Source: Isoetes taiwanensis (Eukaryota; Streptophyta; Lycopodiopsida; Isoetales; Isoetaceae). Taken from it: DNA of 64,000 nucleotides. Positions 1 to 64,000 of the stretch are shown here, one piece after another. Where the stretch lies: the NCBI GenBank assembly GCA_021234155.1, contig JAJEKV010000092.1, forward strand, positions 3,358,561-3,422,560, written 5' to 3'. Position numbers and translations under genes: made by a program. Within the stretch, counting starts at the first letter, position 1; every line of letters starts with the position of its first letter. Below the pieces are notes generated by a model that had not been told where the DNA came from, did no database searches, and saw only the letters and a program-made list of their open reading frames with translations.

Positions 1-1580
1 GCCCAGTTGGTTAAGGGCATGTCGGTTAGGAACGTTACACTTAACGAAGAAGATAGTCGGATTCCAAACAATCCGGAGCGCCCATGTGGCTTGGTTCTTC
101 TTAAATACTATTATCGATTCGGCTTCCCCTACCACGAGTTGATGCCAGGAGTTGCAGGACATGATCCAAGATTCAACAATTCTCAGCTCGTTTCAAGGTA
201 ACCTAATAAAATTTTGCCTCCATAAAAGATGTTCGAATTTTTGAATCTGCCTCCTCATGCTTTCAAATTTTCAGTTTGTTTGTAATTTGAATTTGAATTT
301 GCCTCCTCATGCTTTCAAATCTTCGAGTCTACTTGTAATTCAAAATTTTCCACAAATTACTGGTATAAAAGAAACTGATGGATCAGAAGAGCAAGATGTT
401 TGACCCTCTGCTGCCACTATGGTTCAGATTAGAATTACACTTCCCTCACAAGAATATGCAAAATCAAGCTCTTCTATAGCTGGGCAGCAAGAAAGGAGGC
501 TTAATTTAGAGGTTTTACGTAAGAATGGAGCTAAATTCTATGATTTTGGAGTCCAGGAAATCCATTAACAGGAAAACATCCGGATTTTAATTGTATAACA
601 GGGCTTGTCAGATTTGTATGTGAAGGAAGATCAGGCTTACCTGGCTATTGCAAGAGTATGGCATATTATAGTATGCAATTAATCACTCATGTTAACAATC
701 TATCATATTCTTTACATCAAAATGAAATTGGCTATTGTGATTTGAAGAAACAAAAAGCAATTTCTGGATTGAAAAAAAGAGTCTTGCAATTGGAAGAAGA
801 TATTGAAATGATGGAGAATATTGTTAAGCAAGCCGAGATGGGAAAAAAATTAGCAACAAATGATGCTAAGAAAAATAAAGCACAACCATGCATATTGCTA
901 AAGAGGTTGGAGAGATTGAAGAAGGCTACTTTTGGCTTTAGAGAGAGGAGAAGGAAACTAAAGCCAATTAACGAGTTAAAATTTAAATGTGGGGCTGCTC
1001 AAAGAGAGTTTTTGCCATCAAGCAAGTTTTAAAAACAACGAAGAGCAGTGAGGATGCAAGAGACAATGTTGGAAAACTAGTAAGAAGCATTGCTACAAAG
1101 GAGGAGATTTTAGTGATGCTAAATGCACTAGAAAACAGTGACTTGAGGAAATCCGTTAGTGACATGATTAGCAGTGATGTGTGCTCTAAAATAAACGTTA
1201 ATAAAGTACAAAGTATTTGTGACTCTGCTGGAATAGTACTACGGCTTATAGATTGCTATGCAGACCATTTTATGATACATTATAAAGTGATTGTTCCTAG
1301 ACCACATTATGTGAACAAAATAAGATCGAGAGGGAATGCTATGGTCAAAGAGATTTTAGGGGAATGCACTCTACACATTGTAGCCCAACGAGCTCAAGCA
1401 ATCTGCCAGGATCTCATAAAGCTATATGTACCACTAGTTCTAAAAAAGGTAAAAAGATTGCTACTTCTCATATTATAGGTCTTAATCAGAAAAATAATCT
1501 ATGGTTTGACCTTGAAAATGTGTTGAAGTTTATGGTTGTTTTCTACAATCTGCATGAGGCAGAAATTGATGGGCCTTGAT
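1..1580 (+). pseudogene. Broken coding sequence, coiled-coil protein, not recognised
   Basis: Three reading-frame pieces lie in one direction. The first (7-201) is open from the window edge and ends at a possible splice donor near 199. The second (about 600-1,032) contains a lysine/glutamate-rich stretch, residues about 45-110, that looks like a coiled coil. The third (about 1,020-1,478, then 1,364-1,579) carries on the same protein after frame changes near 1,020 and 1,370. The long stretch without introns plus frameshifts suggests a decayed or retro-copied gene. Phrases such as 'GLPGYCKSMAYYSMQL' and 'VNKIRSRGNAMVKEIL' look conserved, but I cannot name the family. An SMC-hinge or GMI1/DMS3-like chromatin protein is only a weak guess. 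Confidence 0.4.
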
Positions 1581-2446
1581 GAAATGTAGCTTACACACAA
1601 AGTCAAAATTGATGGTAGGCAAAGAGAGCAGGGTTGTGCGAATCCCTAAAAGAGAAGGCGAAATAGGACGAGAAGAAATTTGTTTTTCAATAATTATGAC
1701 TTCTTGAGATGTTATGTAACAACTACACTGACATGCGGATGGTTGAAGTTTGGAGGGGAGCATTTTTCACAATTGCACAAGCAGTATGAAGGAGGAGAAA
1801 GATGAATGGATCTCTTGGGTATGTGTGTGAGTGTGTGTATTTTTGAATGTTATACAATGTGATGGGGTGTGGGTGTGTTTTTTTTTTTTGGATTGTATAT
1901 AATGAAAGGCCCAGGTGAAGGTGTGCATGCAAGCATGCAACGTACATGCATAGGCAAAGAGAGTTATTGGTTACGTCCAAAACTGATGGCTATGGCGAGA
2001 CCGCTGCAGCTAATGTACTGGAACTCCAGTTCCCACTTAAACAGAAACTAGCCCTCCCACTAGAAGCTCCACTAAAAACCCTTGATAATCCATCTCATTT
2101 TCCCTTGCTTTCCATCCCAAATCTTCTGTCTCTTCTGTTCTACTCGCCGTTTTCTAGATTCGACTCTGCCACATCTCTGCCATAACCCTAACCCTTTTCC
2201 GACCTTATTTCTGCCATATTTTTTCTCGATCTCCGTATTCTTTCTGTTCCTGGTCACGTTTATGATCTGCCCAATTCATGATTTAACCCGGCAGAGGCAG
2301 TTACCCGCCGGATTTATGCCCTAGTGCCCATCTCCATCACTATTTAATTCGGTTCAAATCCTTGTCCCTTTCTTCCTGAACTACGGCTCTCTCTGAGCTT
2401 TGTGCTGGCATGTGCTCTATTGAAGCATCTAATAACTGCTTGCATT
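1581..2446. other. Intergenic / probable promoter and leader of the zinc-finger gene
   Basis: No convincing coding sequence is seen. There is a GT-rich stretch near 1,825-1,845 and a T-run at 1,879-1,889. A pyrimidine-rich tract (about 2,090-2,260) could be part of a 5' leader of the downstream gene. No clear TATA box was identified. Confidence 0.4.
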
Positions 2447-4540
2447 ATGTCTCTGGCTGGATTAAGCAGGTGTTTTTAGCCCTAAAAATTTTAAACGAAT
2501 TGGCAGCTTCAGCCCGCATTCAATGCTACAGGTCAAGGCGATAAGGAGATGGCTTCCTGTGCTAGTTTCGTACTATAGGGTCCTGATCAAGTGGAGGAAA
2601 ATCATACGGTTATCTTTTCAAAAGAGCAGAGATATGTCGGAATCTAGTAATTTGATGTTTATGCTTCAATTTGTCCTGGGAAAAGTTGTGGAATAGCTGG
2701 ATTAATTGATCGAGATGTAGGATTTGGCCTCATTGTTCAGCATGCAACAGACTATAGTTCACGAGGTCCAGAATATAGCCGAGAGGTAATTCTTTGCTTC
2801 CACATTCGGGTGTTTTATATTGGATATGATCCTGATTCAATCGCGTGTTGCAGCCATAAATCAGGGGCGCTAGATCTAAATCTTTGCCCGCTTCAATCTG
2901 CAGAAGTCTTGAAACGTGTGGAAAAGGCCATTGGATCAAACACCACCAATGGGAACACAGGTTTAAAGGGAAGAAAAATGATCAACCCTTCTTTTGAGAC
3001 CAATGGGTATTATCAAAATGCAGATCTAGACGGATTCAACATCTGGCAAGTGGATTGAGGACGTTTTAATCCATAATTCGATGCAGTATCTGATTTTTAG
3101 AATGAGGGATGATTTGGGTTTTGTTTGAACAGGAGAAAAGATGAGAGGTTGATAGAAGCGAAGAGACTTCAAGCTCAAAGGAACTCCATAGCCATTTCTG
3201 GCATTGAAACAGGTAAGAGACAACTTAGTAGATGCTGTTTAATAATGTTAGGCAAGAGGATTGAAATGTTTATTATATTACTGCTGCAAAGAGGCGCGGA
3301 TTTCTATCAAGACATGTAGCAAGGGTGACCTCAGCAAACTGGAGAATTATTCTCAACCATTCAACAGGCATAAAACTCTGTCTGGTCCAACTGAAAATGA
3401 AGATAGTATGGCTCCTGAAGCATCTAACAGCAGCACTGCAGGCAGCGAAAAATCTGGTCTATCACTAAAACCTTTGCGATTTCCTACTTAGATCCTTCAC
3501 ATTTGCTTTGTCGAAAACTGTAAGTGTGGATTTGCTTGGTGTTTGAAAGGTTTAAGTTCCACAGGTGAAAGACGCAAAAGGAAATCTGATTCAAGCGATG
3601 AAGAAGCTTCACTCAAGCCTTATGAGTGCAGATTTTGTCCCATGAAATTTGCAAAGTCCCAGGCTCTTGGAGGACATATGAATCGGCATCGCCAAGGTGC
3701 TTGTCATAGCTTTATTTTGCTGTATTTTTTCTTCTTGTCATTTCACATAAGACTTGAACCATATGATATGCATGTATGTGGAGTATTGTGTACAGAAAGA
3801 GAGAGAGAACAGCTTTTACATGCAAGGCAGCTGGTAATGCAGCAGGGATATTCCTCACTCATGTATATATATTCATTGCTCTTTTAATCCTTGCACATGT
3901 TTCAGCATGTTTTTTGTGCTTGTGACCTCATATGTCTGACATGATCCAACTTGTTTTCAGGTTGCCAGGGATTCTTCAGCAGCAATCACCATATTCTGGC
4001 TCGCCTTTACATGGCAGCTCTCTTTTGAATCAGCAAAGCATTTCAATCTCAAACGGAATGGCCACTCTAGGCTGGAACATGTGTCCCATTTTGCCTTCTG
4101 CGAATACTTCAATTGCTGTAGTACCAGACAACGTCTTTGCATCTCATTCCTCTTCCTATTTCAACTCTGGCTGTGCCACTCAGCCTACAACCAGAAGTTT
4201 TTTGGATCAACACGAGGCGCCAAAGGGTCCGAATTGGCGTCCGAATTCCCGCAGCATGATAGATTTCTCTGAATTGAAGGGAAATTTATTTACATCTAAT
4301 AACTCAACGTCACTGCAAATTGGAGGCCAAACAGCAAGTCCTAGTTATGCTGCAGAAAGGCAGTCAATTGATTTGGAAGGTTTCAACCTTGCGCTTGGAA
4401 ATGAACAGACTAGAAGGCCACAACCTGCTTCTTTGGGTTCATACCTGTCTCTGGCTAACCTTCCCAGTGATGAATCAAAAGCTTCACCTTCTGAGCCTAC
4501 TTTCATCACTTACTTCCAAGAGCCAGGATCTGGCTCATGA
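2447..4540 (+). CDS. JAGGED/STAMENLESS-like single C2H2 zinc-finger transcription factor
   Basis: A multi-exon gene for a nuclear regulator with one plant-type C2H2 finger. The finger (3,622-3,697) has C-x2-C-x12-H-x3-H spacing and the plant signature QALGGH. The finger exon ends 'HRQ' at a GT donor. The next exon, from about 3,796, reads 'ERERE..LHARQLV', which matches the sequence following the finger in JAGGED-type proteins. Upstream, about 2,854-3,056, lies an EAR-type repression motif 'LDLNLCPL'. The last exon (3,961-4,540) is serine/glutamine-rich and contains a second, weak EAR-like 'FNLALG'. In flowering plants this family promotes lateral-organ growth. The start at 2,447 (a 23-base first exon) and the two middle exons (about 3,132-3,211 and 3,320-3,490) are uncertain because I could not phase every junction. 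The zinc finger and the final two junctions are secure. Confidence 0.72.
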
Positions 4541-6405
4541 ATCATAAATGGTGTGAAAAGTTCAGACAGAGTTCTGTCAACCATCTAAGAAGTGCCCATT
4601 TGTAATTAAAATCTGTGACTGTGTATTATATAGAATCTAGCAGCCATTTGTTTGGAAACATAAGTCGACTCAAGAAAATTGTAGCCCGTATTCCCAAGGA
4701 GTTTCCTTGCAAACTAATGGGCAAGAATTTAATATCCAAAAGATACGGTATTGTTGCAGTGGAAGGTTGAGTGAGGATGTTTTACAGGCTTCACAATTAT
4801 AATGTTAGTACGAAAATGTCTGGACTATTCGTTTTGGCCATGTCTGGACTTTTTGTTTTGGCCTTCACCATCAACTAGAAGAAACATTTAACAGGATCTA
4901 GTACATTTCATACTGGCGAAGTGATGAAATGTTCATTAAAACCAGCAGAAAGAGACTCGTGTTAGTTTGATCCATCTATGTGCAACTACTGGTCAAGGGC
5001 CATTAAATACATATTTCCAAGAACTGGGTGTCTTGTTCTAGTCCCCTGTCTACTCTTTAGCAGGCCAAAAAATTCATAGCCACACTCTGAGCAGATGCAA
5101 GGTGCCAAATGGGGATCAAAAAGGCTTTTGAAGCAAGAGACAGAGAAAAGGAAAACTATGAAGCAGAAAAGAACTGAATTTATGTATGGAGATAAGAAGT
5201 GGGTACTTGGTGTCTAAAAGAGTCACATGGGCAACGTTTATTCAACTTTTAAGATACAGAGAATGTTATGAAGAGCAGTACATTCGTTCCGTTAAGGCCA
5301 TCAGACAAAAAGTGGAGTAAGTATGTATTGAGCTCGGTACCCAAGATACAAAGTGGATGAATGATGCAGACTCAAGTTTGTGGTCCACGCCCTGCTGCTG
5401 TAGCAGTGGGACCTCTTTCATCATCTGGTAAGGTGATGAATTTATTGCACACAGGACCATTTTTACGCTAACTTCGATATGGGTCCTTTTCATAGGAAGC
5501 TGCTCTTGCGGTCCGACTGCTGGTTCTGCTGCTAACGCCTTTGACCCCCATCCTTCTGATCATCACACGTGATCCCTAGCTTCTTCTATATTTTATCTTT
5601 TTGCTTCTGTCTGTAAGTAATTAAGCCTGTAAGTTTGTTCCTGTTCCAATTTGAGTACTTACCTTTGTATCTCTTTTACTTATAAGTACCTTTCTGCTCG
5701 GTTTGTTTTTTATTCCTCTCCATACAGTCCTTTAATTTTTTTTATCTTCATATCAAACAGTGCTTTCGCTTTTTGCATGAGCCCTGCTTTGTTTCTGTGC
5801 AGAGTTCAGAGTCAGAACGTAAGTTTTTGGATGTTTCAGAAGAGCCCATGTCTCTGTTTCTCCAGAAGGTCGCTTGTACATTCCATTTCTGTTGTGCTGC
5901 CGCCCTCTTGGTCCTATCCTGTGTTTCCATGCTGCAGCGTTACAGGCGAGTTAATTCCTCCTTTAGCACTTTTGATTTATAGCTGCATGTTCATTTAGAT
6001 CTTTCTCTGTGATTTGGTGCGTGCTTCTTTATAATTTGTGCTGTGGTTTACTGCTACATATCCTGCATGCTCCTTTTGCACTGTTAGAATTTACTGCTCT
6101 TTCTAGTCTAACTCCACTACAGTAAGGGCTCCAGATTCTATGCACAACCAGCATGTTAGAATGTGAAGTACTTGGGATTCTCAACTTTGCCCAATTGATT
6201 GGCCTGCATTATTTGTTGGACCAGCATAAATCATGACAAGATTTGTCCATTCTTGGGGCTGGAAAGTATTGTACATTGAAGGCCAAATAATGCTTTTTTC
6301 TACACGGCACTATCAATCATGTCTAGTATTTTACAACCTCCAACATCTTATATTCCTTCTCAGCTACCCTATCTTCTCCCTTGGGATTTTCCTCCTCCAG
6401 CAAGG
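4541..6405. other. Intergenic sequence, nothing coding recognised
   Basis: This holds the 3' region of the zinc-finger gene followed by T-rich sequence. Short open frames exist but show no domain, codon bias or splice logic I can support. Confidence 0.4.
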
Positions 6406-6762
6406 AAAGGATCTTGTATGCTAATGGTGCAAGTCAAGTACCTCCTCGATAATAGCCTAGCGTTTTTTTACGAGCCTAAGCCTTCTTACCTTTTTTACTT
6501 GTAGATCTATTCTTCATCTTGGTGAAGGCCAGAACAAAACTAGTTTTCTTAAGTTCGATAACAATGCAAATATTCGTCCCCTTCCCTTTTTAGTGCCCCC
6601 CCTTCTTTTTAATTCTCATCCACTTACATGTGGTTCTAGGCACATGCCACAACACATGGTATTAAGGCACGGCGTGGGCTCTCGTTTCTTTCCCGTTTTA
6701 CGTGGCATTCAATCACTTCTACCCAGCATGGTGTTCAATGATCATTCTAGATCCAGAACTAG
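6406..6762 (+). repeat. Direct repeat copy A (about 360 bp)
   Basis: This segment, from 'AAGGATCTTGTATGC' to 'GATCCAGAACTAG', recurs at 9,602-9,963 with only scattered differences. The two copies lie 3.2 kb apart in the same orientation. I see no TG...CA ends or obvious target duplication, so they may be two copies of one dispersed repeat or decayed LTRs. Confidence 0.75.
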
Positions 6763-6894
6763 AACCACGAATAAATGACTTTTGCATTTTAAAATTAAAT
6801 AAGAAAGATGACCATGTATCAATAGTCCCTCCCTCTACTGTGCATCGACATCAGAATGCATGGCAAATCGTCATTCGTATACAGCAGAACATTA

Positions 6895-7020
6895 GAGGCT
6901 AAACTTGCATATGTTGTTGTGTAGAGGATACTTAGTGCACAAGGTGTTCCTTAAAAAGAGGCTAAACTTGCATATGTTGTTGTGTAGAGGATACTTAGTG
7001 CACAAGGTGTTCCTTAAAAA
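6895..7020 (+). repeat. Tandem duplication, 2 x 63 bp
   Basis: The unit starting 'GAGGCTAAACTTGCATATG' and ending 'TTCCTTAAAAA' is present twice head to tail with no visible difference, so the duplication looks recent. Confidence 0.9.
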
Positions 7021-7564
7021 GTATCATTTAGGAAATCATAAAGGTACCAAAAAAAAGTAGTCAGCGCTGGATACTAGGTACTTGTGTAATATCTCAATAA
7101 AAATGAGTTCTAAAATTGATATATTTATTTTGGCCTCTATTTTGGCCTTTTCCTTACTTTGACTATTAACATGCACTTTGACTTTTATTTTTAGTTTTTG
7201 AATTAGTTTTGCTATGAAAAGAAAAAGGAGAAAGTACTTAGTTCAGAAGTGCCTAGTGTAGCTGCTTTGGCATGTTTCAAAATGGTACACCTTAATATGT
7301 TTTCAACCATAAACATTGGGAGTGAACTATGAATATCTTGTAGGTAATCATTGATCTTGGATGTATATCATTCCTATTAACTAATTTTGGTTTGTCAGTT
7401 GAATCTATAAGCTCTCTTTTTATTCCTCCAATAGCGCCTTGCTTGTGTTGTAATGTAAAGACCACAGAATGAATAGAATAGACGTTTGTAATTCATCTCT
7501 GAGACAAAATACTCTAAATAAAGATTCTTTGGGGGGGAACAAAACCTCATAAACCTCTACCTTT
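7021..7564. other. AT-rich intergenic sequence
   Basis: No gene or repeat structure could be supported here. Confidence 0.4.
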
Positions 7565-7818
7565 GTGGGTATTTGGTTAGTGATGTATGTTTAGTGCATA
7601 ATATTGATTATTATACCTATAATACGCTTTCCTTTTCTTTAGGTCACGGGTTCAACGCCTCGTTGTGAAAGTGGCCATGCAATGTAAAGTTGGTGGGGGA
7701 AGGACCCACTTCAAAGAATGTAAAGTTTGGTTAGTGACCCATCCGGGTGTGTTTAAAGTGTCACATGTCCGATGGGATTATTATAAAATCCTCTTCTTCT
7801 TCTTCTTCTTCTTCTTCT
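7565..7818 (+). mobile_element. SINE-like element with (CTT)n tail
   Basis: A pol III B-box-like string 'GGGTTCAACGCCTC' lies near 7,650. It is followed by a body containing 'GTGGGGGAAGGACCCAC', and the element ends in a CTT microsatellite (7,791-7,818). B box, short length and simple-repeat tail together fit a tRNA-derived SINE. The 5' boundary is approximate and I did not define target duplications. Confidence 0.5.
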
Positions 7819-8924
7819 AATTTACAAAGATAAAAGAAATGCATTGAGAGTAAAGTAGTGAAATTTTGTTACTTCGGCAAATATAGGACTACAAATTCTC
7901 TCTAGTTGCCAATTAGCTATTTGTGTTACCGTTGTTTCAATTGAAGAATTTGACAAGGAGCTTGATTGATAGCAAAGCAAATCTCAAATGCATCCTCCAA
8001 ATTCTTTAGTATAGGGGAAGGTAAAAATTTGAAATTTGTATAACTGCCATAATGAGGCAATTCTCAAGATTTTTCAAAATATTCTACACAATGTGTGTGT
8101 TGTCTTGAAGCTTTGCTTGAAGTACAAAGCTTTGCTTGAAGTAATGATTAGCTTGCTCTTTATATGAACCTTAATAGGCGAGTTGCATCGAGTTAATCGT
8201 GACTGTCAATTTATCTTGAGTCTCCAGTTATTCAGTGTGCATCCAATGAATATTGTCTTTATTGTAGGCATTTTGGTTCCATATGCATTTAATAAACAAA
8301 ATGTAATTAAGTCTGTACATTAACTTCTTCTACATTAACCTAACTTAATTATGAGTGAGAAACAGTGAGAAAATTTAGTAACTAATGAGGCCAACTAGTT
8401 GATCAAGTGTTCTATACTTTGATAGATTGAATAAAAATCTTTAAAATAGCATGTGGATTCAAGAATTGACTGACTAGTTAACTAATACTTGACTAGAATA
8501 TCCTAGAATAGAAAGAGTTGACTACAAGTCTATTAATTGGCTAGAGAGTGTCTAAGTTAACCAAAACTCAACTCATTAACTAGAGAGTCAACCACTTGAC
8601 TATATTTTACTAGGTAGTCGAGGAATCTACAAAAATGGTAAATTGTCTAGCAATACCTCATGCACCATATCTCTTCACTATTCAACTTAATAGCGCTTCT
8701 TAATGGAAGGTAAGAAATGAACACATTTATCTCTAACCTAATAAAACCTCTTAACTACTAATGTGAAGAACAAACTCATTGTAAAAGTTAGGTTAAGTAA
8801 ACGAACAAACTATTTTTCGTTAAGGAATAACAACTGCTTAAGTTAATCTAACCTAACTGCGACTAAAGAAGCCACCCTAAATTTTATGTTTTGGTAGTGA
8901 TTTTACAAGGCATTGCACTCAGTA
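7819..8924. other. AT-rich intergenic sequence with recurrent 'TTGACTA' and 'AACTTAA' words
   Basis: No coding sequence is recognised. Between about 8,400 and 8,640 short words such as 'TTGACTAG' and 'GTTAACTA' recur many times, giving a loosely repetitive texture without a fixed period. Confidence 0.35.
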
Positions 8925-9090
8925 ACTTAACATGCTTTGAACACACTACTTCTAAAACAAATATGTCTCGAGTTCGAGGCCGCCCAAAATCGCATTCAAT
9001 GTAAGGTGGTTAGGGGGCAGGACCCAACAATTACACAACGAAGCAATGTTACAATGGTGTTAAAAAAATCTATTCTATTCTATTCCTCCT
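8925..9090 (+). mobile_element. SINE with B box and (ATTCT)n tail
   Basis: It contains the B-box-like 'GAGTTCGAGGCCGCCC' near 8,970, the body motif 'GGGGGCAGGACCCA', and the tail 'GTTAAAAAAATCTATTC' followed by ATTCT repeats. The same body and B box recur at 40,085-40,200 and, inverted, at 55,370-55,515, so this is a dispersed family. Confidence 0.65.
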
Positions 9091-9601
9091 CCTGACTTAC
9101 ACCGCATATGCATAAATACAAAAATATGGTTCCGTTCAAGATGTAAATGTGTCCCATATATCCATCAAGGATAAATCCCAACCCACAGCAGAAAGGTAAC
9201 CTTTACTTAGTTAAAATTATGATCAGATATAGAAAAGTACATGTACAAAGATTATTTCACAATAAGTAATTTTTCAGTTTAGTCAATTTCAAAGTTAAGC
9301 ATCCAATAAAGATAGAAATCAGATAGCAGTCATAAGAATGTATAAAGTTTTCCATTTAATTTTCAAGTAGTAATCAGTATAAAGTATAGAGTATAAAGTA
9401 TAAAGTCTAGAGTATTTACTTACAATCCTGTATAAAACACATTTTGTATACATATCTTATCTGTGTCACTATCAAAGTGCATCTTTGTTCCATCTTTCAC
9501 ATATCCAGTTACTCTATTTCCAAGTCAACGCATCTCCATCTCTTACATATTCAGTTATTTCCATCTCTTACATATCCAGGTATTTCCAGTTATTCTATTT
9601 A

Positions 9602-9963
9602 CAAGGATCTTGTATGCTAATGGTGCAAGTCAAGTACCTTCTCGATAATAGCCTAGCGTTTTTTTACGAGGCTAAGCCTTGTTACTTTTCTACTTGTAGC
9701 TCTATTCTTCATCTGGGTGAAGGCCAGACCAAAACTAGTTTTCTTAAGTTCAATAACTCAATGCAAATATTCCTCTCCTTCTCTTTTTAGTCCCCCGTGC
9801 CCTTTTTTAATTCTCATCCACTTACATGTGGTTCTAGGCACATGCCACAACAGATGGTACAAAGGCATGGCATGCGCTCTCGTTTCTTTCCCTTTTTACG
9901 TGGCATTCAATCACTTCTACCCAACATAATGGTGTTCAATGATCAGTCTAGATCCAGAACTAG
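9602..9963 (+). repeat. Direct repeat copy B (about 360 bp)
   Basis: Second copy of the segment at 6,406-6,762, with scattered substitutions and small indels. It ends abruptly at the PPR fragment. Confidence 0.75.
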
Positions 9964-9969
9964 TAGAGC

Positions 9970-10440
9970 GTCGGTGCAATGATTGGAGCGTACACCCAAC
10001 ATAGACAGTTTTATTCTGCTTTGAAGCTCTTCCAAAGGATGCAAGATGAGTGTAAGGTAGTGGAGAGTGTCACACTGTTGAGTATTTTGAAAGCATGCGG
10101 TTCGACTGGCGCCATCGAACAGGGTCGATTGATTCATGATCTTATCATAAAAATGGAACAAGAATGGAATATTGTTCTTGGAAATACTCTTGTTGACATG
10201 TATGCTAAATGTGGCAGCCTCTTTGAGGCACGACAATGTTTTGTTAATTTACATCATGCAGATGTTGTGTCTTGGGATGTGATGATTGCAGCGTATGCCC
10301 AATATGGGAATGGCTTGCCTGCCTTAGACCTGTTCTTAGAATGCAACATGAAGGTTTAGTGCCTGATAAAGTCACATTTTTAAGTGTTCTGAAGGCATGT
10401 ACTACCATAGGAGCAGCAGATCAGGGCAGAGCTTAGTTGC
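9970..10440 (+). pseudogene. PPR (pentatricopeptide repeat) protein fragment
   Basis: This encodes about three consecutive PPR units, with recognisable modules 'MIGAYTQHRQFYSALKLF', 'SILKACGSTGAIEQGRLIHD', 'NTLVDMYAKCGSLFEARQ' and 'SWDVMIAAYAQYGNG'. A frame change after about 10,359 is followed by 'FLSVLKACTTIGAADQGR', and then the similarity stops. PLS-type PPR proteins bind and edit organelle RNAs and normally run to 500-1,000 residues. There is no N-terminus, no E/DYW end and no organelle-targeting start here, so this is a remnant. Confidence 0.85.
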
Positions 10441-10596
10441 CAAGTTCAGGAGCATGCATTATGTGGAAAACCGCTCTTGAATAGAAATATGGCTACTTCA
10501 GACATGATTAAATACATGTCTTTCGTACTTGCTTGTTTCCTGAGTAAACGTTTAGCTAGATTTCTAAACTTTGCGTAACCATCATGTATTTTACAG

Positions 10597-12166
10597 AGCA
10601 TCCTTGTAGAGCCAACTAGTGGGAATACTGGAATCGGACTTGCATTTATTGCTGCTGCAAAAGGGTATAAACTTATCCTTACAATGCCTGCATCAATGAG
10701 TCTAGAGCGTCGCGTTCTGCTGAAGGCATTTGGAGCCGAGTTAGTGCTTACAGATCCAGCTAAGGGTATAAAAGGTGCTGTCAGAAAGCAGAGGAGATTT
10801 TGAATTCTACACCAAATGCGTACATGCTCCAACAATTTGAGAATCCAGCAAATCCCAAGGTATTTCTGACAAATATATTTTGATATTGTTATTGTCACAA
10901 TTCCAATTCTGGGGAACTTTGATAGGTTCACTTTGAGACCACTGGACCAGAGATTTGGGAGGACACTCGGGGGAAAGTTGACATCTTGATATGTGGAATT
11001 GGAACAGGTGGTACTGTCACTGGGTGTGGCAAGTATCTAAAAAGCAAAAATCCTAACGTTAAGGTATATTGGAATTGCAGGTGACATCATTGATTTTTAT
11101 GCATTGGACTTGCTAAGTAGCATCTTTGGCAGGTATATGGTGTGGAGCCAACTGAAAGTAATGTTATTTCGGGTGGCAAGCCATGTGGGTTATAAATGCG
11201 CCTTTTCTCTGTGATAATGATTGACATTTTCCTTTAAACTGAGTACTTTTCCACATTGGTTAGGTCCCCACAAGATTCAAGGAATTGGTGCAGGGTTCAT
11301 ACCTGGTATATTAGATCTTGGAGTCCTCGATGAAGTTCTACAGGTATTATATTCTCAATGCCTATTTCTCTTGCTTTTCTTCTGTTCTGTCTTTATAGTT
11401 GAAAGTAATAAAATAAAGTAGAGACGTTTCGGCTAAAGTGACAAGGAATACCCTTATGTTCGTTTTTTTAAATGGTAACCCTTGCTTTAGCCAAATCTAT
11501 AAGTATTCTGAACATTTACTTAGAAATTTTATAATCTGAATTAAAGGACATACACGTTCCATAAATATTAAGAAAAGCCCGTGCAAATCTTATGACAGTT
11601 GGCAGTTTATTTAAATTATTGTAAAGCACATTTGTCTTTTAAAAAAAGACAAATGCTTATATTCAAAAGAAATCTCCAAAACCCTAACTGCCAGCAGCTA
11701 TTTTATACCCTGACTTGGAATGCCTAATATTGGATTGATCATTTCGTGCCTTCTACTCGGGTTTAGGGTTTCCAATTGATGAGGCAATCGAGATGGCAAA
11801 GCAATTGGTATTGAAGGAAGGCCTATTTGGTATAAACTTTTTCAATGTTGAACAATGTTATTTGTATCTTGTATATGGACTATTAAATGCTTTTACGAGG
11901 TTGGCATTTCATCCGGTGTGTTGTGAGGATTTGCCATACAAGTGGCAAAGAGACCCGGAGAATGAAAACAAGCTCATTGTTGTATGTTATACTCTTCCTT
12001 TTGGTTGGATGCTAATAGCAAAAAATAAAGTGTAATTTCATTTATGCATATATAACTTAAAGATATTCCATGCGGGTTGTTCTTCCCAACTTTGAGAGCG
12101 TTACTGTCATCTATTTTATTCCAGTCAATTAGAGAAGAAGCTGAAAGGATGCAAGTAGTCGCATAA
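10597..12166 (+). pseudogene. Degenerate O-acetylserine(thiol)lyase (cysteine synthase) gene
   Basis: Exon-like blocks in the order of a plant cysteine synthase. They are '[17 protein letters not shown]' at about 10,606, '[15 protein letters not shown]' at about 10,995, 'YGVEPTESNVISGGKP' at about 11,134, '[15 protein letters not shown]' at about 11,264, 'DEAIEMAKQLVLKEGL' at about 11,780, 'VGISSG' at about 11,900, and a final 'SIREEAERMQVVA' ending at 12,166. Introns of the normal type separate them. Breaks include a one-base loss near 10,783, a stop after the SSG motif near 11,918 and an extra base near 11,953. The N-terminal exons with the PLP-binding lysine are absent and a PPR fragment lies upstream instead. 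The living enzyme makes cysteine from O-acetylserine and sulfide. This copy cannot. Confidence 0.88.
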
Positions 12167-12334
12167 AGCCTAATCAAATAATAGCACATAAATAAAATTG
12201 CATGAAGCCCCTAACATTTATAATATTGTCAATAGATTAATTATATCAGTGTATGAGCCTTTTTTATAGCTGTGTGTGTCGAGCACTTTCTCCCCGTTCC
12301 TTTGCTTTGTTTCCTTTTTTCCCTTTATAATAAT

Positions 12335-12415
12335 AAATAGAATAGAATAGATTTTTAGCGTCCACGGAGACCAATTGGCCTATGGAAGAATAAAGGCATT
12401 TATTGATGGGAAAAT
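12335..12415 (-). mobile_element. LINE/SINE 3'-tail fragment
   Basis: Read on the minus strand this is '...TTGGTCTCCGTGGACGC' followed by 'TAAAAATCTATTCTATTC'. The same end signature occurs at 56,200-56,310, at 57,815-57,935 and in altered form at 45,527-45,600, marking 3' ends of one retroelement family. Confidence 0.6.
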
Positions 12416-12498
12416 ATGTATGTGGAATACCATTTACATCCAAAGAGTCTAAGGGCGCATATATCCAGCTTCCCAGGATTAGAAAGACTAGGAAAGCC

Positions 12499-12665
12499 AA
12501 GACAACTTCCTAGAATTGGAAAATCCTTGAAAGCCAAGATAAATGAATTAGTACTATAAGAAATTTATCGCGGCACCCTGGGGAAAGTCAAGACAACTTC
12601 CTAGACTTGAAAAAGCCTTGAAAGTCAAGACAAATAAATTAGTACTACAAGAAATTTATCGCGAC
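12499..12665 (+). repeat. Diverged tandem duplication, period about 91 bp
   Basis: The unit begins 'AAGACAACTTCCTAGA' at 12,499 and again at 12,590. Each copy ends near 'AGAAATTTATCGCG'. There are several substitutions between the copies. Confidence 0.85.
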
Positions 12666-13465
12666 GGCTAAGGCTGCGAGCATTTCTTTGGTTCAAATTT
12701 GTGTAGTTAGACCCATTATTAACGTCTAACATTTGACAATGCAATGATGCATGTTTAGAGAAAAAGATACTAAATTTGCAAGGAAGCACATTCATTATTT
12801 AAACAAAGAATGTTTGGTGCCATGTAACCAGAGCTTTCATTTCAACCGTTAACCAGAGGGTTTGGTGCCATGTAAAGGGGGGTGGGTTGAGAGAAGGGAT
12901 TGATTTTGGCAGCCAATGCACATGAGGAATTTTTCAACGTTTATTGAGATGATTGACGTAGCTATGTTGGAAAGGACAAGAGAATTAATGGTCATTGTTG
13001 ATTCAATTTTTTATTGGAGAGCAATTGTATCTAGGAATACGTCTGCATGTACCACTGCAAATTGCATTGTTACTAATTAAACAAATATGGTGTAGGTTTT
13101 TTACAATATGACCTTTAATATGACCTTCAACCCAACAAAATCATGGACAAAATCATAATTTCATCTTCTGTACTTGGATCATAGAAATCAAGTGAGTTTT
13201 TTCTGACAAGAACTTAACATCATCTCCCATTTTCCCCTTGCACTTCGCTTCCTAATTAATCCCTATTTCACGTTCATAGGCTACTTTAACATATTATACA
13301 GATACATAATAGGATTTTTTTGGGTTGCCCCTAGGGGGGCAAGCCCTTGTTTATGTGGGTTTATGGCATATTCCAAGTATATGCTAGTATATACCAAGAA
13401 TATGCCAATGACTGCTCCAAACTTGCTATAGAGTGTAAATTGGCAGTTGTGGCTGTTCTTGGGCA
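12666..13465. other. Intergenic sequence, nothing recognised
   Basis: AT-rich, with short open frames only. No domain or repeat could be supported. Confidence 0.35.
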
Positions 13466-13935
13466 ACTATTTCGAAACCGGCTAACCGGATTCTACAATC
13501 TGTTTTCTGTTCTTCTGTGCGTACAAAGAAAATGGAGGGACTTGACTTTGCCGCGGAAGGGTTGGGTTCCTTGTAACATCTACTGGGCTGGACTCGATTG
13601 CTTTCTTGGGCAACCATCTGATACGCCTCTATACAGGTTGGGGGTGTTTGTTTGAAGCAAATCGGGCATTCAATAAAGTTGTGAAGCCTACTGTGTTCAC
13701 ATGGAATGCAGTTATATCGGCAAATTCTAAGCTAGGTGAAAGCAGGAGAGCCCTTGAGTTGTACCATACAATGGAACAGTCCAGCGTGAAGAGTGATAGG
13801 TACGTGTACAGTGCTCTTCTTTCAGCTTGCTCAAAGACAGAAACCCTTCCAGAGGGTAGGCTCATTCATGAACAGATTATAAGAAATAGACTAGGATGGG
13901 ATACAACAAGACCTCAACATCTAAGGAGAACTTAG
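13466..13935 (+). pseudogene. Second PPR protein fragment
   Basis: From about 13,600 the frame reads 'NHLIRLYTGWGCLFEANR', 'VFTWNAVISANSKLGESRRALELY', 'YVYSALLSACSKTETLPEGRLIHEQIIRN', with PLS-type PPR spacing. Upstream (13,470-13,600) PPR-like similarity fades in another frame. It is a remnant without either end of a full protein. It lies about 1.8 kb beyond the cysteine-synthase pseudogene, so PPR debris flanks that locus on both sides. Confidence 0.78.
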
Positions 13936-14184
13936 TGATGCAAATGGGTACCATCACCTTCACAAAATGTCAATGTTTTAAAATAGCAATTTCGATTCAA
14001 ATACTCTATTGTCTATAACTATGACTTTAGCCACTTCACTCTCAGGCCATGGAGGGCAACCCTCCGTGCACAGCACCTTGTTTTCAAAGGTACATTGGCA
14101 CAATGAAAAAATAAAGCTAGGCCAACTCAATTAGAAAATCATACCATTGAAGTTAGATTATATGGGGTTCCCCAATAATTATCT

Positions 14185-14565
14185 TGTGGTCCCGAAGGAG
14201 GGGATCACAAGGAATCAAAATGGAATATGCTTTTTTTTTGGGGACGCGGGGATCCCGGAGGATGGGATCCTCTATTGATCTTATGTGTGATTTCGGAGGA
14301 GGGGTTCCCAAGGAATCTACATATGCCTTTTTTGGGGACCGCGGGATCCCGGAGGATGGGATCCTTTACTGACCTTATGCGTGATCCCGGAGAAGGGGAT
14401 CACAGGGAATCCATATGGAATATGCCTTTTTTTTGGACGTGGGATCCCGGAGGATGGGATCCTCTACTGACCTTATGTGTGATCCCGGAGAGGGGATCAT
14501 AAGAAATCTACACAAAATATACCTTTTTCCAGACGTGGGATCCCGGAGAAGGGGATCCACGTTAA
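14185..14565 (+). repeat. GATC-rich minisatellite, about 3.5 units of roughly 115 bp
   Basis: Each unit contains 'GGGATCCCGGAGGATGGG' then 'ATCCTCTACTGACCTTATG', a 'GTGATCCCGGAGAGGGGAT' module and 'GGAATATGCCTTTTTT'. GGATCC palindromes recur regularly. A related array with the same core lies at 30,110-30,830. Confidence 0.85.
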
Positions 14566-14955
14566 AAGTGTATGACCAATATTTCTTGCTATTGACAAAT
14601 ATTTCTTGCTATTGACCAATATTTCACAAAAAGTTCACTCCATATATTCATATGTTCATACAATACATTCACAAAACATTTACAGCCTCATATACATGTA
14701 TTCACAAAAATCCATATTACAGATTGCAGATCACAAAGTTCCATAGTTTTTTTCAGGGGCCATTCAACATCAAATGGGTAACTGGACGAGAGCATTGATG
14801 TTCATCTTTGGGCAAGTAGAAAGTGGATTTTCCTTGGGCTAGGCACTCACTCAATTTCTACAATATGGTCATGAAACACTCCCGGGTTTTATCTATCTCT
14901 TCCTTCTGGAACCAATCCCGAGTAATGATTATCTGAAAAAGAGTGGACACACTAA

Positions 14956-15902
14956 TCATGGATAATTCTTAAGTAGCCTATAAACTGCAGAATTATGATT
15001 TACCTGATCTTCTTTGTTGAAAATCTCTTGAACTAATTTTTTCACATAATTTATGACATATATACCACAGTCTTGATTGTTGTGTTGATGGGGAGCATCC
15101 ATGACTATGCAAAGAGCATTATGAAGTAATGATTCCTCGTGCTTCCATCTCACAAAAGGTCACTCAAGAACTTGCAAATATAAGCCGAATTCAAACCCTA
15201 AAATAAGAACTTAATTGCCTAAAGCAATACCCTAAATAAGACAGAAGACAAAAATAACTCACAAATTTAGAAAACCTCGAACTTCTCATGCAGAGGATCA
15301 TAAGAATCAAAGTGCAAAATGCACGAGCAAGGCTTATGCAGCTCTGGAATGCCCATTCATCGACAACTAATACAAACAGGCTCCAATGGCCACTATAGTG
15401 CAAAAAAACTAATCACTTGATAATCAAAGGGATTTTTTAATTTTAGAAATAGATCTTACCTGGCATTAATAGGAATGTACTAGTACTGAGCATGCTGAAT
15501 TTTCCAATGAGCCTTGCCAAACGGTGATGTTGGGATTAGCTTTGCAAATTGGTCATATGCTCCACCTAACCCTGCCTTGCTACCATTTAGGAACAATTTG
15601 AATGCAGCAGGATGAACCATTACATAGTGGCATGTCTTATGAATAGGATCGAATGGGCAAACACCCTAAGAGGATGTGCAAATTAGAGCGGCAGCTACAG
15701 AACTAAAATTGAAATGAATATGCACAATTTTACTCATAGTAAAGAAGCTTCGATGCAATCGGCATTCGCATGCCAAATCTCCCAGGGCACTTGGAGTTAT
15801 TTGGAATTTCTGGGCCTCTGTCTCGGAGATAAAGAACTCCACAGCCTGCGATTTGCTGCTGACCATAAGCAGTAGACTCTCCGCATCAATTAGATATGTC
15901 AA
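14956..15902 (-). pseudogene. Ulp1-like (C48) SUMO-protease fragment
   Basis: Read on the minus strand, pieces of a C48 cysteine protease appear in order. First come 'DPIHKTCHYVMVHPAAF' and 'FAKLIPTSPFGKAHWKI' (about 15,640-15,480). Then 'HYSGHWSLFVLVVDEW' (about 15,400) carries the His block, and 'HNNQDCGIYVINYVKKL' (about 15,080) carries the Gln-Asp-Cys-Gly block with the catalytic cysteine. Short non-matching stretches between them may be introns. Ulp1 proteases remove SUMO, and related domains are often carried by plant CACTA and Mutator-like transposons. With no full domain start or end in frame, I treat this as a gene or transposon remnant. Confidence 0.65.
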
Positions 15903-17079
15903 TGTTAAATGAAAGGTCCATCTCTCAGTTTCAGATCTCTTTGATAGGAGAAAACAACTGGATCTAGGGTATACAAATAGTGGAATCTAATCCTACTGGG
16001 TTTTACAGTGGAATCCGCTGGCTCCTCTTCTTCCCCTACTTGGATTCTTCGGTAAGAATATGATTGGGAGCCAGGTCATCCAACTTTGTCGGGCCATACC
16101 CTCCTCGCTAAGCACATTACCATGCCTTCATGGTTCGAGCCCAAATTTCCTTTATTTGCTTCTCCTGAGATTCGAGCTCTGCTGCTTTCTTTCTCTGAAC
16201 CTGCAACTGGAGCAAGTAATCTAATTTCTATCTGCTCATCCGCCAATTCTGCTACACTGCATAGTCCTTTGAAGCTTCCTGGTCAAGTTATATTATTTTG
16301 CATCTGAAGCTATCTCCTCTGCCCTTGGCCATCCATTCTTTGAGAGACGAGAGCTTGATTCTGGCGGCACTGTAGCCGCTGTGTCTCGATCTGAAGGTGC
16401 CAAGGTAATTTTGTCCCGTTTTAGGTAAAATATCCATTGAATAGACCTCAATTTATTGTTTTTTTAATCTTTGCTCTGTTTTTTAACGTTTTCTAACGGT
16501 TGCCCTCTTGTCTGCCCGACTTGGCAGATGGAGGAATCTATTAATCTAGAGTTTAGCTTGAACACCTCCATAAACGAGAACTAGGGGCCCTTAGATTAGG
16601 CTGCCAACTCCTTCAAATTACCAGAATGCTTTTGCAAAGTAGTCGGGTTTGAATCAGAAGTAGAAGTGCAATCCCCTACCATTCAGAAGGTTTCGACTGA
16701 CCCAAAATAGTGGAGTCCTCCAGTAGAAAATCCTATTTCAGTTCAAGCTCATTGGCAGCAGGATGATGTCCATAGGGCTTAAGGGGATGGCGAGGTGCTT
16801 AGGGAACTCCCAAGTGTTCTGCTCCGGAGGAAAACATGGAATACCCACAGCAGGAGCTCTCAGACTGTCCCACAGCAGGAGCTCTCAGACTGTTGTTATG
16901 ATCGTTAGCCCATAGAAGGAGGTGCCAAGTAGATGACTGCATGAAAAGTTATAGCATAAAGGTAGAATTGGGAAAGCATAGGTTCAGGATACACCAATTT
17001 TATGAGAATTTTAGGCTCCTAGATGCTCAAGAGGGTCGGATTTCTTGTAACAAGGGTAACAAAGGTGAGTCCAGGAAGA
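15903..17079. other. Flank of the chromovirus; unassigned ORF at about 16,086-16,307
   Basis: A short plus-strand frame (about 16,086-16,307) is followed by 'SALGHPFFERRELDSGGT' in another frame, ending at a good splice donor (AAG|GTAATT, about 16,404). This could be the 5' exon of a gene, but I do not recognise it. The rest (16,410-17,079) has no supported feature. Confidence 0.3.
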
Positions 17080-17084
17080 GGAAC
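17080..17084 (+). repeat. Target-site duplication GGAAC (left)
   Basis: The five bases directly before the 5' LTR are repeated exactly at 29,780-29,784 after the 3' LTR. Confidence 0.92.
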
Positions 17085-18729
17085 TGTGACGTTCCAGGGG
17101 AATATACGCTATAAATATGTATATTCCTGGACCCGTCACCATACAAGTCTACTTATGTAGCCTCGTATGCCTTAGAAAGTGGCAAGGGGTGCACATCTAA
17201 GTTAATTGTTTAACTTAGATAACCTTAGGATAAGGCCCATTTTCCGCATGGCCTTATCCTATTGGGGCAACCGCCACACGGCCTCACCCTAGTGGTGCCA
17301 CGTGGCATCCCATGTGGACCCAACCTATATTAACATAAACCCTAACCCTAGGCCCTTTTTCCCTGACCTAGCACCTGAACTCCCATCTACGTGCCCGAAA
17401 CCCCGTTTCGAGCATCGTTCGTCATAGCCTAGCCTGGAACAGTAGCCCCTGGAAGGTGTGCATGATCGTTGAGGGAGCAAGCCTTCGACCCACGTCAAGG
17501 AGCATGGAGACGCCAGGGATGGGAGGGAGCGCTTCTGGAGGAGGTAGGTTGAGTAGAGTTCATGTTAGTACATCTGGAAGTTAGCACTCCAGATGGGTTA
17601 GTATTTCGTGTCTAGAGTAGAGCCACCCTAGAACCTTTGCTGAACATCTTGAACCCTAATCAAGGAACCCTAACTGTTAGTTAGATATGTATGATTAGGT
17701 TAAGATGTTCTTATTATGATTATCATGATATGATGTTATGGGATGTTGGTTGATCATGTTTGCTCCTCTTGTTTTGGGACGGGGGGTAGAGACCTATGGC
17801 CATATGTAGTATGCTCCTAGTGTAGATCCCTTAGTTCCTATTATTTGCGGCCTGTGCATAGGAACCCACCGGGCTATGGAAGCTATGATGTGACTCAGCA
17901 CTACACAACGGGGCTAGAGGCAAGATGGAGGGTGGATCCCTGCCGAGTGGGGGCTTCGGGGGATCCCATAGTGGGCTAGGCTTATGGTCGATCACTTCAT
18001 GTGGGCCGAGCATGGGTCCGACACCTCCTGGGGCAATGGTGTCGCCCTGCCTCTCAAGAGTTGCAAGTGTCAGCTTGGCTCTTATTTTGGGGGGTTCAGT
18101 CGGGTACGAATCGTGTGTCGTCACGATTCTCTAGCCGCCCGTGGAGCCTCTAGACCCCGGGAAGGGGAGATGGAACCCTTCCTACCTCGACGGACCAGGG
18201 AGATGCAACCTAGAGTAGTCCCGATGGGTGATGCCATGGGATTGCGTATCCGGAAGGTTAGAGTCATGACAGAGCCTGATCTAGCCCATCTGCAAAGTAT
18301 GCACAGGAGGGACGGATGGAGTGGTCAACCCTAGCCATTGTCTTATGCCAGCCCCGCCATTGTTATGACTCGGTCTGTTCTATCTTGAGGCCTTAGCAGT
18401 CAGTCGACTTCCCTATGTGTCGGAGCCACGGGTAGAAGCTCTCATGTTTCATGGCATATGATTATGTTCTTTGCATTTATGGATATGCGATTGAGCTACC
18501 CTTCGAGGTAGCATATTGTATTGTATTGCTAGTTCTGACTTGTTTATGCTTCCGCTGTGATAGGAGCCCATAGGGGAAGGGCGCGCAAGACACCTTCGTG
18601 TCCCCTTCCCGCACTACGGAGGTTCCATAGTGCGGGACAGACGGAGGGCCTGTGCGGTTGTTGAGCCGGACGGGGGATTTCCTGCCGAGTGTACGGCCGG
18701 GCGCCATATATTTAGCAGGGAGCGTCACA
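17085..18729 (+). repeat. 5' LTR (1,645 bp)
   Basis: It begins TGTGACG and ends CGTCACA, a 7 bp terminal inverted repeat. The first 60 bases can fold into a hairpin: 'CCAGGGGAATATAC' pairs with 'GTATATTCCTGG', with GTGACG/CGTCAC outside it. Two ORF-like stretches inside (near 17,831-18,334) occur in both LTRs but overlap each other on opposite strands and look incidental. It has a 13 bp stretch near 17,750 that the 3' LTR lacks. Confidence 0.96.
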
Positions 18730-18730
18730 A

Positions 18731-18742
18731 TGGTATCAGAGC
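18731..18742 (+). other. Primer-binding site, initiator tRNA-Met type
   Basis: TGGTATCAGAGC starts two bases after the LTR end. It is the standard complement of the plant initiator Met-tRNA 3' end used to prime minus-strand DNA synthesis. Confidence 0.93.
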
Positions 18743-19212
18743 GATGTTCTTGGTTGACCAGGAACTAGCACTGACCATAACCATGAAAGTAGTCTAACAG
18801 GCCTATAGGGGTATAAAATTAAAAATTTCTACCATCGAACCTCGAAAATAGGGGAAAATTTTTTTCTCCTAGGTAGTGGGTCCGAAAATAGGTTAAGTAT
18901 TAGACGAAGAAATGAATGAGTCAAATTCACCTTCTAGTAAAATTGGAGTAAAAATTATGCATCTGCATCAAATTTCACCTAAAATGGGTCAAAGAATTAT
19001 GCCAATCTGAGACCCGAGTGAAAAATGGCGCAAATCCATAATTAATACTTTAAACTATTAGGAAATTTGAAATTCTAAAGGTATAATACGAATTTAAGTA
19101 TGTATACTAGAAACTAAATATATATTAATAGTAAGGGTACTTTGGTGTAATTAATAAGGGGGGCTAATAAGTAGGCCTATTAATGGTAGGGAATATTCCC
19201 AGGGACCCTCCT

Positions 19213-19222
19213 TTTTAAATAA
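19213..19222 (+). promoter_or_regulatory. TATA-like box upstream of the H3-like ORF
   Basis: TTTTAAATAA lies about 90 bases before the ATG at 19,311 and is followed by a C/T-rich leader. The position fits a core promoter, but function is inferred. Confidence 0.4.
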
Positions 19223-19310
19223 CCCTGACACCTCATTTTCCCTCCAACCTTTTGCTCCTCCATCTCTCTCTTGCTCAGCCTTACGTCACCCGTTTTCTAG
19301 ACCGTTAAGT

Positions 19311-20389
19311 ATGGCTCGAACCAAGCAGACAGCTAGGAAGTTTGGGGAGAGGCCTACACTCTCGATGGCGCAGGTAGCAGCAGGTCGCCATGTCAAGAAG
19401 ATCCCGCCACACCTTCGACCGAAGCCGGGCGAAGAGAAGTTCTCCTCCAGCAGTGATGACACCTTCCACACCATGGAAGAGGAGGCGCCTAGTAGCAGCA
19501 GCAGTTCTTCGTCAGCGGGCACCCAGAGAACCGGCGAGTCCCGTCACTTTGGGCCTTCGTCGGACACCGGGGTGGAGCAGGTGGAAGAACAGGTGGAGAA
19601 GCAGCCCCAGCACCAAACTAAGGAGGCGGGCCCTTCGGTACCAAAGAAGAAGGGAAAAGAGAAGGTGGCAGAGTGGCCAGAGGAAACGGAGGCAAGAAAG
19701 AAGAGGCAGAGGGAGCTGCTCGAGAAGGAGCGGCGAACGAAAAGAAGAAACGACAGGCCTCGCGGGACTGTCATGATTGAAGAACCCCAACCCCGCGGGC
19801 CAGATGAGGAGGAAGAGGTAGAAGGAGGCGGCGGAGACGAGGAGGAAGAGGAGGAAGTCGTTGGGGAGCCTTCAGACCCCAATGCACGCCCATCCTACCC
19901 GAAGTGGCCCACGCCACCGAAGGTGGTCAAGAAGCAGAAGGTGGGCGAGCGGCCATTCGCGCTCTGTGAGGACCGCGAATTCAAGCGTAAGCTGAAGGCC
20001 TACCAGAAGTACCTTCGTCGTTGGACGAGGTACAATGACTGGTACTGCCCAAGCCACCACCTCCACGTCCTGAAAAGCCGAAGAAGGTCCATCACGGGCC
20101 TAACTCTCGGCACGCCCGTGTTTTCCGGGAGATTAAGCACTTTCAACAGTGCACTAATCTCCTGATCAGGAAGGCCCCTTTCGAGCGCCTGATGCGGGAA
20201 GTTATGCAGGAGTTCGTCACTGACTATAGGGTGACATCCTTGACAACAAGGGTCCTGCAGGTGGCAGCCGAAGCGGAGCTGACCCAGCTTTTTGAGGAGG
20301 GCAACTTATGCGCAATCCACGCCAAGAGGGTGACCGTAATGCCCAAGGATCTCCAGTTGGCGCGGAGGATCCGCAAGGAGTACCCTTGA
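19311..20389 (+). CDS. Histone H3-like protein carried by the retrotransposon (frame break near 20,048)
   Basis: The protein starts [10 protein letters not shown], identical to the first nine residues of mature histone H3, including Lys4 and Lys9. It then diverges ('FGERPTL'), although '[14 protein letters not shown]' loosely recalls the VKKPHR region of the H3 tail. Next come a serine run (about residues 60-75), a basic KR-rich stretch (about 120-155) and an acidic Glu/Gly stretch (about 160-185). Frame 1 runs to a stop at 20,163-20,165. The H3 core lies in the -1 frame from about 20,048: '[18 protein letters not shown]', '[13 protein letters not shown]', then '[13 protein letters not shown]' and '[16 protein letters not shown]', ending at 20,389. 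This covers alpha-N to the C-terminus of the H3 fold. The core is closer to canonical H3 than to CENH3 in its last helix. The frame change is either a mutation in this copy or a -1 frameshift site. H3 normally has about 136 residues, so the roughly 240-residue N-terminal extension is exceptional. Confidence 0.88.
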
Positions 20390-20843
20390 ACCTCCGAATT
20401 TTGTACCTGTAATTAAAATTTTGGTGTAAACTGACTATCCTTATTAATATATATCTCCTTCGTCTTGTAAAATTGATGTAAAGAGGTAGTTAGAGAAGTC
20501 AAATTGTACTAAAATTTTTTTGTATCTAACTTGAAATAGTTCAATTATTCTACCCCTAATTAGAAAAAAAAATTGATTTCCGAGCAAAATGGCGAAACCG
20601 GGTGGGTCCGCGCCAAACCCCTTTCCGACAGCTTCGGAAGGCCCTTTCGCGCGAACCCTCCCGATTTGGCCCTTTTTGGCCTAATTTGACCAATTTTGAC
20701 CCAACAAACTGCCATCTAGTGTCTCTTGCTTTGTTTTGTTTAGAATTGCACTTCATGATAGTTTATTTGGACACCCATAGCCATAGAACAAAAGTTTTTC
20801 CCATCAAGAACCCTTGTGCACGGAACCCGAGGCATCCCTAGTC
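20390..20843. other. Spacer between the two accessory ORFs
   Basis: The AT-rich start could hold polyadenylation signals. A GC-richer stretch follows ('GGGTGGGTCCGCGCC', about 20,600). No open frame of merit is seen. Confidence 0.4.
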
Positions 20844-20850
20844 TATAAAA
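20844..20850 (+). promoter_or_regulatory. TATA box upstream of the orphan ORF
   Basis: A perfect TATAAAA lies 112 bases before the ATG at 20,962, followed by a leader rich in C and T. It is the best core-promoter match inside the element and suggests that the orphan ORF has its own transcript. Confidence 0.55.
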
Positions 20851-20961
20851 GGAGGCCTCATTTGTCATTTTCTCCCCATCAAAACTGCTCTCAGCCCTTT
20901 TGGCAATTTTCCAGCTCCCTACTCGTCTTCACAAGCTATTTTTCATAGCTATCTCTGCTCA

Positions 20962-22485
20962 ATGGCACCATCAAGCTTTGCTAGATGGTACAATGAGGCC
21001 AATCACATTCGTGATTTCCCTGCTAAGCAAGCCTTCCATGTCTTCGATCATCTCTTTGACCTTCATGCCACCTTGACTAGGACTCCCTATTACACCGACA
21101 TCATTTGCCAATATGACCAGCAGATACTACCCTGGGAAGTTAGTTTGCCACCTAGGGGAGGGAAATGGGTTTCTCTAGACTCTCTGACCCAAGCCATAGG
21201 TGGGGGATCTAAGGCCAAGAATAAGGTATGGGATAGAACCAGAAGCATGCCAGATTACATGACCTGTAAGCATCATAGACACAGATACCTCTCAAACCAA
21301 GCAGCCTTAGCTTTGTTCATGCAGTACAAGGCAGTCAACCAACCAGGGGAGCCGTCAATTCAGCCCTTAGATCTAGCACCTCTCGACACCCGAAGGGAGC
21401 AGATCGGCATCCATGAGATTGACTCTACCGAGTACGAGTACTATGGCGCGACCTCAGGAACACCCATGCTGCAGATCGAACAGGATTACGAGCAGCAAGG
21501 GGAGGAGAACCCAAGTTGGGAGATGAGAGAGGCAGCCAGGATGGAGAGGCGAATAGCTAGGCAGGAAGGCACACTAAGGCGAGATTTCGAACCACCACTT
21601 GGCATCACAGCCCTGTCACCAGTGATCATCGACGGCGAGGAGTACATCTTGGCTAACGACATCCTCAACCTTCCCCATTGCCAAGAAGAAGGTCTCAGAA
21701 TCGACGAGCTCCTAGGCTTAATTGCACAAGAACAGGGCAGGGACTTCATCGATTACTCCTACCAAGAATTTCCAAGGGAGATAGCAGAGCGACACTCCTA
21801 CGCCGGGGAGACGATGTCAGATATACAAGCTTATCAACAGATAAGGCAGATGTATCAACAACAGGAACCCATCATCCCAGAAGAGGAGTTCCAGCAGATA
21901 CAAAGCAGATTGTATAAGCCAGGAAGGGGTCCAAGCTCTAGCCGACCAGTCCGTTCCAGGAGTTCGCGTGAGGCACACGCCAACATCAACTTGGAGAACG
22001 CTACCACAATGTGGAGGGACCACGAAGACCTCGTAGCAATAGACATCTATGGGGAAGCAGCTGGCAGAAGAGGCACAGGGTCCAACATCGCGGGTAAAGG
22101 CAAGGCGCTTCGATACTATCTTCCAGCTCTTAGCCAAGGGCAGATGATAGTATTCCACAAGGAGTTTAGCCCAAGAGGAGAAGAGTCTGTTGCGCTCCTC
22201 ATAGCCCTCTCTGGCTTTGGGCAGCACGCCAGACTAGGCCACGGATCAGACCATATCATCCTTTTCAAGAGATCAGTAGCCCTTCACTGCCTCGACTTCG
22301 CCAGGGGCCACCTCAAGGATGCACAATTGTCAGTAGTGGCAGCAACGACACCCGAACTCCCAGCACCCCAGATGGCTAGAGCACTTGAAGGAGGATCAGC
22401 CGCAAGGATCTTGCAGAACGTCGGCAAAGGGCTACATCTCAAGAACATCAAGAACTTCTTCAAGAACATGAAGGGCCATCGATGA
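20962..22485 (+). CDS. Orphan accessory protein of the chromovirus, 507 residues
   Basis: A single uninterrupted frame with a good ATG context (CTCAATGGC). I do not recognise the protein. The N-terminal third (about 1-150) is rich in aromatic and basic residues. The middle (about 150-340) is Glu/Gln-rich with charged helices ('MREAARMERRIARQE') and ends in a Ser/Arg patch ('SSSRPVRSRSSRE'). The last third (about 345-507) looks globular ('LRYYLPALSQGQMIVFHKEF', 'GHGSDHIILFKRSVALHCL') and finishes in a Lys-rich tail. No zinc knuckle, protease or polymerase motif is seen, nor any signal peptide or membrane segment. That it stays open while pol has decayed suggests either late decay or selection. 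An envelope protein is unlikely given the absence of membrane segments. Confidence 0.75.
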   Translation: MAPSSFARWYNEANHIRDFPAKQAFHVFDHLFDLHATLTRTPYYTDIICQYDQQILPWEVSLPPRGGKWVSLDSLTQAIGGGSKAKNKVWDRTRSMPDYMTCKHHRHRYLSNQAALALFMQYKAVNQPGEPSIQPLDLAPLDTRREQIGIHEIDSTEYEYYGATSGTPMLQIEQDYEQQGEENPSWEMREAARMERRIARQEGTLRRDFEPPLGITALSPVIIDGEEYILANDILNLPHCQEEGLRIDELLGLIAQEQGRDFIDYSYQEFPREIAERHSYAGETMSDIQAYQQIRQMYQQQEPIIPEEEFQQIQSRLYKPGRGPSSSRPVRSRSSREAHANINLENATTMWRDHEDLVAIDIYGEAAGRRGTGSNIAGKGKALRYYLPALSQGQMIVFHKEFSPRGEESVALLIALSGFGQHARLGHGSDHIILFKRSVALHCLDFARGHLKDAQLSVVAATTPELPAPQMARALEGGSAARILQNVGKGLHLKNIKNFFKNMKGHR

Positions 22486-22814
22486 TGGAAAAATTTGCTT
22501 TGTCCTCAATTAAATTGTATTGAATAATCTCTCTTTTAGATATTATCATGTATTTCATGAAATGTATTTCTATATACTAATTAATGTCTTACCATGATCT
22601 TGACTTGTAAGTGGAATTTTCACATAATTTCTTTTGTACCTAACAATAATTCAAATGTAAATAAGCTTGATTAATGTCTAATCTAAATAACAAGTGTTGA
22701 TGATTAATCCTTGCAGCAAGGAACACAGGCTCAGGTTCTCAAGGCCAAGGCCGACATCACCAGTGGGTACCTAGAAACCTATTCGGACGTGATCAAGATG
22801 ACAACAACGAGGAA
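22486..22814 (+). other. Spacer before gag with possible intron
   Basis: AT-rich from 22,490 to about 22,715. It contains a donor-like TTGTAAGTGG near 22,605 and an acceptor-like 'CCTTGCAG' ending at about 22,716. From there to the gag ATG the gag frame is open ('GRHHQWVPRNLFGRDQDD'), so gag may begin upstream and be spliced. Confidence 0.45.
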
Positions 22815-24326
22815 ATGACGCCGGAAGCAATCAACGCAAGGCTCGTCCAGATGAGGAATCAGATGCATCAGCTGATCCACTGGGCCACCCCATTGATGAA
22901 TGCCCAAGAATATGCACATGCACCACCACCTCCCCCACCGCTACCTCAGCAAGGCATCGAGGAAGGGCCACAGCCGGAGGGGCAGGACAATCAGGGAAAT
23001 GTCAGAGACAGGAAGAGGAAAAGGAGAAACAGAAGGAGTCCAACACCACCTAGCTCCAGTTCATCAGACACTTCAGACAGCCAAGACAGTTCTAGCTCAG
23101 AAAGTGAGTCCGATACTTCACAGGTAAGAGCCAGGGCAAGGAAGGCAGATGACTATCAAAAGAAAGTTGACAGTGCTATGAGCAATGTGTGGAAGACTAG
23201 GAAGTTGGGTCAGTTCTCAGGGAAGGACAGGTCAGGTATGGAGGCAGAAGCCTGGCTTGACGAAATGGAGGAGTTTGGCAACTCTTATGGCATGAAGGAC
23301 AAGGATATAGGGAAGGTTGCTACAGCAAACTTGATAGGAGCAGCTAGAATCTGGTGGAAAGGCTACGCAAAGTCCAATAAGCTCAAAAGGAACAGTTGCA
23401 GATTCAAGACCTTCAGCAAGGCCTTTCGCAGACATTATGTGCCTAGGTCACATACTAGCAGGCAGATCCAGCAATTCTACAGATTGAACCAGGGTACCTT
23501 GTCAGTAGCAAAGTACACAGAGGAATTCATGCGACTCAGGCTCCATGTTCCCGGAGTTTCGGAAAGGCAAGCGGTTGAAACTTACATTGAGGGATTGAAC
23601 AGCAATATCAAAAGGCTAGTCCGAGCAAACAACCCAAAGTCAGTGGCAGAAGCCGAGGATAAAGCCATAAGTTTGGAAGAAGCTCCACCAACGCCAGGGG
23701 AGAGACAGTCGGCCTTCAAAGGAAAGTCAACAGGGCAGTACCAAGGGCAGTACCAGAGTAAGCAATCAGCAGCTACGCCATCAGGAGGCCAGCAGCAAGG
23801 AAGAGCTCAGGATAAGAACTTTGGGGACCGTAAGCCGCAGAATGCATCAGGGGGCAGCGTGCTAAAGCGTATTCTAGACAGTCTGACGAAGGAGAAGAAG
23901 CAGGAGTGTATCGAGAAGAAGCTATGTTTTAGGTGCTTCCAGCCAGGGCACCGAACACATGATTGCCCATTTGTCATGCAGGCAGCTTTGGCAGAGCTTG
24001 GGGATTGGGATTCACCGACAGAAGCAGATGAAGACGACGACCAGCATGAGGCCCAGGACTTCATAGATGGTGAGTGCCATATCTGTGCAAATATTGAGTC
24101 AGGTGATATTGAAAATCAGTCGACAGTCATTGCGGCTGATGGAATCATAGATAGCAACCCATATGCAGTCCTCATAGATACAGGTAGCTCTCACAACTTC
24201 GCCTCTCCTAGGCTGGCTGCCCTAATGAAGAACAAGGTATTGAAGTCTAAGCCAAGGCCAGTTGCTATGGCAAACGGCGCCATTCGGCACACTAAGGGGA
24301 GGAGAATCACATTCGACATAGACTAG
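22815..24326 (+). CDS. Gag and start of protease of the chromovirus
   Basis: Gag packages element RNA into particles. The N-terminal part has a proline-rich patch and a long Ser/Asp run (about residues 70-100). The capsid-like retrotrans_gag region follows ('EAWLDEMEEFGNSYGM', 'ARIWWKGYAKSNKLKRN', 'QIQQFYRLNQGTLSVAKYTEEF', shown only in part). A CCHC zinc knuckle 'CFRCFQPGHRTHDC' lies near residue 375. The aspartic protease begins with the active-site 'LIDTGSSHNFAS' near residue 452. The frame ends at an in-frame TAG at 24,324, after which the same frame continues, so this copy has a premature stop inside the protease. Confidence 0.93.
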   Translation: MTPEAINARLVQMRNQMHQLIHWATPLMNAQEYAHAPPPPPPLPQQGIEEGPQPEGQDNQGNVRDRKRKRRNRRSPTPPSSSSSDTSDSQDSSSSESESDTSQVRARARKADDYQKKVDSAMSNVWKTRKLGQFSGKDRSGMEAEAWLDEMEEFGNSYGMKDKDIGKVATANLIGAARIWWKGYAKSNKLKRNSCRFKTFSKAFRRHYVPRSHTSRQIQQFYRLNQGTLSVAKYTEEFMRLRLHVPGVSERQAVETYIEGLNSNIKRLVRANNPKSVAEAEDKAISLEEAPPTPGERQSAFKGKSTGQYQGQYQSKQSAATPSGGQQQGRAQDKNFGDRKPQNASGGSVLKRILDSLTKEKKQECIEKKLCFRCFQPGHRTHDCPFVMQAALAELGDWDSPTEADEDDDQHEAQDFIDGECHICANIESGDIENQSTVIAADGIIDSNPYAVLIDTGSSHNFASPRLAALMKNKVLKSKPRPVAMANGAIRHTKGRRITFDID

Positions 24327-24728
24327 TGGCCGATGGGGGCAGAAGTCATGGAGATTGGAAGGTATGACCTTATAGTAGGAATGGAGTTCCTAAAGCCAGC
24401 GAAAGCCATGATCGACTGCGATCGCAATGAAGTTGCCATGACAGCACCGGACGGCACCAAATTCATAGTGAGAGGTAAGAAGGCAGCTTCTTCTATGCAG
24501 TGTATTTCTTTGAAGCAGCTAAGGAAAAGTATAGAAAGAAATAAGGTGGATTACATTTTGAGGGTAGAGGCAATTGAGCCCAATAAGCAGGATGGGAGTG
24601 ACCAAAAAGGGAATCCGTTGCCCAAGCCAGTAGCAAGGCTCATTTCGGAATTCAAGGATGTATTCCCAGATGAAATCCGGCAGCTACCACCTTATAGGGG
24701 TGTAGAGTGTGAGATCACATCACATTAG
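24327..24728 (+). pseudogene. Rest of protease and linker to RT
   Basis: Directly after the TAG the frame continues with 'GRYDLIVGMEFLKPAKAMID', the C-terminal strand region of the retropepsin. A linker follows to '[19 protein letters not shown]', the usual sequence before gypsy RT. A 5 bp tandem duplication (ATCACATCAC, 24,714-24,723) then shifts the frame, so RT continues in another frame. Confidence 0.88.
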
Positions 24729-26923
24729 CTCCAGATGCTAAGCCTACTACCAGCAAGGCACCATACAGGATGAGCACACCGGAGTTGATAGAGCTTAAGA
24801 AGCAGCTCCAGGAATTGCTTGAGCTTGGGTTTATTAGAGCAAGTGTGTCTCCTTTTGGAGCACCTATACTCTTCGTGAAGAAGAAAGATGGGAGCTTAAG
24901 AATGTGCATAGGCTATCGCCAGCTCAACAAGCAGATGATAAAGGAAGAAGATATCCATAAGATCGCCTTCAGAACGGGGTATGGTCACTTTGAGTTTACA
25001 GTAATGCCCTTTGGGTTGTCGAATGCTCCAGCAACTTTTATGCGCCTCATGAATGACGTCTTCAGGGATTTCCTAGATGAGTTTGTCATTGTCTTCTTCG
25101 ACGACATTCTAGTCTACAGCAAGTCCATTGAAGATCATGGTCAGCATTTGAGAAGAGTGTTGGAAAAGTTGAGGCGGCATCGCTTGTATGGAAAGCTCTC
25201 CAAATGCCACTTTGCGACTGAAAGAGTGGAGTACTTGGGCCATGTCATATCGGCGGAAGGGATCTCCACCGACCCCGCAAAGATCGAAGCAGTAGTGGAT
25301 TGGCCAGCTCCAGAGAATGTGGCGGAAGTAAGAAGCTTTCTAGGTCTGGCAGGTTATTACAGAAAGTTCGTGAAGGACTTCGCTAAGTGGGCGTCCCCTT
25401 TGACGGACCTCACTAAGAGTGTTAAGGTGAAAGAGTGGAGAACACATTGGTTAGAAAATGTTCAAGCTTCATTTGAAAAGCTTAAGGAGGCCTTAACAAC
25501 AGCACCAGTGCTAGTTCTGCCAGATCTGGACAAGGACAAGATAGTAGCAACAGATGCAAGTAAGATAGCGACAGGTGGAGTTCTTATGCAAGAAGGAAGA
25601 GTAATAGCCTATGATTCCAAGAAGTTGAACGACACCGAGCAGCGCTATCCAACCCATGATCAGGAACTTCTAGCTATTGTCAGAGCTCTTCGTATTTGGA
25701 GGCATTATTTGCTTGGGAGGAAGTTTCAGTTAGATACTGATCACCAGAGCCTCCAATACATCTTCACCCAACCGCTCCTCAATCTAAGGCAAAGGAGGTG
25801 GATGGAATTCCTAGAAGAGTATGATTTCGAGATTGCTTATAAGCCAGGTAAGTTGAATGTGGTTGCTGATGCTCTTTCTAGAAGACCCCTTGAGACGAGA
25901 ACACATTGTAATGCTATATCAACTCTTTCAAGTGGGTATGGCAAGAAAATTGAGGAGACATTACCATTTGATGGTGATTTCAAGGAGGTATGGGAAAGCC
26001 TCTCTAGGGAGGCTAGAACAGATAAGGAACGAGAAGCCTTCAAGCATTATAAGAAGGAAGGCAACTTGTTGTACCATAAGCATAAGTTGTGTGTTCCCGA
26101 ATCGTCAGGTACAAGGAAGTTAATTCTTCATGACACACACAACAGCCCAATAGCAGGGCATGCAGGTTTTATGAAGACCTACTTCAAGATTCGAAGTAGC
26201 TATTTCTGGCCGGGAATGAAGAAGCAGATAGCAAGATATATCCGGGAGTGCCAGTTGTGCCAGCAAACCAAAGCGGAGCAACTTCGGATCCCAGGTGCCT
26301 TAGAGCCTTTGGGGGTGCCAAATGCTAAGTGGGAGGTCATAAGCATGGATTTTATAACAGGACTTCCCAAAACTCTTCGAGGCAAGGATGCATTGATGGT
26401 CGTAGTAGACAAATTATCTAAGATGGCACATTTTGTGCCTTGTAAGACTACGGACACAGCATTAATGAAGCTCTCCATGAGCACGGCTTATCATCCCCAA
26501 ACAGATGGTCAGACGGAGAGGACGAATCGAATTATTGAAGACATGCTTAGAAGCTTTGTGTGGAATAAGCAGTCCAAGTGGGAGGAGTACATCCACTTGG
26601 TGGAATTCGCCTACAATAGTGCCAAGCAGGAGTCATCTCAGATGTCTCCTTTCATGGTAAATTACGGGTACCAGTGCCTAACCCCGGATACTTGGCACAA
26701 TCCTGTGTCTAAGGTTGAAGTATCCCAGCAGATGCTAGGAGATATGCAGCAGCTGGTGGAAGAAGTAAGGGGTTACCTCCTAGCAGCAAGAAGTCGGCAG
26801 AAGAGTGTAGCCGACAAGCACAGGACCGTAAGAGAGTTCAAGATAGGCAATAGCATGTGGTTGAAGATCAAGGTCAAGCAAGCTAAGCTTCGGATTGGGA
26901 GTTGCAAGAAGCTTGCCCCTTGA
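24729..26923 (+). pseudogene. RT, RNase H and integrase of the chromovirus, with internal deletions
   Basis: RT starts with '[17 protein letters not shown]' and '[18 protein letters not shown]', with the catalytic 'FFDDILVYS' near 25,095. Between 'YRQLNK' and 'IKEEDI' (about 24,932) the stretch that normally holds motif A and its first catalytic Asp is absent, in frame. RNase H follows ('[13 protein letters not shown]', '[12 protein letters not shown]', '[11 protein letters not shown]'). Integrase has its HHCC finger ('CQLCQQ', about 26,250), the first catalytic Asp ('[11 protein letters not shown]') and the Glu ('[12 protein letters not shown]'). The segment with the second Asp is missing between 'TTDTA' and '[10 protein letters not shown]' (about 26,465), again in frame. 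The frame ends at a TGA (26,921) in place of what is probably Arg before 'WAGPFKILERVG'. Confidence 0.93.
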
Positions 26924-27313
26924 TGGGCTGGTCCGTTCAAGATTTTGGAGAGAGTGGGCTCCCAAGCCTACAAGTTGGATCTTTCGGCCCATCTCAAAGT
27001 TCACAAGGTTTTCCACGTAAGTTTATTGAAAAGGCACAATCCTAACCCTGAAGAGGTCTTGGATACTCCAACTTTGTTGGAGATGACGGAGGAGCAAGTC
27101 GAAATTGTGCCTGAGTTACTTCTTGATAAGTCATTCAAGAAGACTAGGAGGTCTCAATTCCTCCAGTATTTGGTCAAGTGGAAGCACTTGCCCGTGGAAG
27201 ACGCGACATGGGTATTGAAGCAGGATTTGGAGAAGCAATACCCAGAATTTATGAAGGAGTTTGATGGGCGAGTCGTCTCCGACTTGGTCGACCCCGACTT
27301 GCCAGGAGGTTAG
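26924..27313 (+). pseudogene. Integrase C-terminus with chromodomain
   Basis: It continues in frame after the TGA with 'WAGPFKILERVG', 'YKLDLSAHLKVHKVFHVSLL', a conserved gypsy integrase end. A chromodomain follows (about 27,130-27,265): 'QYLVKWKHLPVEDATWV', then the C-terminal helix 'DLEKQYPEF'. Chromodomains of this type bind methylated H3 tails and guide integration into heterochromatin in known chromoviruses. No ATG is needed, since this piece would be translated as part of pol before the stop arose. Confidence 0.9.
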
Positions 27314-28125
27314 CTTAGTATGTTTCTTAGTTAGCCTCTAGCTCTGGCAGATGTATTCTAGCTAGTGGAATACATATGCCAGAATCTTGGAACATGTGGG
27401 CGATGATGAGATAAGCAACATGCACCAAGAGGTGCGCATGACCAATAGGGTCATGCGAGAGAGAGAGAGAAGTAAGGCATGGTGCGCGACGATGGGACAT
27501 CGGTCGGATACTCCCTATGCCACAATGCGGGGTTCGCACACCTGGCCATAGGGGGGTCATGGTGAAGGTCAAAGTGATCATGTGCGATGATGGGATCGTG
27601 AGACGTTCCCTAGCTTAAAACCCTTGGGGCATGATGCACTAGGGGTACTTTCTCAGACTTAGGTAACCGAAAGGTACAAGGTAGCACTTGATCATGGGCG
27701 ATGATGGGATCATCTTAAATGGTCCTTAAGCTCAAATCCGAAAGGGCCATGATCGAGTGCCAGGTATTGGTAAGGGGGGTGGTCCCCTAAAACCACAAAC
27801 TTATTAATTAAACTAACGTAATGTGCTCCTTGTGCAGGAAAGTGAGAAGTGAGCATCGAGGTGGGGCGCATTACGAGAAGATGGGGAACCATAATTTAGA
27901 TTATGAACCCTAATAACTCTTATAATAATATTTTGAATTATTGTAAGAAGTAACCTTGTAAAGGCTATATAATTTTGTATAAGTACAAGTATAGCCTAAA
28001 TTTTGATATTTAACTCTTTAATAGGAAGCTGATCGTTTAAATTAAATTTAAGTGTATGATTCTGATGTGTTTTGCAGGATAGAGTAGGCTCGTCACCTTA
28101 GCGCAATGCTGAGGACAGCATTGTC
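27314..28125. other. Non-coding 3' region of the chromovirus
   Basis: It contains a repeated module near 27,390-27,740: 'GGGCGATGATG', 'GATCATGTGCGATGATGGG' and 'GATCATGGGCGATGATGGG' recur three times with 'GATCGT' or 'ATCAT' ends. An AT-rich stretch follows. No coding capacity is apparent. Confidence 0.5.
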
Positions 28126-28148
28126 CTAAGGGGGAGGGAGGGGGAGAA
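28126..28148 (+). other. Polypurine tract
   Basis: AAGGGGGAGGGAGGGGGAG lies directly before the 3' LTR and is the expected primer for plus-strand DNA synthesis. Confidence 0.9.
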
Positions 28149-29779
28149 TGTGACGTTCCAGGGGAATATACGCTATAAATACGTATATTCCTGGACCCGT
28201 CACAATACAAGTCTACTTATGTAGCCTCGTATGCCTTAGAAAGTGGCAAGGGGTGCACATCTAAGTTAATTATTTAACTTAGATAACCTTAGGATAAGGC
28301 CCATTTTCCGCATGGCCTTATCCTATTGGGGCAACCGCCACACGGCCTCACCCTAGTGGTGCCACGTGACATCCCATGTGGACCCAACCTATATTAACAT
28401 AAACCCTAACCCTAGGCCCTTTTTCCCTGACCTAGCACCTGAACTCCCATCTACGTGCCCGAAACCCCGTTTCGAGCATCGTTCGTCATAGCCTAGCCTG
28501 GAGCAGCAGCCCCTGGAAGGTGTGAATGATCGTTGAGGGAGCAAGCCTTCGACCCACGTCAAGGAGCATGGAGACGCCAGGGATGGGAGGGAGCGCTTCT
28601 GGAGGAGGTAGGTTGAGTAGAGTTCATGTTAGTACATCTGGAAGTTAGCACTCCAGATGGGTTAGTATTTCGTGTCTAGAGTAGAGCCACCCTAGAACCT
28701 TTGTTGAACATCTTGAACCCTAATCAAGGAACCCTAACTGTTAGTTAGATATGTATGATTAGGTTAAGATGTTCTTATTATGATTATCATGATATGATGT
28801 TATGGGATGTTTGCTCCTCTTGTTTTGGGACGGGGGTAGAGACCTAGGGCCATATGTAGTATGCTCCTAGTGTAGATCCCTTAGTTCCTATTATTTGCGG
28901 CCTGTGCATAGGAACCCACCGGGCTATGGAAGCTATGATGTGACTCAGCACTACACAACGGGGCTAGAGGCAAGATGGAGGGTGGATCCCTGCCGAGTGG
29001 GGGCTTCGGGGGATCCCATAGTGGGCTAGGCTTATGGTCGGTCACTTTGTGTGGGCCGAGCATGGGTCCGACACCTCCTGGGGCAATGGTGTCGCCCTGC
29101 CTCTCAAGAGTTGCAAGTGTCAGCTTGGCTCTTGTTTTGGGGGGTTCAGTCGGGTACGAATCGTGTGTCGTCATGATTCTCTAGCCGCCCGTGGAGCCTC
29201 TAGACCCCGGGAAGGGGAGATGCAACCCTTCCTACCTCGACGGACCAGGGAGATGCAACCTGGAGTAGTCCCGATGGGTGATGCCATGGGATTGCGTATC
29301 CGGAAGGTTAGAGTCATGCCAGAGCCTGATCTAGCCCATCTGCAAAGTATGCACAGGAGGGGCGGATGGAGTGGTCAACCCTAGCCATTGTCTTATGCCA
29401 GCCCCGCCATTGTTATGACTTAGTCTGTTCTATCTTGAGGCCTTAGCAGTCAGTCGACTTCCCTATGTGTCGGAGCCACGGGTAGGAGCTCTCATGTTTC
29501 ATGGCATATGATTATGTTCTTTGCATCTATGGATATGCGATTGAGCTACCCTTCGAGGTAGCATATTGTATTGTATTGCTAGTTTTGACTTGTTTATGCT
29601 TCCGCTGTGATAGGAGCCCATAGGGGAAGGGCGCGCAAGACACCTTCGTGTCCCCTTCCCGCACTACGGAGGTTCCATAGTGCGGGACAGACGGAGGGCC
29701 TGTGCGGTTGTTGAGCCGGAAGGGGGATTTCCTGTCGAGTGTACGGCCGGGCGCCATATATTTAGCAGGGAGCGTCACA
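28149..29779 (+). repeat. 3' LTR (1,631 bp)
   Basis: It starts TGTGACG and ends CGTCACA like the 5' copy. It differs by about 25 substitutions, mostly transitions, and lacks 14 bases in two indels relative to the 5' LTR. Confidence 0.96.
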
Positions 29780-29784
29780 GGAAC
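29780..29784 (+). repeat. Target-site duplication GGAAC (right)
   Basis: Exact match to 17,080-17,084. Confidence 0.92.
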
Positions 29785-30109
29785 TATGGAAAGATAATGC
29801 TTACTAGATCTCTTGATCCCAATTTCAAGTATGCCCATAACTTGACCAGGAAGCTTCAAAGGACTAGGCAATCCAAAAGTCATACTCTGGCAAAGAGGAA
29901 ATTCCCTCCTTCGGGCGTGGCAGCATGCCGTTCGCTAGTGTACGACATACGGGATACTAATAACTCATCTGTCAGCCTTAAATTTTAAAGGTAGCCTTCG
30001 ATGCTACATGGACGGTAGAGGGTTGTGAGGAAATGATTATGGACAATGGGATAACCGTGGAGATAATCGATGGGTGAGATTTGTCCACCCACAAATCCAA
30101 CGGTTCGGG

Positions 30110-30830
30110 GACTCCACGACCTCAGGGGGATCCTGGGAGGCGGGATTAGCATCACCCAGGTTAGCAATGAGGGTGGGATCCCGGAGGGCGAGATCACGCA
30201 GGAATACCCTGGTTGATGGCATGGCATGTCGTCCAGGTCAGCCACGGATGCGGGATCCAGGAGGGCGGGATCACGCAGGAACATCATAGCCGATGACATG
30301 GCATGTCGGCCAGGTCAGCCATGGAGGCAGGGTTCCAGAGGGCGGGACCACGGAAGCCCATCGTGGCTGATGGCATGGCATGTCGGCCAAGTCATTACGG
30401 AGGCGGGTCCCTGGAGGGCAAGATCACGGAGGAACATTATGGCTGATGGGGTGGCATGTTGGTCAGGTCATCAGGAGGCGGGATCCCAGAGGACGGGATC
30501 ATGCGATCCCGCTGATGGGGATCCCAGAGCAGGGATCACGGTGGCAGATAATGGAGTCGTCGGAGGTGGGATTCTGGAGGAGGGGATCACAATTGTGCCA
30601 TTGACGGGGATTCTCGAGACGGGGATCACCAGCCTCGATATAACAGGGTCGTCGGGGGGCTGGATCTCAGAGGCGGGGATCACAACTATGCCATGGACGT
30701 GATCTAGGAGGTGGGGATCACCAGGGTCGATATCAGAAGAGGATAATAGCTAGGCCCCAGAGATCCCAGAGGAGGGGATAACACAACGTGATCCGGGAGG
30801 ACGGCATCTCTCGCGGATGGCTGAGATCTC
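30110..30830 (+). repeat. GATC-rich minisatellite with 'GGCATGGCATGTCGG' spacers
   Basis: Degenerate units of about 75-85 bp, each with a GGGATCCnGGAGGGCGGG-type block, a 'GATCACG' block and, in the first half, 'GATGGCATGGCATGTCGGCC'. The second half (30,470-30,790) is built of shorter GGGATC blocks. The core resembles the array at 14,185-14,565. Open frames across it are a by-product of the repeat. Confidence 0.8.
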
Positions 30831-30924
30831 ACGAGGGGTTGGACGGCCAAGATTAGCCTAATGGTACCTGGCCGGTGTCATGGGTAAATATATCTTCACC
30901 CCTTTTAATTGAGTTTGCAAGGAT
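30831..30924. other. Short spacer before the LINE
   Basis: Nothing recognised. Confidence 0.4.
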
Positions 30925-30938
30925 ACTACGAGGTAGTC
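30925..30938. repeat. LINE target-site duplication (left)
   Basis: ACTACGAGGTAGTC matches 37,951-37,964 (ACTACGAGATAGTC) with one difference. It borders the poly(A) end of the LINE. Confidence 0.88.
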
Positions 30939-31146
30939 TTTTTTTTTTTTAATTTAAGGCTAAAGTATATTAAAATCCGTATGGTAAAAGTTACATGCAA
31001 AGCTTTCAATAGCTTTTTTGCGAAAAACCTTTAAGATAGGGTAGGTTAAGGACCCTGATCAGAACTATCAAAATCCAAAATAGAACATAAAGAGTTCCTG
31101 ATAGCTCAAAATAGCAAAGTATCTAATTTCAAGATTAGCATGGTGG

Positions 31147-31599
31147 TCAGTATTCACCCGAAAATCTTCTTTTCTTAGGCTCCCTTCGAGAGTGATCCTT
31201 CCTGCCCATTCCCTTGTTAGCTACAATGAACAAGCAGTAAGAGCATTTGCATAAGTGAGCCTTCCCGGGATTGAATCTGTCTTTTTTGTCTTTTGCAGTG
31301 CATAGTATATATCTTTTCTCATCAAAGTAGGAGGTGCAGGCGCAGTTGCATTGACATTCCTCTCCATGCTCATTAGGTACCTCGACCCCAAACCGAGTAA
31401 GCCATAAGGCATTCGCATGGAGATTCATCCTTTTCCATCTCAGTCTTTTAAACATGATAAGAGTATTTCCTGCAAGCAAGAAGAAAATAGGCATTAGAAA
31501 ATAGAACAAAACCTCAATTCTGATTGCCATAAGCTTCCAAAACCCAATTAATGTCATATTGGGCTTGTTTAATAATGGCATTGGGCCAAACAATCTCAT
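31147..31599 (-). pseudogene. LINE 3' end with Cys-rich stretch
   Basis: A short frame after the zinc-binding end of RT. The cysteine-rich part 'ECQCNCACTSYF...CTA' (about 31,300-31,370) is not a motif I can name. It may be the end of ORF2 in a shifted frame or 3' untranslated sequence. Confidence 0.4.
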
Positions 31600-31689
31600 C
31601 CTTGAAAATCAAGGCATTTTTTCCCTTCCACATTCTTCATAGGAGAATATATCTCCTCCATTCAACTGGGTTGGCAAGGAAAAAAAAGC

Positions 31690-32463
31690 TCAATAGTTTG
31701 CATATTGGCTAGACCAGGAATTGAGCTCAGTTTCTGCTAACTCCAGAATCCATTCTGCCCATAGACAATTTTTGAATAAATGTTCTTCATTTTCCTGATC
31801 CTGCAAACATCTAGCACAGATGTCAGAATTAGACATGTTGAGCCTCCACCTCTTTCTGTTGGTAGCAAGGGCTCTATGCCAAAGCTGCCACATGAATGCC
31901 TTGATTTTTGGAAGGATGGGACTTTTCCACATGAAGGTCAAATTTCTGAAGACTCTATCAGCATCAATATTCCATTTAATGTGAATGGATATTTCTTGGT
32001 TCCTGTTAAGATACCTGTAAGCCAAATTAACTCTGTATCCACAAAAACCATTAATATGCCAGAACTCATTAGTGTTATGCCATTCTCCAATTGCCAATCT
32101 CTGAGAAACACTATCGAATAGCTGCCTGGAGTCCTCTCTCAAATCTCTAAGGGTTGATTCCTGATAATCAAAATCATCAATAATATCCCTTATATAAATT
32201 ATGCCTCTATTAGTCCACTGTTTAGTTAACTTAGGAAAATTAGTGGCTAAACACATATTCGGATCATCCAAAATTAGAGAGGGACTCCAGAAAATAGGTT
32301 GGTCTTGAGAAAGGCCTTCTTTCCATGTGTACATACCTATCACCTTTAACCATGCTCTGATCCATTTCTTGATAATCAAAGGCATGGAGGTAGGGACAGT
32401 AAAGTCAAAGTAAATGCTATGAGGCAGCTGCATTTTGAGGTTCTCCAGCCAAAGGGATGACAC
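31690..32463 (-). pseudogene. LINE ORF2 C-terminus, zf-RVT domain
   Basis: The end of the frame reads 'KIKAFMWQLWHRALATNRKR' and 'CARCLQDQENEEHLFKNC', the C-x2-C...H...C zinc-binding module (zf-RVT) at the end of plant LINE reverse transcriptases. It is one frame away from the RT part upstream. Confidence 0.9.
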
Positions 32464-32491
32464 TTTTCAATATAATGGGAGATGAGAACAC

Positions 32492-34215
32492 TCACAGGGT
32501 GGTTGATCTGGTTGTTGCAGGCCCTGAAGAAATATTTTGCAGCCAAAGCAGTGGCCTGCTTCTCAATATTGATAACTCCCAGACCTTCCTTACTTTTATG
32601 CTTGCAGCATTCATCCATAGAGATTGGGACCCAGCACCTCCTACTAGATCCACCTCAATAAACCTTCCAATAATACCTTGCATTTTAGCCAATACCTTCT
32701 TAGGTGCCATGATGATGGAAGTTTGGTAGACCTGAGAGGAAGAAATGACTGAATTTGCCAGAATGGCTCTCCCATTTTTAGATAAAAATTTAGAATTAAG
32801 GGAATCAACTTTTCTGTAGAATTTATCGAACAGGTCCTCCCAAAGGTCACAGGCATTAATTCTAATAGCATAAGGAATGCCCAGAATTTTCGTTTTAGTA
32901 CTAGGGGAGAGATACATACATCCTATGTTTGCAGCTGCATGCTCACCCTCTTCTTGATGCCTTGAGATGAGTTTTGGTCTTGTTGGGATTAATTCTGCAT
33001 CCAGAGCATTTTCCGAAGTCCTCCAAGATAGCCTGAGTATTCTGAATGGATTGAGCCTCCAAATGTAGGAACAGGAAGGTATCATCTGCAAAGTGAACAT
33101 TAAGGATCTCATTTTCTTCCTGGGAGGGAAGAATGAGGCCCTTGATTAAATGGAGATCTTTTGCCCTCTTAAAGTTACTATTTAGCCCTTCCATTACAAT
33201 TAAAAACAAAAAAGGAGCAAGAGGGCAGCCTTGCTTGACTCCTCTTTTGATGTCAAAGAATGGACTACATTCACCATTGATAAGGACAACAGATCTGGAA
33301 TTCTTAAGAATAGCTTGGAAAACAGAAATAACATTATCAGAGAATCCCAGTTTCTTGCAGCACCAACATAAAAAATCCCAACTTACCGTGTCAACGGCCT
33401 TTGTGATGTCTAATTTAAGAAGGCCAATTGACTGGTTGGATTCTTTAGCCCAGAAGATGCCTAAGGATGCTGCAGCCACATTGTCTAGAATATACCTTCC
33501 CCTGAGATAGGCACTTTGAGTGTTGCTAATGACCTCCTCCGGGATGGGCTTGAGTCTTGCTGCAATGGTACCTGTAATTAGCTTATAAACCACATTGGTC
33601 AGGGAGATAGGTCTGTAGTCCGAGAAGGGTTGGAAGCTCAATCTTTGGGATGAGAGCAATCAAACTTGTATTGATCCTGCAGTCCAGTTGTTTGATAGTC
33701 AAGAATTCATTGGCCAAGAAGACTATGTCCTTACCCAGAATTTCCCAAGATTTCTTGAAAAATTCAGTTGGGAGGCCATCAGGGCCTGGAGTCTTACCAT
33801 TCTCCATATCCTGAAGAACCTTGAGCATTTCATCATAAGAAAAGGGTCTTGATAACCTATCATTCATCTGATTAGCAACTTTCTGTTGGATATGCACAAA
33901 ATTCTCAATGTCTTCACTACTAATATTTTCCTCAGTTCCCATAATCCTAGAAAAATGGTCTCTGGTAGCACACTTTAGCTGAGTGTCATTATCAATATTG
34001 TTGCCTTCCCAAAGAATGCTGTAAATATGATTTTTCTTAATTCTGCCCTTAGCTTTGATGAAGAAATACTTTGAGTTGCTCCTTTCATCTTCCTTGAGTT
34101 CCTTCACCTTTGCCTTGATCTTCCAACCCCTGGCAATTCTAATTTCCTCTTTTTCTATCTGCATTTTGATGTCATCCTTTTGCTGACCATGAGCCAAATT
34201 TAACTGGGTTCTCAA
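32492..34215 (-). pseudogene. LINE ORF2 reverse transcriptase
   Basis: Three overlapping frames cover the RT: 'ENGKTPGPDGLPTEFFKKSW' (about 33,800), 'FQPFSDYRPISLTNVVYKLI' (about 33,600), 'GVKQGCPLAPFLFLIVMEGL' (about 33,210) and the catalytic 'FADDTFLF' (about 33,085). The domain is complete but split by frameshifts near 33,650 and 33,000. Confidence 0.93.
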
Positions 34216-34389
34216 ATCTTAAAGATGAGCAGTATTACTCCTGTGAACTTTCTTCCTCCATACTTTCAGCCAATTCTTAATTCTTTTGGATATTTTTACC
34301 CACCAATCCATCCATCCCCTGCTGCCAGTAGGCTTTTCCTCTTGAGAAATGATCTGTTGAAGGCTTGGTAAAAAAACATCCCGCTTAGT

Positions 34390-35258
34390 ATTCAGCTTAA
34401 AATAAGAATTTCTTTTCCTTTGAACATTATTACCACAGATGTTAATAAGCTGAGGGAAATGATCAGAGACAGTATAATTAGTAAGATTAGTGACCCTAGA
34501 GCTATTATTCCAGAGGGATTCACTAAGATAAAATCTGTCATGGAGACAGCAGACAGGCTGATCCCTGTGATCATTCCAACTCTAAGAATGGGGGGTAACT
34601 CTGGCTAAAGAGAGATGGTGAGAAGAGAGGAGAGAATTCCAACTCGAGAACTCATTATCAACAGACACCTAAAGTTAATATTTCTCATATAACTGTGAGT
34701 AACCATATTAAAATCACCAGCTAGAATGCATTCATCATAGGGAATTCTGTCTAAACTCCTGTTTATGACATTCCAAAGGTTGACTCTTTCAGGGGGTTGA
34801 TGATATGCATATACATTAATGAATACTATCCTTTTATCACCTATTCTCCCATGGACAATCTGCCATCTCCTACTGTTATCATTAACCATCTGAATGCCCT
34901 CAAGATTGAGCCTATTGTTCCAAGCTATGGTAATACCAGCAGAAGTGTTATTAGCTTTAAGAGACCAATGCTGGAAGTTGGCAGGCAGAACTTCTCTAAT
35001 TAAAGAATTGATATTATCATCATGAATCTTATGCTCTTGAAAGAAAATAAAGTCAAGGTTCATAGAGCTAAGGCAAACCTTCAATCTACCTCTTTTGTGA
35101 TTCGAATTGATGCCTTGGATATTCCAAGTGATACCTTTAAGATCTATATCCATTGGTGGGGGGGGAGGATCTTTCTTGGGGATCTTCTTGGAGGTCCCAA
35201 AGTATAATCTTTGGAGGTTTTCTTCCCCTTTTTCCTTCTGCTGCTGATTGTACACCAA
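34390..35258 (-). pseudogene. LINE AP-type endonuclease
   Basis: It begins 'ITWNIQGINSNHKRGRL', with 'FFQEHKI' (catalytic Glu) and 'ILAGDFNM' (catalytic Asp/Asn). The end of the domain ('YTVSDHFPQL', SDH motif, near 34,450) is in a different frame, so a frameshift near 34,640 breaks it. It nicks target DNA for target-primed reverse transcription in living copies. Confidence 0.92.
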
Positions 35259-36499
35259 ACCTCATCTTCCAATGTGGAGGTCTTGCTGCTGACCTGGAAG
35301 TCAAGGTCATCCTCCGAGTCTTCCTTCCTAGTTTCCTCATAAATACCAAAATTGTCATTTAAGATACCAAGATCCAGGGTAGAGATACTCATGTTAATAG
35401 GATCAACTTTGATCACCACTTTGGAGGGAAACTGAAATATAATACTTTTGTCAGAAAAATACTTATCATGGAGATCCTTTATACTAGTACTGTAGTCAAC
35501 CTTAGTGTTGTGATTTTCTTCTTGGACACCCATTTTGCTAGTGCTGCACTCAGTCTTGATGTTATGATTATCTTCCATGTGCTTAGCTTTAGGTCTCCAG
35601 ACCTGCTTGCATTGTTGTATTCCCACATCCTTCTGCACCAGAATTTCCTTATTCTGCTCCTTAAAGGGAGCTTGGGAGATTTTGGCCAAAGGTAGTTTAG
35701 AGTAGGAAATATTGAGATTGAACATACCTCGATTAGGGATTTTACAGGGAAAACAATCCCCCCAGTTAGAATGAATTTTCTTCTGGATGCAGACAGAGGG
35801 GAAGTTGGTTTGAGGTATGGAGATTTGGATGATCTCACCTAAACTAATGGCTATGGCCTTAAGATGAGAGACTGTCCAGCATCCCATGGGCAGGTTCAAG
35901 CAAGAGATCCATGTATTAGTAGAAATCGTGGAGAAATCCCCTGGAATATAAAGACGGTCCCATTTCATAATGTACACAGGATATCCGGAAATGAAGGAGA
36001 TCTTTCTGGTTAAGATCAGAGGGACACTCTTTTCCTCTTTACAAATGATCTGGAAGGTTTTATTGTCCAATTTTAGGATGGAAAGGATAGGAACCAATAG
36101 AGATTTGGTAATCCAATACTTCACCGTGCTTAAAGGAGGACAATTTTGAGGGAAGTGAACGAGAATTCCATGATTAATATATCTAATATTAGCAGAGTTA
36201 TCAATAATATCACTAAGATCAAGGATGCCCTTTACATCATTAGTGTCAGTTCCACTTTCAATAGAATCAGAGGCAACATTATCAGAGTTCAAAGAATTAA
36301 GCAAAGCATTCTTATAAGAGTTACCATTGATTTTGTCGTATTTTCCCATGATCGGAACCGAGGACTTCAGAGTTTGCTTGGAGACCTTTGTCTTGTTCTT
36401 ATCCATATTCTGCTCTTTGATGCTCTTTAATGCTGGTACAGTTTTGGCAGTCACAATTAGCACAGTCTGTTGGGTGAAAATAGCCATTACTGTCAGCAA
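35144..36499 (-). pseudogene. LINE ORF1, DUF4283-like part
   Basis: A 451-codon frame. The central part ('FPQNCPPLSTVKYWI', 'YPVYIMKWDRLYIPGDFS', 'WISCLNLPMGCWT', 'EIIQISIPQ') resembles the DUF4283 domain of plant L1 ORF1 proteins, which bind RNA. Its start overlaps a Cys-rich stretch that is clearer in another frame (CxxCxCxxC near 36,450), so the domain boundary is disrupted. It overlaps the endonuclease frame at its 3' end by about 115 bases. Confidence 0.75.
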
Positions 36500-37169
36500 T
36501 TTTGCATTTGGTTGAGTTGGTAGGTTTTGTAATCCATCTCCACTTCCTTCAGAGTTTCAGCGGCAAAAGGGGGAAGTCTATTTTTGAAACCTTTCTGAAA
36601 GTTTTCAATAACATGATCATCGGCTTCTTCCCAAATTTTTACCAAACAGAAAGAGGCCTTGGATTTCCACCCAAGATCTTCGAGTTCTTCAAATAAACAT
36701 TTAGCTGCCTGCAACATTTCCGTCATGGATCTTCTAAAAGTTTGGTTCTTGAGGCTGCAACAGTCTTCTTTTGAATGTCCCGTCTTCACCCTGATGAGCT
36801 GGTACAGAAGAATATCCATCTCTTGAATCTTCTGAAGCATTTGCCAAGCTAGGTCCCGTCGCTTGCTTTGCCTTCTTTATATTGGTTTTCTAACCTCTGC
36901 ATCTCAAGTTTGCACACCAGGATCTGCCCCTCCTTCTGTACTCCCATACATTCCGCGGCAGCTTCTTGTTGCTCCCTGATTATGTCAAAGGCTGCCTTGA
37001 GTTCCTTCATTTTAATCCAAGTTTGATCTTTCTTATCATCCAAAACAAAAATCTGATCCCAACTTTGGATAATCAAGATTCGATCAGTATCCTTGTACTC
37101 GTAAGGCACCCTTCTTGAAGATGAAGGTTCTCCAACCGCCGGTTTGCTTGTCGAGCCTTTGGATCTCAT
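36493..37169 (-). pseudogene. LINE ORF1 N-terminal part
   Basis: Two adjacent frames (37,169-36,849 and 36,840-36,493) encode charged, helix-rich sequence ('MKELKAAFDIIREQQEAAAE', 'KLEMQRLENQYKEGK'), probably a coiled coil, ending in 'MDYKTYQLNQMQNC'. No known domain is seen. The stop between the two frames may be specific to this copy. Confidence 0.55.
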
Positions 37170-37950
37170 AATGCTGAAGAGAAAAAGGGGAAGCGGTCGA
37201 CAGAGAAAGGAAGAAAGAACAGGAAGGCAAACAGAAAAGAAAATTGAAAGAAAGGGGGAAAAAGAAAGGCTAAAGGGGCCGGAAGATCAGAAAGGGGGAA
37301 AAAAGACAAGGGAAAGAAAATGATTGGGAAAAAAGAGGAAAGCTGCCATCTTAATCAAGAAGGACTGCTCGTACCCCTGAACCATCTGCAAGGATCTAAC
37401 AGGGGAAGAGGGTCCCATCAGTCGTCAGAATAACAGCAGACCAGAAAAACCAGAAAAAAACAGAAAGAGAGAAAGAAAAACGAGCTGCTGACAAGATCAA
37501 TTGGCCACCCCAAACCTCCAAACTACAATACCAAGATCCACAAAAACTTCTACTGGCTGGAGATCATAAAATGCTGCCCAGTGGTGGACAGGTTCAATTC
37601 CAAATTCTGTGGGGACCTCAAGAAGGAAGAGATTTCTCTCGAATCTATTACCCAAAGCCAGATAAGGCTGAGAGTTGTGAGTTGTGACTCTGAGGGTCAA
37701 AATAAAGGATGCAAAGAAAAAACCTGTTAAAGAACTCAAAATCTGCTCTACAGAAACCTATTCTAGAATGGTTATTTCTAGCTAATTCAATCAAATCATT
37801 GATGGCTTGAAGGGTGCTCCCATGGCCCTGGGGAGGAATGACAAACCCCAGCCCCTGGAGAACAGCTTCGAGCAAAGCCTCATCCATCAGGGCTGGGTGA
37901 TGCACGTATCCCGAGGCGCGAGGAGGAGGCGCTCATTTTTCCCGCTGCCG
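37170..37950 (-). other. LINE 5' region
   Basis: Purine-rich on the + strand. A minus-strand frame (37,905-37,648) could be an upstream ORF, but I see no family match. It is bounded by the right target duplication. Confidence 0.5.
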
Positions 37951-37964
37951 ACTACGAGATAGTC
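37951..37964. repeat. LINE target-site duplication (right)
   Basis: ACTACGAGATAGTC, one mismatch to 30,925-30,938. Confidence 0.88.
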
Positions 37965-38544
37965 TTATCGAGTTATTTTTAACCTTATCATTTTCTTGCC
38001 ATTTTACCGTGTTCTTTTTCAAATTTGTCCTTTTAACTTTGTTCCCGTTCCTCCGTTCTGTTTTTGTTCTCTTTGGGTACAAGCATTGAATGTGAGATTT
38101 ATTATTGACATTTTGGAACTGCAATATTGTTAGATGCATTTATTTACTTTTCATAGCGGTATCTCAAGTTTTGTCTAGGGATCATTGATGTATGATTAGG
38201 AGCTTCAATAGTTCATATGTTATAAGTTGTTCTTAAGTTTAGTTGTGTCGTAGTGGTTTGGGAGGTTCGGAATTTTCATATTGACATGGTTTATCTGTGG
38301 ATAAAATAGGTAGAAAGAATGCAGTAATTTTGTTTTGAGTATGTCATTTACCCAGTACAACTATCATTTATGATTGCCATGCTGGTCTATATGGATAAAA
38401 TACATAAGACGACATTGTTTGGTACAATATCCTTAGCCCTAGGTTCCCTAGTCGACTCTTTCTACATTTCAGACTGTCTTTTCGTATCTTTTAGGCACTT
38501 CAACTACCTATTCTCGTGTATGCCAACACTGAGCAAGACATTTA
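37965..38544. other. AT-rich intergenic sequence
   Basis: No supported feature. Confidence 0.35.
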
Positions 38545-38735
38545 GGGTTTTGGTCCAATTTCATCCTCAACTCTTAGTTTTATTTTCCTAACTCGACTCT
38601 TTCCTCTAGGTTTTGGTCCAATTTCATCCTCAGCTCTTAGTTTTATTTTCCTAACTCTACTCTTTCCTCCTCCAGGTTTTAGTCCAATTTCATCCTTAGC
38701 CTTCATTTTATTTTTCTAGTTGCCTCTTTAATCCA
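38545..38735 (+). repeat. Tandem repeat, about 2.8 units of 63-66 bp
   Basis: Unit starts near 38,545, 38,608 and 38,674 share 'GGTTTTGGTCCAATTTCATC' and 'TTTTATTTTCCTAACT'. The third unit is more diverged. Confidence 0.85.
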
Positions 38736-39079
38736 CATTTTAGACATCCTGTTGTACCTCTTAGAAACCTTATCTACCCCTTAAATTTCATGTATGTCAA
38801 TAGATAATCTTTGAGCCTTTATAGTGGTCATAATTGTCAATTCAAGTCACCATTGCGAAGTCAAGTTGTTATTTCCATAGAGTTAGGCTCATGTCAAAGT
38901 AACGTATGTTCACCATCTTTTTGCAGCATATAGTTATTGCGATATTGTAGGCACACTTCAGAATTAAGAGGATACATATAGAAGCTTGAACTAGAGTTTT
39001 TCATGAGCCTCATTAGTCTAGCATGTGTTCGTTTTCAAATCTCTTCTTGGATTGGTTTTATTACCAAGTCAAGTTATTA

Positions 39080-39260
39080 TTAGAATAATGGAATTCCATT
39101 GGCCAAAATTTTCTCAAAGTGGGCCACCCTAATATTATTTTGCATCATTTTTTGAGTGCCCTACTCTAGTGTAGAAAACCTTGCTGATAGAATATGGCCT
39201 AGAAGACCATTCCCTCTTGGTATGAAAATTGCATATTTGACAAACTCAAAATACAATATA
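39080..39260 (+). repeat. Duplicated segment, copy 1
   Basis: Shares 'GGAATTCCATTGGC', 'ATTTTCTCAAAG', 'TTTTTGCATCAT' and 'GAAAATTGCATATTTGAC' in order with 40,030-40,290. A short frame here (39,156-39,413) has no recognisable domain. Confidence 0.7.
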
Positions 39261-39613
39261 GAAGTTGGGTCTTGTTTTTCTTCTACTGTGCTTTTTGATG
39301 GCGATACATGGCCCACGCTACAACACGAAATGGAAGTTGGGGCTTCCATTCCAATTAACCAGTTGATAGCAGATAAACATTTATGGTTTGATTGTGGCTT
39401 AACCGGTTCATAGCAGGTAAATATTTAGGGTTTCCTTAGGGTTTGCAGCTCTTGTCTGTTGCAGCCACGAAAATGTGTTGCGAAATCAGTTCGAAGCTCA
39501 TCTCTGAGGTGCGCTGCCATATCTGCTGCTAAAATGCCATGATCTTGGTTTTTTCATGCTTCCATATCGATAGCTCGCATTCACCTTGTATGCTTGTTGG
39601 ATTCATATCTATC

Positions 39614-39771
39614 GTAATGTTCGGGCAGAGGCTATTTCGCCTAATTACAGACCTAGATTATCTCTGATAATGGCCTTCTCTCTTGGCCTCTATAAAATTG
39701 CAATGATTCTGAAGAAACCGCTGCTTGCTTCCGCTCCAGTAAGCTAAATAGCCTCTGCCCCGAAGCATTAC
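39614..39771. mobile_element. Foldback element / MITE (158 bp)
   Basis: The ends GTAATGTTCGGGCAGAGGC and the complement of GCCTCTGCCCCGAAGCATTAC pair over about 25 bases. It lies 11 bases from a second foldback that shares the GGGCAG core. Confidence 0.75.
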
Positions 39772-39782
39772 ATTAGAGAATA

Positions 39783-39873
39783 TGCCAGGGCAGACAATTT
39801 TGCCTGGCTCGGACCTTGGCTCGCCCTAACGGGCTCGCCAGGCCCTTACCAGGCGAAATTGCCTGCCCTGGCA
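39783..39873. mobile_element. Second foldback element / MITE (91 bp)
   Basis: TGCCAGGGCAGACAATTTTG at the left pairs with CGAAATTGCCTGCCCTGGCA at the right: 25-base arms with two mismatches. The loop holds further GGCTCG/CGAGCC pairing. Confidence 0.8.
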
Positions 39874-40029
39874 CATTACCTATATCTTCATCTCATAGTT
39901 CTTGTCATTCGAAGTAGCGACTTCTACATTATAGGAACTACAGTTTGCACATCAGAGGGGCCCCACGACCAGTAGTGACCGGGAGCTTGTGACCGGGAGC
40001 GCCCACGTCTTGGACGTTCATAATGTGAT

Positions 40030-40290
40030 GGGATAATGGAATCCCATTGGCTAACATTTTCTCAAAGCGGCTTGTCCATCCTACACTAGTCTTAGTTCAA
40101 GTATATCTCGAGTTCGAGACCACCCAGAGTCACATTATTTCCCATGGTGTTGTGTGGGTCTCCATGACACAAAAATAATATCTATTTTATCTATCTACAA
40201 AATATTTTTGCATCATATTCTTGAGTAGTGGGTGTTAAAAAAGCGGGTCCATGAAAATTGCATATTTGACCAACTCCAAATACCAAAAAA
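40030..40290 (+). repeat. Duplicated segment, copy 2, interrupted by a SINE
   Basis: Collinear with 39,080-39,260, but about 110 bases of SINE sequence separate the 'CTCAAAG' and 'TTTTTGCATCAT' blocks. Confidence 0.7.
40085..40200 (+). mobile_element. SINE copy inside the duplicated segment
   Basis: Contains 'CTCGAGTTCGAGACCACCC' (B-box-like), 'GTGTGGGTCTCCATGACAC' and an AT-rich tail. Same family as 8,925-9,090. Confidence 0.65.
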
Positions 40291-40659
40291 CTTGGGGAAG
40301 CCAAAAAGCACCACGTTTTTGTAGTCAATGCGAGGAGGATTCCTGGGAGGCTTCCATCTCCGGCTTCACAGTCTTGTCCGTGAAGAAACTGATCTTCGGC
40401 GTCTATTTGAATACTGCATTCCTCTCAATTCCGAACTTACAACAAGGTAAACTCGTCTCTGCCCTTCGTTTCCAGTTCTATTTTTCCCAATTTGCAAATT
40501 AGGCTTTATATTTGTTTTTGGACGAAAACACAATAATGGTCATGGTTTTTCAGCCCCTGGCTTCTGATGGATATTCAACATAGTTGTTAACGCCTCTTAA
40601 CAAGTCATGTCTTGTTTGCAGGAACTACTGTCGAATTGCATATGCTGGCTTGGCGAAGA
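40291..40659 (+). other. Probable 5' untranslated exon and first intron of the CGI-58-type gene
   Basis: A frame from ATG 40,328 runs to a good donor (AACAAG|GTAAAC, about 40,446). It joins an acceptor TTTGCAG at 40,620 and then stops within 50 bases, overlapping the main start. This looks like a leader exon with an upstream ORF. Confidence 0.4.
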
Positions 40660-43066
40660 ATGGCTAAGGAAGCTACTGCTTCAGAAGTTGTATCAGATGG
40701 GAATTCGAGGCTGGTTAGTAGAACCTGGAGGACAGTACTGCGATGGGTTCCTTCTTCTACACGAGAAGTCATTGAATCTGAACGTCGTCTTTTATCAATA
40801 ACGAAGTATGGCTTGTTGATTAGTTTCTTGTGTTTCCAACATCATAATTAAGCATATCATTGCATCTGAATTGTCTATAGACTATGGTAGTTTCTGAGGA
40901 TGTGATTAAACTGAATTTTAAAGCTTCAAACAGCATAAACCTCCCGTCATATTTAGCAAAATTTCAGAATCCTGAATTTCAGTTTAAGTGATAATAGGAT
41001 TTCCTAAAATTTGATGTTTATTGAGATGTTCATCGACATCTTAAATTGTGGTGACTTTGTTGAAATTCCAGGACGCCATATGTGCAGGAGCAAGTGAACA
41101 TTGGGAGTGGCCCAGAAGGATCACGTGTCAGATGGTTCAGATCTTCTAGTGATAAGCCTAGATTCATCAATACAATTACTTTTAAGCAAGACTCTGAGAC
41201 TGCACCGACTCTTGTGATGGTGCATGGTTATGCTGCGGCTCAGGGATTTTTCTTTAGGAATTTTGATGCGCTTGCTCCTCATTTTCGAATCATTGCCATC
41301 GATCAACTTGGGTAAGCACTTGACATGAAATTAAACCATTATAATTCGGCATGGCGATATTGCTGACGGAAAAAGTTATTATTTCGTCTATTCCCCCAGA
41401 AGGCCTTAAAGTCATATGCCTTCATAAACTATACCATCTAAGCATTAAGCATTGCATGAAACAGTGGAAATAGTGTAGATAAGATAAATTGTATGGTTTT
41501 TAATACAATCACAGTGTTGCAAGACTTGCATTTTAAATTGTTCGTTATTTTGTAAAGGAATGCAAAAACTTGTTTCTAAATTTATGCCTGCCCATTCTCT
41601 TTAGTAGTTTCAAGCACGTGTTTTAATGTCACTTAGGCAGCTGATGATTGTTCCCTTTGAATGTCATATTTGCACGCTAGGTGGGGAGCTTCTAGTCGGC
41701 CAGATTTCACCTGTAGAAGCACAGAAGGTATTTCATGTTAAAAATTACAGAGCTTGCAGTATAATACGATTTCATTTTGCATTAGTATAACTTGAGATGG
41801 CTTCATAGAAACCTTACGTGTACATGCTGCTTAATTATGTCCTTTAAATGTGTGTTCATGTGGGGCACTTTTATCCAATGCTATCTTACAATTAAAGTTG
41901 CATGTTCAGAGACGGAAGCATGGTTTGTGGACTCATTAGAAGAATGGCGCAAGGTTAAGAAATTAGACAAGTTCATCCTGCTTGGCCATTCCTTTGGAGG
42001 TTATGTTGCTTCACGCTATGCTCTGAAGGTTTGTGGTCTTCTTTAGTGTCTGGAATTTTTTTTCCCATGGCTTCTAATTAAAATTTATCTACCTTTGCAG
42101 CATCCTGAGCATGTTCAACACCTTATTTTGGTAGGACCAGCAGGGTTTTCAGCGGAATCTGATAGGATCATGCAATTCAGGTCAACTTGGAAAGGAGCAC
42201 TGCTTAATTTCGTATGGGAGTCAAATGTCACACCCCAAAGCATTATAAGGTACTTGTGCTGCACTTGATTGGAGGTTATTAAAAAATATTTACACCTTAG
42301 CATTCCATAGCATTTATGAAGGCCTCTGTTTTGTTGTTTGCAGAGGCTTAGGCCCATGGGGTCCCAATTTAGTTCGCAGGTACACAGGAGCTCGTTTTGG
42401 TACATATACAGTTGGACAGGCCCTTGACGACCAAGAGTCCAAGTTGCTTTCTGGTGAGGAATCCCTCTCAAGTCCTACAAATTGAGTTTCAGAGTTCAAA
42501 AATCAAGTTGTTTTTCGTTTTAGATTATATCTATCACACTTTAGCTGCAAAAGCAAGTGGAGAATTATGTCTGAAGTATATTTTCTCATTGGGAGCATTT
42601 GCTCGGTCACCCTTGATACAAAGGTGAGACACTTGGTTTTGTAGTGTTTTTCCATCCCTGACAACTTATTCTTTCATTGTTAACAACATATACATACACA
42701 AGATCCTGATGGAAGTTTTTTTCAGAGCTCCTGATTGGAAGGTACCTACAACCTTTATATATGGTGTAAATGATTGGATGGACTATCAAGGAGCTATGAG
42801 CGCAAGCAAGTTGATGAGTACACCTACAGAGATATTAAGAATACCTCAAGTAAGCATGCGTGACCCTCATTTAGACACCATCTGTTTTCAGCTTTTTCTG
42901 AGCAGAAAATCATGTTTTGCAGGCTGGTCATTTTGCTTTCTTGGACAACCCCACTGCATTTCATTCAGCTATGATGTTCTGCTGCCGCAAGTATTTACCT
43001 TCCGAATTAGGAAGCCAGTCAGATACTTCTGGTGATTTTGTGAAGGAATTATCTGTTTCATCATGA
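40660..43066 (+). CDS. CGI-58: CGI-58 / ABHD5-type alpha/beta hydrolase
   Basis: Intact gene in nine coding exons with clean GT-AG junctions: 40,660-40,805; 41,072-41,311; 41,681-41,727; 41,910-42,028; 42,101-42,249; 42,344-42,453; 42,524-42,623; 42,726-42,849; 42,923-43,066. The product (about 390 residues) has '[14 protein letters not shown]', the oxyanion-loop '[20 protein letters not shown]', the nucleophile elbow 'GHSFGGYV', and the C-terminal 'GHFAFLDNP', which is the HX4D acyltransferase motif. It aligns along its length with Arabidopsis At4g24160. That enzyme is a lysophosphatidic-acid acyltransferase/lipase of the CGI-58 family, which controls lipid-droplet turnover and works with PXA1. 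An in-frame ATG at 40,642 could add six residues. I chose 40,660 (MAKEA) by similarity to known starts. Confidence 0.93.
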
Positions 43067-44299
43067 GGCCTAGGATTAAGTCTCTTCTTGTATATCTTTA
43101 GGGTCAAGCCAGCCCCTAGAATCATTGTGCATTATTGGTGACGAACTTATTAGCTAGCAAATTATTACATAGTTACCATCTTGATGGTGGCTTATCAAGG
43201 ATGTAAAAGTTTAACCGATTATAAGCAGTTTTGATAAGCAGTGAGCAAATCTCTGTTTGGATAGATGGACTTTATTTAAGAGAGATTTGACCAGCTTGAC
43301 CAAAATAACATATGTGCATAGTTATGAGCTGGTTAACTTTGAGATGTTGGCCCCAATTATCGGGGGATGGGATGAAAACTAAATAGAAGTCATCAAAGTT
43401 GTCTCTTGAGCACACCATTGACTTTGTGCGTCTTGGTATCAATAACAATACGCAAAAAACGAAGAAATGAGTTATAGTGAATGTTGAGCCATTCTTGAAG
43501 GCGAATCTCGCAAAGAATAAAGAATTGAAGCAGGCTTGACTAAAATTGTGATCACATAAGAGGACGATGCTCCCTTCTCCAAGATTGTATCTAGCCCCTT
43601 GATGATTGTAATGCTTGTGGTTAAATAATGGGTGGTCCTTTGAAGACTTAAGGCATAGTTGGATAATGTTGCCGAATTGATTATTTGGCAGGAAAAGTTC
43701 TTCCCTTCATTTCAATCTGTATTGTAGTAATATTGTTGATGGTGGTATGGGTGTTTGACCCAAGAAGGGGACGTTCTTTAGGAGGTTTTGACCCAACAAG
43801 GGGTCGTTCTTTAAAGATTAGGTACGTCCTATATGGGGGCGGGAGCAAGAGGATTGAAATGAATGAAATTTGAAGGAGCATTGGCGATAGGGAACACGTC
43901 GGTGAGACTTCTATCTGCCGAAAGGAGAAAATGGAGATTTTTTTTGAGGGGGTTCAATTGTTATTTCATTGTTTCGGTTGTTTGTTATATTTCGATTTTG
44001 TTTTTACACTTTTTCAATGGTTTATTTGTGCAAAGTAACCTCCTGGGTGGAGGACGTTACTTGTGGTAAACCCACATGGTGGGATTGTCGTATGTGACCT
44101 CCAACAAACAGGAGGCTTAGGGTGCATTCCCATTACTACCTGACCTGTATTTCTGAGTTTGCCACGTCAGATATTTGCTGGTCCCTTTTATCGGTTTTCC
44201 AACGTTCCATTCCCATTAGACCGTGTCCACGTCATCACCTCCCAAAATTGGTCAACGGGAAGCATCTCCATCGAAATCGAAGGAAAAACGTCTCTGTTC
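43067..44299. other. Intergenic; small direct repeat and possible Harbinger end
   Basis: Near 43,755-43,818 'TTTGACCCAAGAAGGGGACG' and 'TTTGACCCAACAAGGGGTCG', each followed by 'TTCTTTA', form a short direct repeat. Near 44,118 'GGGTGCATTCCCATTACTA' could be the terminal repeat of the Harbinger element downstream. I could not find its partner. Confidence 0.35.
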
Positions 44300-45525
44300 A
44301 TCTAACAGCGCTCTGCAACGATTCATGAAATGTTTTGCAAGCAAGATCCTCCTCATACTGTTCCAATGGATCAACAACAGGTTCTTCTTCTTATGGTTCT
44401 CATGCAAGCTTTGACAATTGCACTGGATAATTTAGAAAGAGTGAATGCCATTTTAGAAGATGATGAGACAGATATTCATCAAGCCTCCCTTGAAAGAAAC
44501 CAAGCTCATACCGTGTCCAGAATTTTATTGTTTTCAATGCTTTACTCTGATCTTACATTGCTCAGAGGAACCTTGACAGGAATTAGTTATGGTCAATGGT
44601 ATATAAGGCCACGATCAACACATTGGTGGTACGATTTTGAGGATTATATAATGCGGGTTGATGCACCAAGATTTAAAAAGATTTTAGAGTTTCCAAAGAT
44701 ACATTCTTCTACATATGCCAAAAAGTATCTAGTGATTTGGTCACAAATACTCCCCTTGTTTTTCACATATTCCAAATCGTGTGGTATCAGTAGAAAAACA
44801 GGTTGCAATTGCATTGAAGAGATTTGCATCTGGAGATAGTTTCATTACTCTGTCTGAAATATTTGGAGTTGGGTCCTCCACAGCTTCTAGGATAACTATG
44901 AAGTTTGTAGCTTCTTTACTCAAGCATGCAAATGAACATCTTCAATGGCCAGTTGGTCAAGCATTGGCTGATGTCAAGCGAGGCTTCCAATCAATTCATG
45001 GTCTTCCAAACTGTTGTGGTGCTATAGATGCAACTCATATTTTGATGGAACTTCCTGCATATGAAAGTGAAATAGAATGGTATGACAAAGAGAATTTCCA
45101 TGCTTGTACAAGCAATTGTTGACAGTCGTACCAGGTTTTTGGATGTAGTTGCAGGTTATCCAGGCAGTATTAATGATATGCGTCTACTTCGAAACTCAAA
45201 CTTTGCTCATATGGTTGAAAGTGGAGATAGATTGAATGGTTCTTCAATTCAAATTGGCAACCAAAGTGTCCGAGAATACATAATAGGAGATGCTGGCTAT
45301 CCTCTATTGTCATGGTTGGTCGTGCCATATCCAGGCACGAAATTACCTCCAAGGATTGATAGGTTTAACTACATGCACTCTTCAACTCGCATGGCCGTCG
45401 AACGTGCATTTGGTCTACTGAAAAATTCATGGCAACTATTGAACAGAAAAATTTACATGCCAAATAAACATGCATTGTCTAGAATGATCCTTGCTTGTTG
45501 CCTCAAAACACGGGATCTGCATTAA
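44300..45525 (+). pseudogene. PIF/Harbinger transposase (HARBI1-like nuclease), frameshifted
   Basis: Three frames in order. The first (44,330-44,839) gives the helical N-terminus ('WWYDFEDYIM'). The second (44,781-45,122) has 'EKQVAIALKRFASGDSF', 'GVGSSTASRI' and the first catalytic Asp in 'CCGAIDATHI'. The third (45,100-45,525) has 'DVVAGYPGSINDMRLLRNS', the second Asp in 'IIGDAGYPLL' and the Glu in 'AVERAFGLLKNSW'. The DDE triad is therefore recognisable, but frameshifts near 44,790 and 45,105 break the protein. Harbinger nucleases mobilise DNA with 3 bp duplications together with a MYB-like partner, which is not seen here. Confidence 0.9.
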
Positions 45526-45526
45526 G

Positions 45527-46030
45527 AAATGAAATGAAATGAAATGTTATATTATATTATTACGTCTACTGAGACCATCAGGTCTATCAGACGTTCAATA
45601 AAAAACTTTTAAACATCAATCCAATTTTCTGAAATGCTTCCACAATCAGAAGCATAATCACTACATTCATCTGGCTCACTCTCCCTTTCATTACTTCGCA
45701 ATAACGAATCTATGCTAGCTATATGTAATCTTCTCACCTCTAGCATGTCTAGGACAAAATTACCAAGGATCAAAGGTGACATATGAAACAGAGTATTTAA
45801 AGTATCTACCCCGTCAATTCCATGTCTCTTACGCAATCGCTCATATGCTGGGCATCGCAAGAGAGCATGCGATTCATCTTCTACCTCATCTTCTCCACAT
45901 ACCTTGCACATTCTTTCTGCCCTCGGGAGTTTCTTTCATCTTCCCTCTTCTATGTGTAACCGATGAAAACTCAATCTCAAGAGAGACACTATGCGATTAC
46001 TTGTGGGTGCGTCGATGAACTTTGTATGTA
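45527..46030 (-). mobile_element. 5'-truncated LINE fragment with (CATTT)n tail
   Basis: Minus-strand coding piece 'LHIEEGRWKKLPRAERMC' then 'CKVCGEDEVEDESHALLRC', the zinc-binding end of a LINE reverse transcriptase. This differs from the L1 at 31-38 kb. It ends in a pentamer tail (45,528-45,546 on +). The string 'GAGACCATCAGGTCTATCAG' links it to the SINE/LINE tails elsewhere. It lies directly after the Harbinger transposase stop. Confidence 0.75.
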
Positions 46031-47255
46031 CTTTCATGATTTGGGAGTCTCCAAATCGTCACTGCAAACAACTCTTTGGCAATATGTTTGCCATGTTGAA
46101 ACCTTTTATTGATAATTCAAGTGTCGAATTTTGTAAAGTTCTCTGTATACATTGTCACAGTTTACATTTTATAACAGCACGTTTTTTGAAGAAAGGTTTA
46201 TTTTCCAGTTTTTTTCAGCTGTATTTTTACAGTCACAATTCTTGTCCACATTTGGTCATTCTGCTGTTGGCATTTATACAGGCTTGTTACTGTCTTGTTA
46301 CAGGCTTGTTACTGTCCATGAGCAGGTTAATGACAAAAACTAAGAGTAAATGTTGCCCCTGTTGCAGGGTGTGCCTTTCGAAGGCTTGACTTTCACCTTA
46401 AATCTAAGGAGTTGAAATCATTGGGCGGTTACATTCCTTATAAATTTAGAATTTCAACAATAAACAAACTATCATGTAGGATTGCTGTTATTTAGAAGTT
46501 TAACGAAAGACAAACTGTCCATGTAGGTTTGCTGCTATTATTTTTCCCTCCATCTGAAGTTACAACTAGCTATTCAAGCTTAATATTGTGGAGCAAAATT
46601 GTGCCGTTTAACTGAATGGTAAAGCCTTCTTCTACCATGTAGATGATGTTTAGTCTACTCAATTTAAATAAAAGGTTTCTAGTAGTCTGCAAGCTTAACT
46701 GAAATTGCAACAACGAGATGGTAACTTTAACTTGAACCAAGACATGCAATTACATCTTTCGATAAAAGTTACATATGCGTCAAGCTGTTATAGATGACAA
46801 GATCTTATATAGATTTTATTCTGTAACAATTTTTGCACATAAGTTACCATAAGTTTCATAAAAATCACATTTATGCCATGGGATAATAAAGAAGATCCAG
46901 TAGCTGGTTACTGTTGTCTTGGACAGCTCTATGGCATGTGAGATGGTGTCAATTTGAATTTGGCATATCAGCTTCATTTGCGATGAAGTCTAATAATTTA
47001 CTAGTTTTGAGTATCAGGCATTATTATGCCAATCATGTTTTGTCTTATTATTAGCGTTCTTATATGTTCAAACCTAGGGTGGACAAACATATTAGAAAGT
47101 ATGCACTTAACAAAATCTATATAAAAGACTGAGGAGGCTTCAACCTCTCGCGAAATATATAATTATATATATTTGCTGAGTCTAAAATGTAATCTAAACA
47201 AAGCCAACTGCATTTTTAACTCTTTATATTTTAACACCCAGGGCAAATAAACTGC
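46031..47255. other. Intergenic between the LINE fragment and ELP1
   Basis: AT-rich, no supported gene. It contains 'GGCTTGTTACTGTCTTGTTAC' as a short local duplication near 46,280. Confidence 0.4.
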
Positions 47256-50200
47256 TTAACATTTCAAGATTTCAAATGTTGAAACTAATCCTGCTAATTT
47301 TGGCTGGTTCATGGCCAAAACACATGAGCCTTTCTGAGCTTTGATCATCGCCTGTTCAGCTCTTTCTACAGCTTCTCTCTGAGCATCTTGAAACTTAGAA
47401 GCAGCCTGCTGAAGTTTCTTTGCAATGTCTTGCTGACCAAGAAAAATAAGTGCTTTCAATAATCTCCTCAACTCTTCAATCTTATAGGATGGAAGCGCCA
47501 TGCTCTTCATATGTTCGACAAGTGCAAGATCTTCGCCAGGGCTGTAAATCAAATGACAGATATCAAGTTCCAAGCCAAAAAATGCATGCATCCTATGCCA
47601 CTAATATATCACTCTACCCACCTTCCAGCACGTATTCTTCCTTTCCGACCTTGCGAGCCTTTTTTCCTTGCTTTAGAGGTGACAGTTGACGTCCTCGACC
47701 TGCAATAAAAATGGATTATTCTCATTTGCCTAATGTCTATGGTTAAATATCATCACATAAATAAACATTATACCCATAAGTGTAGGCACTCATGCCACTC
47801 AGGTTGCTGCTTGTCTCTGATGCTGCATCATCGTCTATAGTGCTCTCAACTCCCTCGCTCTGTAGCTTTAAAGCTAATATAGAACGGCGTTCGCAAATGG
47901 CTGTATACCTTGCAAAGTATTTACCTATTTTTTCAATGCCCTCCTCAAACTCAACAATCATCACATTTGCGCATTCCATAGCAGCTGGCTCTATACGTGC
48001 CTCTATAAAGTTGCATTTATCAAGCATGTATGCTATCCGCAGAACCTCCAGCCACTCCCGAGCATCTATTAGAAGTCCAACGGCCCAATCAACATCCTTA
48101 CAGTAATCAAGAGCAATCCGGGCTGCTTCTCCCAGTCTTCCCATTGCTTGCATCTCTTCACAAATCTCAAGAGAGAGACTCCGTAACTCCTGCGATGTAA
48201 AATTTAGTTTACCTGCAGTCATAAACACATCTTTCCAGCATCCTCCTGATCTGTATGCTATCAATGCTTTGTGAAACTGAGAACAAGTACAAAAGGCAGC
48301 TCCTGCATCCTCAAACTTTTCTTGACTGAGTAAATAATCTCCCCATGCTTCCAAAATAATAAATTTTATGGGCTGTTTCTTAAATAGATGAAGACTGCAT
48401 GGGAAAAGCTCAGGATTGTTCTGAATAAGTTGCAAGCACTCTGGAAAGTACAGGTCTCCAGCTAGAGCAAGATGCTTAAGTGCACTTTGAAATCTCTTCA
48501 ACCTGCAATCTATTGTATACTTCATCATTGGGGGTGACATATCCTCCAGTTCTTGCAGGAAAGGCAAGAACTCCTTTGGGTCTCGTTGAGAATGTGTGGC
48601 CACCATCGCTGCCAGGTGTAAGTCATATAAACCTAAAGCTGCATTAAAAACTGCATCGGAATCACAAAGCCATATCAAGTGTTTCATAGCTGTCTCAGCA
48701 CTTATCACATTTGGCTCATCCAACTCACCGATATCCATTTCTAATAAGCTTCTGTCATTCATCTCCTTCTCTCGTAACTGTTTTATCCTCACAAGTGCTT
48801 CCTCTAGCATGGGTGGGTCATCTCGGGCTAAAGATGTTAAAATACAAAGTTCCCGCGTAGGGCTGTCTTGTATTTCCTTTTGAAGCACATCCCTTATTGA
48901 GTTCAATACAATAGTAACTTTTGCGGCTTTATTGCATTCAAAAATGCTCTGTTGCTGCCCGTTCAAGGGTTTTTCTTCACTTAAAAGATTCTTATAAGTT
49001 GATTCCAAAATATTCTCTGGTTTCAAGGCACAAATAAGCTCAGTAATGAGGCTAAGTTTATTTACTTGCTTGACAAACTGCCCTACAATGCTTGGAAATT
49101 TATCTACGCCGATTAAATCAATGATTACATTCAGATCAATGCGATGTCTTCGTGCACATAGAAGTGCATCCTTAAATCTAAAATTTTCTAGAGACGATGA
49201 TATAGCCTGAAGGACCAACACACGGGGGTACACAGTCTCCAAGTTTCCACGAATTGTCTGTAAAACTACTGCCCCATCGCTATCACTTAAAGCAGCAACA
49301 AGCCTAGATCCCCTTTCCCAGACTCTCCTTTGCTCAACACTATCATGGGTTTTTGTTGGCACAATATCCTTCTGAACAATATTCAACAAAGACGGGTCAT
49401 GTTCTTTAATACCAAACTTTGAACCCTTACACAGCTCTTCAAGATTGACGATATGAAGAAAATCATGCTTAGTTGTATATATTAAATATGGGGTGCCAGA
49501 TGACCCCTGTCCATTGGCCAGACCATATATAGCAAAATGAGTTGTGTCGTCATTCACAACTGACCCATCAACATGCAACCTCCCTAAACAATCAAGGCCA
49601 ACTAGCTTTGGGGTTTCTTTAACGAGCACTACTGCCATCCAAGGAGAAGCAGATAGAAATTTGGCAAAGGACGCAAAATGCATGCTAGGCATGACACTTT
49701 CACAAAAATGTTCAACAACTGACCCATCTTGTAACTGAATATATGCACTACAGCTGTCAAATATGGGGTTCCCAGTGATAGCTATAACTGACTGATCCAA
49801 TATGGTCTCCTTCCGTATTGTAACCTCAGAGTGATGCAATTTGTCAAATCCATTTCCAGCAGAGTATTCGACTGCAAGCTCTACAAGGCTGTAACCTGTT
49901 TCAGTGGCATAGGCTACTCCGCACATGGTCCTGCAATTTAGTAATGTCAAATGGTGCAATCTGCTTAACATAGCTGGCCTTGTACCCTCCATTGAAACTG
50001 GTTCCTCATATTCCTTATCCTCAAGTTCAGACCATGTACTGACATCTGGAAGCTGAACTGCACTCAAAACACCATCAGAAAGTTGGACTGCCAGTACACT
50101 TCCCCCTAACTTCGAACTCTTGAATGTTACAGATATTACAGACGAGTGGAATTTTATCTTGAATAGATGCATTGGAGGGGGAATCAGGCATATGGAAAGT

Positions 50201-51658
50201 GGTGTCACTAGGAGCTCCTTGCCATCTATTACGAAAGCTGTATTTGCGTCTAAAATGGCAGAGTTCCAATAGCAGCACACCAATTGCATGGATCCCTGCA
50301 TCTTCCAGAATATCATTTCCAATGATTTCTCTGGCTGCCAGAGAATCCTAGAATGGTCCGCCTTTGAAAACTCCCATTCTTGTTTTAAATACCAATGATA
50401 ATTATTACAGTTCCAAACCTGTATTGCATCATGATTGGCACATCTAATACTTATTGCCATGAGATCCGAACCAGCATTCCATTGCAAAGACTCTATTTTT
50501 GCATCTGGCAAAGTACAAACTTCAAAACTGTCTTTTTTCAGTCCATTCCGCTCAAAAATCATAATAAGCGGTTGCTTCTTCTGATCTGATCTGTCACCAG
50601 CAGCTGCAATCCTAGCCCCACCAGGGCACCATGTAATGGCTGTTATTGGAAATGGGAGAGTCTCAGCAGACGCATGTAAAACACCAGAATCTCTTTCCCA
50701 AATCTTCAAAGGCTTATCATCTGACCGATCCAGTGTTGCAATGTACTTGCCATCAGGACGCCAACTAATCGCCCAAGCAGGTTGCATATGTCTTAGATCA
50801 TTCGTTACCCCCTACATGTATTCCACGATTGTTCTCTATTAATAGGATGAGCCATTGTCTGCATAAAAGACATCTGATTCAGCTATAAAAGCTGAACTTG
50901 TAGCCTACAACATAATCAGCATCAAGAACATGACGTGCAGTGTTTAAAAGATAAGACTAACCTCGTGCCCTGACTATCCACTATTCAAAATGCTTATAAG
51001 ACAAAAAACAGATTTGCTTAAAACTCACCGCATCAATATCATCCTGGCAGATACACACTTCATATAATGGATCCCACTCAGCAGTCATAACAATAAGCTG
51101 ACCCAATCCAGTGATAAAAGCAAGCAGCTCGCCATCAGGGCTCACTTCCATGGCAACAATACCTCCGTGAAGACTTCCAACAACTTCGACATGATATGAG
51201 AAATTGTGTGCTAAGAGAATATCACCACTCCGCAATGCGACAACTACTGCTTCCATCTCTATCATATATTCTATATTGACGACAACATCTTCGACACGAT
51301 CATCATACGTCTCAATGAGTGGCATTGAATGCTGGATATGCTGCATAGGGGCTAACCGTGTAAGAGTAAAATTCATGCCAGGTAGCAAAGAAAGTAAATG
51401 AAGCCGGGATTTAAAATAGAATTCAGGCATTGAGTAACAAACATTCAACCAAAAGCTCCAAGGCACAAACTCTTAGTTTGAAGAAAAACTGTATAAAACC
51501 TGGCCGTCGGAAGACAAGTCCATCCAGTATATCTGACAATGGTCAGATGCAAAGAAAATACGACCATGCTCACTGTCAATTGAAGCAGCAACAAGCTTTT
51601 CGGATTGGGCAAGTTGTAGCTGCATATAACGATCACCATAGATGGCGAGGTTCCTCAT
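47256..51658 (-). CDS. ELP1: Elongator complex subunit 1 (ELP1/IKAP)
   Basis: The scaffold subunit of Elongator, which modifies wobble uridines of tRNAs (mcm5/ncm5) and acts in the cytoplasm and nucleus. Exons on the minus strand: first exon from ATG 51,658 ('MRNLAIYGDRYMQLQLAQ') to about 51,500; second about 51,400-51,030 ('ALRSGDILLAHNFSYHVEVV'); a large exon about 50,815-47,774; a short exon about 47,700-47,622 (basic, 'SKARKKGSQGRKGRIR'); last exon about 47,543-47,256. The total is about 1,300 residues, as in Arabidopsis ELP1 (ELO2/ABO1). WD40-type propellers fill the N-terminal half. A TPR-like helical region follows ('AALGLYDLHLAAMVATHSQR', 'YGDYLLSQEKF'-type repeats). The 'SETSSNLSGMSAYTYG' motif and the basic loop that binds tRNA in known ELP1 are both present. 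No frame break is visible. Confidence 0.95.
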
Positions 51659-52599
51659 CGCGTCCTGTGGTTTAGGGTTTATGGGTCAGGAAAAACCCTT
51701 ACAAGACGAGCCCCTGTATCAGCCATTTTTTTGGCCCCAAGGCATACCTAGGAATGGAATGGTAATGAGGAAGCTAGAATATACGCACAATGAGATCGGT
51801 GCCCTTTTTTGGCTCCCGAAATCGGGGTCTCGCGCGGACCAAAATAGCTTAAGCGATTTTGGGAAAATCGTCAAATTTTGCGAAGCGATTTTCAAAAAGG
51901 GAAAAGGGAAAATCGCTTATCGCTTAAGCGATTTTCGCTTTCGGATTCTTAGGAAAATGCGATCACTGGCCGGTGATTTTTAAAAAAAAGCGAAAATAAA
52001 AGCGATTTTCAAAAGTCGGCGTCATCGTCGGCGACCGCGGCGGGGAAGAAAGAAAGTGCGATCACCTGGCCAGGTGATTTTTTTTTTAAAAAAGGAGCGA
52101 TTTTTCACTTTGGGAAAAAAAAAAAAAAACGCTTAAGTGATTTTCGCCTGTGTATGATGATGTGGAAGTGGCACCATGGAATGATGACATGTCACCTTAT
52201 GTATCAAAATGACTTTTCTTAGGTCAAACATTTTGAAAAGAGGTTTTTATGGTAGATGACATGTGTATGCTGACGTGGCATGCTTGGTGATGATGTGGAT
52301 GGTACATGGCATCTTTTGATGATGATGTGGACAATTTGGCACTAGTGCACATAACCGTGGATTTTTTAAGCAACATCTTGGACACTTTATTTCTCCTTGC
52401 TTGTTTAAGGGAAATGTGCACTTTCTCTCTCTAGCTTAACTTTTAGAGAGAGAAGATAATCCTAGACCATAGAAATCCTAGACATTTAAATCAATTCATT
52501 TCGCCCATGCATTTAAATCAATGACAATGTTTCTATTGCAGAGTAGAAAGTACATAGATACAGACATGTGCAAACACAGAAAGTAAATGTCTAGGGGCC
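51659..52599. repeat. ELP1 upstream region with GCGATTTT / palindrome repeat cluster
   Basis: Between 51,840 and 52,140 the word GCGATTTT or its complement occurs about nine times. Two related palindromes are present: ATCACTGGCCGGTGAT at 51,962-51,977 (imperfect) and ATCACCTGGCCAGGTGAT at 52,061-52,078 (perfect). 'CGCTTAAGCG' occurs as well. From 52,150 to 52,340 words of the type 'GATGATGTGG' and 'TGACGTGGCATG' recur. No coding sequence is seen. Confidence 0.65.
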
Positions 52600-54850
52600 G
52601 GCACGCCTCATTATTTGGTAGTTGAACCAATATGCCTTCGCGTACAGGCAAGCAATGAGTGTAAAGAAGTTTCGCCGGAGCCGTGCCACATCTTCGTTGG
52701 TATGCATGTTCGGGCGTACCTGCAAGGTGGAAGGTACAGGATGTCATGCGGAGTATATATAACTGAAAAATGAGGTGGTGGGGAAGGATAGTGTCGAACC
52801 TGCAAGTCTATGGCCATAGGAAAGCATGCATGACATGCCGGATGTTTAGACAGACATGAGCACCACAAGACCAATACTGGTTCTGTGCTGGGACCGGGGC
52901 CCGCCGCAGCTCCAACCAGTTTCTGAAACGCTCGTGCCAGTGGTCCGGGGCATGAGTGCGGTACAGCCACGGCTCTAATACCATGTCCCAAACACGGTAA
53001 GGACTTCATGCACGCATTCAAGACAACCAAAAGTAAGAAAGTCAGCAGGCAAACAACTCACCGTTGTACGTCCACGGGTTTCACTCGTATTTGAGTCCCG
53101 GTATGGCCCACCTTGCCAGGCAGGGAATCCATGCACCAAAAGCCCTCGAAACGCCTGGGCCACCCGAGTCGCCCCCGTACTACAGGGTCTGCAATATGCA
53201 CCAAAAGGTACCAGTGTCCCCTGCAACCAGCTCACACTGCATGAGTACCTATGGAGACACGAGAGGGGATGGGGACTATGCCACGTACCCATGACAGATG
53301 GGCCAAATGATAGCTCGCAAGCTCTCCCATCGTATCTGGTACATTGGGAGCAGGTCCGCGCCCATGACCTCGTGATCTTCGAACCAGCGAGGGTCCACCA
53401 TTGCAAATGTGGATCTCTCATCTGGTTCGAACTGATGCATGCAGGCACTGCACATGCGTGCTACATGGTCAGCGAAAAAGGTTTACAACACATGAATGAA
53501 ATCGTGCTAGGACACGTACCTGATAATTACCCTGACATGATCTGCCTCCCACTCTTCACTGATTCGCAACGATTGCCTTCTGTCTGCTCTCGCATCCAAC
53601 GTCGCAAGGAAGCTGGCCCCAACAATGACATTCTGCGTTCTGGCCGAGTCGACAAGATCTCTGTGGGTACGTGGGGGTGGTGTGCTATCAACCGCTCGCC
53701 ATACCTCGCGGCATATCTCGTCTGTATACGAGTCCCCAAAAATGTACACCTCCTCCCAGAAATAGAGAGGCAACATCAAACCTCGACGTAGCTAGGGGAA
53801 CGAACCCTCTCTTCCTGTATAATCTGAGCGTATGTGCTGCGACCACTCTCCCGCAGCTCATCAAACATCGGCCTCGAACCACAAGGCTCTATCACATGCA
53901 GTGGGGTGGCGTGTGAATGAACAGGTCGTCTGGTATGTCCTCAATATCTGCTTAGGGACACATGCATGGGCGTGATGTAATGATGGCCCCTGTCCGGTCG
54001 GCGATGCTATCTTTGTGAGGGACGACATGCCTTTGAAATGCAAATCGGTGTCTCGAGCCGTAGGGCCGTTCACGCTTCTCTCCGTCTTGTAGGTTCGAAT
54101 GCTGCCGTCGATCTTTGAGGGTACGATGGTCATGGCTCCGCACGATCGTGCCCCTTTTTTGCTCCTCTTCACGCACCCGGCAAATTTGTTGTCGCATACT
54201 CCATGATCTCCTCGGGTGTAGGCCGGGAGGGGGGCTCCTGCGACATCCGCTGGCTCATCCACTCATGCAGCTGCACGTTCATCCTGACATCCTCCTTGGT
54301 GGCTGCGTCCTGATGATCATAGCGCACCCGGGCCTCCTGCAAGTATAGAGGGTGCACCACCTCCCGTATGCCCCGGCCGATCTTTGAAGCGGCCCGTCGC
54401 CTCATTTACCGGCCCAGCGGGGTAATCTTGCACCGGGCAAATCTGGGCATGGAGCCCTGCATACGGACAGTCGTCCTCGTCAAAGCACGCCTGTCTCTGC
54501 CTGCCGCCGCAGTTGCATTCGCACTTTCCCACTGCTCTGCTGTCCTCTGCCATGCCAGTTCATTGAGGCGCTCCCTCTCCTCATCTGTGAGAGGGGATGG
54601 CTGTGACGGGTCATTCCTGGGACGACCACGTTCCCTCGCTGGCCACCACATATCTCTGTGATATGCATTATGGTGCCCAATGGCACCATCCTTCGTCAGA
54701 CCTGCCCACAGACGATTCACCCGTAGCTTGTCCGCTGTATGGGGACACCCGGGTACGTCACAGTACCAGTAAGTGCCCAAACTATGTGTGCCACGGGCTG
54801 TTTGGGGGCCCAGGCGCCTGACAATCAGCCATATACCTCGATATTCCCTG
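52600..54850 (-). other. GC-rich, possibly multi-exon sequence of unknown identity
   Basis: This block is clearly richer in G+C than its neighbours. On the minus strand the best frame (54,780-54,406) begins 'MGTYWYCDVPGCPHTADKLR' and holds a C-x4-C...H-x4-H arrangement, possibly a zinc finger, then basic and Glu-rich helices. It continues past a stop to 'RRRAASKIGRGIREVVHPLY' (54,405-54,169). Further pieces, for instance 'FWEEVYIFGDSYTDEICREV' (about 53,760), end at donor-like CAG|GTACGTGTCC (about 53,525) and TGG|GTACGTGG (about 53,292). Acceptor-like TTGCAG sites lie near 52,727 and 52,803. I do not recognise the protein. It could be a captured or domesticated transposase or a decayed gene. 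Confidence 0.35.
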
Positions 54851-55369
54851 TCAAACTTCCATAATCAGCGCCTAGGCTAGCCTACCAACCATACAAGTAC
54901 AAATGAAAAAACTCTAAAGACACAAATGCAAGCTATCTAATGGGGGTCTGACGGTACTTACCAAAAAGTGATGTACCCAACCATGCCCGGCTGTCCGCGG
55001 TCAACGTAATTCGGGAGCCCACTCTCGTCCATCCCTATCGGGCGACTCTCCTGCGTAAGATCTCTAGCACCATCTTTGACAACTACAATGAAGTCAAAAA
55101 AAGAGTATGACCATTGGTGGCCATAATGAAATAGATAGCATAGATTTTTTTTTTTTTTAAGGAATGAAGAGTACGAAACAAGATTTGTTGAAACATCAAA
55201 TGTCTCCGATGACAAACCTTGGAACTTCCAATATAGCCAAGCATTGTGTAGTTGGAACTCCATAATTAGTGTTTTTGGATGCAACAACTCATTGGCATTT
55301 TGACTGGGCGTTTTGATTGATGAGGTAGAAGGTAGCTAAATGGAGGGGTACGAATTTGTATGTATTGAT
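54851..55369. other. Intergenic, nothing recognised
   Basis: It contains a T-run at 55,146-55,157. No gene is supported. Confidence 0.35.
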
Positions 55370-55515
55370 CGATAATAATAAGATAAGTAGAGAGATAGAT
55401 ATTATTTTTAATATCCACAGGGACTCTACAGTAGGCCATGAGACAAGTCTATACATAGTGCGACTCTGGGCGGTCTCAAACTCAAGACATACATGTTCTA
55501 AGACAATTTATTACT
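55370..55515 (-). mobile_element. SINE copy, minus strand
   Basis: The complement contains 'CTTGAGTTTGAGACCGCCC', 'AGAGTCGCACTATG' and 'GAGTCCCTGTGGATATTAA', matching the body and tail of the SINEs at 8,925 and 40,085. Confidence 0.65.
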
Positions 55516-55689
55516 ACTAAACCAAAAACCCAAGTGCACATTACAAAAACTATTCCAAAACTACTCTATGGTTTATGATGTAAATATTCGGGCATAATAA
55601 ATTGATGGTCGCGACTATCGTAAATAAGTTGGAAAAAACACCTAGGATTTGGTGATGAATAAATGGGAAGTGTAGTCCCTTCTTGTATA

Positions 55690-55785
55690 GGGGGATGGTC
55701 CTCTGGGCCATTTTTTGGCCCATGAAGGGCCTGGTGAAGGGCCCTTTGATTGGGCAAGAAAATGGCCCAGAGAGCCATTCGCCCA
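55690..55785. repeat. Foldback element rich in GGCCC
   Basis: TCTGGGCCATTTTTTGGCCC pairs with GGGCAAGAAAATGGCCCAGA. The loop carries GAAGGGCCTGGTGAAGGGCC. It could be a MITE remnant. Confidence 0.65.
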
Positions 55786-56038
55786 ACACGACGACGACCA
55801 AGCTATTTTTAGCCATCGATTATCGCAAAGTGCGGGGATTATGTTTGTTGCAGAATGTGGATCGACGGCAAAATAAAGACCAGAATATAGACCAGAAAGT
55901 GGAGCAACAACAGCGAGAGAGATTCCCAAAGAGAATTGTTGACATGTGTCATGGACATAGAGGGCTGAAAATAGCCTGGTTGTCTTTACTTCCATCAAAA
56001 GATAAGATCGGATCTTTATTATTATTGTTGTTGTTGTT

Positions 56039-56047
56039 ATTATTTTA
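56039..56047. repeat. MULE 9 bp target-site duplication (left)
   Basis: ATTATTTTA, repeated exactly at 56,895-56,903. The surrounding sequence is TTA/TTG-rich, so chance matching is easier here, but the length fits Mutator elements exactly. Confidence 0.8.
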
Positions 56048-56199
56048 GGGAATTTTACCAAAATAACCCTAATTGTTGACTTAATTCCCCAAAAAGCCCT
56101 TCATATTTATAAAATTCCCAAAATGCCCTTAATTCTTAAGTATTTTTCCAAATAACCCCTTGTAATTTAAAAATCACCAAAAGCTAGAGATAAGCCTAG

Positions 56200-56310
56200 C
56201 TAGAGATAATCCTAGTAGTAATGATTGTACTAGCCCATTGTATGGGTCCCATGACCTATTGGTCTTCGTGGGCGTTAAAAAAACTATTCTATTCTATTCT
56301 ATTCTATTCT
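56200..56310 (+). mobile_element. LINE/SINE 3'-end fragment nested in the MULE
   Basis: 'CCATTGTATGGGTCCCATG' and 'TTGGTCTTCGTGGGCG' are followed by TTAAAAAAA and an ATTCT array. The same sequence occurs inverted at 57,815-57,935. Confidence 0.75.
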
Positions 56311-56362
56311 AATACTAGAAATGATCGAAGACAACTAAGTTAATGCTTTTATAAAAATCGTA

Positions 56363-56647
56363 TTGAAGGAGAAGCTTTGTGGGCATCTTGTGGAGAAGTT
56401 GCTTTATACCCATCTAGGTTACTTCTGGAGCTCATTTTATTATTTATATGGTGTCCGTATCTATCCTCCAAATATTAAACTTCTTGAAAATAATGAATTC
56501 CTACCTCCTCTAACATGTCATCCTCCTGGCAGGCCTAAAAACAAATGGGATAGGACAGAAGACATAGATAGAGAAAAGCGTGTGTACAAGTGCACACGTT
56601 GTGGTAATGTGGGGCATAATAAAGGCAGTTGCAGAAATTCTATTTGA
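56363..56647 (+). pseudogene. C-terminal end of a MURA-type transposase
   Basis: It ends 'CHPPGRPKNKWDRTEDIDRE' then a CCHC zinc knuckle 'CTRCGNVGHNKGSC'. Plant Mutator transposases end in a proline-glycine-rich PGRPK segment and a CCHC knuckle of this type. The catalytic and SWIM parts are absent. Confidence 0.85.
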
Positions 56648-56903
56648 CATTCTGTTGCATATTTTTGTCATAATAAATTTTGAAATCGATTTTCTAAATT
56701 ATTGTCATCTGTAAGAAACACTTCCTCTTAGAAAATGATCCTCTATTGGAAATACGTGTTTTTTGGTGATTTTTTAAATACAAAGGGCTATCTGGGAAAA
56801 TACTTAAGAATTAAGGGCATTTTGGGAATTTCAAAAATACAAAGGTCTTTTTGGGAAATAAGTCAACAATTAAGGTTATTTTGGTAAATTTCCCATTATT
56901 TTA

Positions 56904-57814
56904 TTATTATTGTTGTTGTTATTATTATTATTATTGTTGTTGTTATTTTGTTATTATTGTTGTTATTATTATATACAAAAGGCCTTTTGAGTATATGTAA
57001 TCGGCTTTTATTTTTGGGCCGTCGGATTGAATGGATTTGGTACTTTTTAAGCAGTCTAATATATTTTCTTTGGTAATGTTTCTAGAGATGGAACAATCCC
57101 ATATTTACCCTAAGTAGATGGTGAATATGCTCTGAAAGGGACCACACTTTGAACTGTTATTCATCTATGATGAATCTTGCACGTCAGTTCTTTTGCTCAA
57201 AGGCTTTGCCATCACGTAAGATGCATAGTTTGCTTTTTAGGTTATCCCTAAGTAGTATTGATCTCAGCTCATTATGCACGACGTTGGCATTTGCAAAACA
57301 AATATATTTTCTATGTGATTGTATCGGGTCATAAATTTTGATTTCAGGGATCCCATTTCATGGATTTTGAAAATGCTTTAGCTTTCTCACTCATTGGATT
57401 GCAACAAAGATTAAAGCATTATTTTACTATGCTTCCAATGGTGCTAAGATGATATTGAAGTGTCTTCTGCCAATTCAAGTGTAATGGTGTCAGTATTGAA
57501 ATTCGTTACAAATTGCAGGAAAGGTGTAGTATGCAGATAAAACATTAAAGAGCAAGAGAGAAAGAATAAGACTTGCCATTTATGAAGATTGGCTCTGATC
57601 AGTTTCGAGCTATGGAAAGATCACTTTTTAGAGCCTATTTAAGAATTTTCTCAATTTCCTCTTAGCTTTAAAAAAATTGGTAAGCATTCTTCTACTACTC
57701 CAGGATGAAAGGCTTTTCTAGTTGGCTTTTGCTATTGAGAGCATGCATGGCAACGGGTTGCTTCAAAACATAAGGATTCAAGATGTCTTCTATTTTTGAA
57801 TCATTGAAGGCATA
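56904..57814. other. TTA/TTG microsatellite and AT-rich intergenic sequence
   Basis: 56,895-56,970 is (TTATTG)-type simple sequence. The rest shows no supported gene. Confidence 0.4.
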
Positions 57815-58022
57815 GAATAGAATAGAAAAGAAAAGAATAGAATAGAATAGAATAGAATAGAATAGAATAGATTTTTTAACGTTCCCAAGGACCAAGAGGC
57901 TATGGGACCCATACAATGGCCTCGAAAGGCTTTCAAGGGAAAAGCCTTTGCAGTAATGATGATACTAGACAAGCATGAAAAAAAATATAAGTGGACCATG
58001 ATGACTACTAAGGGCTCAGTAA
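57815..58022 (-). mobile_element. LINE 3' end with (ATTCT)n tail, minus strand
   Basis: Read on the minus strand: 'CATTGTATGGGTCCCATAG', 'CTTGGTCCTTGGGAACG', 'TTAAAAAATCTATTC' and an ATTCT array (57,820-57,870 on +). It directly follows the stop of the ORF at 58,023-58,712, whose end is a LINE-type zinc module. Confidence 0.75.
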
Positions 58023-58712
58023 TTAAAGATGCTCATCTATATATGATGCCAAGTCATATACATATGGGGCTCTGAGAAGTTGTGGGAGTGTATTTCTGAC
58101 CATCTCAAAAGCAGGACATCTTAGCGGAGTATGGCTTTCATCTTTAATAACCTCTAACTGGCGTTCTCCTGGCAGTTGTGGCCGCTCCCGTCTATCTGTC
58201 TCAATCTGTAGCTTGTTGGACCCTGTGCAAATTGATGCAATAGCTACAAGCTTTTTCCTGGGCAGGAAAGCAAGCAAATAAACGTGTGGTCCTAGTGCCA
58301 AAGTGGGATTTATATGTCCATGATCGACCGTGGTGGCGTATCCTTCCAAGCTGTTGATCATATGAGCGACAAACTGCTTCAGTTGCTCCGGATTTGGTGC
58401 AGGGAGTTCCTGTTTGGAAAATTCATAAAGCCCATGGCGTTCCGCCACTGCACGACTTGGACCTGCTAGGGCTTCTCGAAAGGTGGGTGTTGAGAAAGTC
58501 ACCGACTCAAAAAGAGCCGGATCCCATGGAGCAGAAGCTTGAAGTTGAGGGAATTTGGGTGCAACGGCCATGGCGAAGAGCGTCTGAAGATAACTGGAAG
58601 AGTGGATGTGAGAAGCCGGAGTGCGGAGAGCTGGAGACGAAATGAAGATGGACGAAAAGGTTTTAGGGCACACAAGTTGTGTCGAAGGGGCGTGATGAGA
58701 ATGAAACAGCAA
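58023..58712 (-). CDS. Chimeric ORF: unknown 190-residue part fused to a LINE C-terminal module
   Basis: 229 codons, uninterrupted. Residues about 1-190 ('WDPALFESVTFSTPTFREAL', 'QLKQFVAHMINSLEGYATTV', 'PHVYLLAFLPRKKLVAIASI') are not a family I know. An internal Met near residue 48 (MAVAPKFPQ, about 58,571) is a likely start. The last 40 residues, from 'KDESHTPLRCPAFEMVRN', match the end of the LINE at 45,609-45,911 ('EDESHALLRCPAYERLRK'). It is either a LINE that fused to a host exon or two adjacent fragments that happen to be in frame. Confidence 0.45.
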   Translation of the reverse strand: MLFHSHHAPSTQLVCPKTFSSIFISSPALRTPASHIHSSSYLQTLFAMAVAPKFPQLQASAPWDPALFESVTFSTPTFREALAGPSRAVAERHGLYEFSKQELPAPNPEQLKQFVAHMINSLEGYATTVDHGHINPTLALGPHVYLLAFLPRKKLVAIASICTGSNKLQIETDRRERPQLPGERQLEVIKDESHTPLRCPAFEMVRNTLPQLLRAPYVYDLASYIDEHL

Positions 58713-58973
58713 TCGTTGATGGTGCCAGGTGGCGATAGATGCAAAGTAGTCGATTGAGGGGCAAAAATTTTGCTAAGTCACGGGCGTGAAAGGAAGGAAT
58801 GTCATTTAATGCCGGTAACTCGAAGTGGGATATCATAAAACAAAAAGTCAGAAGGTACCATGGCTAGATATGCGGCGGGGGAAAAGATTCCCAATTTAGA
58901 AATGGCCTTGCATTGCAACCACGTTAGCAATTGGCTGATTGGTCCACGTCGACAGGGTGCCAGTCGGTTTGGC

Positions 58974-58980
58974 TATATAA
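58974..58980 (+). promoter_or_regulatory. TATA box of a small ORF
   Basis: TATATAA, with two ATTGG (inverted CCAAT) words about 40-50 bases upstream and a short leader to the ATG at 59,020. Confidence 0.45.
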
Positions 58981-59019
58981 GACGAGCAGTGGTCGAAGCT
59001 GAGACACCAGTTCGTGATC

Positions 59020-59274
59020 ATGAGCATGGCAGCGCTGAACGAAAACTGCACTATGCCGACGAACTGTCAGGAGTGGATTACCTGTAAGATGAATGATCTT
59101 GACCTCTGGAAATGCCGTAACCGCGGTATTCCTATGGACGGGTGGTGCAGTGGGATGGCTGAGCATCCCGACCCGCTAACGAATGCCATGGAGGTGGTGT
59201 TGCATCTGCGCTGGGATCCTGAGCAAAACCTCTACCACATCCTCCGCATAACCTCTGCTCCAAACCCGGAGTAG
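59020..59274 (+). CDS. Small Cys/Trp-rich ORF, 84 residues, unrecognised
   Basis: 'MSMAALNENC...NCQEWITCKMND..WKCRNRGIPMDGWCSG' has five cysteines in the first half and a hydrophobic, beta-like second half ('MEVVLHLRWD', 'LYHILRITS'). A TATA box lies 46 bases before the ATG. Possible polyadenylation-type AT-rich sequence and a 16-base direct repeat 'AAATAGGGCTCTGCCC' follow. No signal peptide is seen. It may be a real small gene or part of a decayed LTR. Confidence 0.3.
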   Translation: MSMAALNENCTMPTNCQEWITCKMNDLDLWKCRNRGIPMDGWCSGMAEHPDPLTNAMEVVLHLRWDPEQNLYHILRITSAPNPE

Positions 59275-59407
59275 GGGTGGTTTTAACTTAGGATTTTATA
59301 AATAGGGCTCTGCCCATTTTGTAAATAGGGCTCTGCTCATAGCGGAAGTATGTGGGCAATGCCCACATTTTGTATTTTGCCTCTACTATAAATATAAATA
59401 TGCCGCT
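59275..59407. other. Spacer with palindrome at the 3' side of the gypsy remnant
   Basis: TGTGGGCAATGCCCACA (59,350-59,366, + strand) is a palindrome, and on the minus strand it could be the start of the element's 3' LTR. No second LTR is available to test this. Confidence 0.35.
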
Positions 59408-60720
59408 TTAGTCACTATCTGTGGAGTCAGAATTTTGTTGTGCATCATGTGTATGACTGTCTGTATCTTCTGTATGAAATTGTTTTAGGCGAAAGCCATT
59501 AACTAGTGTAGGTAATGGAGTGCCATCTAATTCTGCCAGCTTGAAAACGCTGGGTTGTACAACTTGAACGATTTGATAAGGACCAAGCCATCTGAACTTT
59601 AACTTCCCTGGAAAATTTTTGTAACGAGAATCATAAAGTAAAACCAAATCACCTTCTTGAAAACTTTTGGTCTTCAGATGTTTGTCATGCAAAGATTTCC
59701 GCAACTGTTGGCCATGAAGAACCCGAATATAAGCATCTCTCCTAAGTTCATCCAATTGTTCAAGCTGGTAAACTCGTTCTTGAAGAGCTGCAGGTGGATT
59801 ACAGGTGGTAGCAAGTTGGAAACGAAGTGTCGGAAGAACATATTCAAAGGGCATCAAAGCTTCTTGACCATAAACCAACTTAAAAGGAGTATGACCAGTA
59901 GCAATCTTGAAACAACAGTTGTAAGCCCAAAGAACAGTAGGTAACTTTTCTTGCCAATCCATGCGAGAGGCATCACAGATTTTCTTCAGAATAGTGATGA
60001 GAGTCTTGTTAGTGCTTTCAGCCAAACCATTTCCTTGAGGGTAGTAAGGTGTGCTTTTGCAGTGATGTATGTGCAAATAATCCGTCAGCTCTTGGATAGT
60101 GTGATTGACAAAATGAACTCCTCGATCACTGACCAGTTCCGTGGGCCAGCTAAAACGCGTGATGATTTGCGTATAGAGAACCTTGGCTGTGCTTGCTGCT
60201 GTGTTGTCTGGAAGGGCAGAAGCCTCTGCCCATTTAGTAGCGTAATCAGTGATGACCAGAATGTAGCGGGCACGGGTGTGCCGCGCGGGAGGATCCATGG
60301 GCCCCACAAAGTCCATTCCCCATTTGCTGAAGGGAAGTGGCGTGGCGACCGGAGTCAACGGGAGTGCGTCACGGGCCGTGGGCCGACCCACACGTTGACA
60401 GACATCGCACGTGCGGGCATGAGCGTGTGCATCCTTGAAGAGCGTGGGCCAGAAATAGCCTGCGAGAAGTATTTTGCGTGTCGTGGTGTCACCATAAAAA
60501 TGACCACCACCAAGCCCTTCATGGGCGTGTCGAACGATATTGGGCACTTTATGAGGAAGAACACAGCGTCGGAGGACCATATCTTTGCCGCGTTTGTACA
60601 GATGGCCCGCAACCATGGTGTAGTCACGGACCTCACGGAGAAATTGACGGTGGCGAGATCGAAGTTTTTCTGGAGAGAGCGTGGGATTGTCAGAGGGTAG
60701 AGCACCTGTGAGGAGATACT
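59408..60720 (-). CDS. Integrase of the truncated gypsy element
   Basis: 'HEGLGGGHFYGDTTTRKIL' and 'CDVCQR' form the HHCC finger. 'WGMDFVGPMD' (Asp 1), 'ELVSDRGVHFVNH' (Asp 2) and 'GNGLAESTNKTLITIL' (Glu) give a complete DDE triad. It ends in the usual GPYQIV beta-module and a short acidic tail. The frame is open and extends upstream to 60,916. Confidence 0.92.
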
Positions 60721-60728
60721 GCTGAAAA

Positions 60729-61241
60729 TTATGAAACCAATGGGGCGTGGCCGTGAACCAAAAACAGCTGAGCGTCAGGAAAGGCATCTGAAACACCCGT
60801 GGAGGGATCATTTGTGTGGATGCGTGAGAGATAATCCGGTATGACATGAGATTTGCCAGCTTTATGAATGATTTCAAAAGGAGCGAATTCTTGCAGAAGA
60901 AGGACCCAACGAGCAATTCTGCCCGTGGGCGTGGACTTGTTGATCAAATATAGAAGTGCCTGATGGTCAACAAAGAACTTAATTTGGCTGCCCAAGAGAT
61001 AATGACGGAAACGTTGGACACAAAAAATTAAGCCCAAGGCCTCCCTCTCAGTGGCAGAATTGTTGTGCTCAGCAGGGTTGAGTTTTCTGCTGGCATAACG
61101 GTTTGGTTTGTCTGTGTGCGCGTCATATGCTTGAGAAAGAACAACACCAATAGCAAATGCTGAGACATCAACATGAACATGAAAAGGCTTGTCCCATTGA
61201 GGAGGAACAAGCACGGGGGCCTGAGTAAGCAAGATCTTCAA
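60729..61241 (-). CDS. RNase H of the truncated gypsy element
   Basis: 'FHVHVDVSAFAIGVVLSQ', 'YASRKLNPAEHNNSATEREA' and 'KFFVDHQALLYLINK' carry the Asp, Glu and Asp of the RNase H site. The frame is separated by a shift from RT upstream. Confidence 0.88.
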   Translation of the reverse strand: MKILLTQAPVLVPPQWDKPFHVHVDVSAFAIGVVLSQAYDAHTDKPNRYASRKLNPAEHNNSATEREALGLIFCVQRFRHYLLGSQIKFFVDHQALLYLINKSTPTGRIARWVLLLQEFAPFEIIHKAGKSHVIPDYLSRIHTNDPSTGVSDAFPDAQLFLVHGHAPLVS

Positions 61242-62815
61242 CTGTTGGAAAGCAGCATCTGCCTGGGAATTCCAAGCCCAAGTGGATTCATCACCGTGAG
61301 TTTATGAATGGGATCAGCAATGGCTGCAAGTCCAGGAATGAAGGTGGAATAATAATTTACCTTGCCCAGGAAAGATCGTGTCTCCTTGATATTAGATGGT
61401 GCTTGAGCTTTAAGCACGCAACTGATTTTAGCAGGATCCGTGGTGATACCTTCTTTACTGACCATATGACCTAACAGAACACCAGAGGTGACGCAGAAGG
61501 TGCATTTCTCAGGATTGAGACTAATACCAGACTCATCATATTTCTGAAAGACGAGCTCTAACTTGTCCAGGTGATCAGCCATGGAACTGTAGGCTGAAAA
61601 GTCATCTTGAAAGATCTGGAGGAAGGGTTTCTCTTTCATATAATCATGAAAAACTGAGAGCATAATGCGTTGAAATATTGATGGAGAGTTTGATAACCCA
61701 AAAGGAACCACCTTGTAGGCGAAAGTGCCCCACGGGGTGGTGAAGGTAGTCTTAAGTTGATCAGCTTCTTTGATTGAGATTTGATTGTAGCCTGAAAAAC
61801 CATCCATGAAGGAGTACATTTCATGACCAACGACCTCTTCCAGAACCTGGTCTGTGAAGGGAAGCGAGAAGTGATCACGCTCCGTGGCCTGATTGAGTTT
61901 GCGATAGTCCTCACAGACGCGGATCTTACCATTGTGTTTGAGAGCAATGACAATGGGGCTCACCCGTTCAGAATGTTTGACCGCATAAATCAAGCCGGCA
62001 GCAAGGAGTTTATCAATTTTGACCTTGACACTGTCACGGTAATTGGGGTTGAGCCGGTACTGTCGTTGCTAGACAGGACGTGCATCTGGTTTGGTAGGAA
62101 TGGTGAGTTCCCCCAAGTTTTTGTTGATACCCCGAAGATCTTTATAGCTCCAGGCAAAAATATGTTTGAACTTTTTGAAGAGCGTGATGGCACGTGCTCG
62201 ATAGGTAGTCGGGAGATTGGCAGCAAGACGGACAGGTTGATTGTTGCCAACGTCCACTATCTCCACTTCAGGAGTCTGAATGTGTGGAACGACTTCCATG
62301 TCTTGAACAATATGAGCAGGAGGTTGGAACATGACAGGATGAGCTGCATTCTGCGTGGTGAAAAAAAATGGTTGCTGAGCATCATCAAGCACTGGTTGCT
62401 TCATGACGGCATGTACATCCACCATGTCGGGACGAAGGTCTGTATCTGAAAAATGATCGATGCGTTGGATGCGATTGCAAGGAGCTAGGCAGGGGTCGAG
62501 TAAAGCAGACACAGCCTGGTCCTGATCGAGAGTCATCTCTCCCCAAGGATCAGCATATTCAGGGTAGGATGACAGAGGCAGACTCGCAGGGGAAGCCTGA
62601 ACATGATAGATGTTTTGAGCTTCGTCAGAATCAGTGTCGGAGAGAGAAGGTTCAGCATGTTCGACTGAGATGATCTTGCCGGTTTCCAAATCCATGGTGT
62701 CATTGAGATGACCGTCTGTAATGAGGAGCTGGTCCGTGGCCCAGTAATGGATGCTTGCTTGACGTGCCGACCAACATTTCATAATCACCTGGATCTTCCC
62801 CAGCCTTCCAAACAC
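61238..62815 (-). pseudogene. Reverse transcriptase of the truncated gypsy element
   Basis: The RT domain lies at 61,993-61,238: 'YSFMDGFSGYNQI' (motif A Asp), 'FGLSNSPSIFQRIM' and 'FLQIFQDDFSAYSS', where the usual YxDD/FxDD first position is followed by Gln. The preceding frame (62,815-62,069) carries the PR-RT linker ('FKHIFAWSYKDLRGI'). The two meet at a frame change near 62,050. The minus-strand shadow ORFs on the plus strand were discarded. Confidence 0.88.
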
Positions 62816-63518
62816 TGAATTCCAAGGGGAATCTGAGGTCGCCTATATTGATGTGAAGAAGAGGCGTGATGCTCTGAGGGCGTGTGATATGGCCATTAGC
62901 CAATTTGATGTCATATGGGGCACGGTAAAGTTGTTTAATGCCCATTTGCTTACAGAGCTTATCAGTGATAAGATTGACAGCACTACCCCCGTCAATTTGA
63001 ACATGGTTGACTTGTTGATTGCCCACCGTGGCATGTACCGTGGGTGTGGAGGTAGCGACAGCCCCAACCAGAACCGTGGGAAGGGGCAACTGGTCCTTGA
63101 GAGCAGGGACACAGTTTCAAGATGGTTGCTAAACTCAAGGGAATCTTGATTTTGGCGAGCTCTTCCTGGAGTTCCAAGGGAACATGAGAAAATGGATCGG
63201 CGGGATCCAAGGGAGCAGGAGACGGTGGCAATGAAGCAGCAACTTCTTTGAGAAGCTCCACCTCAGCAGCAATGTTAGGATATTGCTGAGAGCGTGGAGT
63301 GTGAGATGACGGAGGTGCGGCATGACGCTGTTGAGCTCTGGTGGTGGCGTGTACATTAGCCAGTGTTCGTCCTTCAGCAGCCTGCATGAGGTTGAGGATG
63401 CTTTGTCTGACTTTGGGCATGACATGAGGCATGAGTTTATCCAGATCTGGGGCAAAGTGAACCTTTTTTTCCTCTGCATGAGGGATCGTGTCAACTGCAA
63501 AAGCAGGTTACGTATCAT
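62700..63518 (-). pseudogene. Gag end and protease of the truncated gypsy element
   Basis: The protease contains 'VQIDGGSAVNLITDKLCKQM', a DGGS version of the D[ST]G active site, as in Athila-type elements. Upstream frames (63,432-62,992 and 63,518-63,135) overlap in different registers and hold Pro/Ala-rich gag remnants. No zinc knuckle is seen. Confidence 0.8.
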
Positions 63519-63591
63519 GAGGAAGGATGGTCAAGGGGCGTGATGCCCTGGTCTTACTGGTGACATAGATAAGGCACATCATAATGCAACC

Positions 63592-63981
63592 ATGGTAGCA
63601 GGAGAAGCTCTCAGCAATATCAGTCTTGTGGCAGCATTCAATGCCGAAAGAAAAGTGATGCAGTTGTTTGCCAATGAGTTTAGAGATAAAAAAAAAAAAA
63701 AAACTAGTTTCATTAGAGGACAGATAGCTGGTGCAAGATTTGTTTGTTTTTCCATTGTGTACATCCATCAGGAATCCTTAAGAGCATATCTGCATGGAGA
63801 TGGGGAAGAAGCTATGCTTCTTAGGATGATCATGGTGGTGAAAATAACTAAAGATATCGCTCGTGACATGAATTACATGCATTCTCAAGGGATTGTACAT
63901 AGAAGTTTGATGTTTGATGATGTAGCTGTCAAGATTACAGATTTTGGAGTTGTCTGCCTAGAATCTTGGTGCGGGCATTAG
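63592..63981 (+). pseudogene. Raf-like MAPKKK kinase-domain fragment, catalytically dead
   Basis: 'QESLRAYLHGDGEEAMLL', 'ITKDIARDMNYMHSQGIVH' and 'VKITDFGVVCLES' follow plant Raf-like kinases (the 'GSLRAYLH', 'DIARGMEYLHSQG' and 'DFG' regions). The catalytic loop reads VHRSLMF where HRDLK is expected, so the catalytic Asp and Lys are lost. An A-run (63,690-63,705) sits where other kinase sequence should be. The similarity begins abruptly next to the gypsy truncation point. Confidence 0.8.
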
Positions 63982-64000
63982 ATCTTGAGACATGCTTCTG

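Follow-up and report, generated by a model that had tools for sequence, protein, structure and literature searches.

This study analysed a stretch of 64,000 nucleotides from Isoetes taiwanensis (the window, meaning the whole stretch) and found within it a single complete LTR insertion of a Ty3/gypsy chromovirus (17085-29779, target-site duplication GGAAC) that encodes a histone H3-like protein upstream of gag. Its position and its recurrence across the assembly establish that the H3 gene belongs to the element and that H3-bearing relatives make up several families in one genome. Combined, the results make it probable that a Ty3/gypsy chromovirus lineage captured a host H3 gene and kept it as an accessory gene (ORF1), the encoded H3 variant pairing with host H4 and entering nucleosomes. 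Transposons are silenced via histone H3 modifications; a selected H3 of their own gives a hint that the elements described here target the very chromatin by which they would normally be silenced, and the presence of such a variant in an element family makes transposon chromatin manipulation by histone replacement testable.

The window element displayed the hallmarks of a Ty3/gypsy chromovirus (Table 1), with LTRs ending in TG..CA, a primer-binding site (PBS), a polypurine tract (PPT) and a target-site duplication (TSD), together with gag, reverse transcriptase (RT), RNase H and integrase in Ty3 order and a chromodomain at the integrase C-terminus (Pfam, RT being partial). The primer-binding site TGGTATCAGAGC (18731-18742) is presumably of the initiator tRNA-Met (iMet) type. 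The LTR pair is 97.6% identical, with 25 mismatches and 14 gaps over 1645 columns (K=0.0155). The copy is damaged in pol, its RVT_1 match starting only at profile position 110; the protease matches in Pfam are weak, and the integrase (rve) core gave no Pfam match in this copy, in which RNase H, H2C2 and the chromodomain were found. Chromoviruses include elements with a type II chromodomain. By eye in the translation, the window chromodomain has the W of VKWK, apparently lacks the first aromatic and carries L at the third position, a pattern that appears to fit type II, which is without the H3K9me aromatic cage in the defining passages of PMC3350952 and PMC6317226.

Table 1. Features of the chromovirus insertion in the window
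Feature	Position	Strand	Basis
TSD GGAAC, 5' side	17080..17084	.	sequence read; identical 5 bases at 29780-29784
5' LTR, TGTGACG...CGTCACA	17085..18729	+	self-comparison, LTR pair
Primer-binding site TGGTATCAGAGC	18731..18742	+	pattern position
TATA-like TTTAAATA, ~90 bp upstream of H3 ATG	19214..19221	+	alignment of rows
H3-like gene (ORF1), N-terminal part: tail and acidic/basic insert; stop after frame break	19311..20165	+	
H3-like gene (ORF1), histone fold, here in another frame than the tail	~20096..20389	+	
TATAAAA, ~110 bp upstream of ORF2	20844..20850	+	alignment of rows
ORF2, 507 aa	20962..22485	+	
gag (Retrotrans_gag PF03732, Ty3_capsid, weak zinc-knuckle match) and protease start	22815..24326	+	Pfam
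Rest of protease, RT (N-terminal part unmatched), RNase H, integrase H2C2; several broken frames	24333..26923	+	
Integrase C-terminus with chromodomain PF00385, E=5.7e-12	26945..27313	+	Pfam
Polypurine tract preceding 3' LTR	28130..28148	+	sequence
3' LTR	28149..29779	+	self-comparison, LTR pair
TSD GGAAC, 3' side	29780..29784	.	sequence read

Both genes upstream of gag are preceded by a TATA-like box. The box before ORF1, TTTAAATA, is kept in 12/12 aligned rows (the window and 11 loci; one further locus, L040, has no such stretch), and TATAAAA before ORF2 is kept in 11/12. These boxes would allow separate mRNAs for ORF1 and ORF2 but are only suggestive, because each motif appears in 1-2% of shuffles of the 200 bp (55/5000 and 80/5000, respectively). 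Before gag, an intron-like GTAAGT ... TTGCAG stretch was noted at 22607-22716 (exact GTAAGT in 6/11 rows, TTGCAG in 9/11), and gag may come from a spliced RNA. No Pfam family was found for ORF2 (507 aa) at E<=0.1, and Rfam at gathering cut-offs gave 0 matches over the whole window. Elsewhere in the window, all on the minus strand, lie the remains of a non-LTR retrotransposon (31690-36499, with zf-RVT, reverse transcriptase, endonuclease and DUF4283 frames), a host gene for the Elongator subunit ELP1 (47743-50787, a 1014-aa open stretch) and part of another LTR element (59408-61993, with integrase and reverse transcriptase frames).

The initial annotation had described ORF1 as a single reading frame, part of the element and directly followed by gag, that begins with an H3 tail and ends, after about 240 residues, in a clear H3 fold. 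Both ends of this description were borne out: the ORF starts at 19311, the ARTKQTARK behind its initiator Met equals the first nine residues of the H3 tail, and the fold matches PF00125 at E=5.5e-26 in the window and H3 chains of the PDB at E ~1e-30, the 60 best PDB matches shown for it being H3 chains. Membership in the element was likewise confirmed by the gene's location inside an intact LTR pair with GGAAC on both sides. The single frame from tail to fold holds for other, open copies, whereas in the window copy the tail and insert are open over 19311-20165 and the fold, reaching 20389, is in another frame, because a stretch after ~20050 that is present in other copies is missing. The insert between tail and fold exists, at a length of ~270 residues instead of ~240, and replaces H3 residues 10 to ~35. 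The direct succession of ORF1 and gag had to be given up, since ORF2 (20962-22485) lies between them.

The genome (1,658,258,908 bases in 1,110 contigs) was searched with the window fold, yielding 7,962 first-look candidates for the window's family (F1), a loose number and not an exact copy count; the best 150 of these were scored and each was at least 94% identical. Histone H4, searched in the same way, had 69 candidates at the equally loose first look, and 43 of them matched. H3-like sequence has therefore been amplified in this genome and H4 has not. Chance is excluded because the same H3-like gene recurs throughout the genome, and contamination or misassembly is unlikely given that the matches are spread over many contigs of one assembly.

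Most sampled copies are broken, the window copy included. An open frame of at least 365 aa was found in 37 of the best 150 of the 7,962 candidates, where such a frame may be without the tail, as in L040, and tail and fold share one frame in 9/30 of the best-ranked loci. For closer examination, 12 loci of 10 kb (L031-L042) were selected by the length of their frames, and the expectation that other copies carry the ORF proved correct in this genome: LTR, leader and H3 gene follow in order in 11/12, with ORF2 matched within the stretch in 10/12 and gag in 9/12. An open ORF1 of 367-385 aa, consisting of the tail, an acidic/basic insert of ~270 residues and the fold, is present in 11/12. Across a set of 33 distinct loci, a recognisable ARTKQTARK start was seen in 27, among which R8 is kept in 27/27 and K9 and K4 in 26/27 each. 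The natural open protein of one F1 locus (L031) matches PF00125 (Histone) at E=4.3e-29 in Pfam, and the F1 fold is ~59% (57-61%) identical to host H3. Homologue searches with the F1 insert gave 14 candidates, none at E<=1; the whole F1 protein gave 4,410 matches, among the best 120 of which the insert was absent, 12 examined carrying H3 copies in tandem. A search of IMG/VR with the F1 protein retained 0 of 57 pattern matches.

Related families were reached with an approximate CENH3-like query, which also matched host H3 genes. Frames of at least 400 aa were found in 44 of the 150 scored matches, three of the 44 having a stop inside the matched part, and the examples examined fall into at least three further groups of H3 fusions in one genome (F2, F3 and F4). 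One additional fusion protein (L071; G000 C913) is close to none of these and probably represents a further family. The F2-F4 proteins consist of an N-terminal domain (NTD) of ~190-230 residues, a basic linker and then the fold; H3-tail-like remnants occur in the linker of some of them, at most as internal ARKS-like pieces, and there is no free tail. Their folds are 78-87% identical to host H3, and the F2 protein matches PF00125 at E=4.3e-41 (Pfam).

At one locus each of F2, F3 and F4, a chromovirus gag-pol lies downstream of the H3 gene, with tblastn identities to the window element of 36-64% in the matched pieces of gag and 48-82% in pol; in the same alignments F2 and F3 have longer pol frames than the window copy. 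In the F3 locus, the gag frame starts shortly after the H3 gene. An F2 ORF2 is homologous to that of the window (23% identity, E=1.3e-11), and no ORF2 homologue was found in the examined F3 and F4 stretches. The F2-F4 stretches examined gave no match to the primer-site motif of the window, and they do not extend to the LTRs of these loci. Between the F1 insert and the F2-F4 NTD there is no detectable homology (hhalign probability 0.1), and F2 residues 1-300 gave 2,362 candidates, none at E<=1. In IMG/VR, one of seven F2 candidates matched, namely positions 1054-1338 of the viral contig L069 (IMGVR_UViG_3300033144_007251), which encode an H3-like fold with 37% identity to the F2 protein.

Selection was assessed from dN/dS between copies by the method of Nei and Gojobori. 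The F1 fold gave a dN of 0.024, a dS of 1.08 and a ratio of 0.022 in 30/32 copies (two copies with a frame starting inside the fold, and L040 with no pattern fit, were left out), in copies picked by fold similarity from the best 150 of 7,962, which biases fold dN downward. The tail and insert played no part in the picking of F1 copies, and the F2 copies were picked by likeness to another query. Among 11 open F1 copies the ratio was 0.027 for the fold, 0.037 for tail codons 1-10, 0.171 for the variable insert and 0.074 for the C-terminal part of the insert; the tail ratio rises to 0.081 in the 27 tail-bearing loci (6/33 loci dropped), where 45/351 pairs are saturated. For F1 gag and ORF2, ratios of 0.063 and 0.194 were obtained from eight rows each, comprising the window and the 7/12 loci with a long frame (the other 5/12, with no long frame, were dropped in each case). 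The F2 fold gave 0.018 (8 copies), and the eight class B proteins among the related H3 fusions gave 0.046 for the fold (dS 0.56), 0.150 for the NTD and 0.409 for the linker, compared with 0.011 for host H3 (3 genes, 1/3 pairs saturated).

Purifying selection stands, if not the exact ratio, because neutral copies at a dS of ~1 would not stay 94-100% identical in protein. The comparisons between copies thus demonstrate strong purifying selection on the fold, with dN/dS of 0.02-0.05 at dS of 0.6-1.1, stronger than on gag (0.06); for the window's family, the same kind of comparison establishes that the ARTKQTARK tail is also under purifying selection. The dN/dS test across copies that the initial annotation had called for gave ~0.02-0.03 for the fold at dS ~1 in this genome. 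A recent one-off insertion, which it had left open, is refuted by the dS of ~1 between copies and by the related chromovirus families that also have H3 upstream of gag-pol. Presence across the family, taken with selection, rules out a one-off capture or a neighbouring gene.

In four further copies the LTR pairs have a K of 0.012-0.029; five pairs were sought, and the 3' LTR of L036 was not found where expected, leaving that copy undated. The copies are young by LTR K, which places most of the synonymous change before insertion, at a stage when selection acted on replicating elements and filtered it. Between copies (L031-L042 and the window), mean K is 0.133 for the LTR and 0.120 for the leader, with discordant pairs, and mean coding dS is 0.64 for ORF2, 0.76 for gag and ~1.1 for the fold, or 5-8 times the LTR and leader divergence. 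This mismatch makes dS a poor clock here; it could stem from constraint on noncoding DNA or from a mosaic make-up of elements whose LTRs have been homogenised.

The retained residues of the element proteins were compared with what we take to be the H3-H3' bundle, DNA-contact, gyre and chaperone-patch positions of H3 (host H3 numbering). In 5/5 proteins inspected (two F1 and one each of F2, F3 and F4), the H3-H3' bundle residues are kept 10/10 and the alpha1/L1/L2 DNA contacts 9-10 of 10. The gyre contacts before or at alphaN (39-42, 45) are kept 0/5 in F1 and 3-5 of 5 in F2-F4; positions 56 and 79 of F1 are Q and V, respectively, and the H3.1/H3.3 chaperone patch (87/89/90) is kept 0/3 in F1 and 0-1 of 3 in F2-F4. 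Identity to host H3 across nine F1 proteins is 83% over residues 105-131, 53% over 86-104 and 2% over 36-48, with 43-68% in the other fold segments; in L041, the enrichment over 105-131 amounts to 22/27 vs 32/56 (p=0.024). Such residues would be expected of a protein still able to dimerise with H4 and with H3 partners, though its deposition may follow other routes. With the chaperone patch and alphaN gyre contacts lost, a nucleosome formed by F1 would be unusual, or F1 would get no further than an H3-H4 complex. AlphaFold modelled the window fold with low confidence (pLDDT 49.6), and the model was set aside. Judged as core histones, F1 and F2 have the H3-type fold, and a tail continuous with the fold is absent, F1 being interrupted by its insert and F2-F4 being without a free tail.

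From these features, the ORF1 protein is proposed to act as an element-encoded H3 variant that would pair with host H4, form H3-H3' contacts and enter nucleosomes, bringing element-specific cargo onto chromatin: in F1 the acidic/basic linker behind an H3 tail, and in the others the NTD of ~190-230 residues. Because the fold, and not the tail, is common to the families examined, entry into H3-H4 complexes would be the core activity and tail mimicry an addition; the F1 cargo ends in a selected mimic of the H3 tail, which could engage writers or readers of H3K4/K9. The purpose, which we suggest with less assurance, might be to relax silencing where chromatin covers the element, or to label chromatin so that complexes of the element recognise it. 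More speculative again, and somewhat doubtful in our view, is that the lineage builds its own nucleosomes: H3 variants, paired with host H4, would sit on the element's DNA or where it integrates and create a private chromatin state that has the cargo domains built in and that keeps host silencing out or draws in element complexes. If true, the transposon would be using a histone to fight its host genome, and would have kept it while the families diversified over a long time.

Nucleosome, decoy and packaging roles had all been named in the initial annotation, and the present data favour the first. As a decoy, the free ARTKQTARK tail would titrate H3K4/K9 enzymes or readers, for example the H3K9 methylation machinery, off element chromatin, with the fold serving only for nuclear retention or chaperone binding; the recognisable tail in 27/33 loci, the near invariance of R8, K9 and K4 and the low tail dN/dS (0.037 in the 11 open copies, 0.081 in the 27) would all be expected of it. 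However, among the families examined a free tail occurs only in that of the window, while F2-F4 are capped by an NTD and yet have folds closer to host H3, and a decoy has no need of an H3-H3' bundle, so that this role is considered unlikely. Ranked below it, and also improbable, is a packaging or integration tether, in which the H3-like protein would compact element cDNA or RNA in particles or bridge the integration complex to nucleosomes. Such a function would suit the element, which integrates, carries the gene as an accessory and has a chromodomain that by eye seems to be without the H3K9me cage (in the terms of the relevant passages of PMC3350952 and PMC6317226), but the gene stands as an ORF apart, possibly with a TATA box of its own, and is fused to neither gag nor pol. 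Passive carriage of a captured H3 fragment without function could account for the many frameshifted copies, that of the window among them, with only 37/150 frames reaching 365 aa and 9/30 best-ranked loci having tail and fold in one frame; it is nonetheless very hard to credit, as a nearly unchanged protein at dS ~1 is unexpected without selection, even with the sampling bias included, and H3 recurs in several families.

The number of captures is a separate matter. Two or more independent captures, one in the window's family and another in F2-F4, rather than one ancestral event, are a substantial though minority possibility, suggested by the difference in identity to host H3 (57-61% vs 78-87%), by an F1 insert unrelated to the F2-F4 NTD and by the lack of an ORF2 homologue in the examined F3 and F4 stretches. 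The phylogeny of the core against H3 and CENH3, proposed in the initial annotation, was run: the tree of folds, which includes the Vicia villosa record P0029 and in which the CENH3 rows are approximate, resolves no single clade, and one clade of the element H3s is not rejected (p-AU 0.55). Against independent captures stand the location of H3 upstream of gag in each family and the ORF2 common to F1 and F2.

With CENH3/CENP-A the window's family shares an H3 fold that has diverged (57-60% identity to host H3) and a replaced tail. A TNLLI stretch is common to F1 and Arabidopsis CENH3. F1 differs in a loop 1 of canonical H3 length without a tryptophan there and in its RRIR C-terminus; the tree neither supports nor rejects one clade of F1 and CENH3 (p-AU 0.50; CENH3 rows approximate), and the same holds for an origin of the F1 fold from CENH3.

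The window element shares with plant chromoviruses the gag, RT/RNase H and integrase pieces, the C-terminal chromodomain, the iMet-type PBS and the 5-bp TSD, and differs from them in that an H3 variant and then a second accessory ORF precede gag. In addition, the element H3 becomes a candidate for what the type II chromodomains of plant chromoviruses bind. To our knowledge, this element family would be the first among retroelements to provide a core component of nucleosomes. Among the papers listed by full-text searches of open-access PMC, a scope outside which subscription papers and preprints fall, none concerns a retroelement with a histone gene, and the main text of the Isoetes genome papers has 0 occurrences of 'histone'. 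Within the sections covered of a chromovirus survey, the sole mention of 'histone' concerns what chromodomains bind (PMC6317226), and a histone gene in an element is named in none of 12 of the 43 matching places of PMC3350952. The nearest precedent found among retrotransposons is in Ty3/gypsy elements of the orchid Phalaenopsis, which share the capture of a host regulatory gene as an extra ORF and carry an ALKBH5-like m6A RNA demethylase, the difference being that the gene captured there is an enzyme acting on RNA (PMC9289625, in the passages describing these elements). The screen of 121 angiosperm genomes in that paper reported 15 unusual domains, and the two mentions of 'histone' in its main text name no histone domain (PMC9289625). 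A chromovirus with a captured gene and a singlet histone are thus each known, and for their combination no precedent was found among the open-access papers listed.

The closest counterparts of the captured gene are the singlet histones of viruses, where one core histone was taken without the other three. The window element has the same composition, with an H3 fold, no other histone among its Pfam matches and H4 unamplified in the genome. Passages of a review of viral histones describe single H3 genes in DNA viruses, including Manila clam xenomavirus, Dishui Lake phycodnavirus and metagenomic giant viruses, as well as a bracovirus H4 (PMC9145170). The viral folds are mostly 73-89% identical to their eukaryotic counterparts, some have N-terminal extensions, and the proteins are believed to become part of host chromatin; the main text of the review has 0 occurrences of 'retrotransposon' (PMC9145170). 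In the window's family the fold is more diverged (~59%) and the H3 tail lies ~270 residues away from it. The viral genes sit in DNA viruses, whereas the gene described here sits in a high-copy retroelement, with copies not exactly counted, extending histone capture from DNA viruses to retroelements.
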